A DNA stretch of 64,000 bases from Ehretia macrophylla (lineage: Eukaryota; Streptophyta; Magnoliopsida; Boraginales; Ehretiaceae). This document shows, one piece after another, positions 1-64,000 of the stretch. The stretch covers positions 22,222,139 through 22,286,138 of the forward strand of contig CM075769.1 in NCBI GenBank assembly GCA_037974665.1. Reading direction: 5' to 3'. The number at the start of each line of letters is the position of its first letter. Position 1 is the first letter of the stretch. The notes under the pieces were generated by a model. That model did not search any database, had not been told where the DNA came from, and saw only the letters and a list, made by a program, of their open reading frames with translations. Made by a program: the position numbers and the translations under genes.

Positions 1-3000
1 TCGCCTCAAGCTTGGTTCATCGGGAACACAAACCCTGTTCCGAAACCGAAGAATACCGTCCTCATGTACTTTGAAGTCAGACTGATCATCAGTGATCTGA
101 TCCTTGATTTTCTGAAGTTTAACATCAAGTTGCTGAGCTTCCCTGATCTGAGACAATAATAAAGGATGAATACGGAGATGTGAACACATCACCCCAACCT
201 GAGTCAACTCTGGTCTCCAATAACTAAACTCCTCAAGAACCTCCCACTTCTTGACAGCCAAACAAGAAATACTAGCCTTCCGGCTGAGAGCATCTGCTAC
301 AACATTTGCCTTTCCAGGCAGATAATTGATAGAACAATTATAATCTCCAAGAAGCTCCATCCATCTCCTCTGGCGCATATTCAACTCCTTCTGTGAGAAT
401 AAGTACTTAAGACTCTTATGATCAGTGAAAATCTCAAACTTACTGCCCTACAGATAATGATGCCACTTCTTGAGTGCAAAGACAACTGCTGCCAACTCAA
501 GATCATGAGTCGGATAATTTTCTTCATAAGGCTTCAACTTTCGAGAAGCATAGGCAATAACTCGGCCATTCTGCATAAGAACACATCCCAAGCCCTTCTT
601 GGAGGAATCACTGTAAATGACCATATTATCAGTCCCCTCTGGTAGAGCAAGTACTGGAGCGGTAATTAACCTCTTTTTCAACTCCTGAAACCCACTCTCA
701 CACTTCTCATCCCAAGTAAAGATAGTCCGTTTCTGAGTCAACTTAGATAGTGGCCCCGCAATCTTTGAAAAGTCTTTAACAAACCTACGGTAATAACCCG
801 CCAAGCCAAGAAAGCTACGGACATCAGAAACATTCTCTGGCCGTTTCCAAGATATCACCGATTCAATCTTAGTGGGATCTACAGAAATACCGCTCTGTGT
901 AATAACATGGCCAAGAAAAGAAATCCGTTGCAGCCAAAATTCACATTTGCTGAACTTGGCAAACAACTGATGCTCCTGCAACTTCTCTAATACAAGCCGT
1001 AGATATTGCTCGTGCTCCGATTCAGATTTAGAATAGACTAAGATATCATCAATAAAAATCACCACGAACTGGTCTAAGTACGGCTGAAAGACTCGATGCA
1101 TCAAATCCATGAATGCTGCCTGTGCATTAGTCAATCCAAAGTGCATAACAACAAACTCATAATGCCCGTACCGAGTCCTGAAGGCAGACTTCGGAACATC
1201 CTCCGTGCGAATCCGAAGCTGATAATACCCCTGCCTCAAATCAAATTTAGAATAGACTTTGGCTCCCTGAAGTTGATCAAACAACTCATCAATCAGTGGC
1301 AAAGGATATTTATTCTTGATAGTCACCTGATTCAACCCACGATAATCTATACATAACCTCAAGGTACCATCCTTCTTTTTCACGAATAAAACAGGAGCTC
1401 CCCAAGGTGAAGAACTCTGCTGAATGAATCCTTTCTCCAATAACTCCTGTAACTGAGTCTTCAACTCCTTCAACTCAGCTGGTGCCATCCGGTACGCCGA
1501 TTTAGAAATAGGTTGAGTACCGGGAACAAGATTAATCACAAACTCTATATCCCTCTCAGGCGGCAACCCTGGCAACTCCTCGGGAAATACATTAAGATAT
1601 TCCCGGATAATTGGGACTTCCTCTAGCTGTAGCTTATCAGATGGCTTGTTGATCAGATAAGCCAGATAACCCGAACACCCCTTACTCACCAACTTAACGG
1701 CTTTAGTTGCTGAGATAACAAAACTCGTCTTTGCACCTCGGTTCCCTACTACCTCAACTACTGGCTGATCTGGCAAACGAAACTGTACTACCTTGGTTCT
1801 ACAGTAAAAACTGGGCATCATACTTAGAAAGCCAATCCATACCCAAGATAACATCATACCCCCGGATAGGAAATAAAATAAGGTCCGAAGGAAAATTATG
1901 CCCCTTAACATGTATTACACAATCCTTACATACTAAGCCAGTAACATACTTATCAGTCAAAGAGGTACTAATCTCAACCACATAAGGCAATCTTTCAGGT
2001 TGCATTTTAACACGTTGCACACAAGCAGGAGTAATGAAAGAATGTGTAGCACCAGAATCAATCAATACTTTAACAAGTTGATCAAGTATAAGGAAGTTAC
2101 CTTCCACCACTGCAGTCTCCTCAGGCATCTCCTCCATATCAACTGCATAAGCCCGAGCCTGAACCCGCTGCTGCTGTGATACACTGCTCGTAGGCCTATC
2201 CTGGTAACCTTGAGTCGCTGCCCGACCCTCAGTCCTCGCATATCTAGGGCAATCCTTCGCCCTATGCTCGCTGCTACCACAACCCAAACATGTCCCTGCC
2301 TTTACCCTGCAGTCGGACTCCACATGCCCTGGGCGCTTGCAGTAATTACACTGCGATGATGTGGCACTAACACTGCCCCTAGAAGAACTAGAAGCTGATG
2401 AAGCAGCTGATACAGCCTGCTACTGAGGTCTCACCATACTAGGCCTGTACTGACCCTGAGACTGGGCTGGCCTATACTGAGTCTGAACCTGATATGGCCC
2501 CTGCTGAAACTGAGGCCGATAATAACTCTGCTGACCCTGTGGCCTATAAGAACCCTGCTGGGCTGGTGGCCTGTAGACAACCTGCTGTACTGGAGGCCTA
2601 TATATAACCTGCTGGCCCTGTGGCTGATACGGCCTCTTACTAGGCTGACTGGAGACAATCTGATCCCCTTTCCTCTTCTCTAACCTAGAAGCTGCATCAA
2701 AAGCCTCAGTGAAGATATCATAGCGATTCAGAGCCATTGCATCCTAAATCTCGGGCCTCAATCCCAACATAAATCTACGGGTCTTCCTCTCCTCCACAGC
2801 TACAAACTCCGGTGCATACCGGGACAACCTAGTGAATGTAGCCTCATACTGAGCCACAGTAGAATCCCCTTGTACCAAAGACAGGAACTCAACCTCTCTC
2901 CTCTCCCGTGCAACCCTTGGGACATACTTATCCCTAAAAGCAGTCAGAAAGGCATCCCAAACATACGGAACACCCCGGGTCTCCCAACTGGCTCTCAGAG

Positions 3001-3406
3001 TACGCCACCACTCTTCTGCCTCATCATCAAGCAAATAGACAGCAGAAGTCACCTTCCTCTCATCAGTGTACCCGAGAGGATCAAAAATTGTCTCTAACTT
3101 ACTAATCCACGACTCGGCCTTCCTATCATCATGCTCTCCTTGAAATCTAGGAGGATAGTACCCCAGAAACTCCTTCATAGTACCTCGACCGTGATTACGA
3201 CCCTGTACATTCTGTATCTGGGCCTGCAATGCCTGAGTCTGAGCAGCCTGACCTGCTATCAACTGGGCCTGTCCAGCCATCAAATCTACAATCCGATCCA
3301 TTGCTGCCCCTAACCTGTCATCACCCCTATCACGGCCCTGTGCAACATTATCAGGAACCTCATCTACTATCTCGGGCCTACCACGAGTCCTCGGTCTACC
3401 GGCCAT
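1..3406 (-). pseudogene. Decayed gag-pol of gypsy A (gag, zinc knuckle, protease, RT, RNase H start)
   Basis: Gag begins at the ATG at 3404-3406 (MAGRPRTRGRPE). Its conserved capsid part (YYPPRFQGE, EEWWRTL) lies around 2850-3200. A CCHC zinc knuckle (CxxCGSSEHRAKDC) and an aspartic protease with DSGATHSF intact lie at 1799-2323. The RT is at 448-1911 with FDLRQGYYQ and FIDD both intact. RNase H continues to position 1 ([16 protein letters not shown]). Four breaks are visible: TAG at 2744-2746 and TAG near 2420, each replacing a CAG glutamine codon; a 1-bp insertion in a T run near 1806-1811; and TAG near 448 replacing a TGG tryptophan codon. The reading frame is otherwise shared, so this is a recently inactivated copy. 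Confidence 0.9.
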
Positions 3407-3682
3407 CGTACTAATCAAAGAGTTAGCACAGGTTATAGCACGTAAACAGGTTATATACAACTTTTAACACATAAACAACAAACTCATATAAAGCACATAG
3501 ATCACATAAGTTTCAATCACATAAGCAAATTGATCACATAATCACATAAGCACTTAAATCACATAATCACTTAATCATTTAGTCATATCAATACATAATT
3601 CACTTTTCTTTCTTTTCATACATATTTCATGCTAAGACCATTACCCACATTCAGAGAATACCCCGGCTAACAACTAACATGC
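3407..3682 (-). other. Leader of gypsy A with CACATAA repeats
   Basis: This non-coding leader lies between the primer site and gag. Between about 3480 and 3600 the plus strand is filled with variants of ATCACATAA and AAGCACAT at irregular spacing. A similar CACATAA-rich leader occurs in gypsy C (54188-54330). I see no open frame in it. Confidence 0.6.
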
Positions 3683-3694
3683 GCTCTGATACCA
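3683..3694 (-). other. Primer-binding site of gypsy A (initiator tRNA-Met)
   Basis: On the minus strand this reads TGGTATCAGAGC, the plant LTR-retrotransposon primer site pairing with the 3' end of initiator tRNA-Met. It lies 6 nt from the LTR end at 3701. Confidence 0.9.
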
Positions 3695-3700
3695 CTTAAA

Positions 3701-6087
3701 TGTCACGCCCCAACTCGACCCCACCTACAATCAGTCAGGACGCAACGGAATTTCGGCAGTATAACGACAGTAAATAGAATACCGAGGTTCTAAACCAACC
3801 TCATTAATAACATTAAACATCCAATTCCATAACCATACAAACAACAACTCCTCAACAGCATAACAACACACAACATAACTGTAATATACAATAATCAGTC
3901 CTCGTTATCTGCCTCCGTTCCAACATAACATACAATACCTCAACCTTATCATACATTTCAAAAATAAGTTGAGACCCATCTAACAACTTAACCATAGACA
4001 AAAGAAAGCCACTAAGTTAACATCATTTGGATCATCATCTTTTCAACATCTATTACAATAAGAACCATAAAGCATATAAAAATCTACTAAGCTAATGTAC
4101 ATGACATTAAACAACATAGAATCATGGATAAGACTCAGGGACATATGACTCATCCACGAAAGGCACATTTTCCTCCTCAGGAGGCACGTACCCGTAATCC
4201 GGCTCTGCAACACTTGTAAGCATGCAATAATAGAGAGTGAGCTTATATAAATAAGCCCAGTGAGGATCCGATAGATCTCGACAGTATTCACTATGCTCCT
4301 TGGATTTAGTCCTTTGAGCAAGTAAACACACAACAACAATAACATTATCATCACATAACTATATAACCATTCAATAAAGGATACTCTATTTGGTGTAGCT
4401 CCAAACGCCATCACGATCTCAACCGTTCTTCTAATAACTCCCCATTACTCACGCACCCGAGGTACCTCACTAGTCCCTCCCTCCATGACACCTTCGTCAT
4501 GCGAGCTGGGGGTAGCCTCTGGCAGTCATGCCGTTATCAACCCGACAGCCCAACGCTGCCCGAGATGTGGCACACACATACCAAGACTCCATAATCATCA
4601 TCAATCATCAATCAATCATCAATCAATCATCATTTATTCATCGTTGATAGCATCAATTATCATTTAAACAACAATAACTTAGTTAGATGACAAAGTAGGC
4701 CATCTAACCGGACATGCATTATATACACAGTTAAACCCTAAATTACTCATCAACAACTCACCATTCAACACTCAAACACCACCCAATCATCTAAAGGCAT
4801 CGTTCAAGAAATTAAAGAATGACAACCTAAACTTTAAAAATTCATAACTTACATTCTACTAATCCAAACATCACCAAATCAGTTTCTATCACTCACCCAT
4901 TCAACCTACTACATTAGCCCTCTCGGAAATCCACCATAACACCTCCAAATCATGCCCGATAACCCTAAAACCCTAGGATATCTTGGCTGAATTTTCCGGA
5001 TTTTCCCACAAGCAATGTAATCAAAAATTCGGCATTACAACAGCGCTAACACGTACTTAACAAGTATTTAGAAATTGATGGCAATCGATTTCGATCATCA
5101 CAACTCAATTAATTCAACATTAAACAATTTAATCAAAATTTAATACCCGAAAAATAAAAATTATGCTACATCTGACAGAAATTCGTAGTATTACCACTAA
5201 ACGATCCCTAGCATGCAAGGAGCAATAATCTAACATCATATTACAATTCTAAAGGTTCAATATTCATTTATACGCAAAAATGCAAAAGACAAGTTTTGAG
5301 ATCTAGAATTTTTCTCTCACCTTTGATGCGATAAAAGCCTAAGGATGCGTGAAGTGCGTGCCCAACAAGCAGAATCCAAATCGGTACGAAGTTTTACGGA
5401 CAAAAACCAAGTTTTTCTTTGAATTTTTGATTGAAAAACCTTGAAAATTCTCTTTTCTTTTTCTCCTTCTTTCTCTCGGCCAAGTGTGTGCAATTGGTGT
5501 ATTTTTGTGTTATGTGAGTGTGTGTAACCAGTGTGAGCATAAATAGTTAATAGTTAATATAGTTTAAGTTATAAAAACTAATTAATTTTTTGTGTTTTAA
5601 TGACTTTAAAAGCATTTTATTACTCACCCATGTTCAAAATAATTATGCAACCCCCAAGATATCTCAAGTGGGTTATTTTTAGATGACAAGAAGTTTTACA
5701 TTCAAAGAATTCCACCCGAGTCGGCTTAAAACTCGATTTTTCACAAAAAGTTGTGTAAAAACCCTAATAAATTCCTAAGCCGATTTGAAATCTGTTTTTA
5801 TCAATCACATGTCTATTAAAGTCTATGGACTAGGTCTAGAAGGGTTAAAAAGACCAGTTTCAAAATTTTAGCGGACGTGCGTCCAAAACACTATTCACTA
5901 AAAGACGATGATAAAATTTCTGATCCTGTTTTTGATAAAAATTTCATGAATGCACATTTAGCACGTATTAGGAGTATTGACATCAAAATTATAACTTTCT
6001 AGGACCTATAGCACATAAACAGGTCATATGCAAGCAAAACGAGGTATAGCACGTAAAACGAGATAAGCAGAAATGTGGGGTTTCACA
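3701..6087 (-). repeat. 5' LTR of gypsy A (2387 bp)
   Basis: In element orientation the LTR begins TGTGAAACCCC at 6087 and ends GGGGCGTGACA at 3701, with TG...CA termini. It is the same family as the solo LTR at 13955-16407 and more distantly the one at 55505-57921. Visible inside in element orientation: 19-nt spaced GCAC/TGCA units at the outer end (6011, 6029, 6049); a donor-like AAAG/GTGAGAG at 5321/5320; a GGCAGC-type hairpin near 4541-4570; GTATCCTTT at 4376-4384; a hairpin GGGCTTAT/ATAAGCTC at 4239-4258; and an acidic short frame ending with the stop at 4122-4124. Confidence 0.9.
4122..4384 (-). other. Splice-like box, hairpin and acidic mini-frame in LTR of A
   Basis: From 4384 down: GTATCCTTT box, about 120 nt, hairpin 4239-4258, a degenerate acceptor (ACAAG), then a frame reading DYGYVPPEEENVPFVDESY and so on to a stop at 4122-4124. 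The same peptide, allowing indels of whole codons, is encoded by the LTRs at 13955 and 55505. Whether it is spliced or translated is unknown. Confidence 0.5.
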
Positions 6088-6803
6088 GCGTATGCTTATA
6101 TTTCAAGAATGCTAAAGTTATGAAAGTGTTATCTACTTTTTGCCAAACGAATGTATGAATGTAAGTTTAATGTATTCCGCAAGAAAATGAGGAAAGTTGT
6201 TGTATATGAATGACGTGAACCTTTGAGATTGTATTTTGTGTATTCTTTGTTGCGTTGGTTGTTCATATTACAATCGTTATAATGTATGTGTGTCGTCGCG
6301 ACTGGGCTTGGTTTGTGAAGGATCGAATTTGGGCGTGACATTGGTACTTCGGGCAAGTAAGGTACGCATGAGGCCTTTCAAAGCCTAACAATCCAAGCCG
6401 GTCTCATTTGGGATTGTTGACCCCAAAGCCTACTACATGGGGTACCAGAAAAGCTTTAGGGAAGCAAGCATCTTGAACAAGAATAAGCTAAGGCTGAGGT
6501 CGGTTTAAGAGCTAGAAATGTGTTGGGGTGCGACTATTAAGGTTAGCCTAGTTAATTGTCTTTGAAAATTAATAGGTAGTATGAACTTAAATGTGCTTAG
6601 CTCACTTTCAGAGGATTTCTTGCTGAAATGGTTGATAGTGTCGCCCTTGGAGCAGTAGTTTGATTATAACGATGAATCAATGTCCTTTTTATTCTGCATT
6701 CTCAAAATACATGCCAGTTCAAGTCATAGGTGATCTCTTGAGAGGCATGGCAATATGTTTGATGTAGTTTTGCTTGAGGACAAACAAATGGTAGGTTTGG
6801 GGG
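6088..6803 (+). mobile_element. 3' non-coding end of a Tat/Athila-like gypsy element
   Basis: This stretch between gypsy A and the LTR at 6804 has no long frame. It ends in GAGGACAAACAAATGG followed by a polypurine tract (TAGGTTTGGGGG, 6792-6803) directly before the LTR. That arrangement is typical of the 3' untranslated region of plant Tat/Athila elements. The coding part must lie beyond the insertion point of gypsy A, outside the window. Confidence 0.6.
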
Positions 6804-8243
6804 TGTTGATGAGTCCTTAATTTTCTCTCTATATCCATGTTTTTGCTTGCACAATTCGATTAAATTAGTGTCAAATTAAAGCATATTGTTCTATTTTTTA
6901 TGCAAGGTGGTCGTAGCACAAATCAAACAATTTTGATGATAAACGAAGTGCGAAATGAAGTACGGATCAACGAAGGGCTCCGTGCGATAGATCGGACCAC
7001 TTCCCGATCACTCGGGACACATGAATGCACAAAATGCTGGAAAAAAAGACCCCGATTGATCAGAAGAACTTCCCGATTCTTCCGATCGATCGGGCTGCAT
7101 AAGAAGAAAATCAAGACTCTACCCGATCGATCAGACCCATTACCTAATCGATCGGGTCCCTTGAACGATCGATCGGGTAGATAACTTAAATTGAAGAACC
7201 AATGGCCCAATCAATCGGGCACTGCTGTTGTCACACTTTTATTAGTCAAACCCGCATTTGACCCGATTTTCAGCTTATATAAAGCCCTTGCACGACCTAA
7301 GAAGGGACTTTTGGCCAATTTTTGAAGCCCTAAAACTCCAAGAAAGTTCTCCAAACCTTTCAAAGGCAAAAACAACACAAGATCAAAGGAAAGGGGATTG
7401 AAGAGCTTCAATCAACATCTTCTTCATATATTTTCCATCCATGAGCTTTCTTGAACTTTATCTCTTTACTTTATTTATGATTTTCTTTGCTACGTATTTA
7501 CACTAAACACCCTTGATTTGGGGTGGTAGCTGGCTTTTACTTGATTTTATCTTCGGATTTGGGTTGAATTTATTGATTCATACTTGGATAATTTGTTTGA
7601 ATATTCTTGGTTTATCATCTACATACTTGTCGTTGTAGTTTCATATTTCAAGAAGTCCTATTCTTTTGCCGTTGAAACTTGTAGATTCTAAGGGTATGAA
7701 TTAGGAAGAAATCATTAACTAATAATTACCTTTAATTAAGATAGGTAATTTAATGCAATAATCTATACATGTTGAGTCAATTAGAAGTTAAGGTTAAATT
7801 GGGTTAGTTAATTTAGGTTAAATGAATGATAATTTATGCCTTAATGATAGGTTATGCTTCAATACCCCTAAATTACCTTAACCCATATGATTAGAGCTTG
7901 TAGCCTAATTCACTTGAGCTTAATTAGTTAAACTAGAATCCATGAACATAAAGGATAGTAATTTAGGTGAACTACCATACCAAGTCAACGTTCCCCCATT
8001 AATACACCTTAAAGCTTCGAGTTTGATGGGTTACGAATTTTTCATTAGTCAATTTTACTTTTCGCATCATTAGTCACAATCACACTTCCATTTGTTTTTC
8101 CTTGTTTACGAATTCTTTGTGATAATCCCAATTCCCCGTGGATGACCCTCGAATAGCTATTCGCATGGTCAAAGAGGAATCTTAACTTTGCTAATATTGT
8201 TTCATTTTTATCATTTATTATTGATCGTACAACGACGCGATCA
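6804..8243 (+). repeat. 3' LTR of the Tat/Athila-like element
   Basis: The LTR begins TGTTGATGAGTCC straight after the polypurine tract and ends near GCGATCA at 8243, about 1440 bp. A TATA box (TATATAAA) is at 7276-7283. The stretch around 8130-8160 resembles the conserved end region of Tat/Athila LTRs. The U3 part carries a cluster of GATCGATC palindromes (7070-7220). Copia sequence resumes at 8244 without a gap, so the element was inserted into copia M. The exact right end is inferred from where copia sequence resumes. Confidence 0.65.
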
Positions 8244-9017
8244 ATGTGGATGCATTCGTCAAGATTCCCATTAAAGAATGCAGTCTTGACGTCCATTCTG
8301 CCATATCTCGTAGCCAAATTGACAAGCGAAGGCCAAGAGAATCCTTATGGACTTTAGCATGGCTACTGGTGAGAAATTATCCTCATAGTCGATGCCGTCT
8401 TTCTAAGTGTATCCCTTTGCCACCAGCCTAGCTTTGAAGGTTTCCACATTCTCGTCCACTCATCTCTTTCTCTTGTTGACCGATTTGCACCCTATGGATC
8501 ATTCAGGTGCAACTACAAGATCCCATACTTTGTTGGAGTACATGGACTCTAACTCCAATTTCATTGCCTTGTGCCCATGGTCAGCATCTACGTCTATTAC
8601 TGCTTCATCATAGATAGTGGGATCATCAACCAGATCAGAGACTGCCTCAAAAGGCTCTTCATAGTATCGATCTGGTTATTTCGATATCCTCCCACTACAA
8701 CGAGACTCTGGGGTATTGATAGAAATTTGTTGATTATTTGTTGTTTCGGTTATAGGTACAGGTGTAATGGAAGTCTTAGAAGAAACTTCCTCTAGTGTAG
8801 CTTCTGAATTCAGCTCTCGATGGATTATACTATTATCCTCCAAGTATTTAGAATGGGTACTTTATTAGCACCCTTTGCTTCTTTTGATGGTAGAAAATTT
8901 CATCTCTTGTTCCCTTAGGATATCCTATGAATTGGTACATATGTGAGCTTGGTTCCAGCTTAGATGCAGAGCTATTCAGTACATAAGCTGGATACCCCCA
9001 AATGTGGATGTGCCTTA
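8244..9017 (-). pseudogene. Ty1/copia fragment M (integrase C-terminal linker to start of RT)
   Basis: The minus strand matches copia N over 17041-17826, base by base recognisably. It has the integrase-to-RT linker (YQFIGYPKGTRDE, LNSEATLEE) and then the RT start (MDVKTAFFNGNLDE). It carries several stops and frame changes and cannot encode a protein. It is bounded on the left by the Tat/Athila-like LTR and on the right by the end of the copia N LTR. The bases CCTTA at 9013-9017 are the likely target site of N. It is the same family as N, so a copia landed in a relative. Confidence 0.75.
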
Positions 9018-9467
9018 TGAAGGAAAACATTATATGGCATGAATCAAATTCTATTTTAAACAAGAATAAGACGGAAACATTTATGCATGGATTTTTAAAA
9101 CGAATAAAGCATGAAATAGCTATTTGAACATTTAAACAGTTCATAGTTTAATTCTAAAAGCAAGTAAAGTTTTCCAAAATACCTTTTTATCGTAAAACGA
9201 AAAACTTCACCTTGAAAAAGATGTTCCACACGCCTATAGCAAAGCTTCTGCTCCTTCACTTTGATCTTTCCCCTTTATGCCAAATTATAGCTTAAGTATT
9301 GATCAAGTTGTGGGACTTGATCTTGCAAAACTAAACTAAAAGAAAACTGATTCGAGTTTCCTCAAAGAGTAAGGGTTACTCAAGTAGAGAGAGAGAGAAA
9401 GATCTCAAAGGAGATGGTGCAATTGTAGAGCTTAGGGTAGAGGCATTTATATACGTAAAAAACCATG

Positions 9468-11979
9468 TGAGACACCCGAGATTTCTCCATACAATGCATT
9501 TACTGTTGCATCCATTGTTTGTGCATTTAATTATGTGCTTTACTTCTTGTCTTTCTTAGCTACTATTCATTCCATTTTTCAACTACATTATATTAATGAA
9601 TTAGTATTTTTATTAAATCATATTAATTGTTATAAGAATAGGAAAAATGAACAATTGAGTTAGGAGCAATAGGAGCGATAGGAGCACTCATTTAGAAATT
9701 GTTTTAGCAAACTAGGAATAGTATTACGTAACTAACTTAGTGATTTAATTAGCTAGCTTACATTTTACAACCTAGACTCGGTTTTAAGCTAACTAAGCTC
9801 ATTTTAGAAGTCAACTTAAGCACCCAACTTAGCCCATTTATTATAAACTCAACACATAACACCACTTAACCCAGTAGTTGACAAAAACAAAAAAAAAAGA
9901 GTGCAGTGAACAGTGCTGAACCCGACAGCCCTTTTTGTGCTTTGGGATGAATTTTTCTTCTTCAATTCATCACTTCAAGCCAAGCCAAGCTAGGAGCACA
10001 TAGTTTAGGGTGTTTGCAAGTCTCCCGAGAGCTCTTGCGCGCATTGGTGAGAGATTCATGACCCTTTTTGCATATTTAAAATTGTTGCTCATTTCTTGAT
10101 TTGTTAGAAATGTGATCAAATCCTATTGTAATGCTTATCTATTCTATTATACGTTGTATATAGGTGCTAGAGAACACCTTTAAACCAATAGAAAGTATTT
10201 TAAAAGGTTGGAATCGTTGCTTTGATTTTTGGGGTGAATAGTTATAAGATTTCTAGGGTTTTGTGTAATTGTGTGTATTGGCTTGATTAATTACTTCTAT
10301 TAGATATCTTAGGTACTAATAAAGGTAGTTTAATAGCCCCGTGTACTTGAATTTCTCTAAATTTGTATAGAATGTGAATTAGCCGACTTTAACAAAGGGG
10401 TTTCGGGGTTAATGCTAATCCGGGTAGATTCGGGCTTCACTTTTAGTATTATTAGGCTACCTAGGTGCTATAGAACCTTTGCTAACTCTTGTTTGAAGCC
10501 CGATTAAGGTAGGTGTAGTTCAAAGCTATAAGAGGGAAATTGGGGCTTTTGGGGTAATTGCGGATAATTGAACGTGGTTGAGGATTGTAAGAGTACCTTA
10601 AGGGTTAGTTAGAAGATTGGTATAGCTTCCCCTTGAAATTGAATCATTAATATGAGTTTGGAAGGAAAACGGTTGAAAAAACAAAGGGGGTTAAGGGTAA
10701 ATTCGGTTGTCACTCGCATCTAAGACCTTTGCATGTCTCCATATGTGTTTAAATGTGGTTTCAAGTTGTTTTGAAGCTTTTAGTATAGTTCTATGTGTAT
10801 CTTGGATATTCCCCTTTGTAAACCTCTTAATTGCTTGTATTGAACTACTTCTAATCTATCTGTTTCGAGGTCAACCTACTTTGTTGATCCTCCCACGTGT
10901 TATTGCTTATATTTTTATCGATATATTGCCATTTTTAAGTGCATTTCATAGTGGTTGCGCAACCATAGTGTCAAGGGCGGTTGTGTTAAATATCGGCTGG
11001 GCGGTGAGGGCTTGCCAATGGATATTCAAACTCCGTACCCTATTCCCTTACTCGCCTGGTCTGGAGATTGCCAGGGGCTGTTAAGTCGTAGGATTATCGG
11101 GGTACATCCGGAGTACACCCACTGGAGTGTTTGGGGTTATGCTGGCTTATCGTGATCGAGATCGTGGTTCGTGGATCGTGAATGAAGACCAAGTGAAGAT
11201 TTGGAGTGTTGGGGTTAAGTGTAATGTATCCTTTTAATGTGTGGTTACATAAGCTATTGTTATTCCTTGATTGGTTTAATTGCTATTATTGTTTAACTGT
11301 TTTATCTGTTGCATTGCACGCCCCGGGAAACTTCATCCCTCACTGGGCAACAGTGGTTGCTCATACCTCGATATATATGTTTCAGGAAGTGCTAAGGGTG
11401 ATCCCCAACTATTTGAGGTGATTGTGGAAGAGGAAGAAGTTCAGACAGATCCCTTGCCCTAGTTGTTGTGTGTTTGTTGCCTGAGGTGGATGTGATTTCT
11501 TTTTATTACATGGCGTACTTGTATTACTATGTTATGATCTATTTTGTGGCCTTAGAGCTGTGTATATTCTTGTAGTTGCAAGTTGAAAGATAGTTGGTTG
11601 TAGAGATAGTTTTGAGATACCATGGTTTGTAATAACTATGTTCTATTTTCTAGCTACTTGCATGCTTGGGAGTTTATGTTTTAAAGTATGCTTGGTTTCA
11701 ACTTCTAGGAATGTTTCAAGATTACTTTGGATGGTATGATAATCGGATTTATGGAGAAGTTAAGTTGGTTGCATGCTTGTGTGATTTTGAACTATTGTAT
11801 GCTTCAAGGCTCGGATGGCCTTGAACCTTTGAACTTTAGTTATAAAAGCTTGTCTTATTGTAATGTGGCTTTAATTGAGTGATTATAGGTTTTCAGAATG
11901 TCCATGGTACAGAGGAGACTCTGTCCGTTTGATGGGTCCGGACTTAACCTTTAGCGTGGGGTTGGGTCGGGGTGTTACA
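9468..11979 (+). repeat. Solo gypsy-type LTR S1 (2512 bp, target duplication CCATG)
   Basis: It starts TGAGACACCCG and ends GGGTGTTACA, flanked by CCATG at 9463-9467 and 11980-11984, with no internal region. Its ends and interior resemble the LTR of gypsy F (37830-40288). It contains a donor-like GTGAGAG near 10047, hairpin GAGGTCAAC/GTTGATCCTC (10867-10892), palindrome GGTTGCGCAACC (10953-10964), GTATCCTTT (11226-11234), hairpin GGGCAAC/GTTGCTC (11345-11362), acceptor TTTCAG (to 11385) and an acidic frame to the TAG at 11460-11462. Confidence 0.93.
10867..11462 (+). other. Conserved structured LTR module, copy in S1
   Basis: The ordered elements are: hairpin 1 with loop CTACTTT, the 12-bp palindrome, a GGGCTTGCC box near 11006, GTATCCTTT, hairpin 3, then TTTCAG and a 77-nt acidic frame (first two bases complete a codon; EVIVEEEEVQTDPLP, stop). 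The same order recurs in the LTRs F, G, K and C. The function is unknown. The splicing interpretation is inference. Confidence 0.6.
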
Positions 11980-13371
11980 CCATGCAAGGTAGTTCTGTGT
12001 AAAACTAATTCCAAGTCATAAAGAGTCTAGGATTTATGAATTATCCTAATTCCAATTAGATGAAGGAAAAACTCTTCCACCTTGCGTTCACACTACTCCA
12101 AGAGTCCAAGGCCTAGGAGAGGTGCCTAGGACCCTGAGTCCAAGCCTAGGAACACGTGCCAGGGTCCTGGCTCAACCCTTATGCTCTACCTAATTAATTA
12201 TTTATTAATTTAATCCAAAAATCAGCCAACTGTCAAAATAGAAACTTCTTCCAAGAATGGAACGTCTATTTATGACTTCTAATTGTCAATGGATTTCATA
12301 TTCTCTCATTTTAAAAATTCCTTAGTTTAGTAATGACACTAAAGACATAATTATCCTTCTACTAAAAATGACCAAAATGCCCTTACTAATCCCTAGCAAT
12401 ATTTTGTCATTTTAATCTTAGTCTATTCTACTAAAAGACTATGCTACATTACAAGATAATTATTGTATGAATAGGAGTATGACATACACAGTATGACACT
12501 CAGTCTTTAGACCAACTAAGTGATAATGACCATATAACCTCTCTATACTCACTCATAGTCAAGACATGTTTACCACTTGTACTATCACCTCTTTGACTAT
12601 ATCTTTCTCCTTAGAACCTCTAACCCATAATCTAACCATTGTCCGGAAGTGATCCACTTGACCATGGGATCAACCTATAAGTGTAACAACCAATACATTA
12701 TGTATTACTGTGCACAGATTCAAGATGATCAACTTGGATCATTCTAAGGGAGTGATTATTGTATAGATTCTTTATTGCATATGCATTGCCTTTCTAACCA
12801 ATTCCAGACACCCAAATCACAGAGCTATTGACCCATATAAGATATCAGCCATAGTGACTCAAAGTGCAAGAACCTGACTTCGTCAGTTCATCCACATATA
12901 CTCAAGATTGAGAACATTGGTCCACCTAGTAGCTAGTAGGTATAGGTAACCTTTATCTTTGATAGTACTTATTTAGAGGTCACACCTACGGTGGCCCATC
13001 AAATGCATACACATGCATAAATGAAATAAGTATGGAACCCTATCCATGATCAAGGTTGATCACCCTACTATAAAGGGAACTTATTCACAATAACTTCTAC
13101 CGTAGTAGAATGTCCAGCTCTACTACTTAGTTATGGACTAAACAATTCTGCTTTAACAAGTAACCATGACTTAAACCTTTTGTACGTAACTACCACGTAC
13201 CTAAGTCAACACTAGAAGCAAAGACCTTACATACATATATATACAAGTCAAAGCACATAAGAGAGAAATATGCTCATAAAAGTAAGATGACATTTAATTA
13301 TTCATTGCAAATATTCAGATACAATGATGACAAAATGCTAATGGTCTTTTGGGCATATCCTATTTCTAATA

Positions 13372-13954
13372 GACTTCCACTTGCACAAAAAAAGTACTAG
13401 GCTATGCTGCCTACCAACTTAACCCCCATTGACTCAACATGGACAAAAAAGACCTTCTCTATAAGAGTATTAGTAAAAGGATCTGCTAATTTATTTGCAG
13501 AGGTAATTTTATCTACCACTATATGTCCTCTATGTATGAATTCTCGAATTGAGTGATATTTTCTCTCAATGTGTTTGCCTTTTCTATGATTCCTTGGCTC
13601 TTTTCTTTTTGCTTTTTGCTACCGCACCACTGTTATCACAATATATAACTATTGGTTTATCTACGGCAGGCATGACTCCCAACTCTAACAAGAGTTTTCT
13701 TAACCAAACAGCTTCTGATGCCACTACATGCTCAGCTTCAATGGTAGAATCTGCAATGCACGATTGCTTCACGCTTCTCCATGAATAGCACCTCCTGATA
13801 GGGTCAAAACGTATCCAAAAGTAGATCTCTTAGACTCCCTATCAGACTGGAAGTCTGAGTTTGTGTATGCCAGCGAAGTTAGATCCTCAACTCAGTAGAC
13901 CAACATATAATCTTTCGTTCTTCGAATATACTTGAATATATGTTTGACCGCTAC
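13372..13954 (-). pseudogene. RNase H end of copia N pol
   Basis: The minus strand encodes the copia RNase H C-terminal half: TSLAYTNSDFQSD, then SCIADSTIEAEHVVASEAVWL, IYCDNSGAVA and HIERKYHSIREFI. The TEAE-type motif reads IEAE and the final catalytic region (CDNSGA) is kept. In-frame stops are present near 13582 and before the DFQSD stretch. A purine-rich tract and the LTR follow at 13371. The upstream half of this gene lies beyond solo LTR S2, at 16413 and above. Confidence 0.85.
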
Positions 13955-16407
13955 TGTGAAACCCCACTTATCTGCTTTAACTTGATTTACGTGCTTTGTC
14001 TCGTTTTGCGTGCATATGACATGTTTATGTGCTATAGGGCCTAGAATGTTATAATTTTGATATCAATACTCCTAATACGTGCTAAATGTGCATTCATGAA
14101 ATTTTCATCAAAAACGGAGTCAAAAATTTTATCGTCGATTTTCAGTGAATAGTGTTTTCGAAACACGTCCGCTAAAATTTTGAAACTGGTCTTTTTAACC
14201 CTTCTAGACCTAGACCACGGACTTTAATAGACCTGTGTTTGATGAAAACGGTTTTAAAATCGGCTTAAGAATTTATTAGGGTTTTTACACCGACTTTTGC
14301 AAACAAATCGAGTTTTAAGCCGACTCGGGTGAAATTGTTTAATTGTAAAACTTCTTGTCACCCAAAAATAACCTACTTGAGCTATCTTAGGAGTTGCATT
14401 TTTGTTTTGAGCAAGGAGATAGCTAAAATGCATTTAAAAGACAAGAAAATGAATTAAAGGACTAAAATACTACTTTGACTTTGCATTTTATTTATTTGAC
14501 CAAGCTTTTAATTGCATTTAGTCATCAACACACACTCAACACAACACAAAACACACTCCACACACACACAAAGGGCCGAGAGCCATAGGAGAAAAAAAGC
14601 CAAAGAGTTTCAAGGTTTTCCAAGCAAAAATTCAAAGAAAAACCTAGTTTTTGTCCGTAGAACTTCGTACCGACTTGGATTCCGCTTGTTGGGCACGCAT
14701 TGCACGCATTCCTAGGCTTATATCGCATCAAAGGTGAGAGAAAAATTCTGAATCTCAAAACTCAACTTTTGTGTTTTTGCGTAGAATTGAAAATCGAACC
14801 GTTAGAATTCTAATCTGATGATAGATTATTGCTCCTTGCATGCTAGGGATCATTTAGTCGTATTACTACGAGTTTGTATCAGTTGTAGCATAATTTTTAT
14901 TTTTTGGGTATTTAAATTTGATTAATTTGTTCAATGTTGATTAAATTGAGTTGTGTTGATCGGAATCGATTTCCGTCGATTTCTAAATGTTTGATAATTA
15001 CGTGGTAGCTCCATTGTAATGCCGAATTTTCGATTATGATGTTTGGGTGAAAATCCGGAAAATTCAGCCTTGACACCTTAGGGTTTTAGGGTTATCGGGC
15101 ATACTTTGGAGGTGTTATGGTGGTTTTCCGAGAGGGCTAATGTAGTTGGTTGAATGGGTGAGTAATAGAAACTGATTTGGAGTTGTTTGGATTAGTAGAA
15201 TGTAGGTTATGAATTTTTGAAGTTAGGTTATCTTTCTTTAAATTATTGAATTAAGCCTTAGTTGATTGGGTGTGAGTTGAGTGATTGAATTGTGAGTTGT
15301 TGATGGGTAATTTAGAGTTTGATTGTGTGTTTAATACATGTTCAGTTGGATGGCGTCCTTTGTCATCTAACTTAGTTATTTTGTTGTTAATTGACTATTG
15401 ATGATTATTATGATGATAATATGATTATTGATTGATGATTGATGCCGAGAGATAAACAGTTCTGCTAGACTGTCCTCCTGTGAATGATTGATTTTTATTA
15501 TTATTGCTGGGTCTCTAGTATGTGTGTGCCACCTCTCGGGCAGCATTGGGCTGTCGGGTTGATAACGGCATGACTATCAGAGATTGCCTCCAGATCGCAT
15601 GACGGAGGTGTCATGGAGGGCGAGGTTATTGGGGGTACCCCGGGTGCGTGAGTTTATGGGAGTCACAAGAAGGCTGTTATGATCGTGATGGTGTTTAGAG
15701 CTACACCAACTAGAGTATCCTTTATTGAATGGTCATATAGTTATGTGATGATATTATTATTGTTGTTATTGTGTGTTTACCGACTCAAAGGAGTATTCCA
15801 AGGAGTTTAGTAGACCTTGCTCGAGATCTATCGGATCTTCGCTGGGCTTATTTTATATAAGCTCACTCTCTATTATTGCATGCATACAGGTGTACTTTCG
15901 CAGGATTACGGGTACGTGCCTCCTGAAGAGGAGAATGTGGAAAACGTGCCTTACGTGGATGAGTCCTATGTTCCAGAGTCTTATCCGTGATGTCGTACAT
16001 GTTTTATTATCTTGTAAATTAACTTAGTAGACTTTTATATGCTCTGTAGTTTATAATGTATATGATGTTGATAAGTTAATGAATTAGTTGATGTTGTCTT
16101 AGTAGCCTTTCTTTTGTTTATGATTAGGTTGCTAGATTGGCTCAATATGTTTTTGTATTGTATATTAAGGGTTCATGTATTATGTTGGAACGGAGGCATA
16201 TAACGAGGAATGTTTATTATATGATATGGTCATGATGTATGTTATTATGTTATTGAGGAGTTGTTTGTTGTATGGTTTATGGAGTTGAGGTATGATGTCC
16301 TATGGAGGTTGGTTTAAAGCCTCGGTATCCTATTTACTGTCGTTATACTGCCGAAATTCCGTTGCGTCCTGACTGATTATAGGAGGGGTCGAGTTTGGGG
16401 CGTGACA
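13955..16407 (+). repeat. Solo gypsy-type LTR S2 (2453 bp, target duplication GCTAC)
   Basis: It starts TGTGAAACCCC and ends GGGGCGTGACA, flanked by GCTAC at 13950-13954 and 16408-16412. It is the same family as the LTR of gypsy A. It shows GTGC cores at 13991, 14010 and 14029 (19-nt spacing), donor-like AAAG/GTGAGAG with GT at 14734, hairpin GGCAGC/GCTGTC in 15534-15560, GTATCCTTT at 15715-15723, hairpin GGGCTTA/TAAGCTC at 15844-15864, and a frame from 15904 to the TGA at 15988-15990. It interrupts the RNase H gene of copia N. Confidence 0.95.
15715..15990 (+). other. Splice-like box, hairpin and acidic mini-frame in S2
   Basis: GTATCCTTT (15715-15723) is followed by hairpin 15844-15864, two possible acceptors (CATACAG ending 15889-15890 and TTCGCAG ending 15903), and 29 codons beginning DYGYVPPEEENVENVPY and ending with TGA. 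Compared with the copy in LTR A, the difference includes a whole-codon insertion of three residues that keeps the frame. This suggests past selection on the reading frame. Confidence 0.5.
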
Positions 16408-18537
16408 GCTACCCAATGAGCTTGTCCTGGGTTTGACTGATATCGGCTGGTCATCCCAACGGTAAAGCAGAGATCTGATCTAGTGCATAACATAGCATAC
16501 ATAAGACTAGCAACTGTTGACACATATGGAATTTGTCTCATACTTTCTTCCTCGTTAGGAGTTTTAGGGCACTGATCTCGAGAAAGTGGAACTCCATGCC
16601 TAGAGGGCAACAAACCCTTCTTGGAGTCTTGCATGTTAAACTTAACCAATATCTTCTTAACATATGCAGCTTGGGACAATACTAGTACTTTGTTCTTGCA
16701 ATCTCGTAGGAGTTTAATCCCTAGAACATAGCTAGCTTCTCCTAAGTCCTTCATTTGAAATTAAGAAGACAATTAAATCTTTATGGATGTCAACATCCCC
16801 CCATTGTCCCTAATTAGTAGGATGTCATCCACATAAAGGACAAGAAATGCAACAACGTGACTATCTTTTTTCTTGTACACACATGGTTCATCAACGTTCT
16901 GCTCAAAACCAAAGGCCTTGAGTGTTTCATTGAATTGAATGTTCCATGCCATAAATGCTTGCTTAAGTCCATAAATGGACTTCTTAAGCTTACAAACCAT
17001 ATTTTCTTGGCATTTGACAATGAACCCATCTGGTTGTATCATGTAGATACTATTGTCAAGGTTCCCATTAAGGAATGCAGTCTTGATATCCATCTACCCT
17101 ATCTCGTAGTCATAATGACAAGCGATGACCAAGATAATCCTTATGGACTTTAGTATGGTTACTGATGAGAAAGTCTTCTCATAGTCTATACCCTCTTTAT
17201 GAGTATATCACTTGTCCACCAGTCTAGCTTTGAAGGTTTCTACATTCCCATCCACTCATCTCTTTCTCTTATAGACCTATTTGCACCCTATGGGTTTTAC
17301 TCATTTAGGTGCAACTACAAGATCCCAAACTTTGTTGGAATACATGGACTCCAACTCAGATTCCATTGTCTTATGCCAATGATCTGCATCTATGTCTATT
17401 ACTATTTCATCGTAACTAGTGAGATCATCAACTTAATCGGAGACTACCTCGAAAGACTCTCCATAGTATCGATCTGGTTGTCTCGATGTTCTCCTACTAC
17501 GACGAGGCTCCAGGGTACTTGAGGGAATTTGTTGTTCATTTGCTGCTTCAGTTATAGGGGTAGGTGTAGTAGAAATCTCAGAAGTAACTTCTTCTAGCGT
17601 AGTTTCTGAATTTAACTCTTGATGAATTACACTATCATCCTCCAAGTATCTAGCATGCGTACTTATTAACACATTTTTCTCCTTGGGATGGTAGAATATT
17701 CCACCTTTTGTTCCCTTAGGATATCCTATGAAATGGTACATCTCAGACCTTAGCTCCAGTTTAGAAGCGGAGTTGTTCAGTACATAAGTTAGACACCCCT
17801 AAATGTGGATGTGCCTTAAACTGGGCTTACAGCCCGTCCACAACTCATAAGGTGTCTTAGGTATAGATTTAGAAGGCACTAGGTTCAAGATGTATGTTGT
17901 CGTTTCTAAGGCATATCCCCAAAATGATATGGATAGAGTCGCATAACTCATCATAGATCTTACCATATCTAGTAGGGTCCGATTTTATCTCTCAGACACA
18001 CCATTCTGCTAAGGAGTGCCAAGTGTAGTCAACTAAGTCACAATACCTTATTGTGTGAGATAGTATTTGAACTCACCCGAGAGGTATTCCCCACGTTGAA
18101 CAAACCGAAGTGCTTTTATGAATTTTCCTAATTATCGTTCCGCTTCTACCTTAAACTCTCTGAACTTGCCAAAGGATTCATACTTGCATCGCATTAGGAA
18201 AACATATCCATATCTAGAGTAATCATCGGTGAAAGTGATGAAATACTCCAAACCACCTCGAGTCGGTATGCTTGTGGGTCCACACACATTAGTTGGCACC
18301 AATTCTAACACTTCACTTGCTATATGCCCCTTAGAGGTAAACAGCCTTTTGGTCATCTTCCTCTTGAGGCAAGATTCACATTGACTTCATGGTTCAAGAT
18401 CTAATGAGTCCAATTGCCCATCCTTAACCAACCTCTAAATCTCTTGTTCAAGTTTATATGACCCAAACGTAGGTGCCACAAGTATGTATCATTGGTGGAT
18501 GAAATCATCCTTTTAAGGGAATTAGAGTATTCAGTTT
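16408..18537 (-). pseudogene. Integrase and reverse transcriptase of copia N, decayed
   Basis: The RT is at 16773-17093 (MDIKTAFLNGNLD, YGLKQAFMAW, YVDDILLI intact) and continues at 16413-16754 (DLGEASYVLGIKL, SQAAYVKKIL, GQAHWVAV). The integrase is at about 17430-18360 (TFTDDYSRYGYVF, IGYPKGTKGG). The integrase active site is damaged: the first aspartate region reads PTNVCGP instead of TDVCGP, and the second reads FVQRGEYLS instead of SDRGGEYLS. Several stops interrupt 17740-18130. Despite the damage the order integrase-RT-RNase H, diagnostic of Ty1/copia, is clear. Confidence 0.85.
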
Positions 18538-19634
18538 CTACATTATGCACGTTGGAAATAGTTGGATAGAGATAGAATAAATATCATGCATTCTACCAAA
18601 ACATATAAAGTTTCCATTTCTACTAATAATAAAGTCAGAATGGAAAGTAATAGAAAAACCTCTATTAAATAATTGAGAAACTAAAATAAGATTCTTTCGC
18701 ATGTCTGGAACATAATAAACATTATCTAATTCTAAATCTCTATCACTAAAACGTATAACAACTCTTCCATCTGTAGCAGCCCAGACTTTCGCTCCATTGC
18801 CAACCTTTAGAGTGAATTCTCCTTTACTTAGCTTCTTCGTTTGTTGAAACCCTTGCATTGAATTGCAAATATGATTAGTGGCTCCAAAATCTACTATCCA
18901 GGAATCCGTAGAATCAACCACCAAACAAGTTTCAATGTGAAAAGTAAAATATGTACCTATTTTGCCATTGGCAAAGTACTTGGGAAAATCATCCTTCCAA
19001 TGACCTGTTTGGCCACAGATGAAGCATCTCTCACTGGACCTTTTACCTGCCTTTTTCATAACCATCGCCTTTGATTGTCTTCTCTTGACGTTGTCTCCAA
19101 CTCCTTAATCAACCGCTCATTCATCCAGTTTCTCCTATTTGATTGGGACTGTCGCCTGAACTGATTAAAATATTTGGGCAAGGTCTCAAGAATCAAATCT
19201 GTTTGTTCCATGAGACTAATCCTGGTACCTAGGGATCTGGATAAGGTGATATTATCCATCATTTTTAATATGTGTATTTGGATGGAATCATCTTCCTTCA
19301 TCCTAGTAGTCTTGAGCTTACTTAGTGTGGACAAATATGTTATCATGTTAGACGAAGTCTCTATGTCCATTTGTTGAGTCTGCAGAGCATCAGATATGGA
19401 GGCAAGAATTATAATGCCGGTTTGCCTATCAGTCTGCCTCGATCGTCTCTCTGTCTTTCTTCTATAATGGTCAGAAGTGGCCTCAACTATAGGACATGGT
19501 TGAGTAAGGACATATGCATCCCCTCTATTTTCGAGTATTATGTCCAAATTCTCTTTCCAGTCTCTGTAGTTATATCTAGTCAATTTTTCTTCTGGATCGA
19601 ATATAGACATAGGAATAGAATACTTGTATGCCAT
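18538..19634 (-). pseudogene. gag, zinc knuckle and protease of copia N
   Basis: Gag starts at the ATG at 19632-19634 (MAYKYSIPMSIF); an ATG 18 nt upstream in the same frame is possible but less usual. It shows NYRDWKENLDIIL, then a frame change near 19056. The zinc knuckle is CFICGQTGHWKDDF, in which the last cysteine of CCHC is lost. The protease active site reads DFGATNH instead of DSGATNH. GAG-pre-integrase sequence follows (FYITFHSDF-like and a Y-rich stretch). The gene is not functional as it stands. Confidence 0.85.
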
Positions 19635-21640
19635 CTTTATCTGAATATTCATGCAACATAATTAAACATGAGCAAATTATATAAAACATATATGTATGGT
19701 ATGCATGAGGTAATATAACAAAAAAAAAACTCATGAATGAATGTAAGTGCACAAACATAGATGATCCTTTAAACTATGATTAGTGCCCCAATGATGATCT
19801 TATCATATCTGAGTTTGGCTTCCCAAGATCCGATAACACTTACTCCGTAGGGAGGTTACTACCTATCTTGAGTCGAGTGTGAACACCATTCCTTACGGGA
19901 TTTCCTAGATTACTCCGACTTGAACCTCCGATGGGGAGGTTACTCTTATCAATATTTATAAGGTAATCTATAACCTAGAACTCCATCGATAGGGTGGTCG
20001 CTCCACAAACATCTTTTATATGAATTCTCAATTTTAGATCATTCTACTAAGTCTAGACATGATGTCACCCTCCGAATGGAGCATACCGCATGGTAAGGCG
20101 AGGTGGCATCATCCTTTAACATGATCCGAACATAGAAAGGCATGGGATTTCTTAGTTCCCTCTCTTACTCAATTATTTGGACTAAGGGTTTCTACTTATG
20201 TGATTTTCTTTAATACTTAATTCTAGTTTTTTTTTTTCAAAAAGCTAGATTAAAGCCTATAATCTTTTTGTCTAAAATCTTTAAGTATAATATTTAAATC
20301 ACATAAACCTAATCTGGGTTATATCCCTAACCCTAGGTAAGGCTTTCTTTAAGTCTGTAATCAAGTCTAAGTTTCTAAGGAAGAAATAGTCATCTTAATA
20401 TTTTTTCCTTAACCAATTTCTATCTTTAACTTAATTAATCTTTAGACTTTAATTTTACTAGTCTAATATCTGGATTAATTATTTAACTTGACTATCAAGA
20501 ACTTAATTCTTATATGTATAGGATTGTCTATTGTTAAATCCTATATTCAAAACTTAATGCTAGACTATTTTGCATAATTAAACTTACATAAAATTAATTA
20601 TGTAATATGCGTACAATAAAGCAAAATTTAAATACTAGCATATAATAAATAAATTTCTTGATGACTCCCACAAGTGAAATTATTTACACTTTGTAGCACA
20701 AAGTTTTCGTAAATCTAACTTCAAAAAATAACCATGTGAAAATAAATAATAAAACAAAATAAAAAAAATGTAAGGTCAACCTAGGTTGATCGCGCGCGCG
20801 CACATGCGTGGCCGCGAGTGTCCTCACGAGCGCGCAACTATTTTTTTTTTGGTCTTGAATCCTTGGCTAACATGGATTAACTTATTCAAGTTATCTAATC
20901 CAATTCAATAACCAATTTTCACAAGAATACGAAGTTTATTTAAACAAAAGAATTTTTATTGCGAACTTTAACAAGAAAAAAATTAATTTTCATTAATTCC
21001 TACATTATTTCTAGGGAGTTTAAAATGGCTTCAAATTCTATTAGTTATAACTTTTTAAACTACTATTAAACAAGGAATTTAGTCAATGTTCAATTCTAAT
21101 CCAAAACCACAAATAAATTAATTATCAAGAATTAATTTATTAAACATAGAAACTAGTTAAAACACAAAATTCCATGCATCAAAAGCACATAAACAAATTT
21201 GAATTTTTAGTATTCTAAAAACTATTTCTCAATTTCTATGAAAACTATGTGCTAATTTGTAGACAAAGAAATGCTACAAATTGATAAACAAACATGGCCC
21301 AATCATTGGGCAATCATGGCTTAATGATTGGCCCAATGATTGGGCCATAATTGCCTATTATTGTTTTTTTTCTTTTGTTCTTTTTTAATCTTCTCTTCAT
21401 CTTTTCTTCACTTTGGACCTCACTATTTATCACGAATTGCATATTTTCCACCACAAACATCACATTTTCTCTATGAACATGCCCTAAATCATAAAAATTT
21501 ATATTAACTAACTATTTGAAACATTAAAAATAGTAAAATCAATTTATCAACAAATGCTACAAATAGCTAATAAATGCAATCAATAAACACCTTAAAAAGG
21601 TATTCAATTATCCTCCAAAACATAAACACATCAGTAAAAA
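19635..21640 (-). other. Leader and 5' flank of copia N, no genes
   Basis: This is AT-rich non-coding sequence. In element orientation the part next to gag reads like the long leaders of plant copia elements. Two GGGAGGTTACT phrases are at 19851 and 19936. The word GTGTTATCGGATC (minus strand, 19829-19841) resembles a decayed primer site but has no LTR end next to it. A GC-alternating patch CGCGCGCGCGCACATGCG lies around 20789 and an inverted repeat at 21292-21352. I see no gene here. Confidence 0.45.
21292..21352. repeat. Inverted repeat TGGCCCAATCATTGGG
   Basis: The arms TGGCCCAATCATTGGG and CCCAATGATTGGGCCA are exact complements. They enclose a short AT-rich loop that repeats the same motif once more. 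They could form a 16-bp stem. The role is unknown. Confidence 0.6.
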
Positions 21641-22168
21641 CTTGACTCCCTACTCCTGTGATCAGTGAACTGAAAACCTGCAAAAAAGAACGACATGGAC
21701 TTAATCCCGGGGGATAGCTCCAACGCTCAAGTCAATAATCTAATGACTGGAAAGGGTTTATGTGTGAAAGCAAAGAGTGTTTAGGGTCAAATGAGTTACC
21801 TTTCCATTAATGCATGACATATTTATATTGAACGACCTCCCGACTTTTTTGGGTCTAGATAACTCTCCTATCAGTAACTTGCGCGCCAAGTATTGTTATC
21901 TTCTTAAATAGAACTTTTTTTTTATATCGGTGCTCCCCTAGGTGGTCCCTCTTTTGAGGACCTCGGGATATCCCATCGACGTGTGAGGTAAACATGGCGT
22001 GTCCAACCTTGGGTTTGTGAGGTGTGAGGTGTGAGCTAGAGCTCGAACATACACCTAAATTACTGACTTCGTAGGTGGTTCTTATAGGCCGGAGAGTCAC
22101 TCAATTCCACTCAGTAAGTCTTCTTAAAGATGGTCTTTCTAAGGTTGGAGTCGGGGTATCATGCCACA
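21641..22168 (-). repeat. LTR fragment, probably gypsy-type
   Basis: On the minus strand the segment begins TGTGGCATGATACCCCGAC at 22168. It has a TATA-like ATATAAATATG near 21820 and contains TTGACTTGAGCGTTGGAG, a phrase common in the transcribed part of plant gypsy LTRs. I found no second copy, target duplication or internal region, so both the boundary near 21641 and the family are tentative. Confidence 0.4.
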
Positions 22169-23215
22169 TCATTAGCTAAAGTGAGAAATAGCAACTTTTG
22201 CTTTCTATAATTTCCTTTATCGTAATAAACTTTTCCCAAATTGATTAGAATCTTATAGGTCTAATTTTTATATATATATTATATTATATTCCAAAATGAT
22301 TCGTGCCTAATGCTCTAAGCAATACCAAAATGGCACGTGTCATCTTTCCTTCAGGAACATTGGTGTACATAGTAGGAGAAAATAATTTATTAGCTCCTAT
22401 ATCCAAATGCATGTGCTAGATTTAGAAAATTAAAACTTGATATTTTAATTGAGTGATTCGAAAGATTTAGAGGTTAAAATATCTTTTAGGTTTAATCGTT
22501 TATCTATTTTGAGCTTTGCATACTCTTTGCTTAAATGAGCGATTCGGAAAGTTTAAAAACTAAAGATTGAGGAGATCAAAAAATGTTGTCTTCTTGGTCA
22601 AGGAAATTGAGTATTATAACACCACAAGGCTGTCCCGAATATTAGATGATTTGACGTTATGCAAGAAGTGATCATTACAAGGACTAAAAAGATTAAAATA
22701 AAATAAAAAAGAAAAAAGAAAAAGGAGAAAGAATCAGGAAATTTATGTTAAAGTTTGTGAGACCAGTTCAATTTAGCGAACAACGAGTGTGCATTTAATA
22801 TATTTATTTATATACGAAAGCTCTTACCGGCAACCTAGCTACACAAAGGACATTCAATGTCATATGATATATAAAGTTAAATCTCATACAACCATGTCTA
22901 ATATAGAAAATGTCCATCTGGAGTCATGAAAATTTTCCATTCATAAATGGAGAAAAAATATTGAGAGTTATCTCTCAGTACACTAATCGTTACAATTGCA
23001 ATGACCTCAAAGAGGGAGCATCAAATGGAGACTAAAATTACAGGTATTAGTTGCTAGATTCTACTTAGCCTTAGCAACTTACAACTCTCATCACAAGCCC
23101 AAAGACAAACAACCAATTTTTAGAGGTCTAAATGCCATGCTCAGAATTTGTATGCCCTTTCCCTTCAACGAGTCTATCAGCTCCGAAGCCAATATCATGT
23201 TGCACACTAGGCATC
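22169..23215 (-). other. 3' flank and 3' untranslated region of the host gene
   Basis: This holds unique-looking AT-rich DNA. The part next to the stop codon (about 22950-23215) is probably the 3' untranslated region of the gene. I see no other gene, repeat or LTR in 22169-22950 apart from an A-rich patch at 22690-22740. Confidence 0.4.
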
Positions 23216-26131
23216 TTAACTCTGATCTGTTTTGGAGTCGGAATCGTTGTCACCATCATGAGCCTTCAAACCTAAACTTAAGTCCAGAGTGCTTTCGTTC
23301 AGATCTTGCCGTTGTACTTGATTGTTCTCCACATCCTATCACGAGTGAGAAGTCCAGTGTTCATGAGAAAGTAAAGATCAAATTTTACAATAGTGAATAC
23401 AGTTCTCAAACCTAAGTCAAGTAAGACATCAACGTCGATAAATTCACAGAGGCGCCAACCAGTTAGGCAACATAAAAGATAGAACTGAAACCCGTTAATG
23501 GCAAAATGGCAAAATAGCGAGTTCATGATATTGGTTCAGCTAGTACAAGAGTTTGAAAATATACATGTAGCAAAAGAAAGGTTATCTTCTTTATGAAGTA
23601 GACCTGCTGTTTTAAACCAGTGAGAAATTGACTATTACGTTGCAACGGAAAGGAATTGCAAGAACTCAGACACCTCGAATAAATGAAAAATAAACCCGAG
23701 ACAATTTCAATCACAAGTCACCTGACTTTCTTCCATCGGCACATCATTGATGTCAGGTTTTTCATCCAATCCATCACTCTTAGAATTTGGCTCGGTGGTG
23801 GTAGTGTCAGTTTCAATAGGTTTGGCTTCATCTTCAACCTGTTCTGCCACCTCATTCTTTTGCTCTTCCAATACAGCTATCTATCTCGACCATTCAAAAC
23901 AAAGAAAGCATATATTGATGAACTGATAAACACAATCCCAACAGTCTTGAATAAGTAATATAAATGAACAGCTGCTTTCAATAGACCTAGAATGGTTTTC
24001 ACACAAAATTGAGCTAAGGCATACACTCAATCAATTAAATCAATATTCAATGAAAAACAATAGTTGCTAATCCTTACTAACATGGAGTTATAACCATTTC
24101 AAGCCTCAAATAAACAAAATGATAACCCTTAAAATTGAAGCTTTAAGCAAACAAACAGATCTAAATGATAGTTTAATAACGGCACCAACAGAAAATTAAA
24201 GAATATAAAAATCCCCCTTGGAGCGAAAGAGAAAAAGGAAAATAGGAACACACAAACAAGATGTGTATATGTGAGCATTTACAATTTTTTAAGTATACAT
24301 AAATAAACATGCATGTAAACATACTTGCTAGACACAAATGAAACATAGATATCCAGATTGAAAACTATGTAAAACATGGATATGATCTTCCTAGATGCAA
24401 AACCATTTTAGTTTCTCATTTTCCTCTCCACCTCTTTGAAAAGAAACGGTTCATCACAGAGTCGCGCATAGGGGGACTAGTCATAAAGTAATACAACATA
24501 TTCCATGAAATCATAAACTATACACAGAAGCCTGTATTAATCAGAAATTAGGTGATAGATCAAGTTTCAGTAATTCCTCAACATCTAGAACGCATTTAGA
24601 CAAAGAAAATACCTAAAAGCTCCCAATTTGTTTGCGCAAATTGAGTATAGTCAAGGTAGTGATAGATCAAGTCCAATCTTTCTTCAACACACAGAATGCA
24701 TTGAAGACAAATAAATATGCCTAAAAGGTCCTGATTTCCTAGTGCGAAGTGAGTGTAGCCAATATAGGACCAATTCTCTTAGTCATCCACCCAACATCAA
24801 TCTCGATTGATGCCCAAAGCACAGGAATGAAATAAGAGATCACAGAGCAATATGAGACTCAGAGAGCTGACATACAAGACATCAAATGTCAAATCTTCTC
24901 CTTCCCTGCCTCCCCTCCTTCCCATAGAAAGGAAAAAGAAAAGGAATTATTTCCCCTTTTCTTCACATTTTGAGACAACTGACATATCAGGTTAGCAATT
25001 AAGGAAAGAGCAGAGCACTTCAGTTGCTGGTAACTTGTAAGCAGAGAAATATATATTCATTGTGGATATCCATCAATAAGACTAGTAAAGTTCCCAATTT
25101 TTCTCTATTTTGGCAGGTAATTAGAAGCAATATCATCATCAGCACCAAAAGAGGGCCACTACACATGCATAAAGTATAACAATAAATTACGGATATCCAT
25201 TCAGATCTTAAATCTGGCAATCGAAGAAATTTGGCCTTCATATTTAACAATTTATGCTCATATATAGCAAAATAGTAAGACTAATTACATTATCTACAAA
25301 TGAACCACAACACAATCAGCCCATCATGTCTGCCAACTAAGTAATCGAAGTTAACAAAAAAACTGGACCTTCTGCATAGCTAAACCGCGACCAGAACTCC
25401 CAGATTAGGCAAAGAATTTCATAACTACCAAGTACTAAAGCAAGAATCAGTACCACCAAGTACAATAGCTCTATAATAATGATTGTAACTTTTCAAAAAA
25501 ACAACCATTATAATAGTCCTCAAATAGGTAGAGTTCTATTAGGTATGATAGACCCAAAGGAGGTATGGCCATTTCCCTTATCCGCGCATAGTGGGAGCTC
25601 CGTGATTTTACAATTGAAAATCCCTAAACCATTATTCGCTAACAAATTTTAACAACTAACCATAAACACAAATTCACATCTTAAAGGCACTCATGTACAA
25701 TCAAAATCCACAATATAAAATATACATATGCACAATTTGTATTCAAAAATAAAAATGAACACTGAAATTGAAAAGGTGTATCGACAGAAAAGTACCGGAA
25801 TATACTTAAATTTACGCTTGGGTGGCTCCTCTAGCAAGGCACCATCATCTTTATCATCATTCTTCTCGCCGTTACCGTTAGTAGTAGTATTATTACCATT
25901 CTCTTTGTTTTGGCCTGCAGTAATTGGGGTCCACTTGTAGAGCAATAGATGAGAGCCGTTACTGCCGTTAGCTGTGCCGTTAGCTGCCGTTTGATGATGA
26001 TGATTGTTATTAGAGCTCGGTGGCGTTACGTGGACCCACTTCTTCTTCCACCTTCGGACCGGCCCCGTGAAGACCGTCGCCGGCCCGTACCGAGTTGAGG
26101 ACCGCCCGAGCCTCGCACCTACTCCTTCCAT
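23216..26131 (-). CDS. Three-exon plant nuclear gene, basic N-terminus and EAR-type LDLSLGL motif
   Basis: This is the only host protein gene seen. Exons on the minus strand: 25796-26131 (112 codons), 23722-23880 (53 codons) and 23216-23335 (39 codons plus TAA). Both introns are phase 0, with splice sites CCG/GTACTT...GATAG/ATAGCT and CAG/GTGACT...GATAG/GATGTG; intron 1 is 1915 bp and intron 2 is 386 bp. The joined product has 204 residues: an N-terminal GPATVFTGPVRRWKKKWVHV block, an Asn/Gly/His-rich linker, SHLLLYKWTPI, a basic PPKRKFKYIPIAVLEEQ stretch possibly acting as a nuclear localisation signal, an acidic middle (EQVEDEAKP), and near the end STLDLSLGLKAH, matching the LxLxL repression motif. 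I recognise it as a conserved angiosperm protein type but cannot name it. A nuclear co-repressor-like role is inference from the motif only. Confidence 0.85.
24552..24763. repeat. 107-bp imperfect tandem duplication inside intron 1
   Basis: Unit 1 starts at 24552 and unit 2 at 24659, both with GTGATAGATCAAGT. Both contain CAACA-C-AGAA-GCATT, ACCTAAAAG/GCCTAAAAGG and GAGTATAGTCAA/GAGTGTAGCCAA. The units have diverged considerably. No function is suggested. Confidence 0.65.
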
Positions 26132-26417
26132 TCTTCTTCTGGCGTCACACGGCGGCGGATCGGTGGCGACTCGGCGGCGTTTTGTTTTATTTTATTAGTA
26201 ACTAATTTTGTTTTTAACTTTGTTTACTAATTGGGTATAAGAATTTCTGCTAAGTTAGTACGTGGGGGTGTGTGTTTTTTATGGTTTTCTAAGTTCGGTG
26301 CGGATTGGGTGTTTCGAGGTTCAGGTAAGGGAAAGTTTGGTCAACCGCAACCATCTTACTTGGTTGACTTTTTTCTTTCTGCCCTTTTGCAAGGGCTAAA
26401 TTGGTATATTACAAATA
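26132..26417 (-). promoter_or_regulatory. Short 5' region of the host gene between ATG and foldback element
   Basis: Only 286 bp separate the start codon from the foldback element. The first 60 bp upstream are GC-rich (CGGCGGCGGATCGG), the rest T-rich. No clear TATA box was seen at a normal distance, so the promoter position is not assignable. Part of it may overlap the foldback element. Confidence 0.35.
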
Positions 26418-27367
26418 GGGTAAAAAATTATGTGGTCATTAAACTACTTTTTCAGTCCTATTTTGATTGTTAAATTGTTTTTTATTTTATTTTAACCATT
26501 ATATTATCCATTGAATATCATTTTTTAACCATTCCATCAACTATTCAGTTAAAATAGAAATTGGATATCATTTTAACCATTACGTCAACTATTCACTTAA
26601 GATAAACTAAATGTTAAGGGTAAAATCATAAAATTAGTTAGACACGTTTTATTTTTTTCACCAGATTTAAGTTATTTGTAAATTTACACTAGTGAATTAA
26701 AATGCCATGAAATTTTTTTCTTCCAAGTCTGGAACCCTAAACCAAGAATTAAACTACTGAACTACAACATACTTTAAGCTCAAAAACCAAACATTAGACA
26801 TTTGTTTACTTTTTTTTCCTTCCTCTCCCAGCAGCCCCTCATCCACCATGGTTGTTGCCATCTCGAGGAGTAGGTTGTTGCTCCTCACAAGGAGAAGTAA
26901 GGCAAGGCACCACTTGCTCCTTGCAAGGAGGAGTTAAGGCACCACTAATGGTGGTGGCAACGACGTCACCATGAGAAAGAAAAGGGTAGGAATGGTTTGG
27001 GGTAATTTGGTTAATAAGATTTTATTATATATTTGTAATACATTTTAAAATATACATGTGTTGTAGCTTAATGGTTTAGATCTTGGTTTTTAGCTTGGAG
27101 GTTTAGGGTTGAAGGCTTGGTAGAAAAATATTTCATGACATTTTAACTCATTGGGTCGATTTGCATATAACTTAAATTTGGTGAAAAAAATAAAATTTGT
27201 CTAACTAATTTTTTGATTTTACCTTTAATATTTTGTCTATTTTAACTAAATAGTTGGCTAGAATAATATCAAATTGATAGTTTAATGGTCAAAATAAAAT
27301 CAAAAAAAGTTTGATGGCCAAAATAGAACTGAGAAAATAGTTTAATGGCCACATAAATCTTTTACCC
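26418..27367. mobile_element. Foldback / long-TIR DNA element (950 bp), Mutator-like candidate
   Basis: The left arm (26418 to about 26785) begins GGGTAAAAAATTATGTGG. The right arm (about 27035 to 27367) read in reverse begins GGGTAAAAGATTTATGTGG. The arms stay alignable for more than 300 bp, through CATTAAACTA, AGTTAAAATAGA, AATTAGTTAGACA, TTTAAGTTAT and CATGAAAT. The central 250 bp holds CACCATGGTTGTTGCC and, reversed, a related word, with no transposase. The flanking 9-mers TTACAAATA and TTATAAGAA match at 6 of 9 positions, so a target duplication is weak at best. Confidence 0.75.
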
Positions 27368-27571
27368 TTATAAGAACTAGTAAGATTGGGTTAAGATCCT
27401 TTCCTAACTGTCGGTACCATAATATATGTGATTCATTGTTTCATTAGATTGTCATAATTAGTTGATAAATTTATAATCCACAGCTTTGTGAAAGTATACA
27501 AAAAATAAGCTAATCCTACTTATTACTCTCCAAACTTATTTTGTGAGAATTAAAGCGAGAATAGCACTAAT
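27368..27571. other. Short stretch of unique DNA, no gene seen
   Basis: AT-rich sequence between the foldback element and LTR H. No repeat partner or reading frame was recognised. Confidence 0.4.
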
Positions 27572-27992
27572 TGTGAGACCTGGTTCCAAATTCATGTGCA
27601 CTAATATTACATACGTGTAATTACATATATTTTAGTGTTTCATATATTTTAATTACTTGTTATGTGAAAAAAGAAATAAGTTAGAAATTAAGTTAGAATC
27701 ATAGAAATTAAGTAGAATAACTTTTGGGGTAACTTTGCAAATATTAAAAAACGTTGGGACCAAAGTGAAATTACCTAAACCTTTACTTGGACACCAAGTA
27801 AACCACTTAGAACTAGGATTGATCTTTGTTAAATTGCACTTGAGACCCCACGGTTACAAGAAGAAAAGAAGAGAGGAAACTTTGCAAAGCTATTAAACAT
27901 TTGGGGTCAAATTCTAATTACCTAAAAGTTATAACTTAGCCTTTAAGTTAAATAAAATATATCATCGTCTACCTAACCCCCCAAACCCGTCA
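27572..27992 (+). repeat. LTR H, first segment (outermost of the nest)
   Basis: It begins TGTGAGACCTGG near 27572 and is interrupted at 27993 by solo LTR G. It continues at 59265 after G, sharing the CGTCA target duplication (27988-27992 and 59265-59269). Rejoined, the sequence reads smoothly through AAACCCGTCAACCCCAAGGG. The segment is mostly U3-like and AT-rich. Confidence 0.65.
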
Positions 27993-30900
27993 TGTTATAA
28001 CCCAAACCCAACATGTAGCACATCGTACATACTTGCATGTCAATATGTGTTATTTTAAGTATCTATAGGTATATATGTGTTTATTTTAACATTTAGATTT
28101 ATGTAGTAGGATTATTTTCTTCTACTTTTCTTATTTTCTTTAAAAGAGGACACTAGTATATATTAATTCAAATAAAAATATTTTAGTTGTTATCTTGTAA
28201 TTTTAATTATACGAGATTATTCCTAACACTTAATAGACTTATTTTTATCATTTTAAAACTAGCCTTGAGCTTGGGGTAAAAATTAAAATATTTTATTTTA
28301 CAAAATTCATTTCCCTTATTATACATTTATTTTTGGGCATATGTTCATAATTTTTAATTGCATAGCAAGTCGGGAGAGTGCATTAGGAAAATAATTTTCA
28401 TAATGCATGAATAGTATTTTCAGCATTTAGTTTTAGCATTTAGTGTTTGTTTTAATCCTAGCCAAACCACTTGAACCACTAAGCATCCATTTAACCCATT
28501 TGACTTGCCCAAGACCATTTACCCTTGACCAACCCAATATACATAATATAACACATATACATACATATTTAGCAAAAAAAGAGGAAAAAAAAAAAGGAAA
28601 GCTCCTCTTGGCTGTGAGCTACAAATAAGAAAAAAAATTGACTTCTTCCATTTTTTATCATCAAAGCTTGCTTGGAGTTGATTTTGAGCATTCCTAGAAC
28701 ACCTGCAACCTTTCTTCTTCTAGCTTTGGTGAGGGATTTAGCATATTTATGTGATTTCAAGGCTTATGTATTGTTTTTATATTTTCTAGATTTGTTGTTA
28801 AATGCTTATATTATGCTTGAATGTTATATAATATATTGTCTAAATGCTATGTAAACTTATTTTGAGTAGTTGAATGGCTTGGTTGGTGATTTATTGCAAA
28901 GATCAATTTAAGAAGATGATGAATAGTAGTTTTTAGGATTTTTGTGTAATGTTGATTCTAGGATTGATTCTATGCTATCTAAGGATTCCTTAGGTGCTAT
29001 TGAACCTAGGTTAGTGATTAGAATGAATAAAATTTGAATAAACTTCTATAATTTGCTAACTTGGCGTGATTTCACAAAAGGGCTTCGTGTAAATTGTTAA
29101 TTCGGGTGCAATTGAATGTTATAGATAGTATTTATTAGGGTGGTAGCGCTTAAAATACTTTTATGGTATCAAATTGAGGGGTGGTTTGGGTACTTATAGT
29201 TCAAACGGACCTCGGGGCTTTTGTGGTAGAAGTGGTTAAAAGTGTGATTTCATAGCTCTAAGTGGTGCCATAAAGTGCCCTTAGAAGTATAGGATAGTTG
29301 GCTTGTGGATTATGTGACTCGTGTTTGGTATGGGCATTGAATTGAACCAATGAACCAAGGGGTCATATGAACGAAGTATTGATTAAGTGTGTCTAAGTTT
29401 GTTGGATAGTCTTAGATAGGCTAATTAGTGATTATGTTATGTTTATGGCGTTGATTTGGTGATCGGGTCTAGTAGTTATAGTTCAAATAGACAAAGGGTT
29501 GTTCTAGGGTTTAATGGTAGTCGTGGTTAAGAGTCAGTTTTCTTGGCTCAAAAGGGGTTCATAATAGGTCATTAGAAAAGTAGAGTGGTTGAATTGTGGA
29601 TTGCTTGAATTTTGTTTGATCGAGCTTGAGTGTGTACTAAAGGGCCTTTGTTGTTAAATGTAGCTGTATTAATATATAGATGTTTGAAGAGATTCTGGAA
29701 ATTAGCAGCTATCTAGTTTTGATTTGTAAATGTATGGTTGCATAGACTGTATATGCTTATTTCCTTGTTTATATTGTCAGTGTTGTACAAGAGGAGAAGA
29801 TTGAAAGAATTGGTGGCTTCATGAGGTAAGGGATTCATTTTACTTGGCATTTTAATTGATTTATTGCTTCATATATAATGAATATTGTATGGTTAATATG
29901 TGTTTTAGCTATTTTATTGAGGTTGGAATATGTGTAAAGTTATATTGATTATAATTGCTTATGTGCAAGGACAACCTCTTTTGTTGTCCTCATTGTGTGC
30001 TTATCGCTTTATATACTTATCGAATTGTGTGATAATAATCGTTATCGATATCGTGGTTGCGCAACCATTTGGGCATAGTAGTGTCGGGGAAGCAGGGCAG
30101 CATCGAGCTTGCCGGTATACCTCGGCTACCATCCACTAGAGTTATTGGGGTTATGCCGGCTTATCGTGATCGTTATCGTTATTATATCGGGTTTCTTTTC
30201 ATGGTTTGTGGATCGTGGTTCGAGGTTTTTTCTTGTGGACAACATGGTATCCTTATTGAGTAACTCTCGTTTGGGCCCTAAGCCATTGGAGAGTTACCTA
30301 ATATCCTTTTTACTATGTATATGACTCTCACTTGGGCCCTAAGTCCTTGGAGAGCTACATTTGATTGTATTTCTTCTTTCTATGAGTGTTTGTTGGTTTG
30401 TAATATTGATTGAGTCATTATATTGATATGGTATCTCTGTGACTATTGTTTCCTTGTTATTAAATGTATTTGATTGTCTTGAACATTATGTTGTGTTGCC
30501 ATTGAGTTCTTAACTTGCTACTTAGTCTATAGATTTCTAAAATATGTTACGTAGCTTTATTGTTTGAAGTGAGTTTTTTACGTTGTTAATTGATTCTATG
30601 ATTTATATGCATTACACGAAAACATTTTTGAAAATCTTCTCATTTATTCTCTCCATCACTGAGTATACATGTATCTGTATGCTCACCCCTCCTTTCTAAC
30701 AATTTTACAAGCAAGGCAAAGTTTGTCTCCAAGAGGTAGAAGAGCGGGTTGAGGACTACTTTAATTGTTTGTAGCTGAAGTTGATTGTCTTACGTGCTGT
30801 CATTTGAGTTGGATGATCTTTATGTAAATCATGTGTATAGTTATGTTTTCTTTTGAGGCCTACATGCCTTGTATATGTTAGTTGTTATAAGGTATGTAAT

Positions 30901-31305
30901 ATGAAATTAAAGACTTGTACGACTTGAAAGGTAATAGTGGGCTTGTAATAATTTTAGTGTTTTTCTTTAATTGCTTAGATGGCTCGCATGCTTGTGTGGG
31001 ATGATTGACTTAAAATATAAAAATGTTAAGTAGATAAGGTTAGAGTGGTAAGATAAGCGGATTTATGACATAGAATTTCAACGGTTAATGAAATGCATGC
31101 TTGTATGTTATATTAAGCTATAATAATAAGGCTTGGATGGCCTTATAGACTTGGGAAGTTGTGAGTTGAATGCTATGTATTATCTTTGTGGCTATTTCTT
31201 CTACGTCCAGGTATGTGGTTAGTCCTAGAAACAGGAAAAACTCCATCCATTTTTCCTCATTTTTTGTGACTTCGAGTTTTGGATCGGGCCTCTGATCTTG
31301 CGAGG
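27993..31305 (+). repeat. Solo LTR G, main segment (net 3328 bp, target duplication CGTCA)
   Basis: It starts TGTTATAACCCAAACCC. It is interrupted at 31306 by gypsy C and resumes for its last 15 bases at 59250-59264, ending GGGGCATTACA. Inside: donor-like TTTG/GTGAGGG with GT at 28729-28730, hairpin GGACAAC/GTTGTCC (29969-29989), palindrome GGTTGCGCAACC (30055-30066), GGGCAGCATCGAGCTTGCC (30095-30113), GTATCCTTA (30247-30255) and ATATCCTTT (30301-30309), hairpin GAGTATAC/GTATGCTC (30661-30684), and an acidic frame ending at the TAG at 30772-30774. Confidence 0.85.
29969..30774 (+). other. Conserved structured LTR module, copy in G
   Basis: Same order of elements as in S1: hairpin 1, palindrome, GGCAGC box, two U12-like 5' splice words, an 8-bp hairpin 3 containing one G-U pair, then CAAG and a frame EVEERVEDYFNCL to a stop. 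The final frame again begins with two bases completing a codon if the acceptor is at 30714-30715. Confidence 0.5.
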
Positions 31306-33407
31306 TGTCACACCCCAACCCCGACCTATTACTAGGATAAGGCCGGAACATGACGTGTACTAGATAAATAAACCTGTACAATCATCAAATCATAACCTAG
31401 ACATTTATAAATCTCACAAGTAACTTCAAGAAGGGTGCCCAAAACTAACGACACTTCAACCTTCATTAACCTATTTTATATATACAAGGCCTAGTAATAC
31501 CCATCAAGCATGTTACAAATCTTTCAAGCCTTCTAGGCCTCAAAAGAATAAGACAATAGTGAAATTACAATCCAACATCCCAAAAGAATATTACAGTTAT
31601 TAAAGTTGTTTACATTAACTTAGTTCCTAACATCCAAACATTCATCATTACAAGCAAGCAAAGCCGGATCACAACAAGCAGAAGTCTGACTCGTCACACA
31701 AGTAAGCCTCGCCCTCGGCTTGAGCTGCTGGCTCGGACGCAGCCTCACCTGAAATAGTGTCATGAAAAAGGTGCGCTACACCACTTAGTTCAATGAGGGA
31801 TAACGGGAAGGGGGTTTCGCAAGAGTTTTAATCTTTCGAAACCATTTAGAAAACATGTTATGCGTGGATAACGAATAAGTACAAGCAATAATGAATAAGT
31901 ATTAACACATAGCTCTACCCTTTGAGGTCCTCAAGGAACCAAACGAAGGTAGTTTTTACCATATATCAAAGGATACGGTTTTAATTGTTGGAGGCAGCCA
32001 GCCTTGATTTAGTCCTCATCCCTTTTTCCCCAACTCCAAACATTATGTGATATACGGATATCCACCGGAGACTATGGTAGTTGAGACTGACTGGTAGCCC
32101 GATGCTACCTAGGAGAAACAAATGCAACCATACCCATAATTGTGGTTGTAACCATCGCGCTCGTAGTTGTTACTTGTAAGCATAACATAAACAACATGAT
32201 ACAAGGGAGGGCAACAAAATAGGTTGCCTCCGTTAAACCATCATGTGCAAGCATTTGATCAAATAAAGGCATCAAACAAGCATGTGAAAGTACATGTCTT
32301 ACACATAATTATGCATCAAATATATCCCACACTTAAGCATCTCATGACCCTTGATAGCTCATAAAGTAGCCACATACTAAAGGAGAGTGCAATAGCCCTT
32401 TAGGACCTCTCAAGGTAGCAAGAAAACTCCAAACAAGCGAAACTGCATTAGCCTAACTTATATGGTTAAGTTTTATACTTTCTTAAATGCCAATTAATCT
32501 GATTTTGGTATATAATTAAAGCCTATCGAAAGTAGATAGTCTTAAAATCAAACGAAACTCAATTCGGAATTGAATTGAGTGAGATATGGCCTTTGAAAAA
32601 AAATTTGCGCGAATTTGTCAAAAATATGGTCGAGTAAATCCGCTCAAGTAACTCGACCGGATCCACTCTTCCGGATGGGTGGCAGTGAGCATCTGGTTGA
32701 GTAAATCCAGTCGAATAACTCGACTGGGTCTACTCTTCCAGATAAGTGGTAGAGAGCATCCTTTCTCTCATCCGAATAGAGCATTTTACCCACGAATTCA
32801 AGGCTTTCTCTCCTATTTTAAAACCTAAGTTGCATATGCTATTGCCATGCTCCAAATCATCAACTTCACATACAACAACACAAGATTTCAATATATCCTA
32901 ACATCATCTACATCACATAAACCTATCCACAACAAATACCCATTAGCAAACCCAAGCTTGTCAACTAGGGTAGCTCAATCTCAACTTCTAGCAAGCCAAA
33001 TACATGTACAACATACATCTCAACCTTATACTAGTACTCAAGGGCTTAAGCAAGATTCTTATGACACTACACAACAACATATACTAGTACTCAAGGGCTC
33101 AAGCAAGATTCTTATGACACTTCACAACAACATTGAACCCTAGTTAACCAACAAAACCCCCATTACACAACACAAGTTCATATCTACCATTAACAAGCTC
33201 AATACCTACACATAAAGTATATAACAAGCTATATGACTTTACAAAGCCTTTTGAAAATCATCCCTTACCTTAGCTTTGTAGGAAAATTGCAAGTGTGGAG
33301 TTAGAGAGCTTGAAAATGCAAGATAATGCTTGAAAAATGCTTGAAACAACTTAGTCCCCCTTTTTCTTCTTCTTCTTCTTCCTTTGGTTGATCGTGCAAT
33401 ATGTGTG
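31306..33407 (-). repeat. 3' LTR of gypsy C, distal part
   Basis: It starts TGTCACACCCC on the plus strand and matches 54416-58890 after removal of J. GTATCCTTT read on the minus strand is at 31968-31976, hairpin GAGGCAAC/GTTGCCCTC at 32207-32230, and hairpin GGTAGC/GCTACC in 32089-32112. Two 67-nt repeats with GGTCGAGT and ACTCGACC arms lie at 32624-32760. A 53-bp tandem duplication (33028-33080, 33081-33133) is absent from the other LTR. Donor-like AAG/GTAAGGG is at 33267-33268 (minus). The sequence is interrupted by D at 33408. Confidence 0.9.
33028..33133. repeat. 53-bp tandem duplication private to the left LTR of C
   Basis: The units at 33028-33080 and 33081-33133 both begin ATACTAGTACTCAAGGGC and differ at only a few bases. 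The 5' LTR (near 58545-58605) has a single unit, so the duplication arose after insertion of C. Confidence 0.9.
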
Positions 33408-36348
33408 TATATAAGGTCCAACCTCGGTTTACATGCGATACCTCGATATTTGTGTACTAATCTTGAACTGCGTGTCTTAACCTAGATTTAAGTGCCTTAT
33501 CTTGAATTACGTATATTAGCATTAGAATATGTGCAATCACCTAGGAGTACGTGCCTTACTTCGTAGTGCGTGCCCTAAACCTAGGATTCCCTGCCTACAC
33601 ATTAACCAAAGAAGATTCTGCCCAAAGCACTATACATTATTATATTCCCCAATTCAAATCCTACAAACTCCACTAACACTAAAATATTATCAAAACTATC
33701 ATAAACATTCCACTAAATATTATTTTAATCCCAAGTCAAACCACTAAAGGACAAAAGCTTACCAAACCCTAAACATTCCTTATTCTATTCTAAAACCCAT
33801 GTACCTCAAATTCTACACTTACCATAATCTATTATATACTTAAAAAGAATCTGAAATTTCAAATTCTTCAAGCCTTGGCTGGCCATACACCATACACTAT
33901 ACAATTCAAATATTGCCAAGTCAAATACATGCCTTACAATATTCATTAGAATATTCTATGCTTTACTTAACTCCTAAGCACTTTTACTAAAACCAATACA
34001 TTCTCTTCCACCTAATATCCCCTAAAACAATAAAATAATCAAGAACAATAGAAATTCTGACCATAACAATCAGCCATACACGGCCAACACTAGGCAATAT
34101 GCCTAGACAAGTTCTTACACCTATGTCATGCATTTTCTAATACCTATGCACTATTTTACTAAGCCCTAAGCCTCCAACACCATCTTACACTTATTCCCTG
34201 ATCAATTACAATACCAAGACAGAATAATAAGTAAATTTGAAAAGCATCTTGATTACACAAGCCATCCAATTTCAGACAAGGCATTGTACACACATAAAAT
34301 ACAACATTTTTGTAAAAATACTTTAGCTTTCTCTCTCTTTCCTCTCTCTGCCGACTAGACCACCACCCATGCTTCTTACACCATTCAAAATATGCACAAA
34401 ACACCATTATTCTCTGCCATTCAAGTCCCAAGGGCTGACCATGCTAGCAAAACAACTAAAACACACAAAAATACATAACTCTCTCACTTTCTTGGCCAAA
34501 TGCTCCAAGACCTCTAAGATTTCTCTCCTCTGATGACTTCACACACTCTCACACACCAAAGTGCCTGCTCAAACTGATCAACTAATAAAATTTAGCTCCT
34601 AAGCACGGCCAAGACAAGAAAATAACAAAACAAGCACTCAAAGACCCACTTTCAGCCATAGGTGAGTTTTGTGCATTTTTTTCCTTTTCTTTTCATTTTA
34701 ATCACATGCATACCTTCATTAGACATTAACTAAGCTAGTAATTAAGGAAGGAAAGGAGAGATTCACGGCTAAGCTTGGAAAAGAGGCCTACTTTGCATTT
34801 CGGGCATTTTCAAGAACGATTCTTGCATTTCACCTATCAAATTGCTAAGGTGAGGGTTAAAACTATTTTTTTAATGTTTTTAAAGCTTATAAGCATATGT
34901 ATATATGTGATATAATCTTGCATGCTTAGAAACAAAGACGATGAGTTTAAACATGACTGAAGAATCTTGAACAACTCACTAACTTCAATGTTTTGAGCAC
35001 TTTTAAAATAGTAAACGATCTCAAAAATTGACGAAACTTGGTAGGCAGCTATATTTTTTAGTTTTGAACAAATCTTAAAGAAATACACTAGAGCTAATTT
35101 GGACGTTAAGACCACCTAATAGGGAAAAAATCGTAGGGTGTACTGGATAGTTATTAAAACTAGACTGGTTGCACGGTCTCACGAGAACGGTTATAACTCT
35201 TAGATCTTAACTCAAAATTGAATGAGGTTTGCAGTTAGAGTTAAAGCATTCGCAAATATTCGATTTGATATATGATTCATTGAATTTGGAGATTATTTAC
35301 TTGGGTAACTAACTGACGAATGTTAGGAAAATTAGTGAAGGTCGTAACTGAAATATGTGCTATAGGGTTGCAATGTGAGGGTTTCAAACTATTTTTGAAT
35401 GTTTTTCAAGTCCATGAGCTTGAATATATGTGTATATAGCCTTGCATGTGAACATCTATGATGGTGGTTGCTAGAAATCGTGTTTTGAAGCATATCGGGC
35501 CATAGCATGTGTTTGTATTGCTTAGAACTTGTGTTGCATGGACTGCTGAAGGCTGGAAAGATTGTTGAAGATATGTATTAACATGTTTCAAGTTGATTTT
35601 GAAGATGAATGTTGATTAACCTTGAAAATAGTTATAAATATGAAGGCTATAGTTGATTTTATGCTTGTTAGGGGCTTGATTCCTTGAGTGCATGTTATAT
35701 ATGATGCTATTAAGATGTGTATGTAACCGACCACGAGATGTTTAACATGTATTGCTTGATTCATGATGAGATTTTGGACGAATAGTGGTTATTATTGCAT
35801 GTAATGATGTATTTGAAGCCTTTAATCGGTTGAAACGCTTGTTTGAGGTCATTACTTTGAATTGCATGGATTTAATGGAAATACATGAGTTTCATAGTGG
35901 ACTGACTGGGGATGATTAAATGCTTGGAATAATGTTTCAGGTTGAGCTTAGGGTTGAAAATGGTTGAAACATGATGATAGATACATATATAACATGTTTT
36001 GGTGATTTCGTGTTTGTGTTGATGGATTTCATGACTTGCATGTGGTTTCAATGAGGGTATTTGGATTGTTTCAAGACTGCATGATAATTTTTGAATATCT
36101 ATAAGGATGATTTAGATGTTTCTTGTGACTAATAGTTGCTAAGACTTGCACCCGAGCATGAACCCTAAGCCTTAATTGCGAGCTAGGTCTCCTAAGTGTT
36201 AAATCGTGCTTTGTGTGACTTGTAATTGTGGTTATGATGGATGTTGTTAGACTGTCCGAAAAAGTTATTATAGCCTACTGCATGAACGATATTGATTACG
36301 GGGTCATACGTTAACTATTTGTACACCCGATCTTATGTATGATGTTAT
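33408..36348 (+). repeat. Solo LTR D, first segment (net about 4.2 kb, target duplication GTGTG)
   Basis: Flanked by GTGTG at 33403-33407 and 48768-48772. The left end reads TATATAAGG rather than TG, probably decayed. The right end is GGGCGTGACA at 48767. It opens with an array of nine 19-20-nt units (33430-33595). A donor-like AAG/GTGAGGG lies at 34850-34851 after a GCCTACTTTGCATTTC phrase shared with H. It is interrupted at 36349 by copia E and continues at 47504. No protein gene is seen in it. Confidence 0.7.
33430..33595. repeat. Array of nine degenerate 19-20-nt units
   Basis: The core NTG[CT] words occur at 33433, 33452, 33472, 33492, 33511, 33531, 33551, 33570 and 33591, spaced 19-21 nt, each followed by a CTTA or CCTA-like word. 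The consensus is close to ACGTGCCTTACCTAGAATT. It lies at the outer end of LTR D. Confidence 0.75.
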
Positions 36349-37271
36349 TGAAAGGATCGTGCTTACAAGAGGTGAATCACAACATATAGTGAGTTAGGTG
36401 GAAGCAAAAACTTGATTTCAAAAAATTTTCAGCAACACATATCATTTGTATTCACCATAATACCTTATGTCTAGTCCATGTAATCAACATATCTACTACA
36501 TATATAAACATATATATGAATGAACAAGAGTTATCAAGGTATACCTCTTGAAGATCTAGCCAAAGGAATGAAGAAGCTCCACAAGAATGATGACCAAGTC
36601 TTTCACACGTACAAAAGGTCTAGTTCGTCCACATGAGCATCCAAGAGCTTCTTCTCTACAAACCAAATCTTTGTACTAGCTATTTAGTTGGAGATATGAG
36701 CTTACACAAGTGTAGAGAGCAAGAGAAAAATTTTGCCCAAGAACTCTTCTCTTTGTCGAAAATGGAGAGAGCATAGAGAGAGAAAAATTCAGATTTTTTG
36801 CTCTTTAGTGTTAAGTCAAAAATCTGATTTTTTCTTTTTGCTTTCTTTGCATATATTTTTCCTATGCATACTTGTGTCTTGTGCATTCCATACATATATG
36901 TCTCCAATGCATCCTAGTGTCTTGTGCATTCCCAACATATATGTCTCCAATGCACCTTTGTGTCTTGTGCAACAATATAATACAAGTATATTATTTAGTG
37001 GAAAATTATGGAATTATCCATTATTCTTGCCACAATAAATTCTAGCCATAGATCTAGTCAAGATCAAATTTTGGCCTTAGATTATAATTAATCCTAATAA
37101 ATATTAGATTAATTAATTGGAAACTAACTTTCCATATTTGTACTTTGGCCTCAATACTTTCAATAGTTACATTTTTGGCCCATTACGTTTTAATGACCAA
37201 ACACAATAACGTTAACTATTTAACGTTTTCAAACTTATTGTAATGTGTAGGCATATAATATATATATATTT

Positions 37272-37329
<58 letters not shown>

Positions 37330-37829
37330 GTTGTATACGTTAATGGAACAATATGTAATTCTCCACTAACTTGCCAATTAAATCTTAGCCATGGAATTCA
37401 AATAAGATCAAATCTTGGCTCTTGGATTATAATTAATCCTAATCAATATTAGATTAATCAATTGGAAACTAACTTTCCATATTTATACTTTTGGCCCAAC
37501 ACCTTCAATAATTACACTTTTGGTCCATTACTACTTAATGACCAAATATAACAACGTTAACTCTTTAACGTTTCCAAACTCATTGTAAGCTCATTATAGA
37601 AACTTTATTCATGATACTCAAACGTGTGTGACTCTCTAGATTCACCACCGTATAGCAATGAGGGACGATTAAACCCTTTCAATCTATTCCTAAAATGTCT
37701 CTGTCATTCTCGGAATACCCTCACGTTCTAGAGTGACGCCTAGTAACATATCAAGACAATATATACGGTAATGAAGTCAATTTCTTGTGAATCTATTTAT
37801 AGTCGCTAATTATCATGCAATCCAATCCT
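36349..37829 (-). repeat. Partial 3' LTR of E
   Basis: It begins TGAAAGGATCGTGC on the plus strand and is collinear with 45174-46654. It stops at CAATCCTT where gypsy F begins. The remaining 850 bp of the LTR are not found after F, so they were deleted. It includes a long TA microsatellite (37274-37326). Confidence 0.9.
37274..37326. repeat. (TA)n microsatellite in the left LTR of E
   Basis: A pure AT alternation of about 50 bp. The matching microsatellite in the right LTR is at about 46102-46149, with small length and phase differences. Confidence 0.9.
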
Positions 37830-40288
37830 TGTAACGCCCCGAACCCAACCCCACGCTAATAGTCAGGCTCGGACCCGTCACTCGGACAGAGTCTCCTCTG
37901 TACCAAGGACAAAACTGATACCTGTAAACATTCATTCAAGACATCTGAACTAAAAGCAACAACTTATCAACAATAACTCCCAAGCCAAAACACAATCACA
38001 AGGCCATCCTAGCCTTGGAGCAACAATATTCTACTAAGCACACAAGCATGCGAGATAAGTTAGTTTTAGTCATAAGTAATTAAATACAATAAAATTCTAA
38101 GTTCCATATGAAGATTAACAAACACTCCAAGCATGCAAGGGAAATTAAAGTCTAGAATTCATTATTACAATCCAACAACTTTCCTTAACATCCTAGTACA
38201 CATCTACTAGACATATATATACAAGACTCCAAAGTCTCAAAATACATTAATAACAAGAACTCCACGTAAGAAGCACATAAAATCCACCTCAGCACACAAG
38301 ACACAAGATCACTGATTCTGATCTACTTGAACTTCTTCTTCTTCTCCTACTTCTAACAGCTGGGGATTCACCTCAGCTTCTCCTGAAACATTTCAAATGA
38401 GGAGTGAGCAACAAAGTTGCCCAGCGAGGGAGGTGATGCAGCATGCCAACGTGCAATATGATATGCAACACAAGTAAACATATATACAAGCCACATAAAC
38501 TAACAAGACAATAAGTCAAACTATTAATTACTTTAAAAAGGATACGGTTCCACTTCCAAGATTTCATCCACGAGCCATGATCCACGAGTATCACGAATAT
38601 GCCGGCAAACCCCAAACACCACAATTGGGATACTCCGGATGTATCCCGATCCTACGACCCTTTCTCCCGAGGTAGGTCCATGCCCAGCAGGTGAACCACG
38701 CCTCTGGGGTAGTGGAGTATGCCTCAGCGAGAAGGGAATAGGCACCATGGTAGTCGAGGGAGCACGGCAAGCCCGATGCCGCCCGTGTTTCTCGACGCTA
38801 CCATGTCCGATAAAGGTTGCGCAACCCAAAACAAGTCACAAGCAATCAATAATATCACATAACACGTAAGAGGGACGACAAAGTAAGCCGCCCTCACATA
38901 TATGCACGATAAAAGTTCATATATGCACGATATTAACTAATAGATGCCAAAAGAAACAATCAACACAATTAATTCCAATAATCTACTCAAATAACTTAAA
39001 TAGATCCTAAATATTCAATGCAAAGCATTACTAACACACAACAAGTTCCAATTGCAACTAAAAAGGCTAAAAACTACTTTTCCCCTTTCTTTAACCGAGC
39101 TTTCTTTCTCCTAAGCATAGTTTGAGATTCCAAATCATACCCTAGTCTTTCTATATTCCTAATTAAGCTCAAAGGTATCCTTTAAAGTCACTAAAACTCA
39201 TTTTTGAAGCAAAAGTTCGGGAAGGCCCCGAACGGATTTGAACTATAGCCATACTAACCGAACCCCAATTTCGCGAAACGAAAGCACCAAAGGTGCTTCC
39301 TTAGCTCAAGGATACCCAAATCGATGCCCAAATTTGCCCGGATTGCTTAACGTATAAAACCCCCTTTTTAAAGTAAGCTTATTATGCAATTAAATTCAAA
39401 TTCGAGTGTTTCAACCTAACGTGGCTTTTCAACTATCTTCCCTAAGGTCTAGAGCACCTAATTGAGGCATCAATTCAAGCCAATTATCCAATTTTCTCAA
39501 AACCCTAGTTTTAGGCACTATTCATCACCTCTTTGATCAATCTCAACATTCAACCATTAACTATGTTATCAAACCTCAAAAGTTAGCTCTAGAGACTTTA
39601 AATAACTCATAGGAAGCATTCATAACAAGATATATAGCTATAATTGACAAATCAATAAAATTGAACATATGCATATAAACTTTAAACTCAAGAAAATAAG
39701 ACTCCCTCACAATTTTGAAGATGGAGAAGCTTTGTTGAAGGTCCTAAGTTGCTCAAAAATCTTCCCAAGATCAATCTAATAGCTCAAAGTGCAAGATTGA
39801 AGAAGCAAAAATCCTTTTTTTCCTCCTTGAAGTGGACGGCCAAGGCTAGGGGACATGGATGGAATTTTTGCAATTGTTTTTGAGAGTTAATATGTTATGT
39901 GATGTTTTTTGCTTATTTCATATATGTTTATATGTTATTAAATAGGTCAAATTTCATAAAAACTTAGTCAAACTAGGCCAAAATGCAATTTCAATTATTT
40001 TTAGTTGCAAATGTTACTATTCTTACGTAACACTATTCAAAGCTCACAGAAAATATTTTTCAAACGCATACTCCTAAGCTCGAAAATTCAAAACGAAAAT
40101 TTCTTGGTTCCTTTTAAATGTCGAGTGACCTAGGAAAAATTTAAAATCAAGCTTTCGAAACAGTCGAAAATATTATGAATAGTAACCCACAACAAAAACA
40201 ATTAACAAGAAAAATGATGCACGTAGAAATGCGCACATAAGTATGCAACTATTATAATAAATTTAGGGTGAAATTCTCGGGTGTCACA
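37830..40288 (-). repeat. 3' LTR of gypsy F (2459 bp)
   Basis: In element orientation it starts TGTGACACCCGAG at 40288, directly after the polypurine tract, and ends GGGGCGTTACA at 37830. It is related to solo LTR S1. Module parts on the minus strand: hairpin GAGGGCGGC/GTCGTCCCTC (38870-38895), palindrome GGTTGCGCAACC (38815-38826), GGCAAGCCCGATGCCGCCC box (38766-38784, plus reading), GTATCCTTT (38537-38545), hairpin GGGCAAC/GTTGCTC (38406-38422), acceptor TTTCAG with the exon from 38382, and an acidic frame ending at 38309-38311. Confidence 0.93.
38309..38895 (-). other. Conserved structured LTR module, copy in F
   Basis: All parts of the module are present and well preserved, in the same order as in S1. 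The last frame reads EVGEEEEVQVDQNQ before its stop, and starts in the same phase (two bases after the AG) as in S1 and K. Confidence 0.6.
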
Positions 40289-42718
40289 CCCTCTCCCCCT
40301 TAAACTAATTGCGTCATCGCAATTCTTACATGATTCGGCAAAGAGCTCCGGATACTTCTCTCTGATCTGATCTTCTCGCTCCCAAGTGGCATCCTCAACC
40401 CCATGATGATCCCAGAGAACTTTTACCATAGGAATATTTTTAGTCCTAAGTTCCTGAATCTTTCGGTCAACCACTCGAAGAGGTTTCTCAACATAAGCTA
40501 AGGACTCATCAATCTCCAACGGCTCCGGTTCAATGATATGCGACGGATCAGGATTATACTTTCTCAACAGTGACACATGAAAAACATCATGAATCCGACC
40601 CAAACTCGGAGGTAAGGCCAATCTGTAAGCTAAATCCCCAACCTTCTCAGTGATCTCAAATGGTCCCACGTATCTAGGACTAAGTTTACCTCCTTTGCCG
40701 TGCCGAATCAAACCTTTTCGCGGAGAGACTTTCAAGAAAACATGATCACCCTTAGAAAATACTAAGTCCCGTCGACGTCTATCAGCATAATTCTTCTGTC
40801 GACTTTGAGCTGTAAGCATCCTTTTCTTTATAAGTCTCACATTATCCACCATTTTAATCATCTCCGGAAGAATAGCAGGATCAACTGATTTCATCTCACC
40901 TACCTCATCCCAATACAACGGAGACCGACATTTTCGCCCATAAAGTGCCTCGTAGGGTGCCATGCCAATAGTGGCCTGATAACTGTTATTGTAAGCAAAC
41001 TCTGCTAGAGGCAGATATTTCTCCCAATTCTTGCCAAAATCCAGAACACAGGCTCTCAACATATCCTCCAGTATCCTGATAGTCCTCTCCGACTGACCAT
41101 CCGTCTGCGGGTGATAAGCAGTACTAAAACTCAAATTAGTCCCCAAAGCCTTTTGTAGTTTCTGCTAGAACTGTGATGTAAACCTGGGATCCCTGTCTGA
41201 CACTATCTGGGATGGAACTCCATGCAGTCTCACAATATTTTCAACATAAAGCTCAGCCAATTTATCGAGAGAATCTATTTTCTTTGTAGCAATAAAATGC
41301 GAACTCTTCGTCAACCTGTCTACTACAACCCACACCGAATCATTACCTCGTGGTGATCTCGGTAAATCCGACACAAGATCCATAGTAACCTGATCCCATT
41401 TCCAAACCGGAATCTCCAACGGCTGCAACAATCCTGCTGGCCTCTGATGCTCTGCCTTAACTTTCTGACAAGTCAAACATTTAGCTACATACTCAGCTAT
41501 CTCTCTCTTCATGTTGTTCCACCAGAAATTCTGTTTCAAATCTCTATACATTTTTGTGCTTCCAGGATGAATTGTATATTTAGAAGCATGAGCCTCAGCA
41601 AGAATCTCATCTTTCACAGTCGAATTACTAGGAATGCAAATTCTATTCTTGTACCTGAGAAGTCCATCATCATGCATCTTAAAGTCGGACTCTCCCCCTT
41701 TTGACTTCTCTAAAAGCTTCAACAGCTGAGAATCTGATTGTTGCGCTTCTCTGATTCTAGATAGCAATAAAGATTTGATTTGTAAACCAGCAAATTGAAT
41801 ACCTGATCTAGAAGCTTTCGGTTTCCATAAGCACAGTTCTTCCACAATCTCCCAATCCTTGATTATCAAACTAGACACAGAAGCTTTCCGGCTCAGTGCA
41901 TCTGCAACAGTATTAGCTTTTCTCGGCAAATAGCTAATGGTACAGTTATAATCATTTAACAATTCTAGCCAACGCCTTTGCCTCATATTCAAATCTTTTT
42001 GAGAAAACAAATATTTCAAACTTTTATGATCAGTAAATATTTCAAATTTGTTGCCCCATAAATAATGCCGCCATTTCTTCAAAGCAAAGACAACAGCTGC
42101 GAGCTCTAAATCATGTGTAGGATAATTGAGTTCATATGGTTTCAATTTCCTAGAGGCATATGCTATGACTTTACCATTTTGCATCAAAACACAACCTAAC
42201 CCTTCTTTCGAAGCGTCACTATAAATCACCAAGTTCTCGGTTCCCTCAGGCAAGGCAAGGATAGGTGCAGTGGTAAGTCTCTTTTTCAACTCCTGGAAAC
42301 TAGCTTCACATTTATCATCCCAATTAAACACAGTTTTCTTCTGAGTTAAAGTGGTCAAAGGTCCTGCAATCTTTGAAAAATCTTTAACAAATCGCCTATA
42401 ATAGCCCGCTAATCCCAAGAAACTACGGACTTCCGTGATAGTTTCAGGTCTCTTCCACGACATAACTACATCAATTTTAGCAGGATCAACAGATATTCCC
42501 TCCTGGGAAATGATATGACCTAAAAAGGCAACCTGTTTCAACCAGAATTCGCATTTGCTAAATTTGGCAAACAACTTGTGTTCTTGCAGGGTTTTAAGTA
42601 CAATCCTCAAATGCTCTTCATGCTCTGACTCAGATTTAGAGTATACTAATATGTCATCAATAAAAATCACCACAAATTGATCAAGATAGGGTCGAAATAC
42701 TCTCTGCATCAAATCTAT
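40202..42718 (-). pseudogene. Partial pol of gypsy F: RT C-terminal part, RNase H, integrase, chromodomain
   Basis: It starts inside the RT, upstream part deleted ([24 protein letters not shown] intact). RNase H follows ([40 protein letters not shown]). The integrase has its zinc region ([21 protein letters not shown]) and DDE residues: D in [11 protein letters not shown] in [10 protein letters not shown] in [10 protein letters not shown] chromodomain-like end follows ([28 protein letters not shown]). One nonsense codon at 41162-41164 (TAG for TGG) splits the frame after RFTSQF. The frame then runs past the polypurine tract into the LTR. It is the best preserved pol in the window. Confidence 0.93.
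40289..40300 (-). other. Polypurine tract of gypsy F
   Basis: On the minus strand it reads AAGGGGGAGAGGG directly before the TGTGACACC start of the 3' LTR. It primes plus-strand DNA synthesis in this class of elements. Confidence 0.85.
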
Positions 42719-45159
42719 AATTCATAGTAGCTTTACAACCTTGACATTCAAGCTATAAAGATACCTTGGATTAAAACCTCTTTTAATATCCGGTTTTAAG
42801 GCTATGAAAACATCTTTTACACATGCCTATACAATCCTTAATTTTTCTTCTTAGACATGCTCCCACTAGCTAATAGAAATCATCTTTCTTTGCCTTTCTT
42901 CTTTGCATTACCACTAACCAAAGAAGAAATACAAATACGAGAATGAATTCCATTTATATTTAATATCATGACATTAAATATGCTTATCACACAACCATTT
43001 GTTAGTTTAGAATTATACTCTTTACATCTTGCATACTTATATGCAACCTATGAAAGAATACAATTCTTTAGCATATTTAACTTGTTTTACTTATCAACTA
43101 TAAGTACTACAACTTTTCGTTTTGATACTTTATCAAGATGAAAAATACCGGAGCATACAATTCTAAGAGTTGATTAAGTTTCTAAGAACCATTCTTAGAT
43201 AAAATCGTTAATTCAAAATTTTGGTCCGATTACGCGATATATAGTCTAGTTAATTAAAAATGGGTTCATTGTTGTAGCCATAAACGTATGTAAAACATAA
43301 GATCGCAAGTTGATATAAACTTGTTAAAATATTTAATTTTGGCCTTTAATTAGATGATATCTCCCACTAATTTTATCGAGTCCCACACTTCCTAAATGAG
43401 ATCGTGAATCTAATTAAAGATTCATTAGTAGGTGACCATAGTTCTCTTTAATATGAATACCCCTCAGCTTTGGTGCATTATTGGAATATACATACAAAAA
43501 GTTAGTAACGATTACTATCTATATCACTATATAGGATATGGCCATTTTGCCCCTAAATTACCGTAACCTCAGCTTTGGTGCATTATTGGAAACGTGATCT
43601 AGTTAGATTACACCCACCGTCACAGTGTTGCGACAATTTGAATCCCGAACCTCAGCTTTAGTGCGTTATTGGCCTCGTGATATTGGAACAACACAACATC
43701 ACTATGTTTGCTAGGTAAATATAATACTTTCATGGAATATGTCTTCCTACCTTTGGGTTAGCCAAGGCATACCCAATTGAGCAAATATAACCTAGGATAG
43801 TGGAGGGCAACGATAAACACTTTTACCGCTTTACAATCTAATATGTTTGCACGTAGGAAGATTTTGAATTTTAATTAGGTCTCACTTTGCACATTAGTTC
43901 ATTTACAAGCATACATCACATATAGGCAAATAAATAAACAAACATACAAAATCATACATCATGGTGGATCATGGACTTGGACTATGAATTAAATCAAGAC
44001 AAAAATAAAACCTAAACAAGCACATCTTCATGTCTTCTTTGGTCTTGTCTTCTTGATTTTTCTCAATGATCCAAAGCACCTCCAACTCCTTGAAAGCCGC
44101 CAATGGTCTTCTTGCAAACTTCTTGTAGAAATTACATACATTATGCCTTACTACAATTTTCTCTCAATTGCAAGAAAGTAAAACGAGACTTATGCCTCAA
44201 TTACATACTAATGAATGGTAAAATTAGTTACAACACCATCTAACCATTCACTAACCAAGTGCATGATCAAATTCACCATCCAACATCAAACATCACAATG
44301 TAAGATAAAGCTCATAAAGCTAAGTAAATGCATCATATACATAAACACAAAAAAGCTAAACAAGAAAGCTAACATAAACTAATGTATCCTATACATAAAA
44401 TAAATGATAGCAAATTTGCAATAAGTTTCATATCTTGACCTTTTAACATCTCATGTTAAACAACACACAAAAGAACTCAACAAAACCAATTTTAAACCCA
44501 ACATAAATCCTTTGTTAATTTCATGGCCCAATTTGAGTTCCAAGGCTTATTTTTAATCTTCACTAAGAAAAAACTTAATCTAATCTTATTAGACTTAAGC
44601 CCACTGATTTTTATGCCCATTAGGCTTAACCAAAATCCAATCATTTAGCCATGACATTCAAATTTATGACCCATCACAAACTTTCTGCACATGCACTAAA
44701 TATATTGATTCTGTTCGCCTATCTACTATTCTCCAAAAATTCTAAAATTTTACAGAGACGTAGCTCTTCGAGTGTAGATAGATTTAGAATCAAACGGATC
44801 TCAATTTGGAGTTAAACTCACTGAGTTATGACTCTCGGAGCAGACACTATGCAGTCTGTCCAGAATAGCGCGAGAATCAGTGAGGTTACTGATTTTGCTA
44901 AAAATGAAAATCTTAACCACGAAATTAGGAGATGCAAGATGAAATGTTCTACTATCTCTATAGCATAACATATCCAAAAATCAGCCTCAAACAACAACAT
45001 TTGCTATGTCAAAATAGTAACGCAAAAATAGTGTGCAGAAACATTTTTCAGAAAACTTCTAAGCATCAAACATGCAAGTATTGCGTTCTAGTTCTTTTGT
45101 GCTCAAAACTCTTGAAACATTAAGCATATATATGTGACTACATGGACTACACAAACAAG
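42719..45159 (-). other. Leader of copia-type E, non-coding
   Basis: AT-rich sequence with no gag or pol. Three copies of CCTCAGCTTTGGTGCATTAT occur at about 43463, 43567 and 43645, in a context resembling copia leaders. The left edge at 42718/42719 is a deletion junction with the RT of F (CAAATCT/ATAATTC). Confidence 0.6.
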
Positions 45160-45171
45160 GCTCTGATACCA
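45160..45171 (-). other. Primer-binding site of E (initiator tRNA-Met)
   Basis: It reads TGGTATCAGAGC on the minus strand, 2 nt from the LTR end at 45174. Confidence 0.9.
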
Positions 45172-45173
45172 CT

Positions 45174-46097
45174 TGAAAGGATCGTGCTTACAAGAGGTGA
45201 ATCACAACATATAGTGAGCTAGGTGGAAGCAAAAACTTGATTTCAAAAAATTTTCAGCAACACATATCATTTGTATTCACCATAATACCTTATGTCTAGT
45301 CCATGTAATCAACATATCTACTACATATATAAACATATATATGAATGAACAAGAGTTATCAAGGTATACCTCTTGAAGATCTAGCCAAAGGAATGAAGAA
45401 GCACCACAAGAATGATGACCAAGTCTTTCACACGTGCAAAAGGTCTAGTTCGTCCACATGAGCATCCAAGAGCTTCTTCTCTACAAACCAAATCTTTGTA
45501 CTAGCTATTTAGTTGGAGATATGAGCTTACACAAGTGTAGAGAGCAAGAGAAAAATTCTGCCCAAGAACTCTTCTCTTTGTCGAAAATGGAGAGAGCATA
45601 GAGAGAGAAAAATTCAGATTTTTTGCTCTTTAGTGTTAAGTCAAAAATCTGATTTTTTCTTTTTGCTTTCTTTGCATATATTTTTCCTATGCATACTTGT
45701 GTCTTGTGCATTCCATACATATATGTCTCCAATGCATCCTAGTGTCTTGTGCATTCCCAACATATATGTCTCCAATGCACCTTTGTGTCTTGTGCAACAA
45801 TATAATACAAGTATATTATTTAGTGGAAAATTATGGAATTATCCATTATTCTTGCCACAATAAATTCTAGCCATAGATCTAGTCAAGATCAAATTTTGGC
45901 CTTAGATTATAATTAATCCTAATCAATATTAGATTAATTAATTGGAAACTAACTTTCCATATTTGTACTTTGGCCTCAATACTTTCAATAGTTACACTTT
46001 TGGCCCATTACGTTTTAATGACCAAACACAATAACGTTAACTATTTAACGTTTTCAAACTTATTGTAATGTGTAGGCATATAATATATATATATTTC

Positions 46098-46151
<54 letters not shown>

Positions 46152-47498
46152 TGTTGTATACGTTAATGGAACAATATGTAATTCTCCACTAACTTGCCAA
46201 TTAAATCTTAGCCATGGAATTCAAATAAGATCAAATCTTGGCTCTTGGATTATAATTAATCATAATAAATATTATATTAATCAATTGGAAACTAACTTTC
46301 CATATTTATACTTTTGGCCCAACACCTTCAATAATTACACTTTTGGTCCATTACTACTTAATGACCAAATATAACAACTTTAACTCTTTAACGTTTCCAA
46401 ACTCATTGTAAGCTCATTATAGAAACTTTATTCATGATACTCAAACGTGTGTGACTCTCTAGATTCACCACCGTATAGCAATGAGGGACGATTAAACCCT
46501 TTCAATCTATTCCTAAAATGTCTCCGTCATTCTCGGAATACCCTCACGTTCTAGAGTGACGCCTAGTAACATATCAAGACAATATATACGGTAATAAAGT
46601 CAATTTCTTGTGAATCTATTTATAGTCGCTGATTATCGTACAATCCAATCCTTCCATTAATTGTCCCGTCGAGCAAGAACCATGATACGATTAAGTTCAT
46701 AAACTCGATACTATGCATAGATCTAATTGGTGTAATGAGGGATGACAAATGGAAAACCCTTTCTCCATCATTCATACCTTGGCCAAGGATTTCCTCATTA
46801 AACAACCAAGCTTAGATCGCATAGGACATTGCCTCACGCCGGAGGTTAATGGATCCTCTCTTGACCACTACCTGTCAATCACTATACCAGACGAATGAAA
46901 CTGCGAGAGGATGTATCTCATCTCGTTTGTCGAAACAATTATTGTCCAAACGCTAGAATCAAACCCTAATACATATGACAGCCGTAATGTCTCAAGTCTA
47001 AGGATTACATGCACAATCGCAACGAATAACAAATTATTAATCCAAAGTCATGTAATTTGTTATTCACGTCACATTCAATGATCTATTCAACTAATAGTCA
47101 TCCACATGTTTGTTAGTCGCATCGCTATGCTGTTATGGCACGTGACTCACCATCCTTTATCATTAACATCCCTATGTTAATCAAAGGTAACAACACATGT
47201 GATAGTCCGTAATTGATTATTAAAGTCCCGATCAAATAATCTAAGGACTATGAATATTTTAAGTATTTTTATCATATTAAGGAAATACGCCAACATATTC
47301 TAAACGCTTTTAGAATACATTCCTCTAATGAAAATACTATGGACTCATTCATACACGTAAAGAAGGAGAATATGAATGTCCTAATTATGTCAATATGAAA
47401 ACAAACATATAGACACGAATGCCATAATATAGAAGTAAATGTCAAAATGCCCCAATATATGTCATCCAAATATATAGCATTAGGGCATATCTCTAACA
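45174..47498 (-). repeat. 5' LTR of E (2325 bp)
   Basis: It starts TGTTAGAGATATGCCC at 47498 (minus) and ends CGATCCTTTCA at 45174. It is the complete copy. The outer 850 bp (46655-47498) are present only here. It includes a (TA)n tract at about 46102-46149. Confidence 0.92.
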
Positions 47499-47503
47499 GT
47501 TAT

Positions 47504-48767
47504 AACACGTTTGTATACTTCTTATGCATTCGTTATATTATTGAAATGTAATCTATGGTTCATATTGTATATGGTTATGTGACTGTCAGTAAATGTATAA
47601 ATGCTATCAAATTGGTATATGAATTGATTATTTGTTCTAAATGTGCCTCATATGTCAACATGTTAAAATTGTGATTATATACATGCATGGAGGCAACCTA
47701 CCTTGTTAACCACCTAATGTGAAATGTTAATTGGCATAAATGTGCATTGCATACAAGGTTGCAACCTTTCATTTTTGGCATGGTAATGTTCATCGAACGC
47801 TGGGCAGTATCGGGCTTGCCAGTCTGTTTGTGACTACCATAGCTGTATTCCCTCTCTCGCTTGGGGCGACTTCCTTGGGGAGTTGGGTCGTAAGTTTATT
47901 TGGTGTACAATCCGGAGTATGCCTATGGGGAGCAATAAGAGGATGATTGATGCCAGCCACAACAATGGTTATTGAAAATGATATTGAGAGCAAAAGCTCA
48001 CCGTACCTTGAAATGATTGGTAATTGCATCTATTGTTCAATTTGATTCTTATATTATGCTTACATTCTTATTTGTATTGCATAACATGTTTCAAAGGAGT
48101 TTTCACAATGTAATCGGAAAAGACTTTCAAAATCCCTTTACCCTTTTTCCACTTTCGCTGGGTTTATAAGGACTCATCTTCATTTGCCATTACAGATGAA
48201 ACATAGGAAGGAATTGTACCTGAAGAGTATGTGCCCGTTGATGACCTACGGAGTGATTTCATGTTACTTGTGATGCATGAACGTGGCTATTTGTTGAAGT
48301 TTGTTATCTTACTTGCTGAAGACTATGTGTTTTATCTGTGTATGTGGCCCCTATGTAACTCAGGGCCTAATTTTGGTTTGTAATAATCTAGACTACATGA
48401 ACACTCTTAGACTGTGGTGTGCTTCCTTTTACTACTTTGGTTTAGTGGTAGTTGCTAGCTATTGAACCATGAAGGCTTTTATATGATTTGGAAGTTTGGC
48501 ATTTAGGTCAATCTTAAACTGGGACTAAAGGCAAACTGTCACTATAATTGAGTTATCCCAGGTAGCTTAAGGCTATGTTTCATAAAATCAAGGCTTTTTA
48601 GGCGATAATGTCAAAACCAAAAGTGCCAATTATAGCCATCATACTTCCCCTTTTTTTTGGGGGAAATATTGAGAGTTTTAGAAAACGACAAGCGTTAATA
48701 ATAAGAAACAATAGTGAACTAAGTCATACCTTCACTTACCACCTTTAGGTTGGGTCAGGGCGTGACA
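47504..48767 (+). repeat. Solo LTR D, second segment
   Basis: This continues D after copia E. It has palindrome AAGGTTGCAACCTT (47755-47768), GGGCAGTATCGGGCTTGCC (47802-47820), CTCTCGCTTGGGG, a decayed GTACCTTGA in place of GTATCCTTT (48003), a hairpin-like GGGTTT/GGACTC (48160-48175), acceptor CCATTACAG (to 48195) and an acidic frame VPEEYVPVDDLRSDF. It ends GGGCGTGACA at 48767. Confidence 0.7.
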
Positions 48768-49122
48768 GTGTGTGTGGTGTGCAAGCAACGTTTTTGTGTG
48801 TTTGTATAGTGTAGGTATGTGTTTTATTATATTTAGTTAGGTAGGATATTTTCTTAAATGACCAAATGACGACATTTCCCTCCAACTAGTTAGTGTATTG
48901 TTATGTTGTCATTCTAGTCAAATTTCAATTAGTCTAGTTGGCTATTTTGCAATAGTAGGATTTAATTAATTACCTATGACTATTTCACTTAATGCACGTT
49001 AAACGATGCAAATGCATGTAGAACGAGATAATTGCACATAAAATGATATATATGCACATAAAATGATTTATTTATATATTATATGAACTAAATGCACGTG
49101 ACATCTCGTGCTGGGTCTTACA
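48768..49122 (-). repeat. 3' LTR of gypsy C, proximal part
   Basis: It corresponds to 58890-59244 of the 5' LTR. In element orientation it starts TGTAAGACCCAGC at 49122. TGCA words occur at 48993, 49013, 49033, 49053 and 49093, exact multiples of 20 nt. Confidence 0.9.
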
Positions 49123-49134
49123 TCCTCCCCTCCT
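49123..49134 (-). other. Polypurine tract of gypsy C
   Basis: It reads AGGAGGGGAGGA on the minus strand, directly followed by the LTR start TGTAAGACC. Confidence 0.85.
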
Positions 49135-52100
49135 AGAAAGAATTACATCCTCACAATTTTTTCTTACCTTGAAAACGACCCCGGATATTGCTTTTTCATT
49201 TGATCCCATAACTCCCAGGTTGCTTCCTCGATTCCATGGTTGTTCCACAATACCTTTACCATAGGAATCTTCTTCCTACGCAACTCTCGTTCTTGTTTAT
49301 CTATGATTTGCACAGGCCTTTCTTCATAGGAAATGTTCTCTCCAACTCCAAAATATGAAAAGGGTCGGGTTGATACTTCCTCAACATTGAGACATGGAAC
49401 ACATCATGTATACCGGATAGATTTATTGGTAGACTCAACCGGTATGTTAACTTGCCAATTCTATCCACAATTTCGAACGGTCCCACAATTTCAAAAACAC
49501 CTTATCACCCACTTCAAACTCCAAGTCTCTTCTTCTTCTTCTATTGGCATAGCTTTTCTACCTACTCTGAGCGGTAAGCATTCTTTTTTGGATCAATTGC
49601 ACATTATCTATCTTCTCCATCATTTTTGGTAAAAATGTAGGATCAATGGCTTTCACTTCACCGACCTCGCTCTAATATAGAGGTGATCTACACTTTATTC
49701 CATACAAAGCCTCGTAGGGTGCTATGCCAATTATTGCTTGGTAACTATTGTTGTAGGCAAACTCTACCAACGACAAATGTTTGTCCCATGTCCTTCCAAA
49801 ATCCAATGCACAAGCTCTTAGCGTGTCTTCCAAGATTTGTATAGTTCTCTCGGATTGCCCTTCTGTTTGAGGATGGTAGGCTGTACTGAAGCTCAACTTC
49901 GTTCCCAAAGCTTCTTGAAATATTTTCCAAAACCGAGATATGAACCTTGGATCTCTGTCAGACACTATGCTCGCAGGTACACTGTGCAATTTCACAATGT
50001 TAGCTATATACAAATCGACTCATTTCTCCAAGCTATCCGCCTTATTCATTGCGATAAAATGGGCTGTCTTCGTCAATTGATCCATGATCACCCAAATAGT
50101 ATCACAGCCTCGAGATGACCTCGGCAATTCCATCACGAAATCCATTGTTACATGCTCCTATTTCTATTGTAGAATTTTCAAAGGTTGCAAAAGTCCTACA
50201 GGTCTTTGATGTTCTACCTTAAGTCTTTGACACGTCAAACAACGAGACACAAACTCCGCAATCTCCCGTTTCATCTTGCTCTACCAATAAAATTGCCTCA
50301 AGTCGCGATACATCTTCGTTCCTCTGGGATGTATTGTATACCTTGTATTATGAGCTTCTTCAAGTATCTTTCTCTTCAATTTTGGGTCATTCGGTATACA
50401 AACTCGGTTCCAAAATCTCCACAATCCATCTGGCTGTTTGAAATCCGGATTGTCTTCATTTATCTTCTGAAATTGTGGATCTTGTTGTTGAGTTTCCTTG
50501 ATTTGAGATAGCAATGCAGATTGAATCATTAGATGAGCATTCACCCCTAACTTCGCCAAGCTTGCATTTCGGCTCAACGTATCTGCCACCACATTGGCTT
50601 TTTCGAGCACATAGTTGATGGTACAATTGTAGTCCTCCAAGAGCTCCATCCATCTCATTTGCCTCATATTTAATTCTTTATGGGAGAACAAGTATTTTAA
50701 GCTCTTGTGGTCGCTGAAAATCTCAAACTTGCTTCCCCACAAATAATGTCTCCACTTCTTCAAGGCAAACATCATCGCCGCCAACTCTAGATCATGAGTG
50801 GGGTAATTCACCTCATAGGGCTTCAATTTTCTAGAGGCATAAGCGATAACTTGATCATTTTGCATTAAAACACATCATAATCCCTCATTCGAAGCATCAC
50901 TGTAAATGACAAACCCTTAACTTCCCTCGGGCAATGCTAAGATATGAGCGGTTGTCAATCTCTTCTTCAACTCTTGGAAGCTATTTTCACACTTATCATC
51001 CTATGTGAAGCCCACATTCTTTTGTGTCAATCTTGTAAGAGGTCCTGCAATCTTTGAGAAGCCTTTCACAAACCTCCTGTAGTACCCGATTAACCCAAGA
51101 AAACTGCGCATTTCGGTAACATTTTCGGGTTTTTTCGATAACTGTACCACCTCAATCTTTGATGGATCCACTGCTATCCCTACTTGGGAGATTATATGCC
51201 CTAAGAAGGCAACATGTTGAAGCCAGAACTCACATTTACTGAACTTGGCGTACAACTGATGCTCCCTCAACTTCTGTAATACCAAGTGTAGATGTTTCTC
51301 ATGCTCCTCCTCTTTCTTGGAATACACCAAAATATCATCTATGAATATCACCACGAATTGATCCAAGTAAGGTTGGAACACCTTGTGCATCAAGTCCATA
51401 AAGGCATCAGGAGCATTCGTTAGTCCAAACGGCATCACAACAAATTCATAATGTTCGTACTTTGTTCTAAAAGCTAATTTAGGCACGTCTTCTTTCTTGA
51501 TGCGAAGTTGGTAATAACCCTGCCTCAAAACAAACTTTGAATAAACTTTGGCTCTTTGTAATTGATCAAATAGGTCATTTATCAATGACAAGGGATACTT
51601 GTTCTTAACAGTCACATGATTCAATCCCCGATAGTCGATACATAGCCTCAAGGTGCCATCCTTCTTTTTCACGAACAATACTGGGGCTCCCCAAGGAGAT
51701 GAACTAGGCTGAACAAACCCTTTTTCTAACAATCCTTGCAATTGAATCTTCAATTCTTGCAATTCAGTTGGGGCCATCCGATATGGTGCCTTTGAGATGC
51801 TGAGTACCTGGCAATACCTCAATTACAAAATCAATCTCCCTTTTTGGTGCCAATCTCAGTAATTCTTCCAAAAAACACATCAATATATTCTTTCACCACT
51901 GGCACCTCTACGAGCTTAGCCTGATCAGTTGGCTTATTAATCAAATAAGCCAAGTATCCACTGCATCCCTTCCTCATTAATTTTATATCTTTGATCGATG
52001 ACACAATAACATTACTTGAAAAATTACCTCTACCCTTCACCTCAATCACAGGTTGGCCCGGTACCTGAAATCTCACAATCTCGTCCGGCAATCCAATTGG

Positions 52101-53556
52101 GCATAATTGCGAGCTAACCAATCCATTCCCAATATAACATCATATTTTTGAAAAGGAAGTACTATGAGATCGACCAAAAATTCACGGCCTTTTATTTGAA
52201 TCTTACACCCTTTACATCCATACTTAGAAACATGTTTGGTGCCCATGGGACTACTAACTTCTACATGACATGATAAAGGTCGTACTTGCAACTTGATACG
52301 ATGCACACATTGGGGGGTAATAAAGGAATGCGTGGCTCAGGATCAATAAGAACCTTTATCAATTTTTGTAAAATTAAGAAAGTACCTTCAACCACTGCCG
52401 CAACTTTTGGAATAACCTCTTGATCAACAACATACACTCGGGCTTGGACCCTTGACACTGGTGCATTTTTAACGACCTGATTTGGTACACCTCTGTTTCG
52501 CCATTTCGGACAATCCTAAGCTAAGTGTTGATCACTTCTATACCCCAAACATTTACCTGTTTTCCTCCAACACTGGGCCTCAATATGCCCCTTTTTACCA
52601 CAATAGTTGCACACAACATTCTTCGCAGTAGTAGCACTTCCTGACGAACCATTAACCGATTAAGTAGCTAAAGCACTCGGCTGTGGTCGAGTAGGGGCTG
52701 ATCTAGCTTGACTCGAAGCTTGACTATGGGTTGAGTATGATCTTTGGGCAGCTTGTGACAACATAAACTTCTTGTTCACTTGACTCGGTCCCCCACGAGT
52801 ATCTAACCTCCTCTTTTCAACTCGCGCCGCCGAATCAACCATGTCCGCATAGTTAATAAAACGGTAGGATACAATAAAATCTTGAATTTTAGGCCTTAGT
52901 CCCCGAATAAAGTGTTTTATTCTTCTATTCTCTGTTTGGTCTGACTCCGGCAAGTTCTTGGAGAGTTTGTTGAATCGGGCTTCGTATTGTACCACAGACA
53001 AGCTTCCTTGCCTCGCAGACAGAAACTCTTATCCCTTTCTCTCCCAAGCCATTTCTGACACATAGTTGCTTCTGAAAGACTCCACAAAGTTAGCCCATGT
53101 AGTCGGGGTACCATTTTGTTCCCAACGAGTCTTCTCATTTATCCACCATTCTTTCCCATCCTCCTCCAACAAGAAAGTTGCAAATGCTACTTTTTTCTCA
53201 TCGGTGTAGTCCATAGCAACATAGATCTTTTCTACTTTGGCAAGCCAAGCTTCCACCTTCTCACTGTCAGGCTTACCTAGGAATTTCGAAGGTCTATACC
53301 TTAGAAAGCCTCTCAAGGTTTCATCTACATCACCTCGGAGGTTGTTGTTGTTATTATTGCCACCACTGTTGTTATTATTATTATTATTATTGTTGTTGTT
53401 GTTACTCGCACCCATGTTGGCTTGTTGCTCCATCACCCTACTCATGCAATCTATCACATTTGCTATCATATTGAACATGGCTATCCTGGGGTTGGCTGGG
53501 TCAATATTCCCCGTTCCTTGTGCTCGGGCTTTTGCATAGGTGTTACGACCTGCCAT
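49135..53556 (-). pseudogene. Decayed gag-pol of gypsy C
   Basis: Gag starts at the ATG at 53554-53556 (MAGRNTYAKARAQ), has a long asparagine run (53341-53403) and the capsid part (FLRYRPSKFLG, EWWINEKTRW). A frame break is near 53030. The zinc knuckle (CNYCGKKGHIEAQC) is near 52600, followed by a protease with a damaged active site (IDPEPRI region). The RT at 51001-51822 keeps FIDD but reads FVLRQGYYQ where FDLRQGYYQ is expected, so the first catalytic aspartate is lost. RNase H is at 50281-50900. The integrase at 49672-50150 keeps the D of SDRDPRF and the E of GQSERTI. The chromodomain-like end lies near 49170-49330. At least six stops or shifts are visible. Confidence 0.9.
53341..53403 (-). 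repeat. AAT/AAC trinucleotide run in gag of C
   Basis: A GTT/ATT triplet tract on the plus strand encodes two runs of asparagine (about 12 and 6) separated by SGG. It is unusual for a gag N-terminal linker and probably a replication-slippage expansion. Confidence 0.85.
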
Positions 53557-54395
53557 CTATAAACATAGCATATGGACCACTCATGATTATATAATACGCA
53601 TGCAATATGATATGAGATAAGAATGTATGTCCTATAGTTACTTCTAATATGAATGATTATAGGTAAATTAATGTTGATATTGTAACATCCCGGCTAAGTG
53701 AATACCCCGAAGGGTAGAGGCCCACCAGCGATGCTACATATGCAGGTATTGTCTGCTTTGGGTTACCACATTGGGTCCCTCACAGTTTTGTCCTTTCTTG
53801 CCTACATGGATTAGAAAAGGCGCCTACACGGATAAAGGGACACTTCCACTTATATCCAGTAGCCCAGAACCCTCCGCAGTCGATATGGAATATTACATCC
53901 GCCCCCCCCCTTGGGGACCCAGCATCCCCGCTGGCACAAAGACCCGGCTGCTCTGATACCACTTCTGTAATACCCCGACTAAGTGAATACCCTGAAGGAC
54001 AGAGGCCCACCAGCGATACCACATATGTAAGTATTGTCCGCTTTGGGTTACCACATTTGGCCCCTCACAGTTTTGTCCCTTCCTGCCCATATGGACTAGA
54101 AAAGGCACCTGCCCGGATAAAGGGACACTTCTACTTATATCCAATAGCCCAGAACCCTCCGCAGTCGATGTGGGATATTACAGATATGGTATAGAGTACG
54201 ACCATACTTAATCACATAACTTCACATTAACAAGAAACAAATACAACATGTAAGCATATTTCATTCACACATAAACACCTAAGTCACTTTATCACATAAG
54301 TAATTCAAAACATCTCTTAAGTAATTTACCTTCCTATTTAGGGCATCTACCCACGGACCATATTTCTAAACCCGGACATTCGCTAACCTAGGATA
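53557..54395 (-). other. Leader of gypsy C, containing the TRIM
   Basis: Non-coding. Apart from the TRIM it is AT-rich, and the part at 54188-54330 carries CACATAA words as in gypsy A. Confidence 0.6.
53681..54182 (-). mobile_element. Complete TRIM retrotransposon, 502 bp, 217-bp LTRs, target duplication GATAT
   Basis: Two direct repeats (53681-53897 and 53966-54182, both 217 bp with TG...CA ends) flank an internal region of only 68 bp. The interior has a polypurine tract (minus strand, 53898-53914) and a primer site TGGTATCAGAGC (53950-53961, 4 nt from the LTR). GATAT flanks it at 53676-53680 and 54183-54187. The LTR contains CCAAAGCGGACAATA, a phrase common to plant short-LTR elements. There is no coding capacity, so mobility would need proteins supplied by another element. 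It sits in the leader of gypsy C. Confidence 0.93.
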
Positions 54396-54407
54396 GCTCT
54401 GATACCA
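54396..54407 (-). other. Primer-binding site of gypsy C (initiator tRNA-Met)
   Basis: It reads TGGTATCAGAGC on the minus strand, 8 nt from the LTR end near 54416. Confidence 0.9.
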
Positions 54408-55504
54408 CCTAAAGGTATTACGCCCCGACCCTGACCCATTGCTAGGACAAGACCGGAACATGACATGTACTAGATAAATAAACCTGTACAATCATCAAAT
54501 CATAACCTAGACATTTATAAATCCCACAAGTAACTTCAAGAAGGGTGCCCAAAACTAACAGCACTTCAACCTTCATTAACTTGTTTTATATATACAAGGC
54601 CTAATAACACCCATCAAGCATGCTACAAATCTTTCAAGCCTTCTACGCCTCAAAAGAATAAGACAACAGTGAGATTACAATCCAACATCCCAAAAGAATA
54701 TTACAGTCATTAAAGTTGTTCACATTAACTTAGTTCCCAACATCCAAAAATTCATCATTACAAGCAAGCAAAGTCAGATCACAACAAGCAGAAGTCCGAC
54801 TCATCACACAAGTAAGCCTCACCCTCGGCTTGAGCTGCTGGCTCAGGCGTAGCCTCACCTGAAATATTGTCATGAAAAGGGTAAGCTACACCACTTAGCT
54901 CAATAAGGGATAACGGGAAGAGGGTTTTCGCAAGAGTTTTAATCTTTCGAAACCATTTAGAAAACATGCTATACGTGGATAACAAATAAGTACAAGCAAT
55001 AATGAACAAATATTAACACATAGCTCTACCCTTTGAGGTCCTCGAAGAACCAAGCAAATGTAGTTTTTACCATATATCAAAAGATATGGTTTTAATTGTG
55101 AGACGGCCGGCCTTGATTCAGTCCTCATCCCTTTTTCCCCAATTCCAAACATTAGGTGATATCTGGAAATCCACTGGGGATTATGGTAGTCGAGACCGAC
55201 TAGTAGCCCAATGCTACCCAGGAGAAACAAACGCTACCATACCCATAATTGTGGATGCAACCATCGCGCCCGTAGTTGTTACTTGTAAGCATAACATAAA
55301 CAACATGATAAAAGGGAGGGAAACAAAGTAGGTTGCCTCCATTAAACCATCATGTGTAAGCATTTGATCAAATAAAGGTATCAAACAAGCATGTGAAAGT
55401 ACGTGTCTTACACATAATCATGCATCAAATATATCCCACACTTAAGCATCTCATGACCCTTGATAGCTCATAAAGTAGCCATATACCAAAGGAGAGTGCA
55501 ATAG

Positions 55505-57921
55505 TGTGAGGCCCCAAATTTTCATCTTTGCCTCGATTTGTGTGTTTTGACCTGTTTATGTGTTATATGAATTAGAATGTGCTAATTCTATGATTTATAA
55601 TCCTATTACATGCTATGTGTGCATTTATGAAATTTTCATAAAAAACGACATCATAAATTTTACCGACAGTTTTTGTGAAAAGTATTTTGAACACTTGTCC
55701 GTTAAAATTTTTACAGGGGTGTTTTAAACGTTTTAAAACGTAGTCTTCAGATATTAATAGACTCGTGTTTGATTAAAACAGATTTTAAATCGGCTTTGGA
55801 ATTTTAAAGGTTTTTACACTTTCTTTTGTAAAAATTGCATTTTTAATCGAGTCGGGTGAAAATGTTTGCATGTAAAACCCTTTGTCACCTAAAATAAATT
55901 ATCTAGAAATAGTCTAAGTGTTGCATAATTGTTTTGAGCAAAAATAGTATAAGAAATGAATTAAAAGACTAGAAATACAAAAAAACACTAATTTGTTCAA
56001 CTTTGACTTTGCATTATTTTTTGTTGACTTGCCTTATATATGCATATCAACTAAAATAGCTCACAAAACAAAAGTCAAAACACCACAAACATACACACAC
56101 ATGGCCGAAACTTAGGAGCCATTTTTGCTTGTATTTTTATCAAATTTTCTCATAGAAATTGCATTACAAAGCCAAAACACTTGAATCAAAGTTTGTTCTT
56201 GCTTGTTGGGCACCTATTGCACATCTTTCTTGCATCATAACACATCAAAGGTGAGAGAAAAATTCTAGATCTCAAAATGTCATTTTTATGTTAATTCATA
56301 TAATCAAATTTTTAGCTGTTGAAATGTTAAATTGATGTTATATTATTGCTCAGTAAATGCTAAGGATTGTTTATATGTGTTTATATAAGTTTTGAACCGT
56401 TGTAGCATGAATTTTTATTTTTCGGGTATTAAAATTGAGTTGTTGGCTATTTATTGAATAATTGGAGTTGTGGTGGTTGGAATCGATTGTTGTTAGCTTT
56501 TAAAAGTTTGTTAAATACGTGGTAGTAATGTTGTAATGCCAAAATTTTGATTGTGATGTCGAGGTGACAGTCCAGAAATTTCAGCCATGGTGCATTGAGG
56601 TTTTAGGGCTGTTGGGCTTAATTTGATGGATTGTGGTTGGTTTTCGAGGGGGCTAATGTAGTTGCTTGAGTGGGTGAGTGATAGAAACTGGTTTGGAGAT
56701 CATTGGATTAGTAGATTGTAAGTTATGACTTTTAGAAGTTTAAATTGTCTTTCTTTAAATGTTGAGATAATGCCTTTAGTTGTTTGGGTAGAGTTTGAGT
56801 GGTTGAATTATGGGTTGTTGTTGGTTAGAATCGGGTTTGGTTGAATGGATTAATGCGTGTTAAGTTGGATGGCCTACTTTGTCATCTAACTTAGTTGTTG
56901 AGTTGTTAATTGTTTAATTGATGATATGTTGTTGAAATGTTATTAGTTGATTATTGATTATTGATGAAGCCGAGAGATAGGAAACCTACTTTGTTGTCCT
57001 TCTGAGATATAAATGTTTATTATTATTGTCATGAGTCTTGGTATGTGTGTGCCACATCTCGGGCAGCGTCGGGCTGTCGGGTTGATAATGGCATGACTAT
57101 CATAGGCTACCCCCAGCTCGCATGGCGGAGGTGCCATGGAGGGAGGGGCTAGTGAGGTACCTCAGGTGCGTGAGTAATGTGGAGTTATAACAAGAATGGT
57201 TGAGATCATGATGGCGTTTGGAGCTACACCAACTAGAGTATCCTTTATTGATTGGTTATTATTACTAATGTGCTTATATTGTTATTGATGTTTATTATGT
57301 GTTTACTGCTCAAAGGATGATTTTCAAGGAGTATAGTAAATACTATTAGAGATCTATCGAATCCTCACTGGGCTTGTTTTATATAAGCTCACTCTCAATT
57401 ATTGCATGCATACAAGTGATATTGAACAAGATTACGGGTACGTGCCTCAGGAAGCTGAGAATGTGCCATATGTGGACGAGTCCTATGTGCCAGAGTCTTG
57501 TCCTTGATATCTGAGATGTTGTACTCTTTTGTTATCTTGTATATTAAAACTAGTTGGTTTGTATTTACTTAGAAATTTATGATGTATAAGATGTTGTAAA
57601 GATAATGGATTAAATGTTGCTAGCTTAGTAGTCTTGTTTTGGAACATGATTAGATTGTTAGATTGGTTATAATCTATTGTATGTTATATAGTAAATGTAT
57701 GATGCTGGAACGGAGGCGTATAACCTATGAATACAATGGTAAAAGAATGTTTAATGTATATTGTGGTTGTGCTGTTTAATTGTTGAATTGTTTGTGGAGT
57801 TGGTTGTATGAGTTGTGAAGAGGTTGGTTTAGAGCCTCGGTGTCTTAATTACTGTCGTTATAATAGCAAAATTCCGTTGCGTCCTGACTAATTGTAGGAG
57901 GGGTCAAGTTGGGGCATTACA
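55505..57921 (+). repeat. Solo gypsy-type LTR J (2417 bp, target duplication AATAG)
   Basis: It starts TGTGAGGCCCC and ends GGGGCATTACA, flanked by AATAG (55500-55504 and 57922-57926). It is a distant relative of S2 and the LTR of A. It has a donor-like AAAG/GTGAGAG (GT at 56251), GGCAGC/GCTGTC hairpin in 57057-57081, GTATCCTTT at 57238-57246, hairpin GGGCTT/AAGCTC at 57370-57390, and a frame DYGYVPQEAENVPYVDESY to the TGA at 57505-57507. Confidence 0.95.
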
Positions 57922-58822
57922 AATAGCCTCTTAGGACCTCTCAAAGTTGCAAGAAAACTCTAAACAAGCAAAACTGCATTAGCCTAACTTATATGGTTAA
58001 GTTTTCTACTTTCTCAAACTCCAATTAATATGATTTTGCTATATAATTAAAGCTTATCAAAAGTAGATAGTCCTAGAATCAAATGGAACTCAATTCAGAG
58101 TTGAATTGAGTGAGATATGGTCTTCGGAAAAACATTGCACGAATCTGTCAAAAATCTGGTCGAGTAACTCAACCAGATCCACTCTTCTGGATGGGTGGCA
58201 GTGAGCATCCGGTCGAGTAAATCCAGTCGAGTAACTCGACCGGATCCACTCTTCCGGATGAGTGGCAGTGAGCAAAATTTCTCTCATCTAGATAGAGTAT
58301 TTTACCCATGAATTCAAGGCTTTCTCTCCTATTTTAAAACCTAAGTTGCATATGCTGTTGCCATGCTCCAAATCATCAACTTCACATACAACAACACAAG
58401 ATTTCAATCTATCCTAGCATCATCTATATCACATAAACCCATCCACAACAAATACCCATTAGCAAACTCAAGCTTGTCAACTAGGGTAGCTCAATCTCAA
58501 CTTCTAGCAAGCCAAATACATGTACAACATACATCTCAACCTTATACTGGTACTCAAGGGCTTAAGTAAGATTCTTATGACATTACACAACAACATTGAA
58601 CCCTAGTTAACCAACAAAACCCCCATTGCACAACACAAGTTCATATCCACCATTAACAAGCTCAATACCCACACATAAAGTATATAACAAGCTATATGAC
58701 TTTACAAAGCCTTTTGAAAATCATCCCTCACCTTAGCTTTGTAGGAAAATTGTAAGTGTGGAGTCAGAGAGCTTGAAAATGTAAGATAATGCTTGAAAAA
58801 TGCTTGAAACAACTTAGTCCCC

Positions 58823-58868
58823 CTTCTTCTTCTTCTTCTTCTTCTTCTTCTTTTTCTTCTTCTTCTTC
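58823..58868. repeat. (TTC)n microsatellite in the 5' LTR of C
   Basis: A run of TTC triplets. The other LTR copy has a shorter run at 33364-33382. Confidence 0.9.
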
Positions 58869-59249
58869 CTTTGGTTGATCGTGTAATGTGTGTGTGGTAT
58901 GCAGGCAACGTTTTTGTGTGTGTGTATAAAGTAGGTATATGTTTTATTATATTTGGTTAGGTAGGATATTTTCTTAAATGACCAAATAACGACTTTGCCC
59001 TCCAGTTAGTTAGTGTATTGCTATGTTGTCATTCTAGTCAAATTTCAACTAGTCTAGTTGGCTATTTTGCAATAGTAGGATTTAATTAATTACCTATGAC
59101 ATCTATTTCACTTAATGCACGTTAAACAATTCAAATGCATGAAAAATGAGATAATTGCACATAAAATGATATATAGCACATAAAATGATTTATTTATATA
59201 TTATATGAACTAAATGCACGTGAGGTCTCGTGTTGGGTCTTACACGAGG

Positions 59250-59264
59250 GATCGGGGCATTACA
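59250..59264 (+). repeat. Last 15 bp of solo LTR G
   Basis: GATCGGGGCATTACA completes LTR G after the right target duplication of gypsy C. It is followed by CGTCA (59265-59269), the target duplication of G. Confidence 0.85.
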
Positions 59265-60516
59265 CGTCAACCCCAAGGGAGAAGAATAGAGCTTTTGTGA
59301 GCAAAAATTGTGAGAATTTGGTGAAGAACAAGGCTTAGAGAGGAAGATTGGAAGCTAAGCAAGGGTACTATTTTGCATTTCCAAGGTTATCTTGCTTCAA
59401 TACTCGAATTCAAGGTGAGGGGTTGTTTTAAAATCATGGTTTTGAAATTATAATGGCATGATTGTGGTTTACATAGCTTGTTTGATGTTAAATCTTGCAA
59501 GATTATGGTTAACTTGAGCTATTTTTATGTTATTCAAGAAATTTATGGAAGTTAACTATGATTTAGTGTTTAATTGCTTTCTTGAAGTTAAATCTTGATG
59601 AAGTAGGTGTATATATTGTGTAGTAAAGATGCTAAGATGAGTTCTTGGAACAAATAATGGTGGAATTTAGTATTTGAAGTACTAAATTGACAAAGAAGCT
59701 AAAGTTGAACATTGGACAGATTTCTGCACCCGAATTTTAGAGCCATTTTAACATAGTAAATGAACTCAAAACTGAACAAAAGTTTTATAGTTGTTAGACG
59801 AATCAGTTTAGAGCAAACTTTGTTTTTGGAGCAGAAGCTAATTCAATCATTTTCATCCTCTAACGAAGCCATTTTTGAAAGATAGTAGAAAACATAGGAA
59901 TCTGGACAGCTAGGAGTAGTTGCACAAAAATGATCATAACTTATTGATTTTAGCTCGGAATTGAGTCTCATTTGATCCTAGAACTATCTACACTCGAAGA
60001 ACTTCGTTTCGGTATAAAAATCAGAGTATTTGGAGGTCTTTAGCCTAGGTGACGGAATTGCTAAATTTAAACTTCTGCTGAGAAATTTATAAATGCTTAA
60101 CAAGATTGCTTGTTGCTAATGTTAATTACTATTTTCAAAAGGTTTGAATTGTGAGTTCTTGATAACATGTGATGTTGCTAAATGTTGATTAACTATGTGG
60201 AATCACAAATTGAATCACTAACATGAATGCCATAAATTACATATATCTATGTGTTGAAACTTAACTTGTTATGTGATGCGAAATGTAATGCGATACTTAA
60301 TGTGATATATGACATATTACTTGAAATGATATGCAATGCATAATCTAATGTGATATTGGAAATGTTGCAACCTTCTTTTGGTATGGTAGTGTCACAAAAC
60401 TCTAGGCAGCGTCGAGCTTGCCAATATAGCGTGGTTACCATGGTCTGTATTCCCTCTCTCGCTTAGGAACAATTATCCCCTCAGAGAGCTATATCTCGCT
60501 TGGGAACAATTATACT
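59265..60516 (+). repeat. LTR H, second segment
   Basis: This continues H. It has donor-like CAAG/GTGAGGGG near 59415, the core GTTGCAAC (60364-60371), AGGCAGCGTCGAGCTTGCC (60404-60422), and CTCTCGCTTAGG. It is cut at about 60517 by LTR I before the GTATCCTTT position is reached. The rest of H is outside the window. Confidence 0.65.
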
Positions 60517-61073
60517 TGTGATACCCCGAACCCAACATATAGTTAATAATACCTGTGTGCATTTAATTAATTTTTATCTTGCATGTTAACATTGAATTAT
60601 GTGTTTTTTTTTAAAAATTAATCATTCATTTTAAGCACTATTTTCATACTACTTCAAAAATATTCAAATAATAGCTACATTAATTACTTGAAATGAATAT
60701 TAACTACTTTTTATATTTATAGCATTTGAATTTATTTTCGTGCACTTATTTTCTATGTTTTCAACTAAATAGGAAAAGTAGCTCCGAGACCGGGGTGAAT
60801 TTTAAACTATTTTACTTTTTAAAAATTATATTTTTCTATCAATACTTATCATTTTTATAGTAATCTTTCATCGACCGTTTGTTTGTGACATATCGAAAAT
60901 GAGAGTTAGAGAATTGTTTTTAGGACTCAATGAATAGTATTTTCAGCACTAATTTTAGTTGGTTAGTTAGTTTAATTGGATATGTATTTTATGTCTTGAA
61001 TTATGCTTGAATTGCCAACTAAATAGCTAAAGTTGACCTTTTAATTGAACCATTGACTACCATTGACCTTTGA

Positions 61074-63389
61074 TGTAATACCCAAGCCCGGAATGTGAAA
61101 TTTTCTTGTTTATCTTTTTGGGAATTATATTTTCTTAAATTCTTTGAGATTTAATTGTTACTTCTTTGTTGTCGCAAAGTGCATTGCATTTCGGGAACGA
61201 TAGCTAGAGAGTGTTTTCTAGTCCTCAGCAAATAGTAAAAACTAGTATTTGGTGTTTTAATTTTAGTGTTTTAGTGGTTGTTAGCTAGAATTAAAATTTG
61301 CATTAATTATTTTAGCTTTAAAATGCATTAAAATAAGCCTATTGACCAACTTAAGCTAGTTTGACCAAGGCTTGACCATTCGACCAAAGGCTTGTCATCT
61401 TTAATAAGCTAAAACATTGCAAAAAAAAAAAAAAACAAAGCTGAAAACAGTCTTGAGCAGGCCGAAACTTGAAGAGGAAAAAAAAAACATTTCAACTATC
61501 AAAACTTCAAATCTTCGCGTGAGCTTGTGCGGGGTTGTTTCTGAGGCATCCAGCGTAGTTTTCCTAGCGACTAGGAGTGTCTAAGGAGAGGGAAGCACGT
61601 TATTTGCACATTTGAATAACATGTATATCAACTTTGTGATTTTTGGGTTTTATCCATAGTTCATTGTTTTAATCGTTTTGATGCTTAAAGAATGTTCCTT
61701 GACAATTGTAGAATATGTATTTATAGCTTTTTAACATTTTCTGAGGTTGAATATTGAGATTGCAATTTAAATTGATAGTTGAATAATAATTTGTGAATAG
61801 TAAACCCTTGAATCGATGAAGTTGCTTCGTTATGCGTTCTGTTGATGTGAAAAGATGCTAGATATGTTAGAATGCCTAAATGCATGATTTGTTTGGATTG
61901 TGTAATGGAAAAAAAGAGAAAAATGCTTTGGTGAAAGTCGGGGTCGTTTAGGTAGAGTTTGACGTTTTCTTGTTTTGCATGATGGCATTGTCTCGGGAGG
62001 CCATGGAAGCACTTTTGGGGCGGTTGTGGCGTTAGTTGGGTATTTGGTTAGGGTAGTTGTAGTTCAAGCAAGCAAAAGGGGAAATCGGTGCTTTGCGTGA
62101 ATTCTAGGGTAAACTAGGATTTTGGGGTCTTTAGACGTGCTTTATGGTGACCTAGGAGGATTGGTGAAGTCGGTTTCCAAAACTCGTGGCTCGTTTGGAA
62201 GTAGTAGCGTTTGGTAAGTTGGGGTCGTTTTGTGTTTTTGTTGGTTTTCATAGAATTTTGCTTGTAGAATGCTTGTTAATGCTTGCTAATGCTTATTATG
62301 CTTGTTAGAGTTGATTTTGATTGAAATGTTTATCAATTGTTGCTATTGCGTGTGAGAGTAACCTACTTTGTTATTCTCCCACGTGTGGCTTTAGTGCTCG
62401 ATTGCTCGATTGTTGCATTGTATATTGTATTGCATTCATAGAGTCAGGGGCAGAGTGATGGGCCTCTCTGGGTAGCCTCGGGTTTCCAGTGTTGGTTGTT
62501 CTAGCTCCGTGTCCTATTCCTTTTCTCGCTTGGGTTGCCTCCCAGGGAGATTTGGGTCGTAGAATTGATAGATACTTCCGGGGTATTCCAAACTGAAGTT
62601 ATAAGGTGGTTTGGGCCGGCGCGTCGTCATCGAATTCGTGATTGAAAGTTGCTCGTGGAAAGAGTATCGTATCCTTTGAATGAGTGTTTATAGTTTTAAT
62701 GCTTGTCTTGTTTTATTGTTGGCTTTGCTTGTATCTCTATATGATATTTGTAAGAATTGCTTGACTAATTGCATTGCATACTCCTCTCATCTCCGTCCTT
62801 GAGACCAATTGCCCTCGCTGAGCAATAATTTTTGCTCATTCCTTTCTATACTATATTTTTACAGGAGTAGTTAAACCGAATCCTATTGAGGTAATTGAGG
62901 AGGAGGAGCAAGCAGAGGTGTTTCCTTGATAGCACTTTCTTTGCTTAGCTGGTGGTTGGTTGCCAGACTTTTGTACAGGCCATGCTTGATGTGTATATTG
63001 CTTGGTTCACGCTTTATTTTGAGGCTTGTAGCCTTGTATGTAGTTTCTATTTTGAGGCCTCTATGGTCTTATATTGTAAAAGTTGAAAGAATGTGAAGTT
63101 GTAAGAATATACTCTTATGACTAGTAAAGAATTGCATACTAATGGTTTAACTATTTAGTGGCATAAATACTTGTGTAGTATGCATGGCATTTTGGATTGG
63201 AAAGTTGGTTAATCAAAAGATGTTTGTTTTTTTAAAAAAAAAGAAAGTTGTCTTGTTTCAAATGTATATTATGGCTTTCGCAAGTATTATGTTGAATGTA
63301 GGGTTTCGGATCATCCACGGTACAGGGGAGACTCCGTCCATGTGTTGGGTCCGGGCTTGGCCTTTTCGGGGTCGGGTCGGGGCGTGACA
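61074..63389 (+). repeat. Solo gypsy-type LTR K (2316 bp, target duplication TTTGA)
   Basis: It starts TGTAATACCCAAGCCCGG and ends GGGGCGTGACA, flanked by TTTGA (61069-61073 and 63390-63394). It has hairpin GAGAGTAAC/GTTATTCTC (62354-62378), GTATCCTTT (62669-62677), hairpin GAGCAA/TTGCTC (62820-62837), acceptor TTTTTACAG (to 62864) and an acidic frame NPIEVIEEEEQAEVFP ending with the TGA at 62927-62929. Confidence 0.95.
62354..62929 (+). other. Conserved structured LTR module, copy in K
   Basis: Hairpin 1 is a complete 9-bp stem with the shared CTACTTT loop. GTATCCTTT, hairpin 3, acceptor and acidic frame follow in the standard order. The GGGTAGCCTCGGG box near 62475 is weaker than in other copies and the palindrome is missing. 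Confidence 0.6.
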
Positions 63390-64000
63390 TTTGACCCCCT
63401 CCCCCTCCCCCCTCCCCTTTTGTTGTCATCTTTATAACCAAAGAAAGAAAAAAAAAAAAAAAAAAAAAAACAAAGCAAGAGGCAAAAGAAAGGGCCAAAG
63501 CCAAGAGGAAGAAAAAAGGAGAAAAAAAAAGAGGAAACTTCAATTCTTGCTCAATCAATCCTCTCCAAGCTTGCTTCTAGCACCCTTGAGCATCCTAGAG
63601 CCTCCTCAAGCCATCTTCAACTAGCCATGTAAGGGATTTCATGGTTTTTTATGCATTTGAATAATTCTTGTTTAAACTTTGATTTTTGGCAAATGATCAT
63701 AGAATGCTATTTAATTCGTTTTGATGCTTGAAATGCCTTTTATAATGATAGTAGAACATGTTTCTATAGTTTTTTGGCAAGTTCCATGGTTGAAATTGAA
63801 GATTGCAAGTTAGAGAAGATAATGAATAGTAAAAAAAAAGTGAATAGTAAATTCTTGTATTCTAGCTTAATTTATTGCTATGTATGTGTGATTTAGGAGT
63901 TATGAAACCTAGCTTGGAGCCTTACATGGTTTGGAAATACTTAGAGTGTTTAATTTTTAAATTAAAGTAGGGCTCTTGTATTGAAATTGGGAATTTTGTG

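Follow-up and report, generated by a model that had tools for sequence, protein, structure and literature searches.

Several families of LTRs in a plant genome share a homologous module in which RNA hairpins, splice-like sequences and a coding-like exon follow one another in a fixed order. The stems of hairpin 1 (H1), hairpin 3 (H3) and the inner part of hairpin 2 (H2) covary in a manner that supports selection on RNA structure. The original prediction had described an ordered hairpin module in several LTR families of a 64-kb stretch of DNA (the window, which is the whole stretch analysed). That observation is real and larger than first described, and ten modules in the window align end to end. 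We suggest, giving this reading a little less than an even chance, that the module may be the 3' half of an intron in the LTR leader that would be kept in unspliced genomic RNA only, with H3 tuning the acceptor. The ten modules, with the parts placed in or near them, are located as follows.

9466..11980, + strand: S1 LTR (start, TGTGAGACACCCGAG, was read; 3' end is approximate, scaled from the LTR L002)
10047..10053, + strand: S1 donor-like GTGAGAG, upstream of the module (similar sites also occur in A, K, N and S1b, in F and in one J copy)
10867..11462, + strand: S1 module, H1 through acidic exon
10867..10892, + strand: S1 H1, loop CTACTTT
10951..10966, + strand: S1 hairpin with self-complementary loop, GTGGTT[GCGC]AACCAT
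10995..11016, + strand: S1 H2 core (a weak form in S1, which stands outside the H2 test)
11095..11123, + strand: S1 hairpin 4 (H4), loop ATCCGGA, 4 bp
11226..11234, + strand: S1 GTATCCTTT, a U12-type 5' splice-site sequence (examples in the accessible part of PMC7367187)
11344..11363, + strand: S1 H3, TGGGCAAC/GTTGCTCA
11380..11385, + strand: S1 acceptor-like TTTCAG
11386..11462, + strand: S1 coding-like acidic exon, ending at TAG
37830..40288, - strand: F 3' LTR (start directly after the pol end; end ...GGGGCGTTACA, as before the PBS in L053)
38309..38895, - strand: F module (H1 38895-38870, H2 38809-38745, H4 38651-38623, GTATCCTTT 38545-38537, H3 38423-38405, acidic exon 38382-38309)
62354..62929, + strand: K module (H1 62354-62378, GTATCCTTT 62669-62677, H3 62818-62838, acidic exon 62865-62929)
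29969..30774, + strand: G module (divergent)
31641..32237, - strand: C1 module (H3 broken)
54749..55345, - strand: C2 module
4111..4712, - strand: A module (H1 4708-4682, GTATCCTTT 4384-4376, H3 4259-4238, acidic frame end 4122), in the 5' LTR of an element with gag at 2744-3463
15340..16008, + strand: S2 module (A family)
56976..57525, + strand: D module (A family)
47682..48273, + strand: J module (a stop interrupts the acidic frame)

The six regions to which coordinates had been given (S1, F, G, K, C1 and C2) were read and their stems are present; families A, S2, D and J, which had also been named, were placed by homology. The quoted H1 stems were found in G, K and C1 and the quoted H2 stems in A and C1, and the H3 stems were found as GGGCAAC/GTTGCTC (S1, F), GGGCTTA/TAAGCTC (A, S2), GAGCAA/TTGCTC (K) and GAGTATAC/GTATGCTC (G). 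As to strands and forms, F and both C copies lie on the minus strand and H3 of C1 is broken; H3 of C2 takes a 7-bp form, TGAGCTA/TAGCTTA. A partial match of 50 bits at window positions 60354-60505 is perhaps the family called H in the original prediction.

A profile built from the ten window modules, which score 273.3-386.9 bits against it, was used to search 20 unselected 10-kb stretches taken at round coordinates from the same genome (1.58 Gb, 20 contigs). With a module threshold of at least 100 bits, 17 further modules (116.8-339.5 bits) were identified in nine of these stretches, and the top profile score in a reversed database was 1.4 bits. Because the window modules built the profile, the independent evidence is that of the 17 modules outside the window, some of which may belong together as LTR pairs of single elements (e.g. 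L024, L027). The module, whose absence elsewhere had been set beforehand as one of two points that would count against it, is thus present outside the window, and the extrapolated density gives a rough figure of about 100,000 copies in the genome. Genome searches with S1, F and K queries each returned at least 40 places. Among the matches listed, K copies were 94-96% alike, S1 copies 91-93% and F copies 98-99%, from which we conclude that the F family has probably moved recently. Mean pairwise identity between families was 49% over well-filled columns. (Note that six copies in L016, L024, L025 and L027, here called the N family, keep the H3 place and the acceptor without an alignable H1, have CATAGCCTTC or CATAGCATTC where others have GTATCCTTT, and are without the acidic frame.)

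The window is rich in Ty3/gypsy elements with a putative chromodomain, and the module sits inside their LTRs, on the pol strand. Pfam matches to reverse transcriptase, RNase H and integrase were found on the minus strand in the Ty3/gypsy domain order, followed after integrase by a weak match to the chromodomain PF00385 (E=0.00043; 20.6 bits, below the cut-off of 25.1); the elements are presumably Tekay-like chromoviruses. The S1 LTR is about 2.5 kb long and its module starts about 1.4 kb into it; the F LTR spans 40288 to 37830 (minus strand), and its module begins after 1.39 kb. A distance of 7.56 kb separates the LTRs L002 and L003, which are 94.5% identical over 2508 columns and are direct copies flanking gag-pol. 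The pol end precedes the LTR in L004, L005, L008, L029 and F; in F the conserved pol end lies at most 45 nt before the LTR, into which the open frame continues. Downstream of the 5' LTR lies the PBS, then about 0.3 kb up to gag, and TGGTATCAGAGC follows the LTR in A, F, S1, K and J. A repeat pair of 1.48 kb, 98.8% identical, occupies window positions 36348-37830 and 45173-46653; the first repeat adjoins the F LTR at that LTR's 3' end (37830), which puts the LTR and the F pol fragment between the two repeats.

An H3 stem of at least 7 bp was found at the anchored place in 32 of 37 modules (taking the best of the anchors found in each module), as against 6.6% of arbitrary places. In an alignment of 20 of the 27 modules, 98.0% of H3 cells were paired and the covariation score was 0.512, compared to 0.253 in shuffles and at most 0.130 in slid registers. 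This alignment omits L029_2430, L025_4746, L030, L024 twice, L027_8683 and C1; because C1 and L024_6820, in which H3 is broken, are outside it, two broken hairpins are absent from the 98.0%. For H1 (again 20 of the 27 modules, without the six N copies and L030, which have no alignable H1) 82.1% of cells were paired and covariation was 0.550, compared to 0.312 in shuffles, none of 500 of which reached the observed value, and at most 0.290 in slid registers. The H2 test was confined to nine sequences, drawn from F, J, C and G, the only families in which the outer stem is alignable, A, K, S1, N and L030 being left out, and gave 0.226 compared to 0.136 shuffled. For H4 the values were 0.197 and 0.111 (12 distinct sequences of 15; 2 of 500 shuffles reach), the 15 being those of the 27 modules picked out by a search pattern in which the inner pairs are already imposed. 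Counts of double-change pairs and of pair types were not above shuffles for H1, H2, H3 or H4.

Since shuffles ignore relatedness, we built a tree-aware null in which each column evolves independently along the tree. (Note that this is a simple simulation of our own rather than R-scape, that the tree was made from module columns outside H1 and H3, with H2 and H4 columns included, and that the H1 run used the six inner pairs only and the H4 run 12 sequences.) The observed covariation score was reached in none of 1000 runs for H1 and for H3, in 3 for inner H2 and in 19 for H4; the outer H2 stem failed, with 69 of 1000 runs reaching its score. For the share of paired cells the corresponding numbers were 8 for H1, 0 for H3, 21 for inner H2, 200 for H4 and 89 for outer H2. 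Thus, the proposal that paired changes reflect selection on RNA structure finds support in H1, in H3 and in the inner stem of H2, and not in the outer one. Likewise, covariation exceeds the phylogenetic expectation, by this simple null and on at most 20 sequences, for H1, H3 and inner H2, and not for outer H2.

The conserved words of the module point beyond its hairpins. Among eight family representatives the most conserved 9-mer was CCCTCRCTG at the foot of H3, followed by GTATCCTTT, the H1 loop CTACTTTGT, the H2 loop and, fifth, TTTCAGG after H3 (0.76 compared to a mean of 0.49). The last of these is part of an acceptor-like YYYCAG/G (TTTCAG/G) that starts the acidic frame, and in the 13 copies measured the exon begins 17-26 nt after the end of H3. 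TTTCAG/G reads as a 3' splice site, and a candidate branch site, CTCAY, lies where the H3 stem ends, in contact with its final base pair (by eye). The acceptor was picked by a loose pattern that failed or misfired in five of 37 copies, and it is altered in several old copies: the A and D window copies have ACAAG in phase 2, L010 has TTTCAAG, and L024_6820 has lost the AG. Upstream of the module, at -332 to -856 (0.3-0.9 kb), a donor-like GTGAG is found in 17 of 27 modules, the sites being hand-picked and without a chance control; 13 of the 17 score above 6. By family, it was found in A 5/5, S1 and S1b together 3/3, F 1/2 (the other has too little flank), K 2/3, N 5/6, J 1/5, C 0/2 and G 0/1. 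In the A copy of L029 the GTGAG follows a CA-rich and then a GA-rich stretch that resembles a 5' untranslated exon (by eye).

The spacing from H3 to the acceptor and the acidic coding-like frame that follows it are new here and go beyond the original prediction. The coding-like sequence after the acceptor reads ...GDPQLFEVIVEEEEVQTDPLP in S1, ...VNPQLLEVGEEEEVQVDQNQ in F, ...ADPLEVIEEEEQVEVFP in the K-family copy and ...DYGYVPPEEENVENVPF... in the A-family copy of L016, EEDPEQVPEDGVPNDEPLE in the J-family copy L019 and EATPEPAAQAEGEAY... in C2. The frame is in phase 1 after the acceptor in most callable S1, S1b, F, K and C copies, as well as in the A copies of L016 and L029 and the J copy L019. 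Variable positions fell 29/23/53 on codon positions 1/2/3 in five groups (p=7e-4), counting each variable column once, making no correction for decay, and leaving out the F pair, the N copies, in which the acidic frame is missing, and L027_4768, which has a gap of 50 nt; the F pair alone gave 17/19/16. Gaps in the frame are of 3 or 9, except for a one-base gap in the broken J window copy, and stops interrupt the frame in L002, L003 and that J copy. When 75-nt windows of the LTR are ranked by codon periodicity, the acidic exon comes first in A (z=3.59) and in S1 (z=2.32) and second in K (z=1.22); in J it is outside the top seven.

Several upstream exon candidates were examined, and among them no AUG was tied to the acidic frame. 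At a phase 1 junction, TAA would arise in K, in N and in part of A, where the donor context is CTAAG/, and T/GA would arise in F. A join to pol through GTAAGAAT, which ends pol in F, S1, A and K, was not supported as a general route: it would give an immediate stop in F and in three of four S1 3' LTRs (L003, L004, L008) and a stop after one codon in K (L016, L060), and is open in A (L029) and in S1 L005. (For F, the pol end was checked in the window and in 10 of 20 fetched places, and the exon start in the window copy only.) For a join to gag, a donor matrix picked out no strong in-phase donor in the gag region of F or K. A continuous frame across the putative intron is open in A, S2, D and L016 and not in F. 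A start at a nearby ATG differs in phase between L016 and L029. With a donor at the H4 loop the frame is open in F, K and S1b; in S1 and in part of J it is closed (by eye).

We infer from these sequences a transcription start, a splicing event and a role for each hairpin. The module would be part of the transcribed leader (R-U5) of the presumably Tekay-like LTRs, and the predicted intron would lie wholly inside the LTR: it would begin with a GTGAG donor that follows a short 5' untranslated exon and end at the YYYCAG/G just past H3. Splicing would remove the module, which unspliced genomic RNA would retain. H3 may set the use of the 3' splice site and so balance the two RNA pools, and H1, H2, H4 and the hairpin with a palindromic loop may mark unspliced RNA for dimerisation, packaging or export. 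In this arrangement the hairpins would stand downstream of a donor, which is the position of packaging signals in retroviruses, and H3 would be placed to gate the acceptor. Splicing, one of several roles named in the original prediction, thereby gains sequence evidence in the conserved acceptor, the donor-like site and the coding-like exon. A fuller scheme, in which an intron in the LTR has competing donors (a major-type GTGAG and a minor-type GTATCCTTT), a hairpin-gated acceptor, an LTR-coded acidic protein made from spliced RNA and a genome dimerisation and packaging fold within it, seems to us unlikely.

Rfam covariance models gave no match in the window at the gathering score and none at E<=1 for the S1 module. 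We found no publication describing the motif or an LTR-internal intron in the accessible parts of a literature in which few subscription journals were covered; the earlier statement that no motif of this form had been described agrees with both searches. BARE, a Ty1/copia element of barley, makes a spliced mRNA and an unspliced packaged RNA (PMC3735527, accessible part). The predicted element would likewise divide its RNA between two pools; the 104-nt intron of BARE starts 2 nt after gag, whereas the predicted intron would lie in the LTR together with conserved hairpins. EVD/EVADE (Ty1/copia, Arabidopsis) also splits its RNA pools, by shGAG splicing (PMC8892269). EVD and Ogre (Ty3/gypsy, Tat) resemble the predicted element in the regulated splicing of a plant LTR element (PMC8892269, PMC12786077, PMC6317226), but their introns are in or between coding regions, in other lineages, and the accessible parts describe no conserved RNA fold. 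None of BARE, EVD and Ogre is described there as having an LTR-internal intron (PMC3735527, PMC8892269, PMC6317226). In Cer1 of C. elegans a spliced mRNA codes for a nuclear export protein (PMC12786077, in part), a spliced LTR-element product such as the acidic exon might yield. The same 2025 review states, in its accessible part, that plant LTR elements are generally without introns (PMC12786077). Benachenhou et al. obtained no model for plant Metaviridae LTRs owing to length variation (PMC3601003, in part). Sunflower nanopore reads include spliced isoforms of other LTR elements and, in the part of that study available, the expressed set contains no Tekay elements (PMC7730604); transcripts of such elements may therefore be difficult to detect. 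The cis-acting RNA of plant Ty3/gypsy LTRs thus seems little described; the covarying module offers concrete sites for testing how RNA is divided between translation and replication, and could serve as the starting point of a covariance model with which to find and classify such LTRs.

The hairpins might instead be a packaging and dimerisation signal only, binding Gag and pairing two genomes, with the splice-like sequences incidental. Retroviral leaders carry packaging signals of this kind (psi, the dimer initiation site), with self-complementary-loop hairpins, downstream of the donor; here, in contrast, the hairpins are inside the LTR and are not known to bind Gag. A GCGC or TGCA loop on a 5-6 bp stem occurs in 10 of 27 modules, TCCGGA or CCGG is in the H4 loop of 13 of the 15 matched modules, and the module is located in the LTR upstream of the PBS. 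These self-complementary loops lend weak support to the dimerisation or packaging role that had been among those first suggested. However, A, K, N and C yielded no palindrome-loop hairpin, the covariation of H4 is weak (19 of 1000 runs) under a search pattern that forced its inner pairs, and a signal for packaging alone leaves the conserved acceptor and the coding-like exon after H3 unexplained. We therefore regard this account as rather unlikely. (The palindrome itself is GGTTGCGCAACC, or AAGGTTGCAACCTT in J, and folds between H1 and H2 into a short hairpin whose loop is self-complementary, at window positions 10951-10966, 30053-30068 and 38814-38827.)

A second alternative is that GTATCCTTT is a U12-type 5' splice site and that the module regulates a slow intron removed by the minor spliceosome. 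The same letters stand at maize and rat introns classed as U12-type (PMC7367187, accessible part). GTATCCTTT occurs eight times in the window, compared to 0.8 in shuffles, with seven of the eight inside modules, and the pattern RTATCCTT is present in 17 of 27 modules and in none of the reversed control. On the other hand, the N family is without GTATCCTTT, and an exon ending before it, tried as a source of the acidic frame, is closed in the needed phase in A and S1 and open in F, K, J and S1b, the last of which would, however, end at T/GA. Moreover, no exact TTCCTTRAY was seen by eye between H3 and the acceptor in the printed copies, K and one F copy coming near; without an exact branch site before the acceptor we do not call this a U12 intron, and control by the minor spliceosome appears quite improbable. 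Another role first suggested, translation, would make the module a site of internal ribosome entry or of shunting within a leader about 2 kb long. It is very unlikely: apart from the length of the leader between the supposed start and gag (by eye) nothing was found in its favour, Rfam gave no match, and the module is far upstream of gag. Common descent without structural selection, with paired changes arising by chance, would suit the relatedness of the families and the two of five pair measures that do not exceed shuffles, but is highly implausible given that the tree-aware null never reached the scores of H1 and H3 in 1000 simulations and that slid registers fail.

Two further features lie near the pol end and the PBS.

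F pol end near 40290-40340, - strand; L029 1022-1041; also L005, L008 and L060: hairpin just 5' of the polypurine tract
Window 3600-3700, - strand; also L053, L056, L057, L002, L010 and L019: block directly after the PBS

The first reads AATTGCG-AGGA-CGCAATT in most F copies read and AATTTCG-AGGA-CGAAATT in A, a paired change, in sequence that also codes for the end of pol and begins with the donor-like GTAAGAAT. The second, around GCCGGG and TGTGGGTA, is common to F, S1, K, J and A, in all of which an AG is found 0-21 nt before the gag ATG (block and AG by eye).
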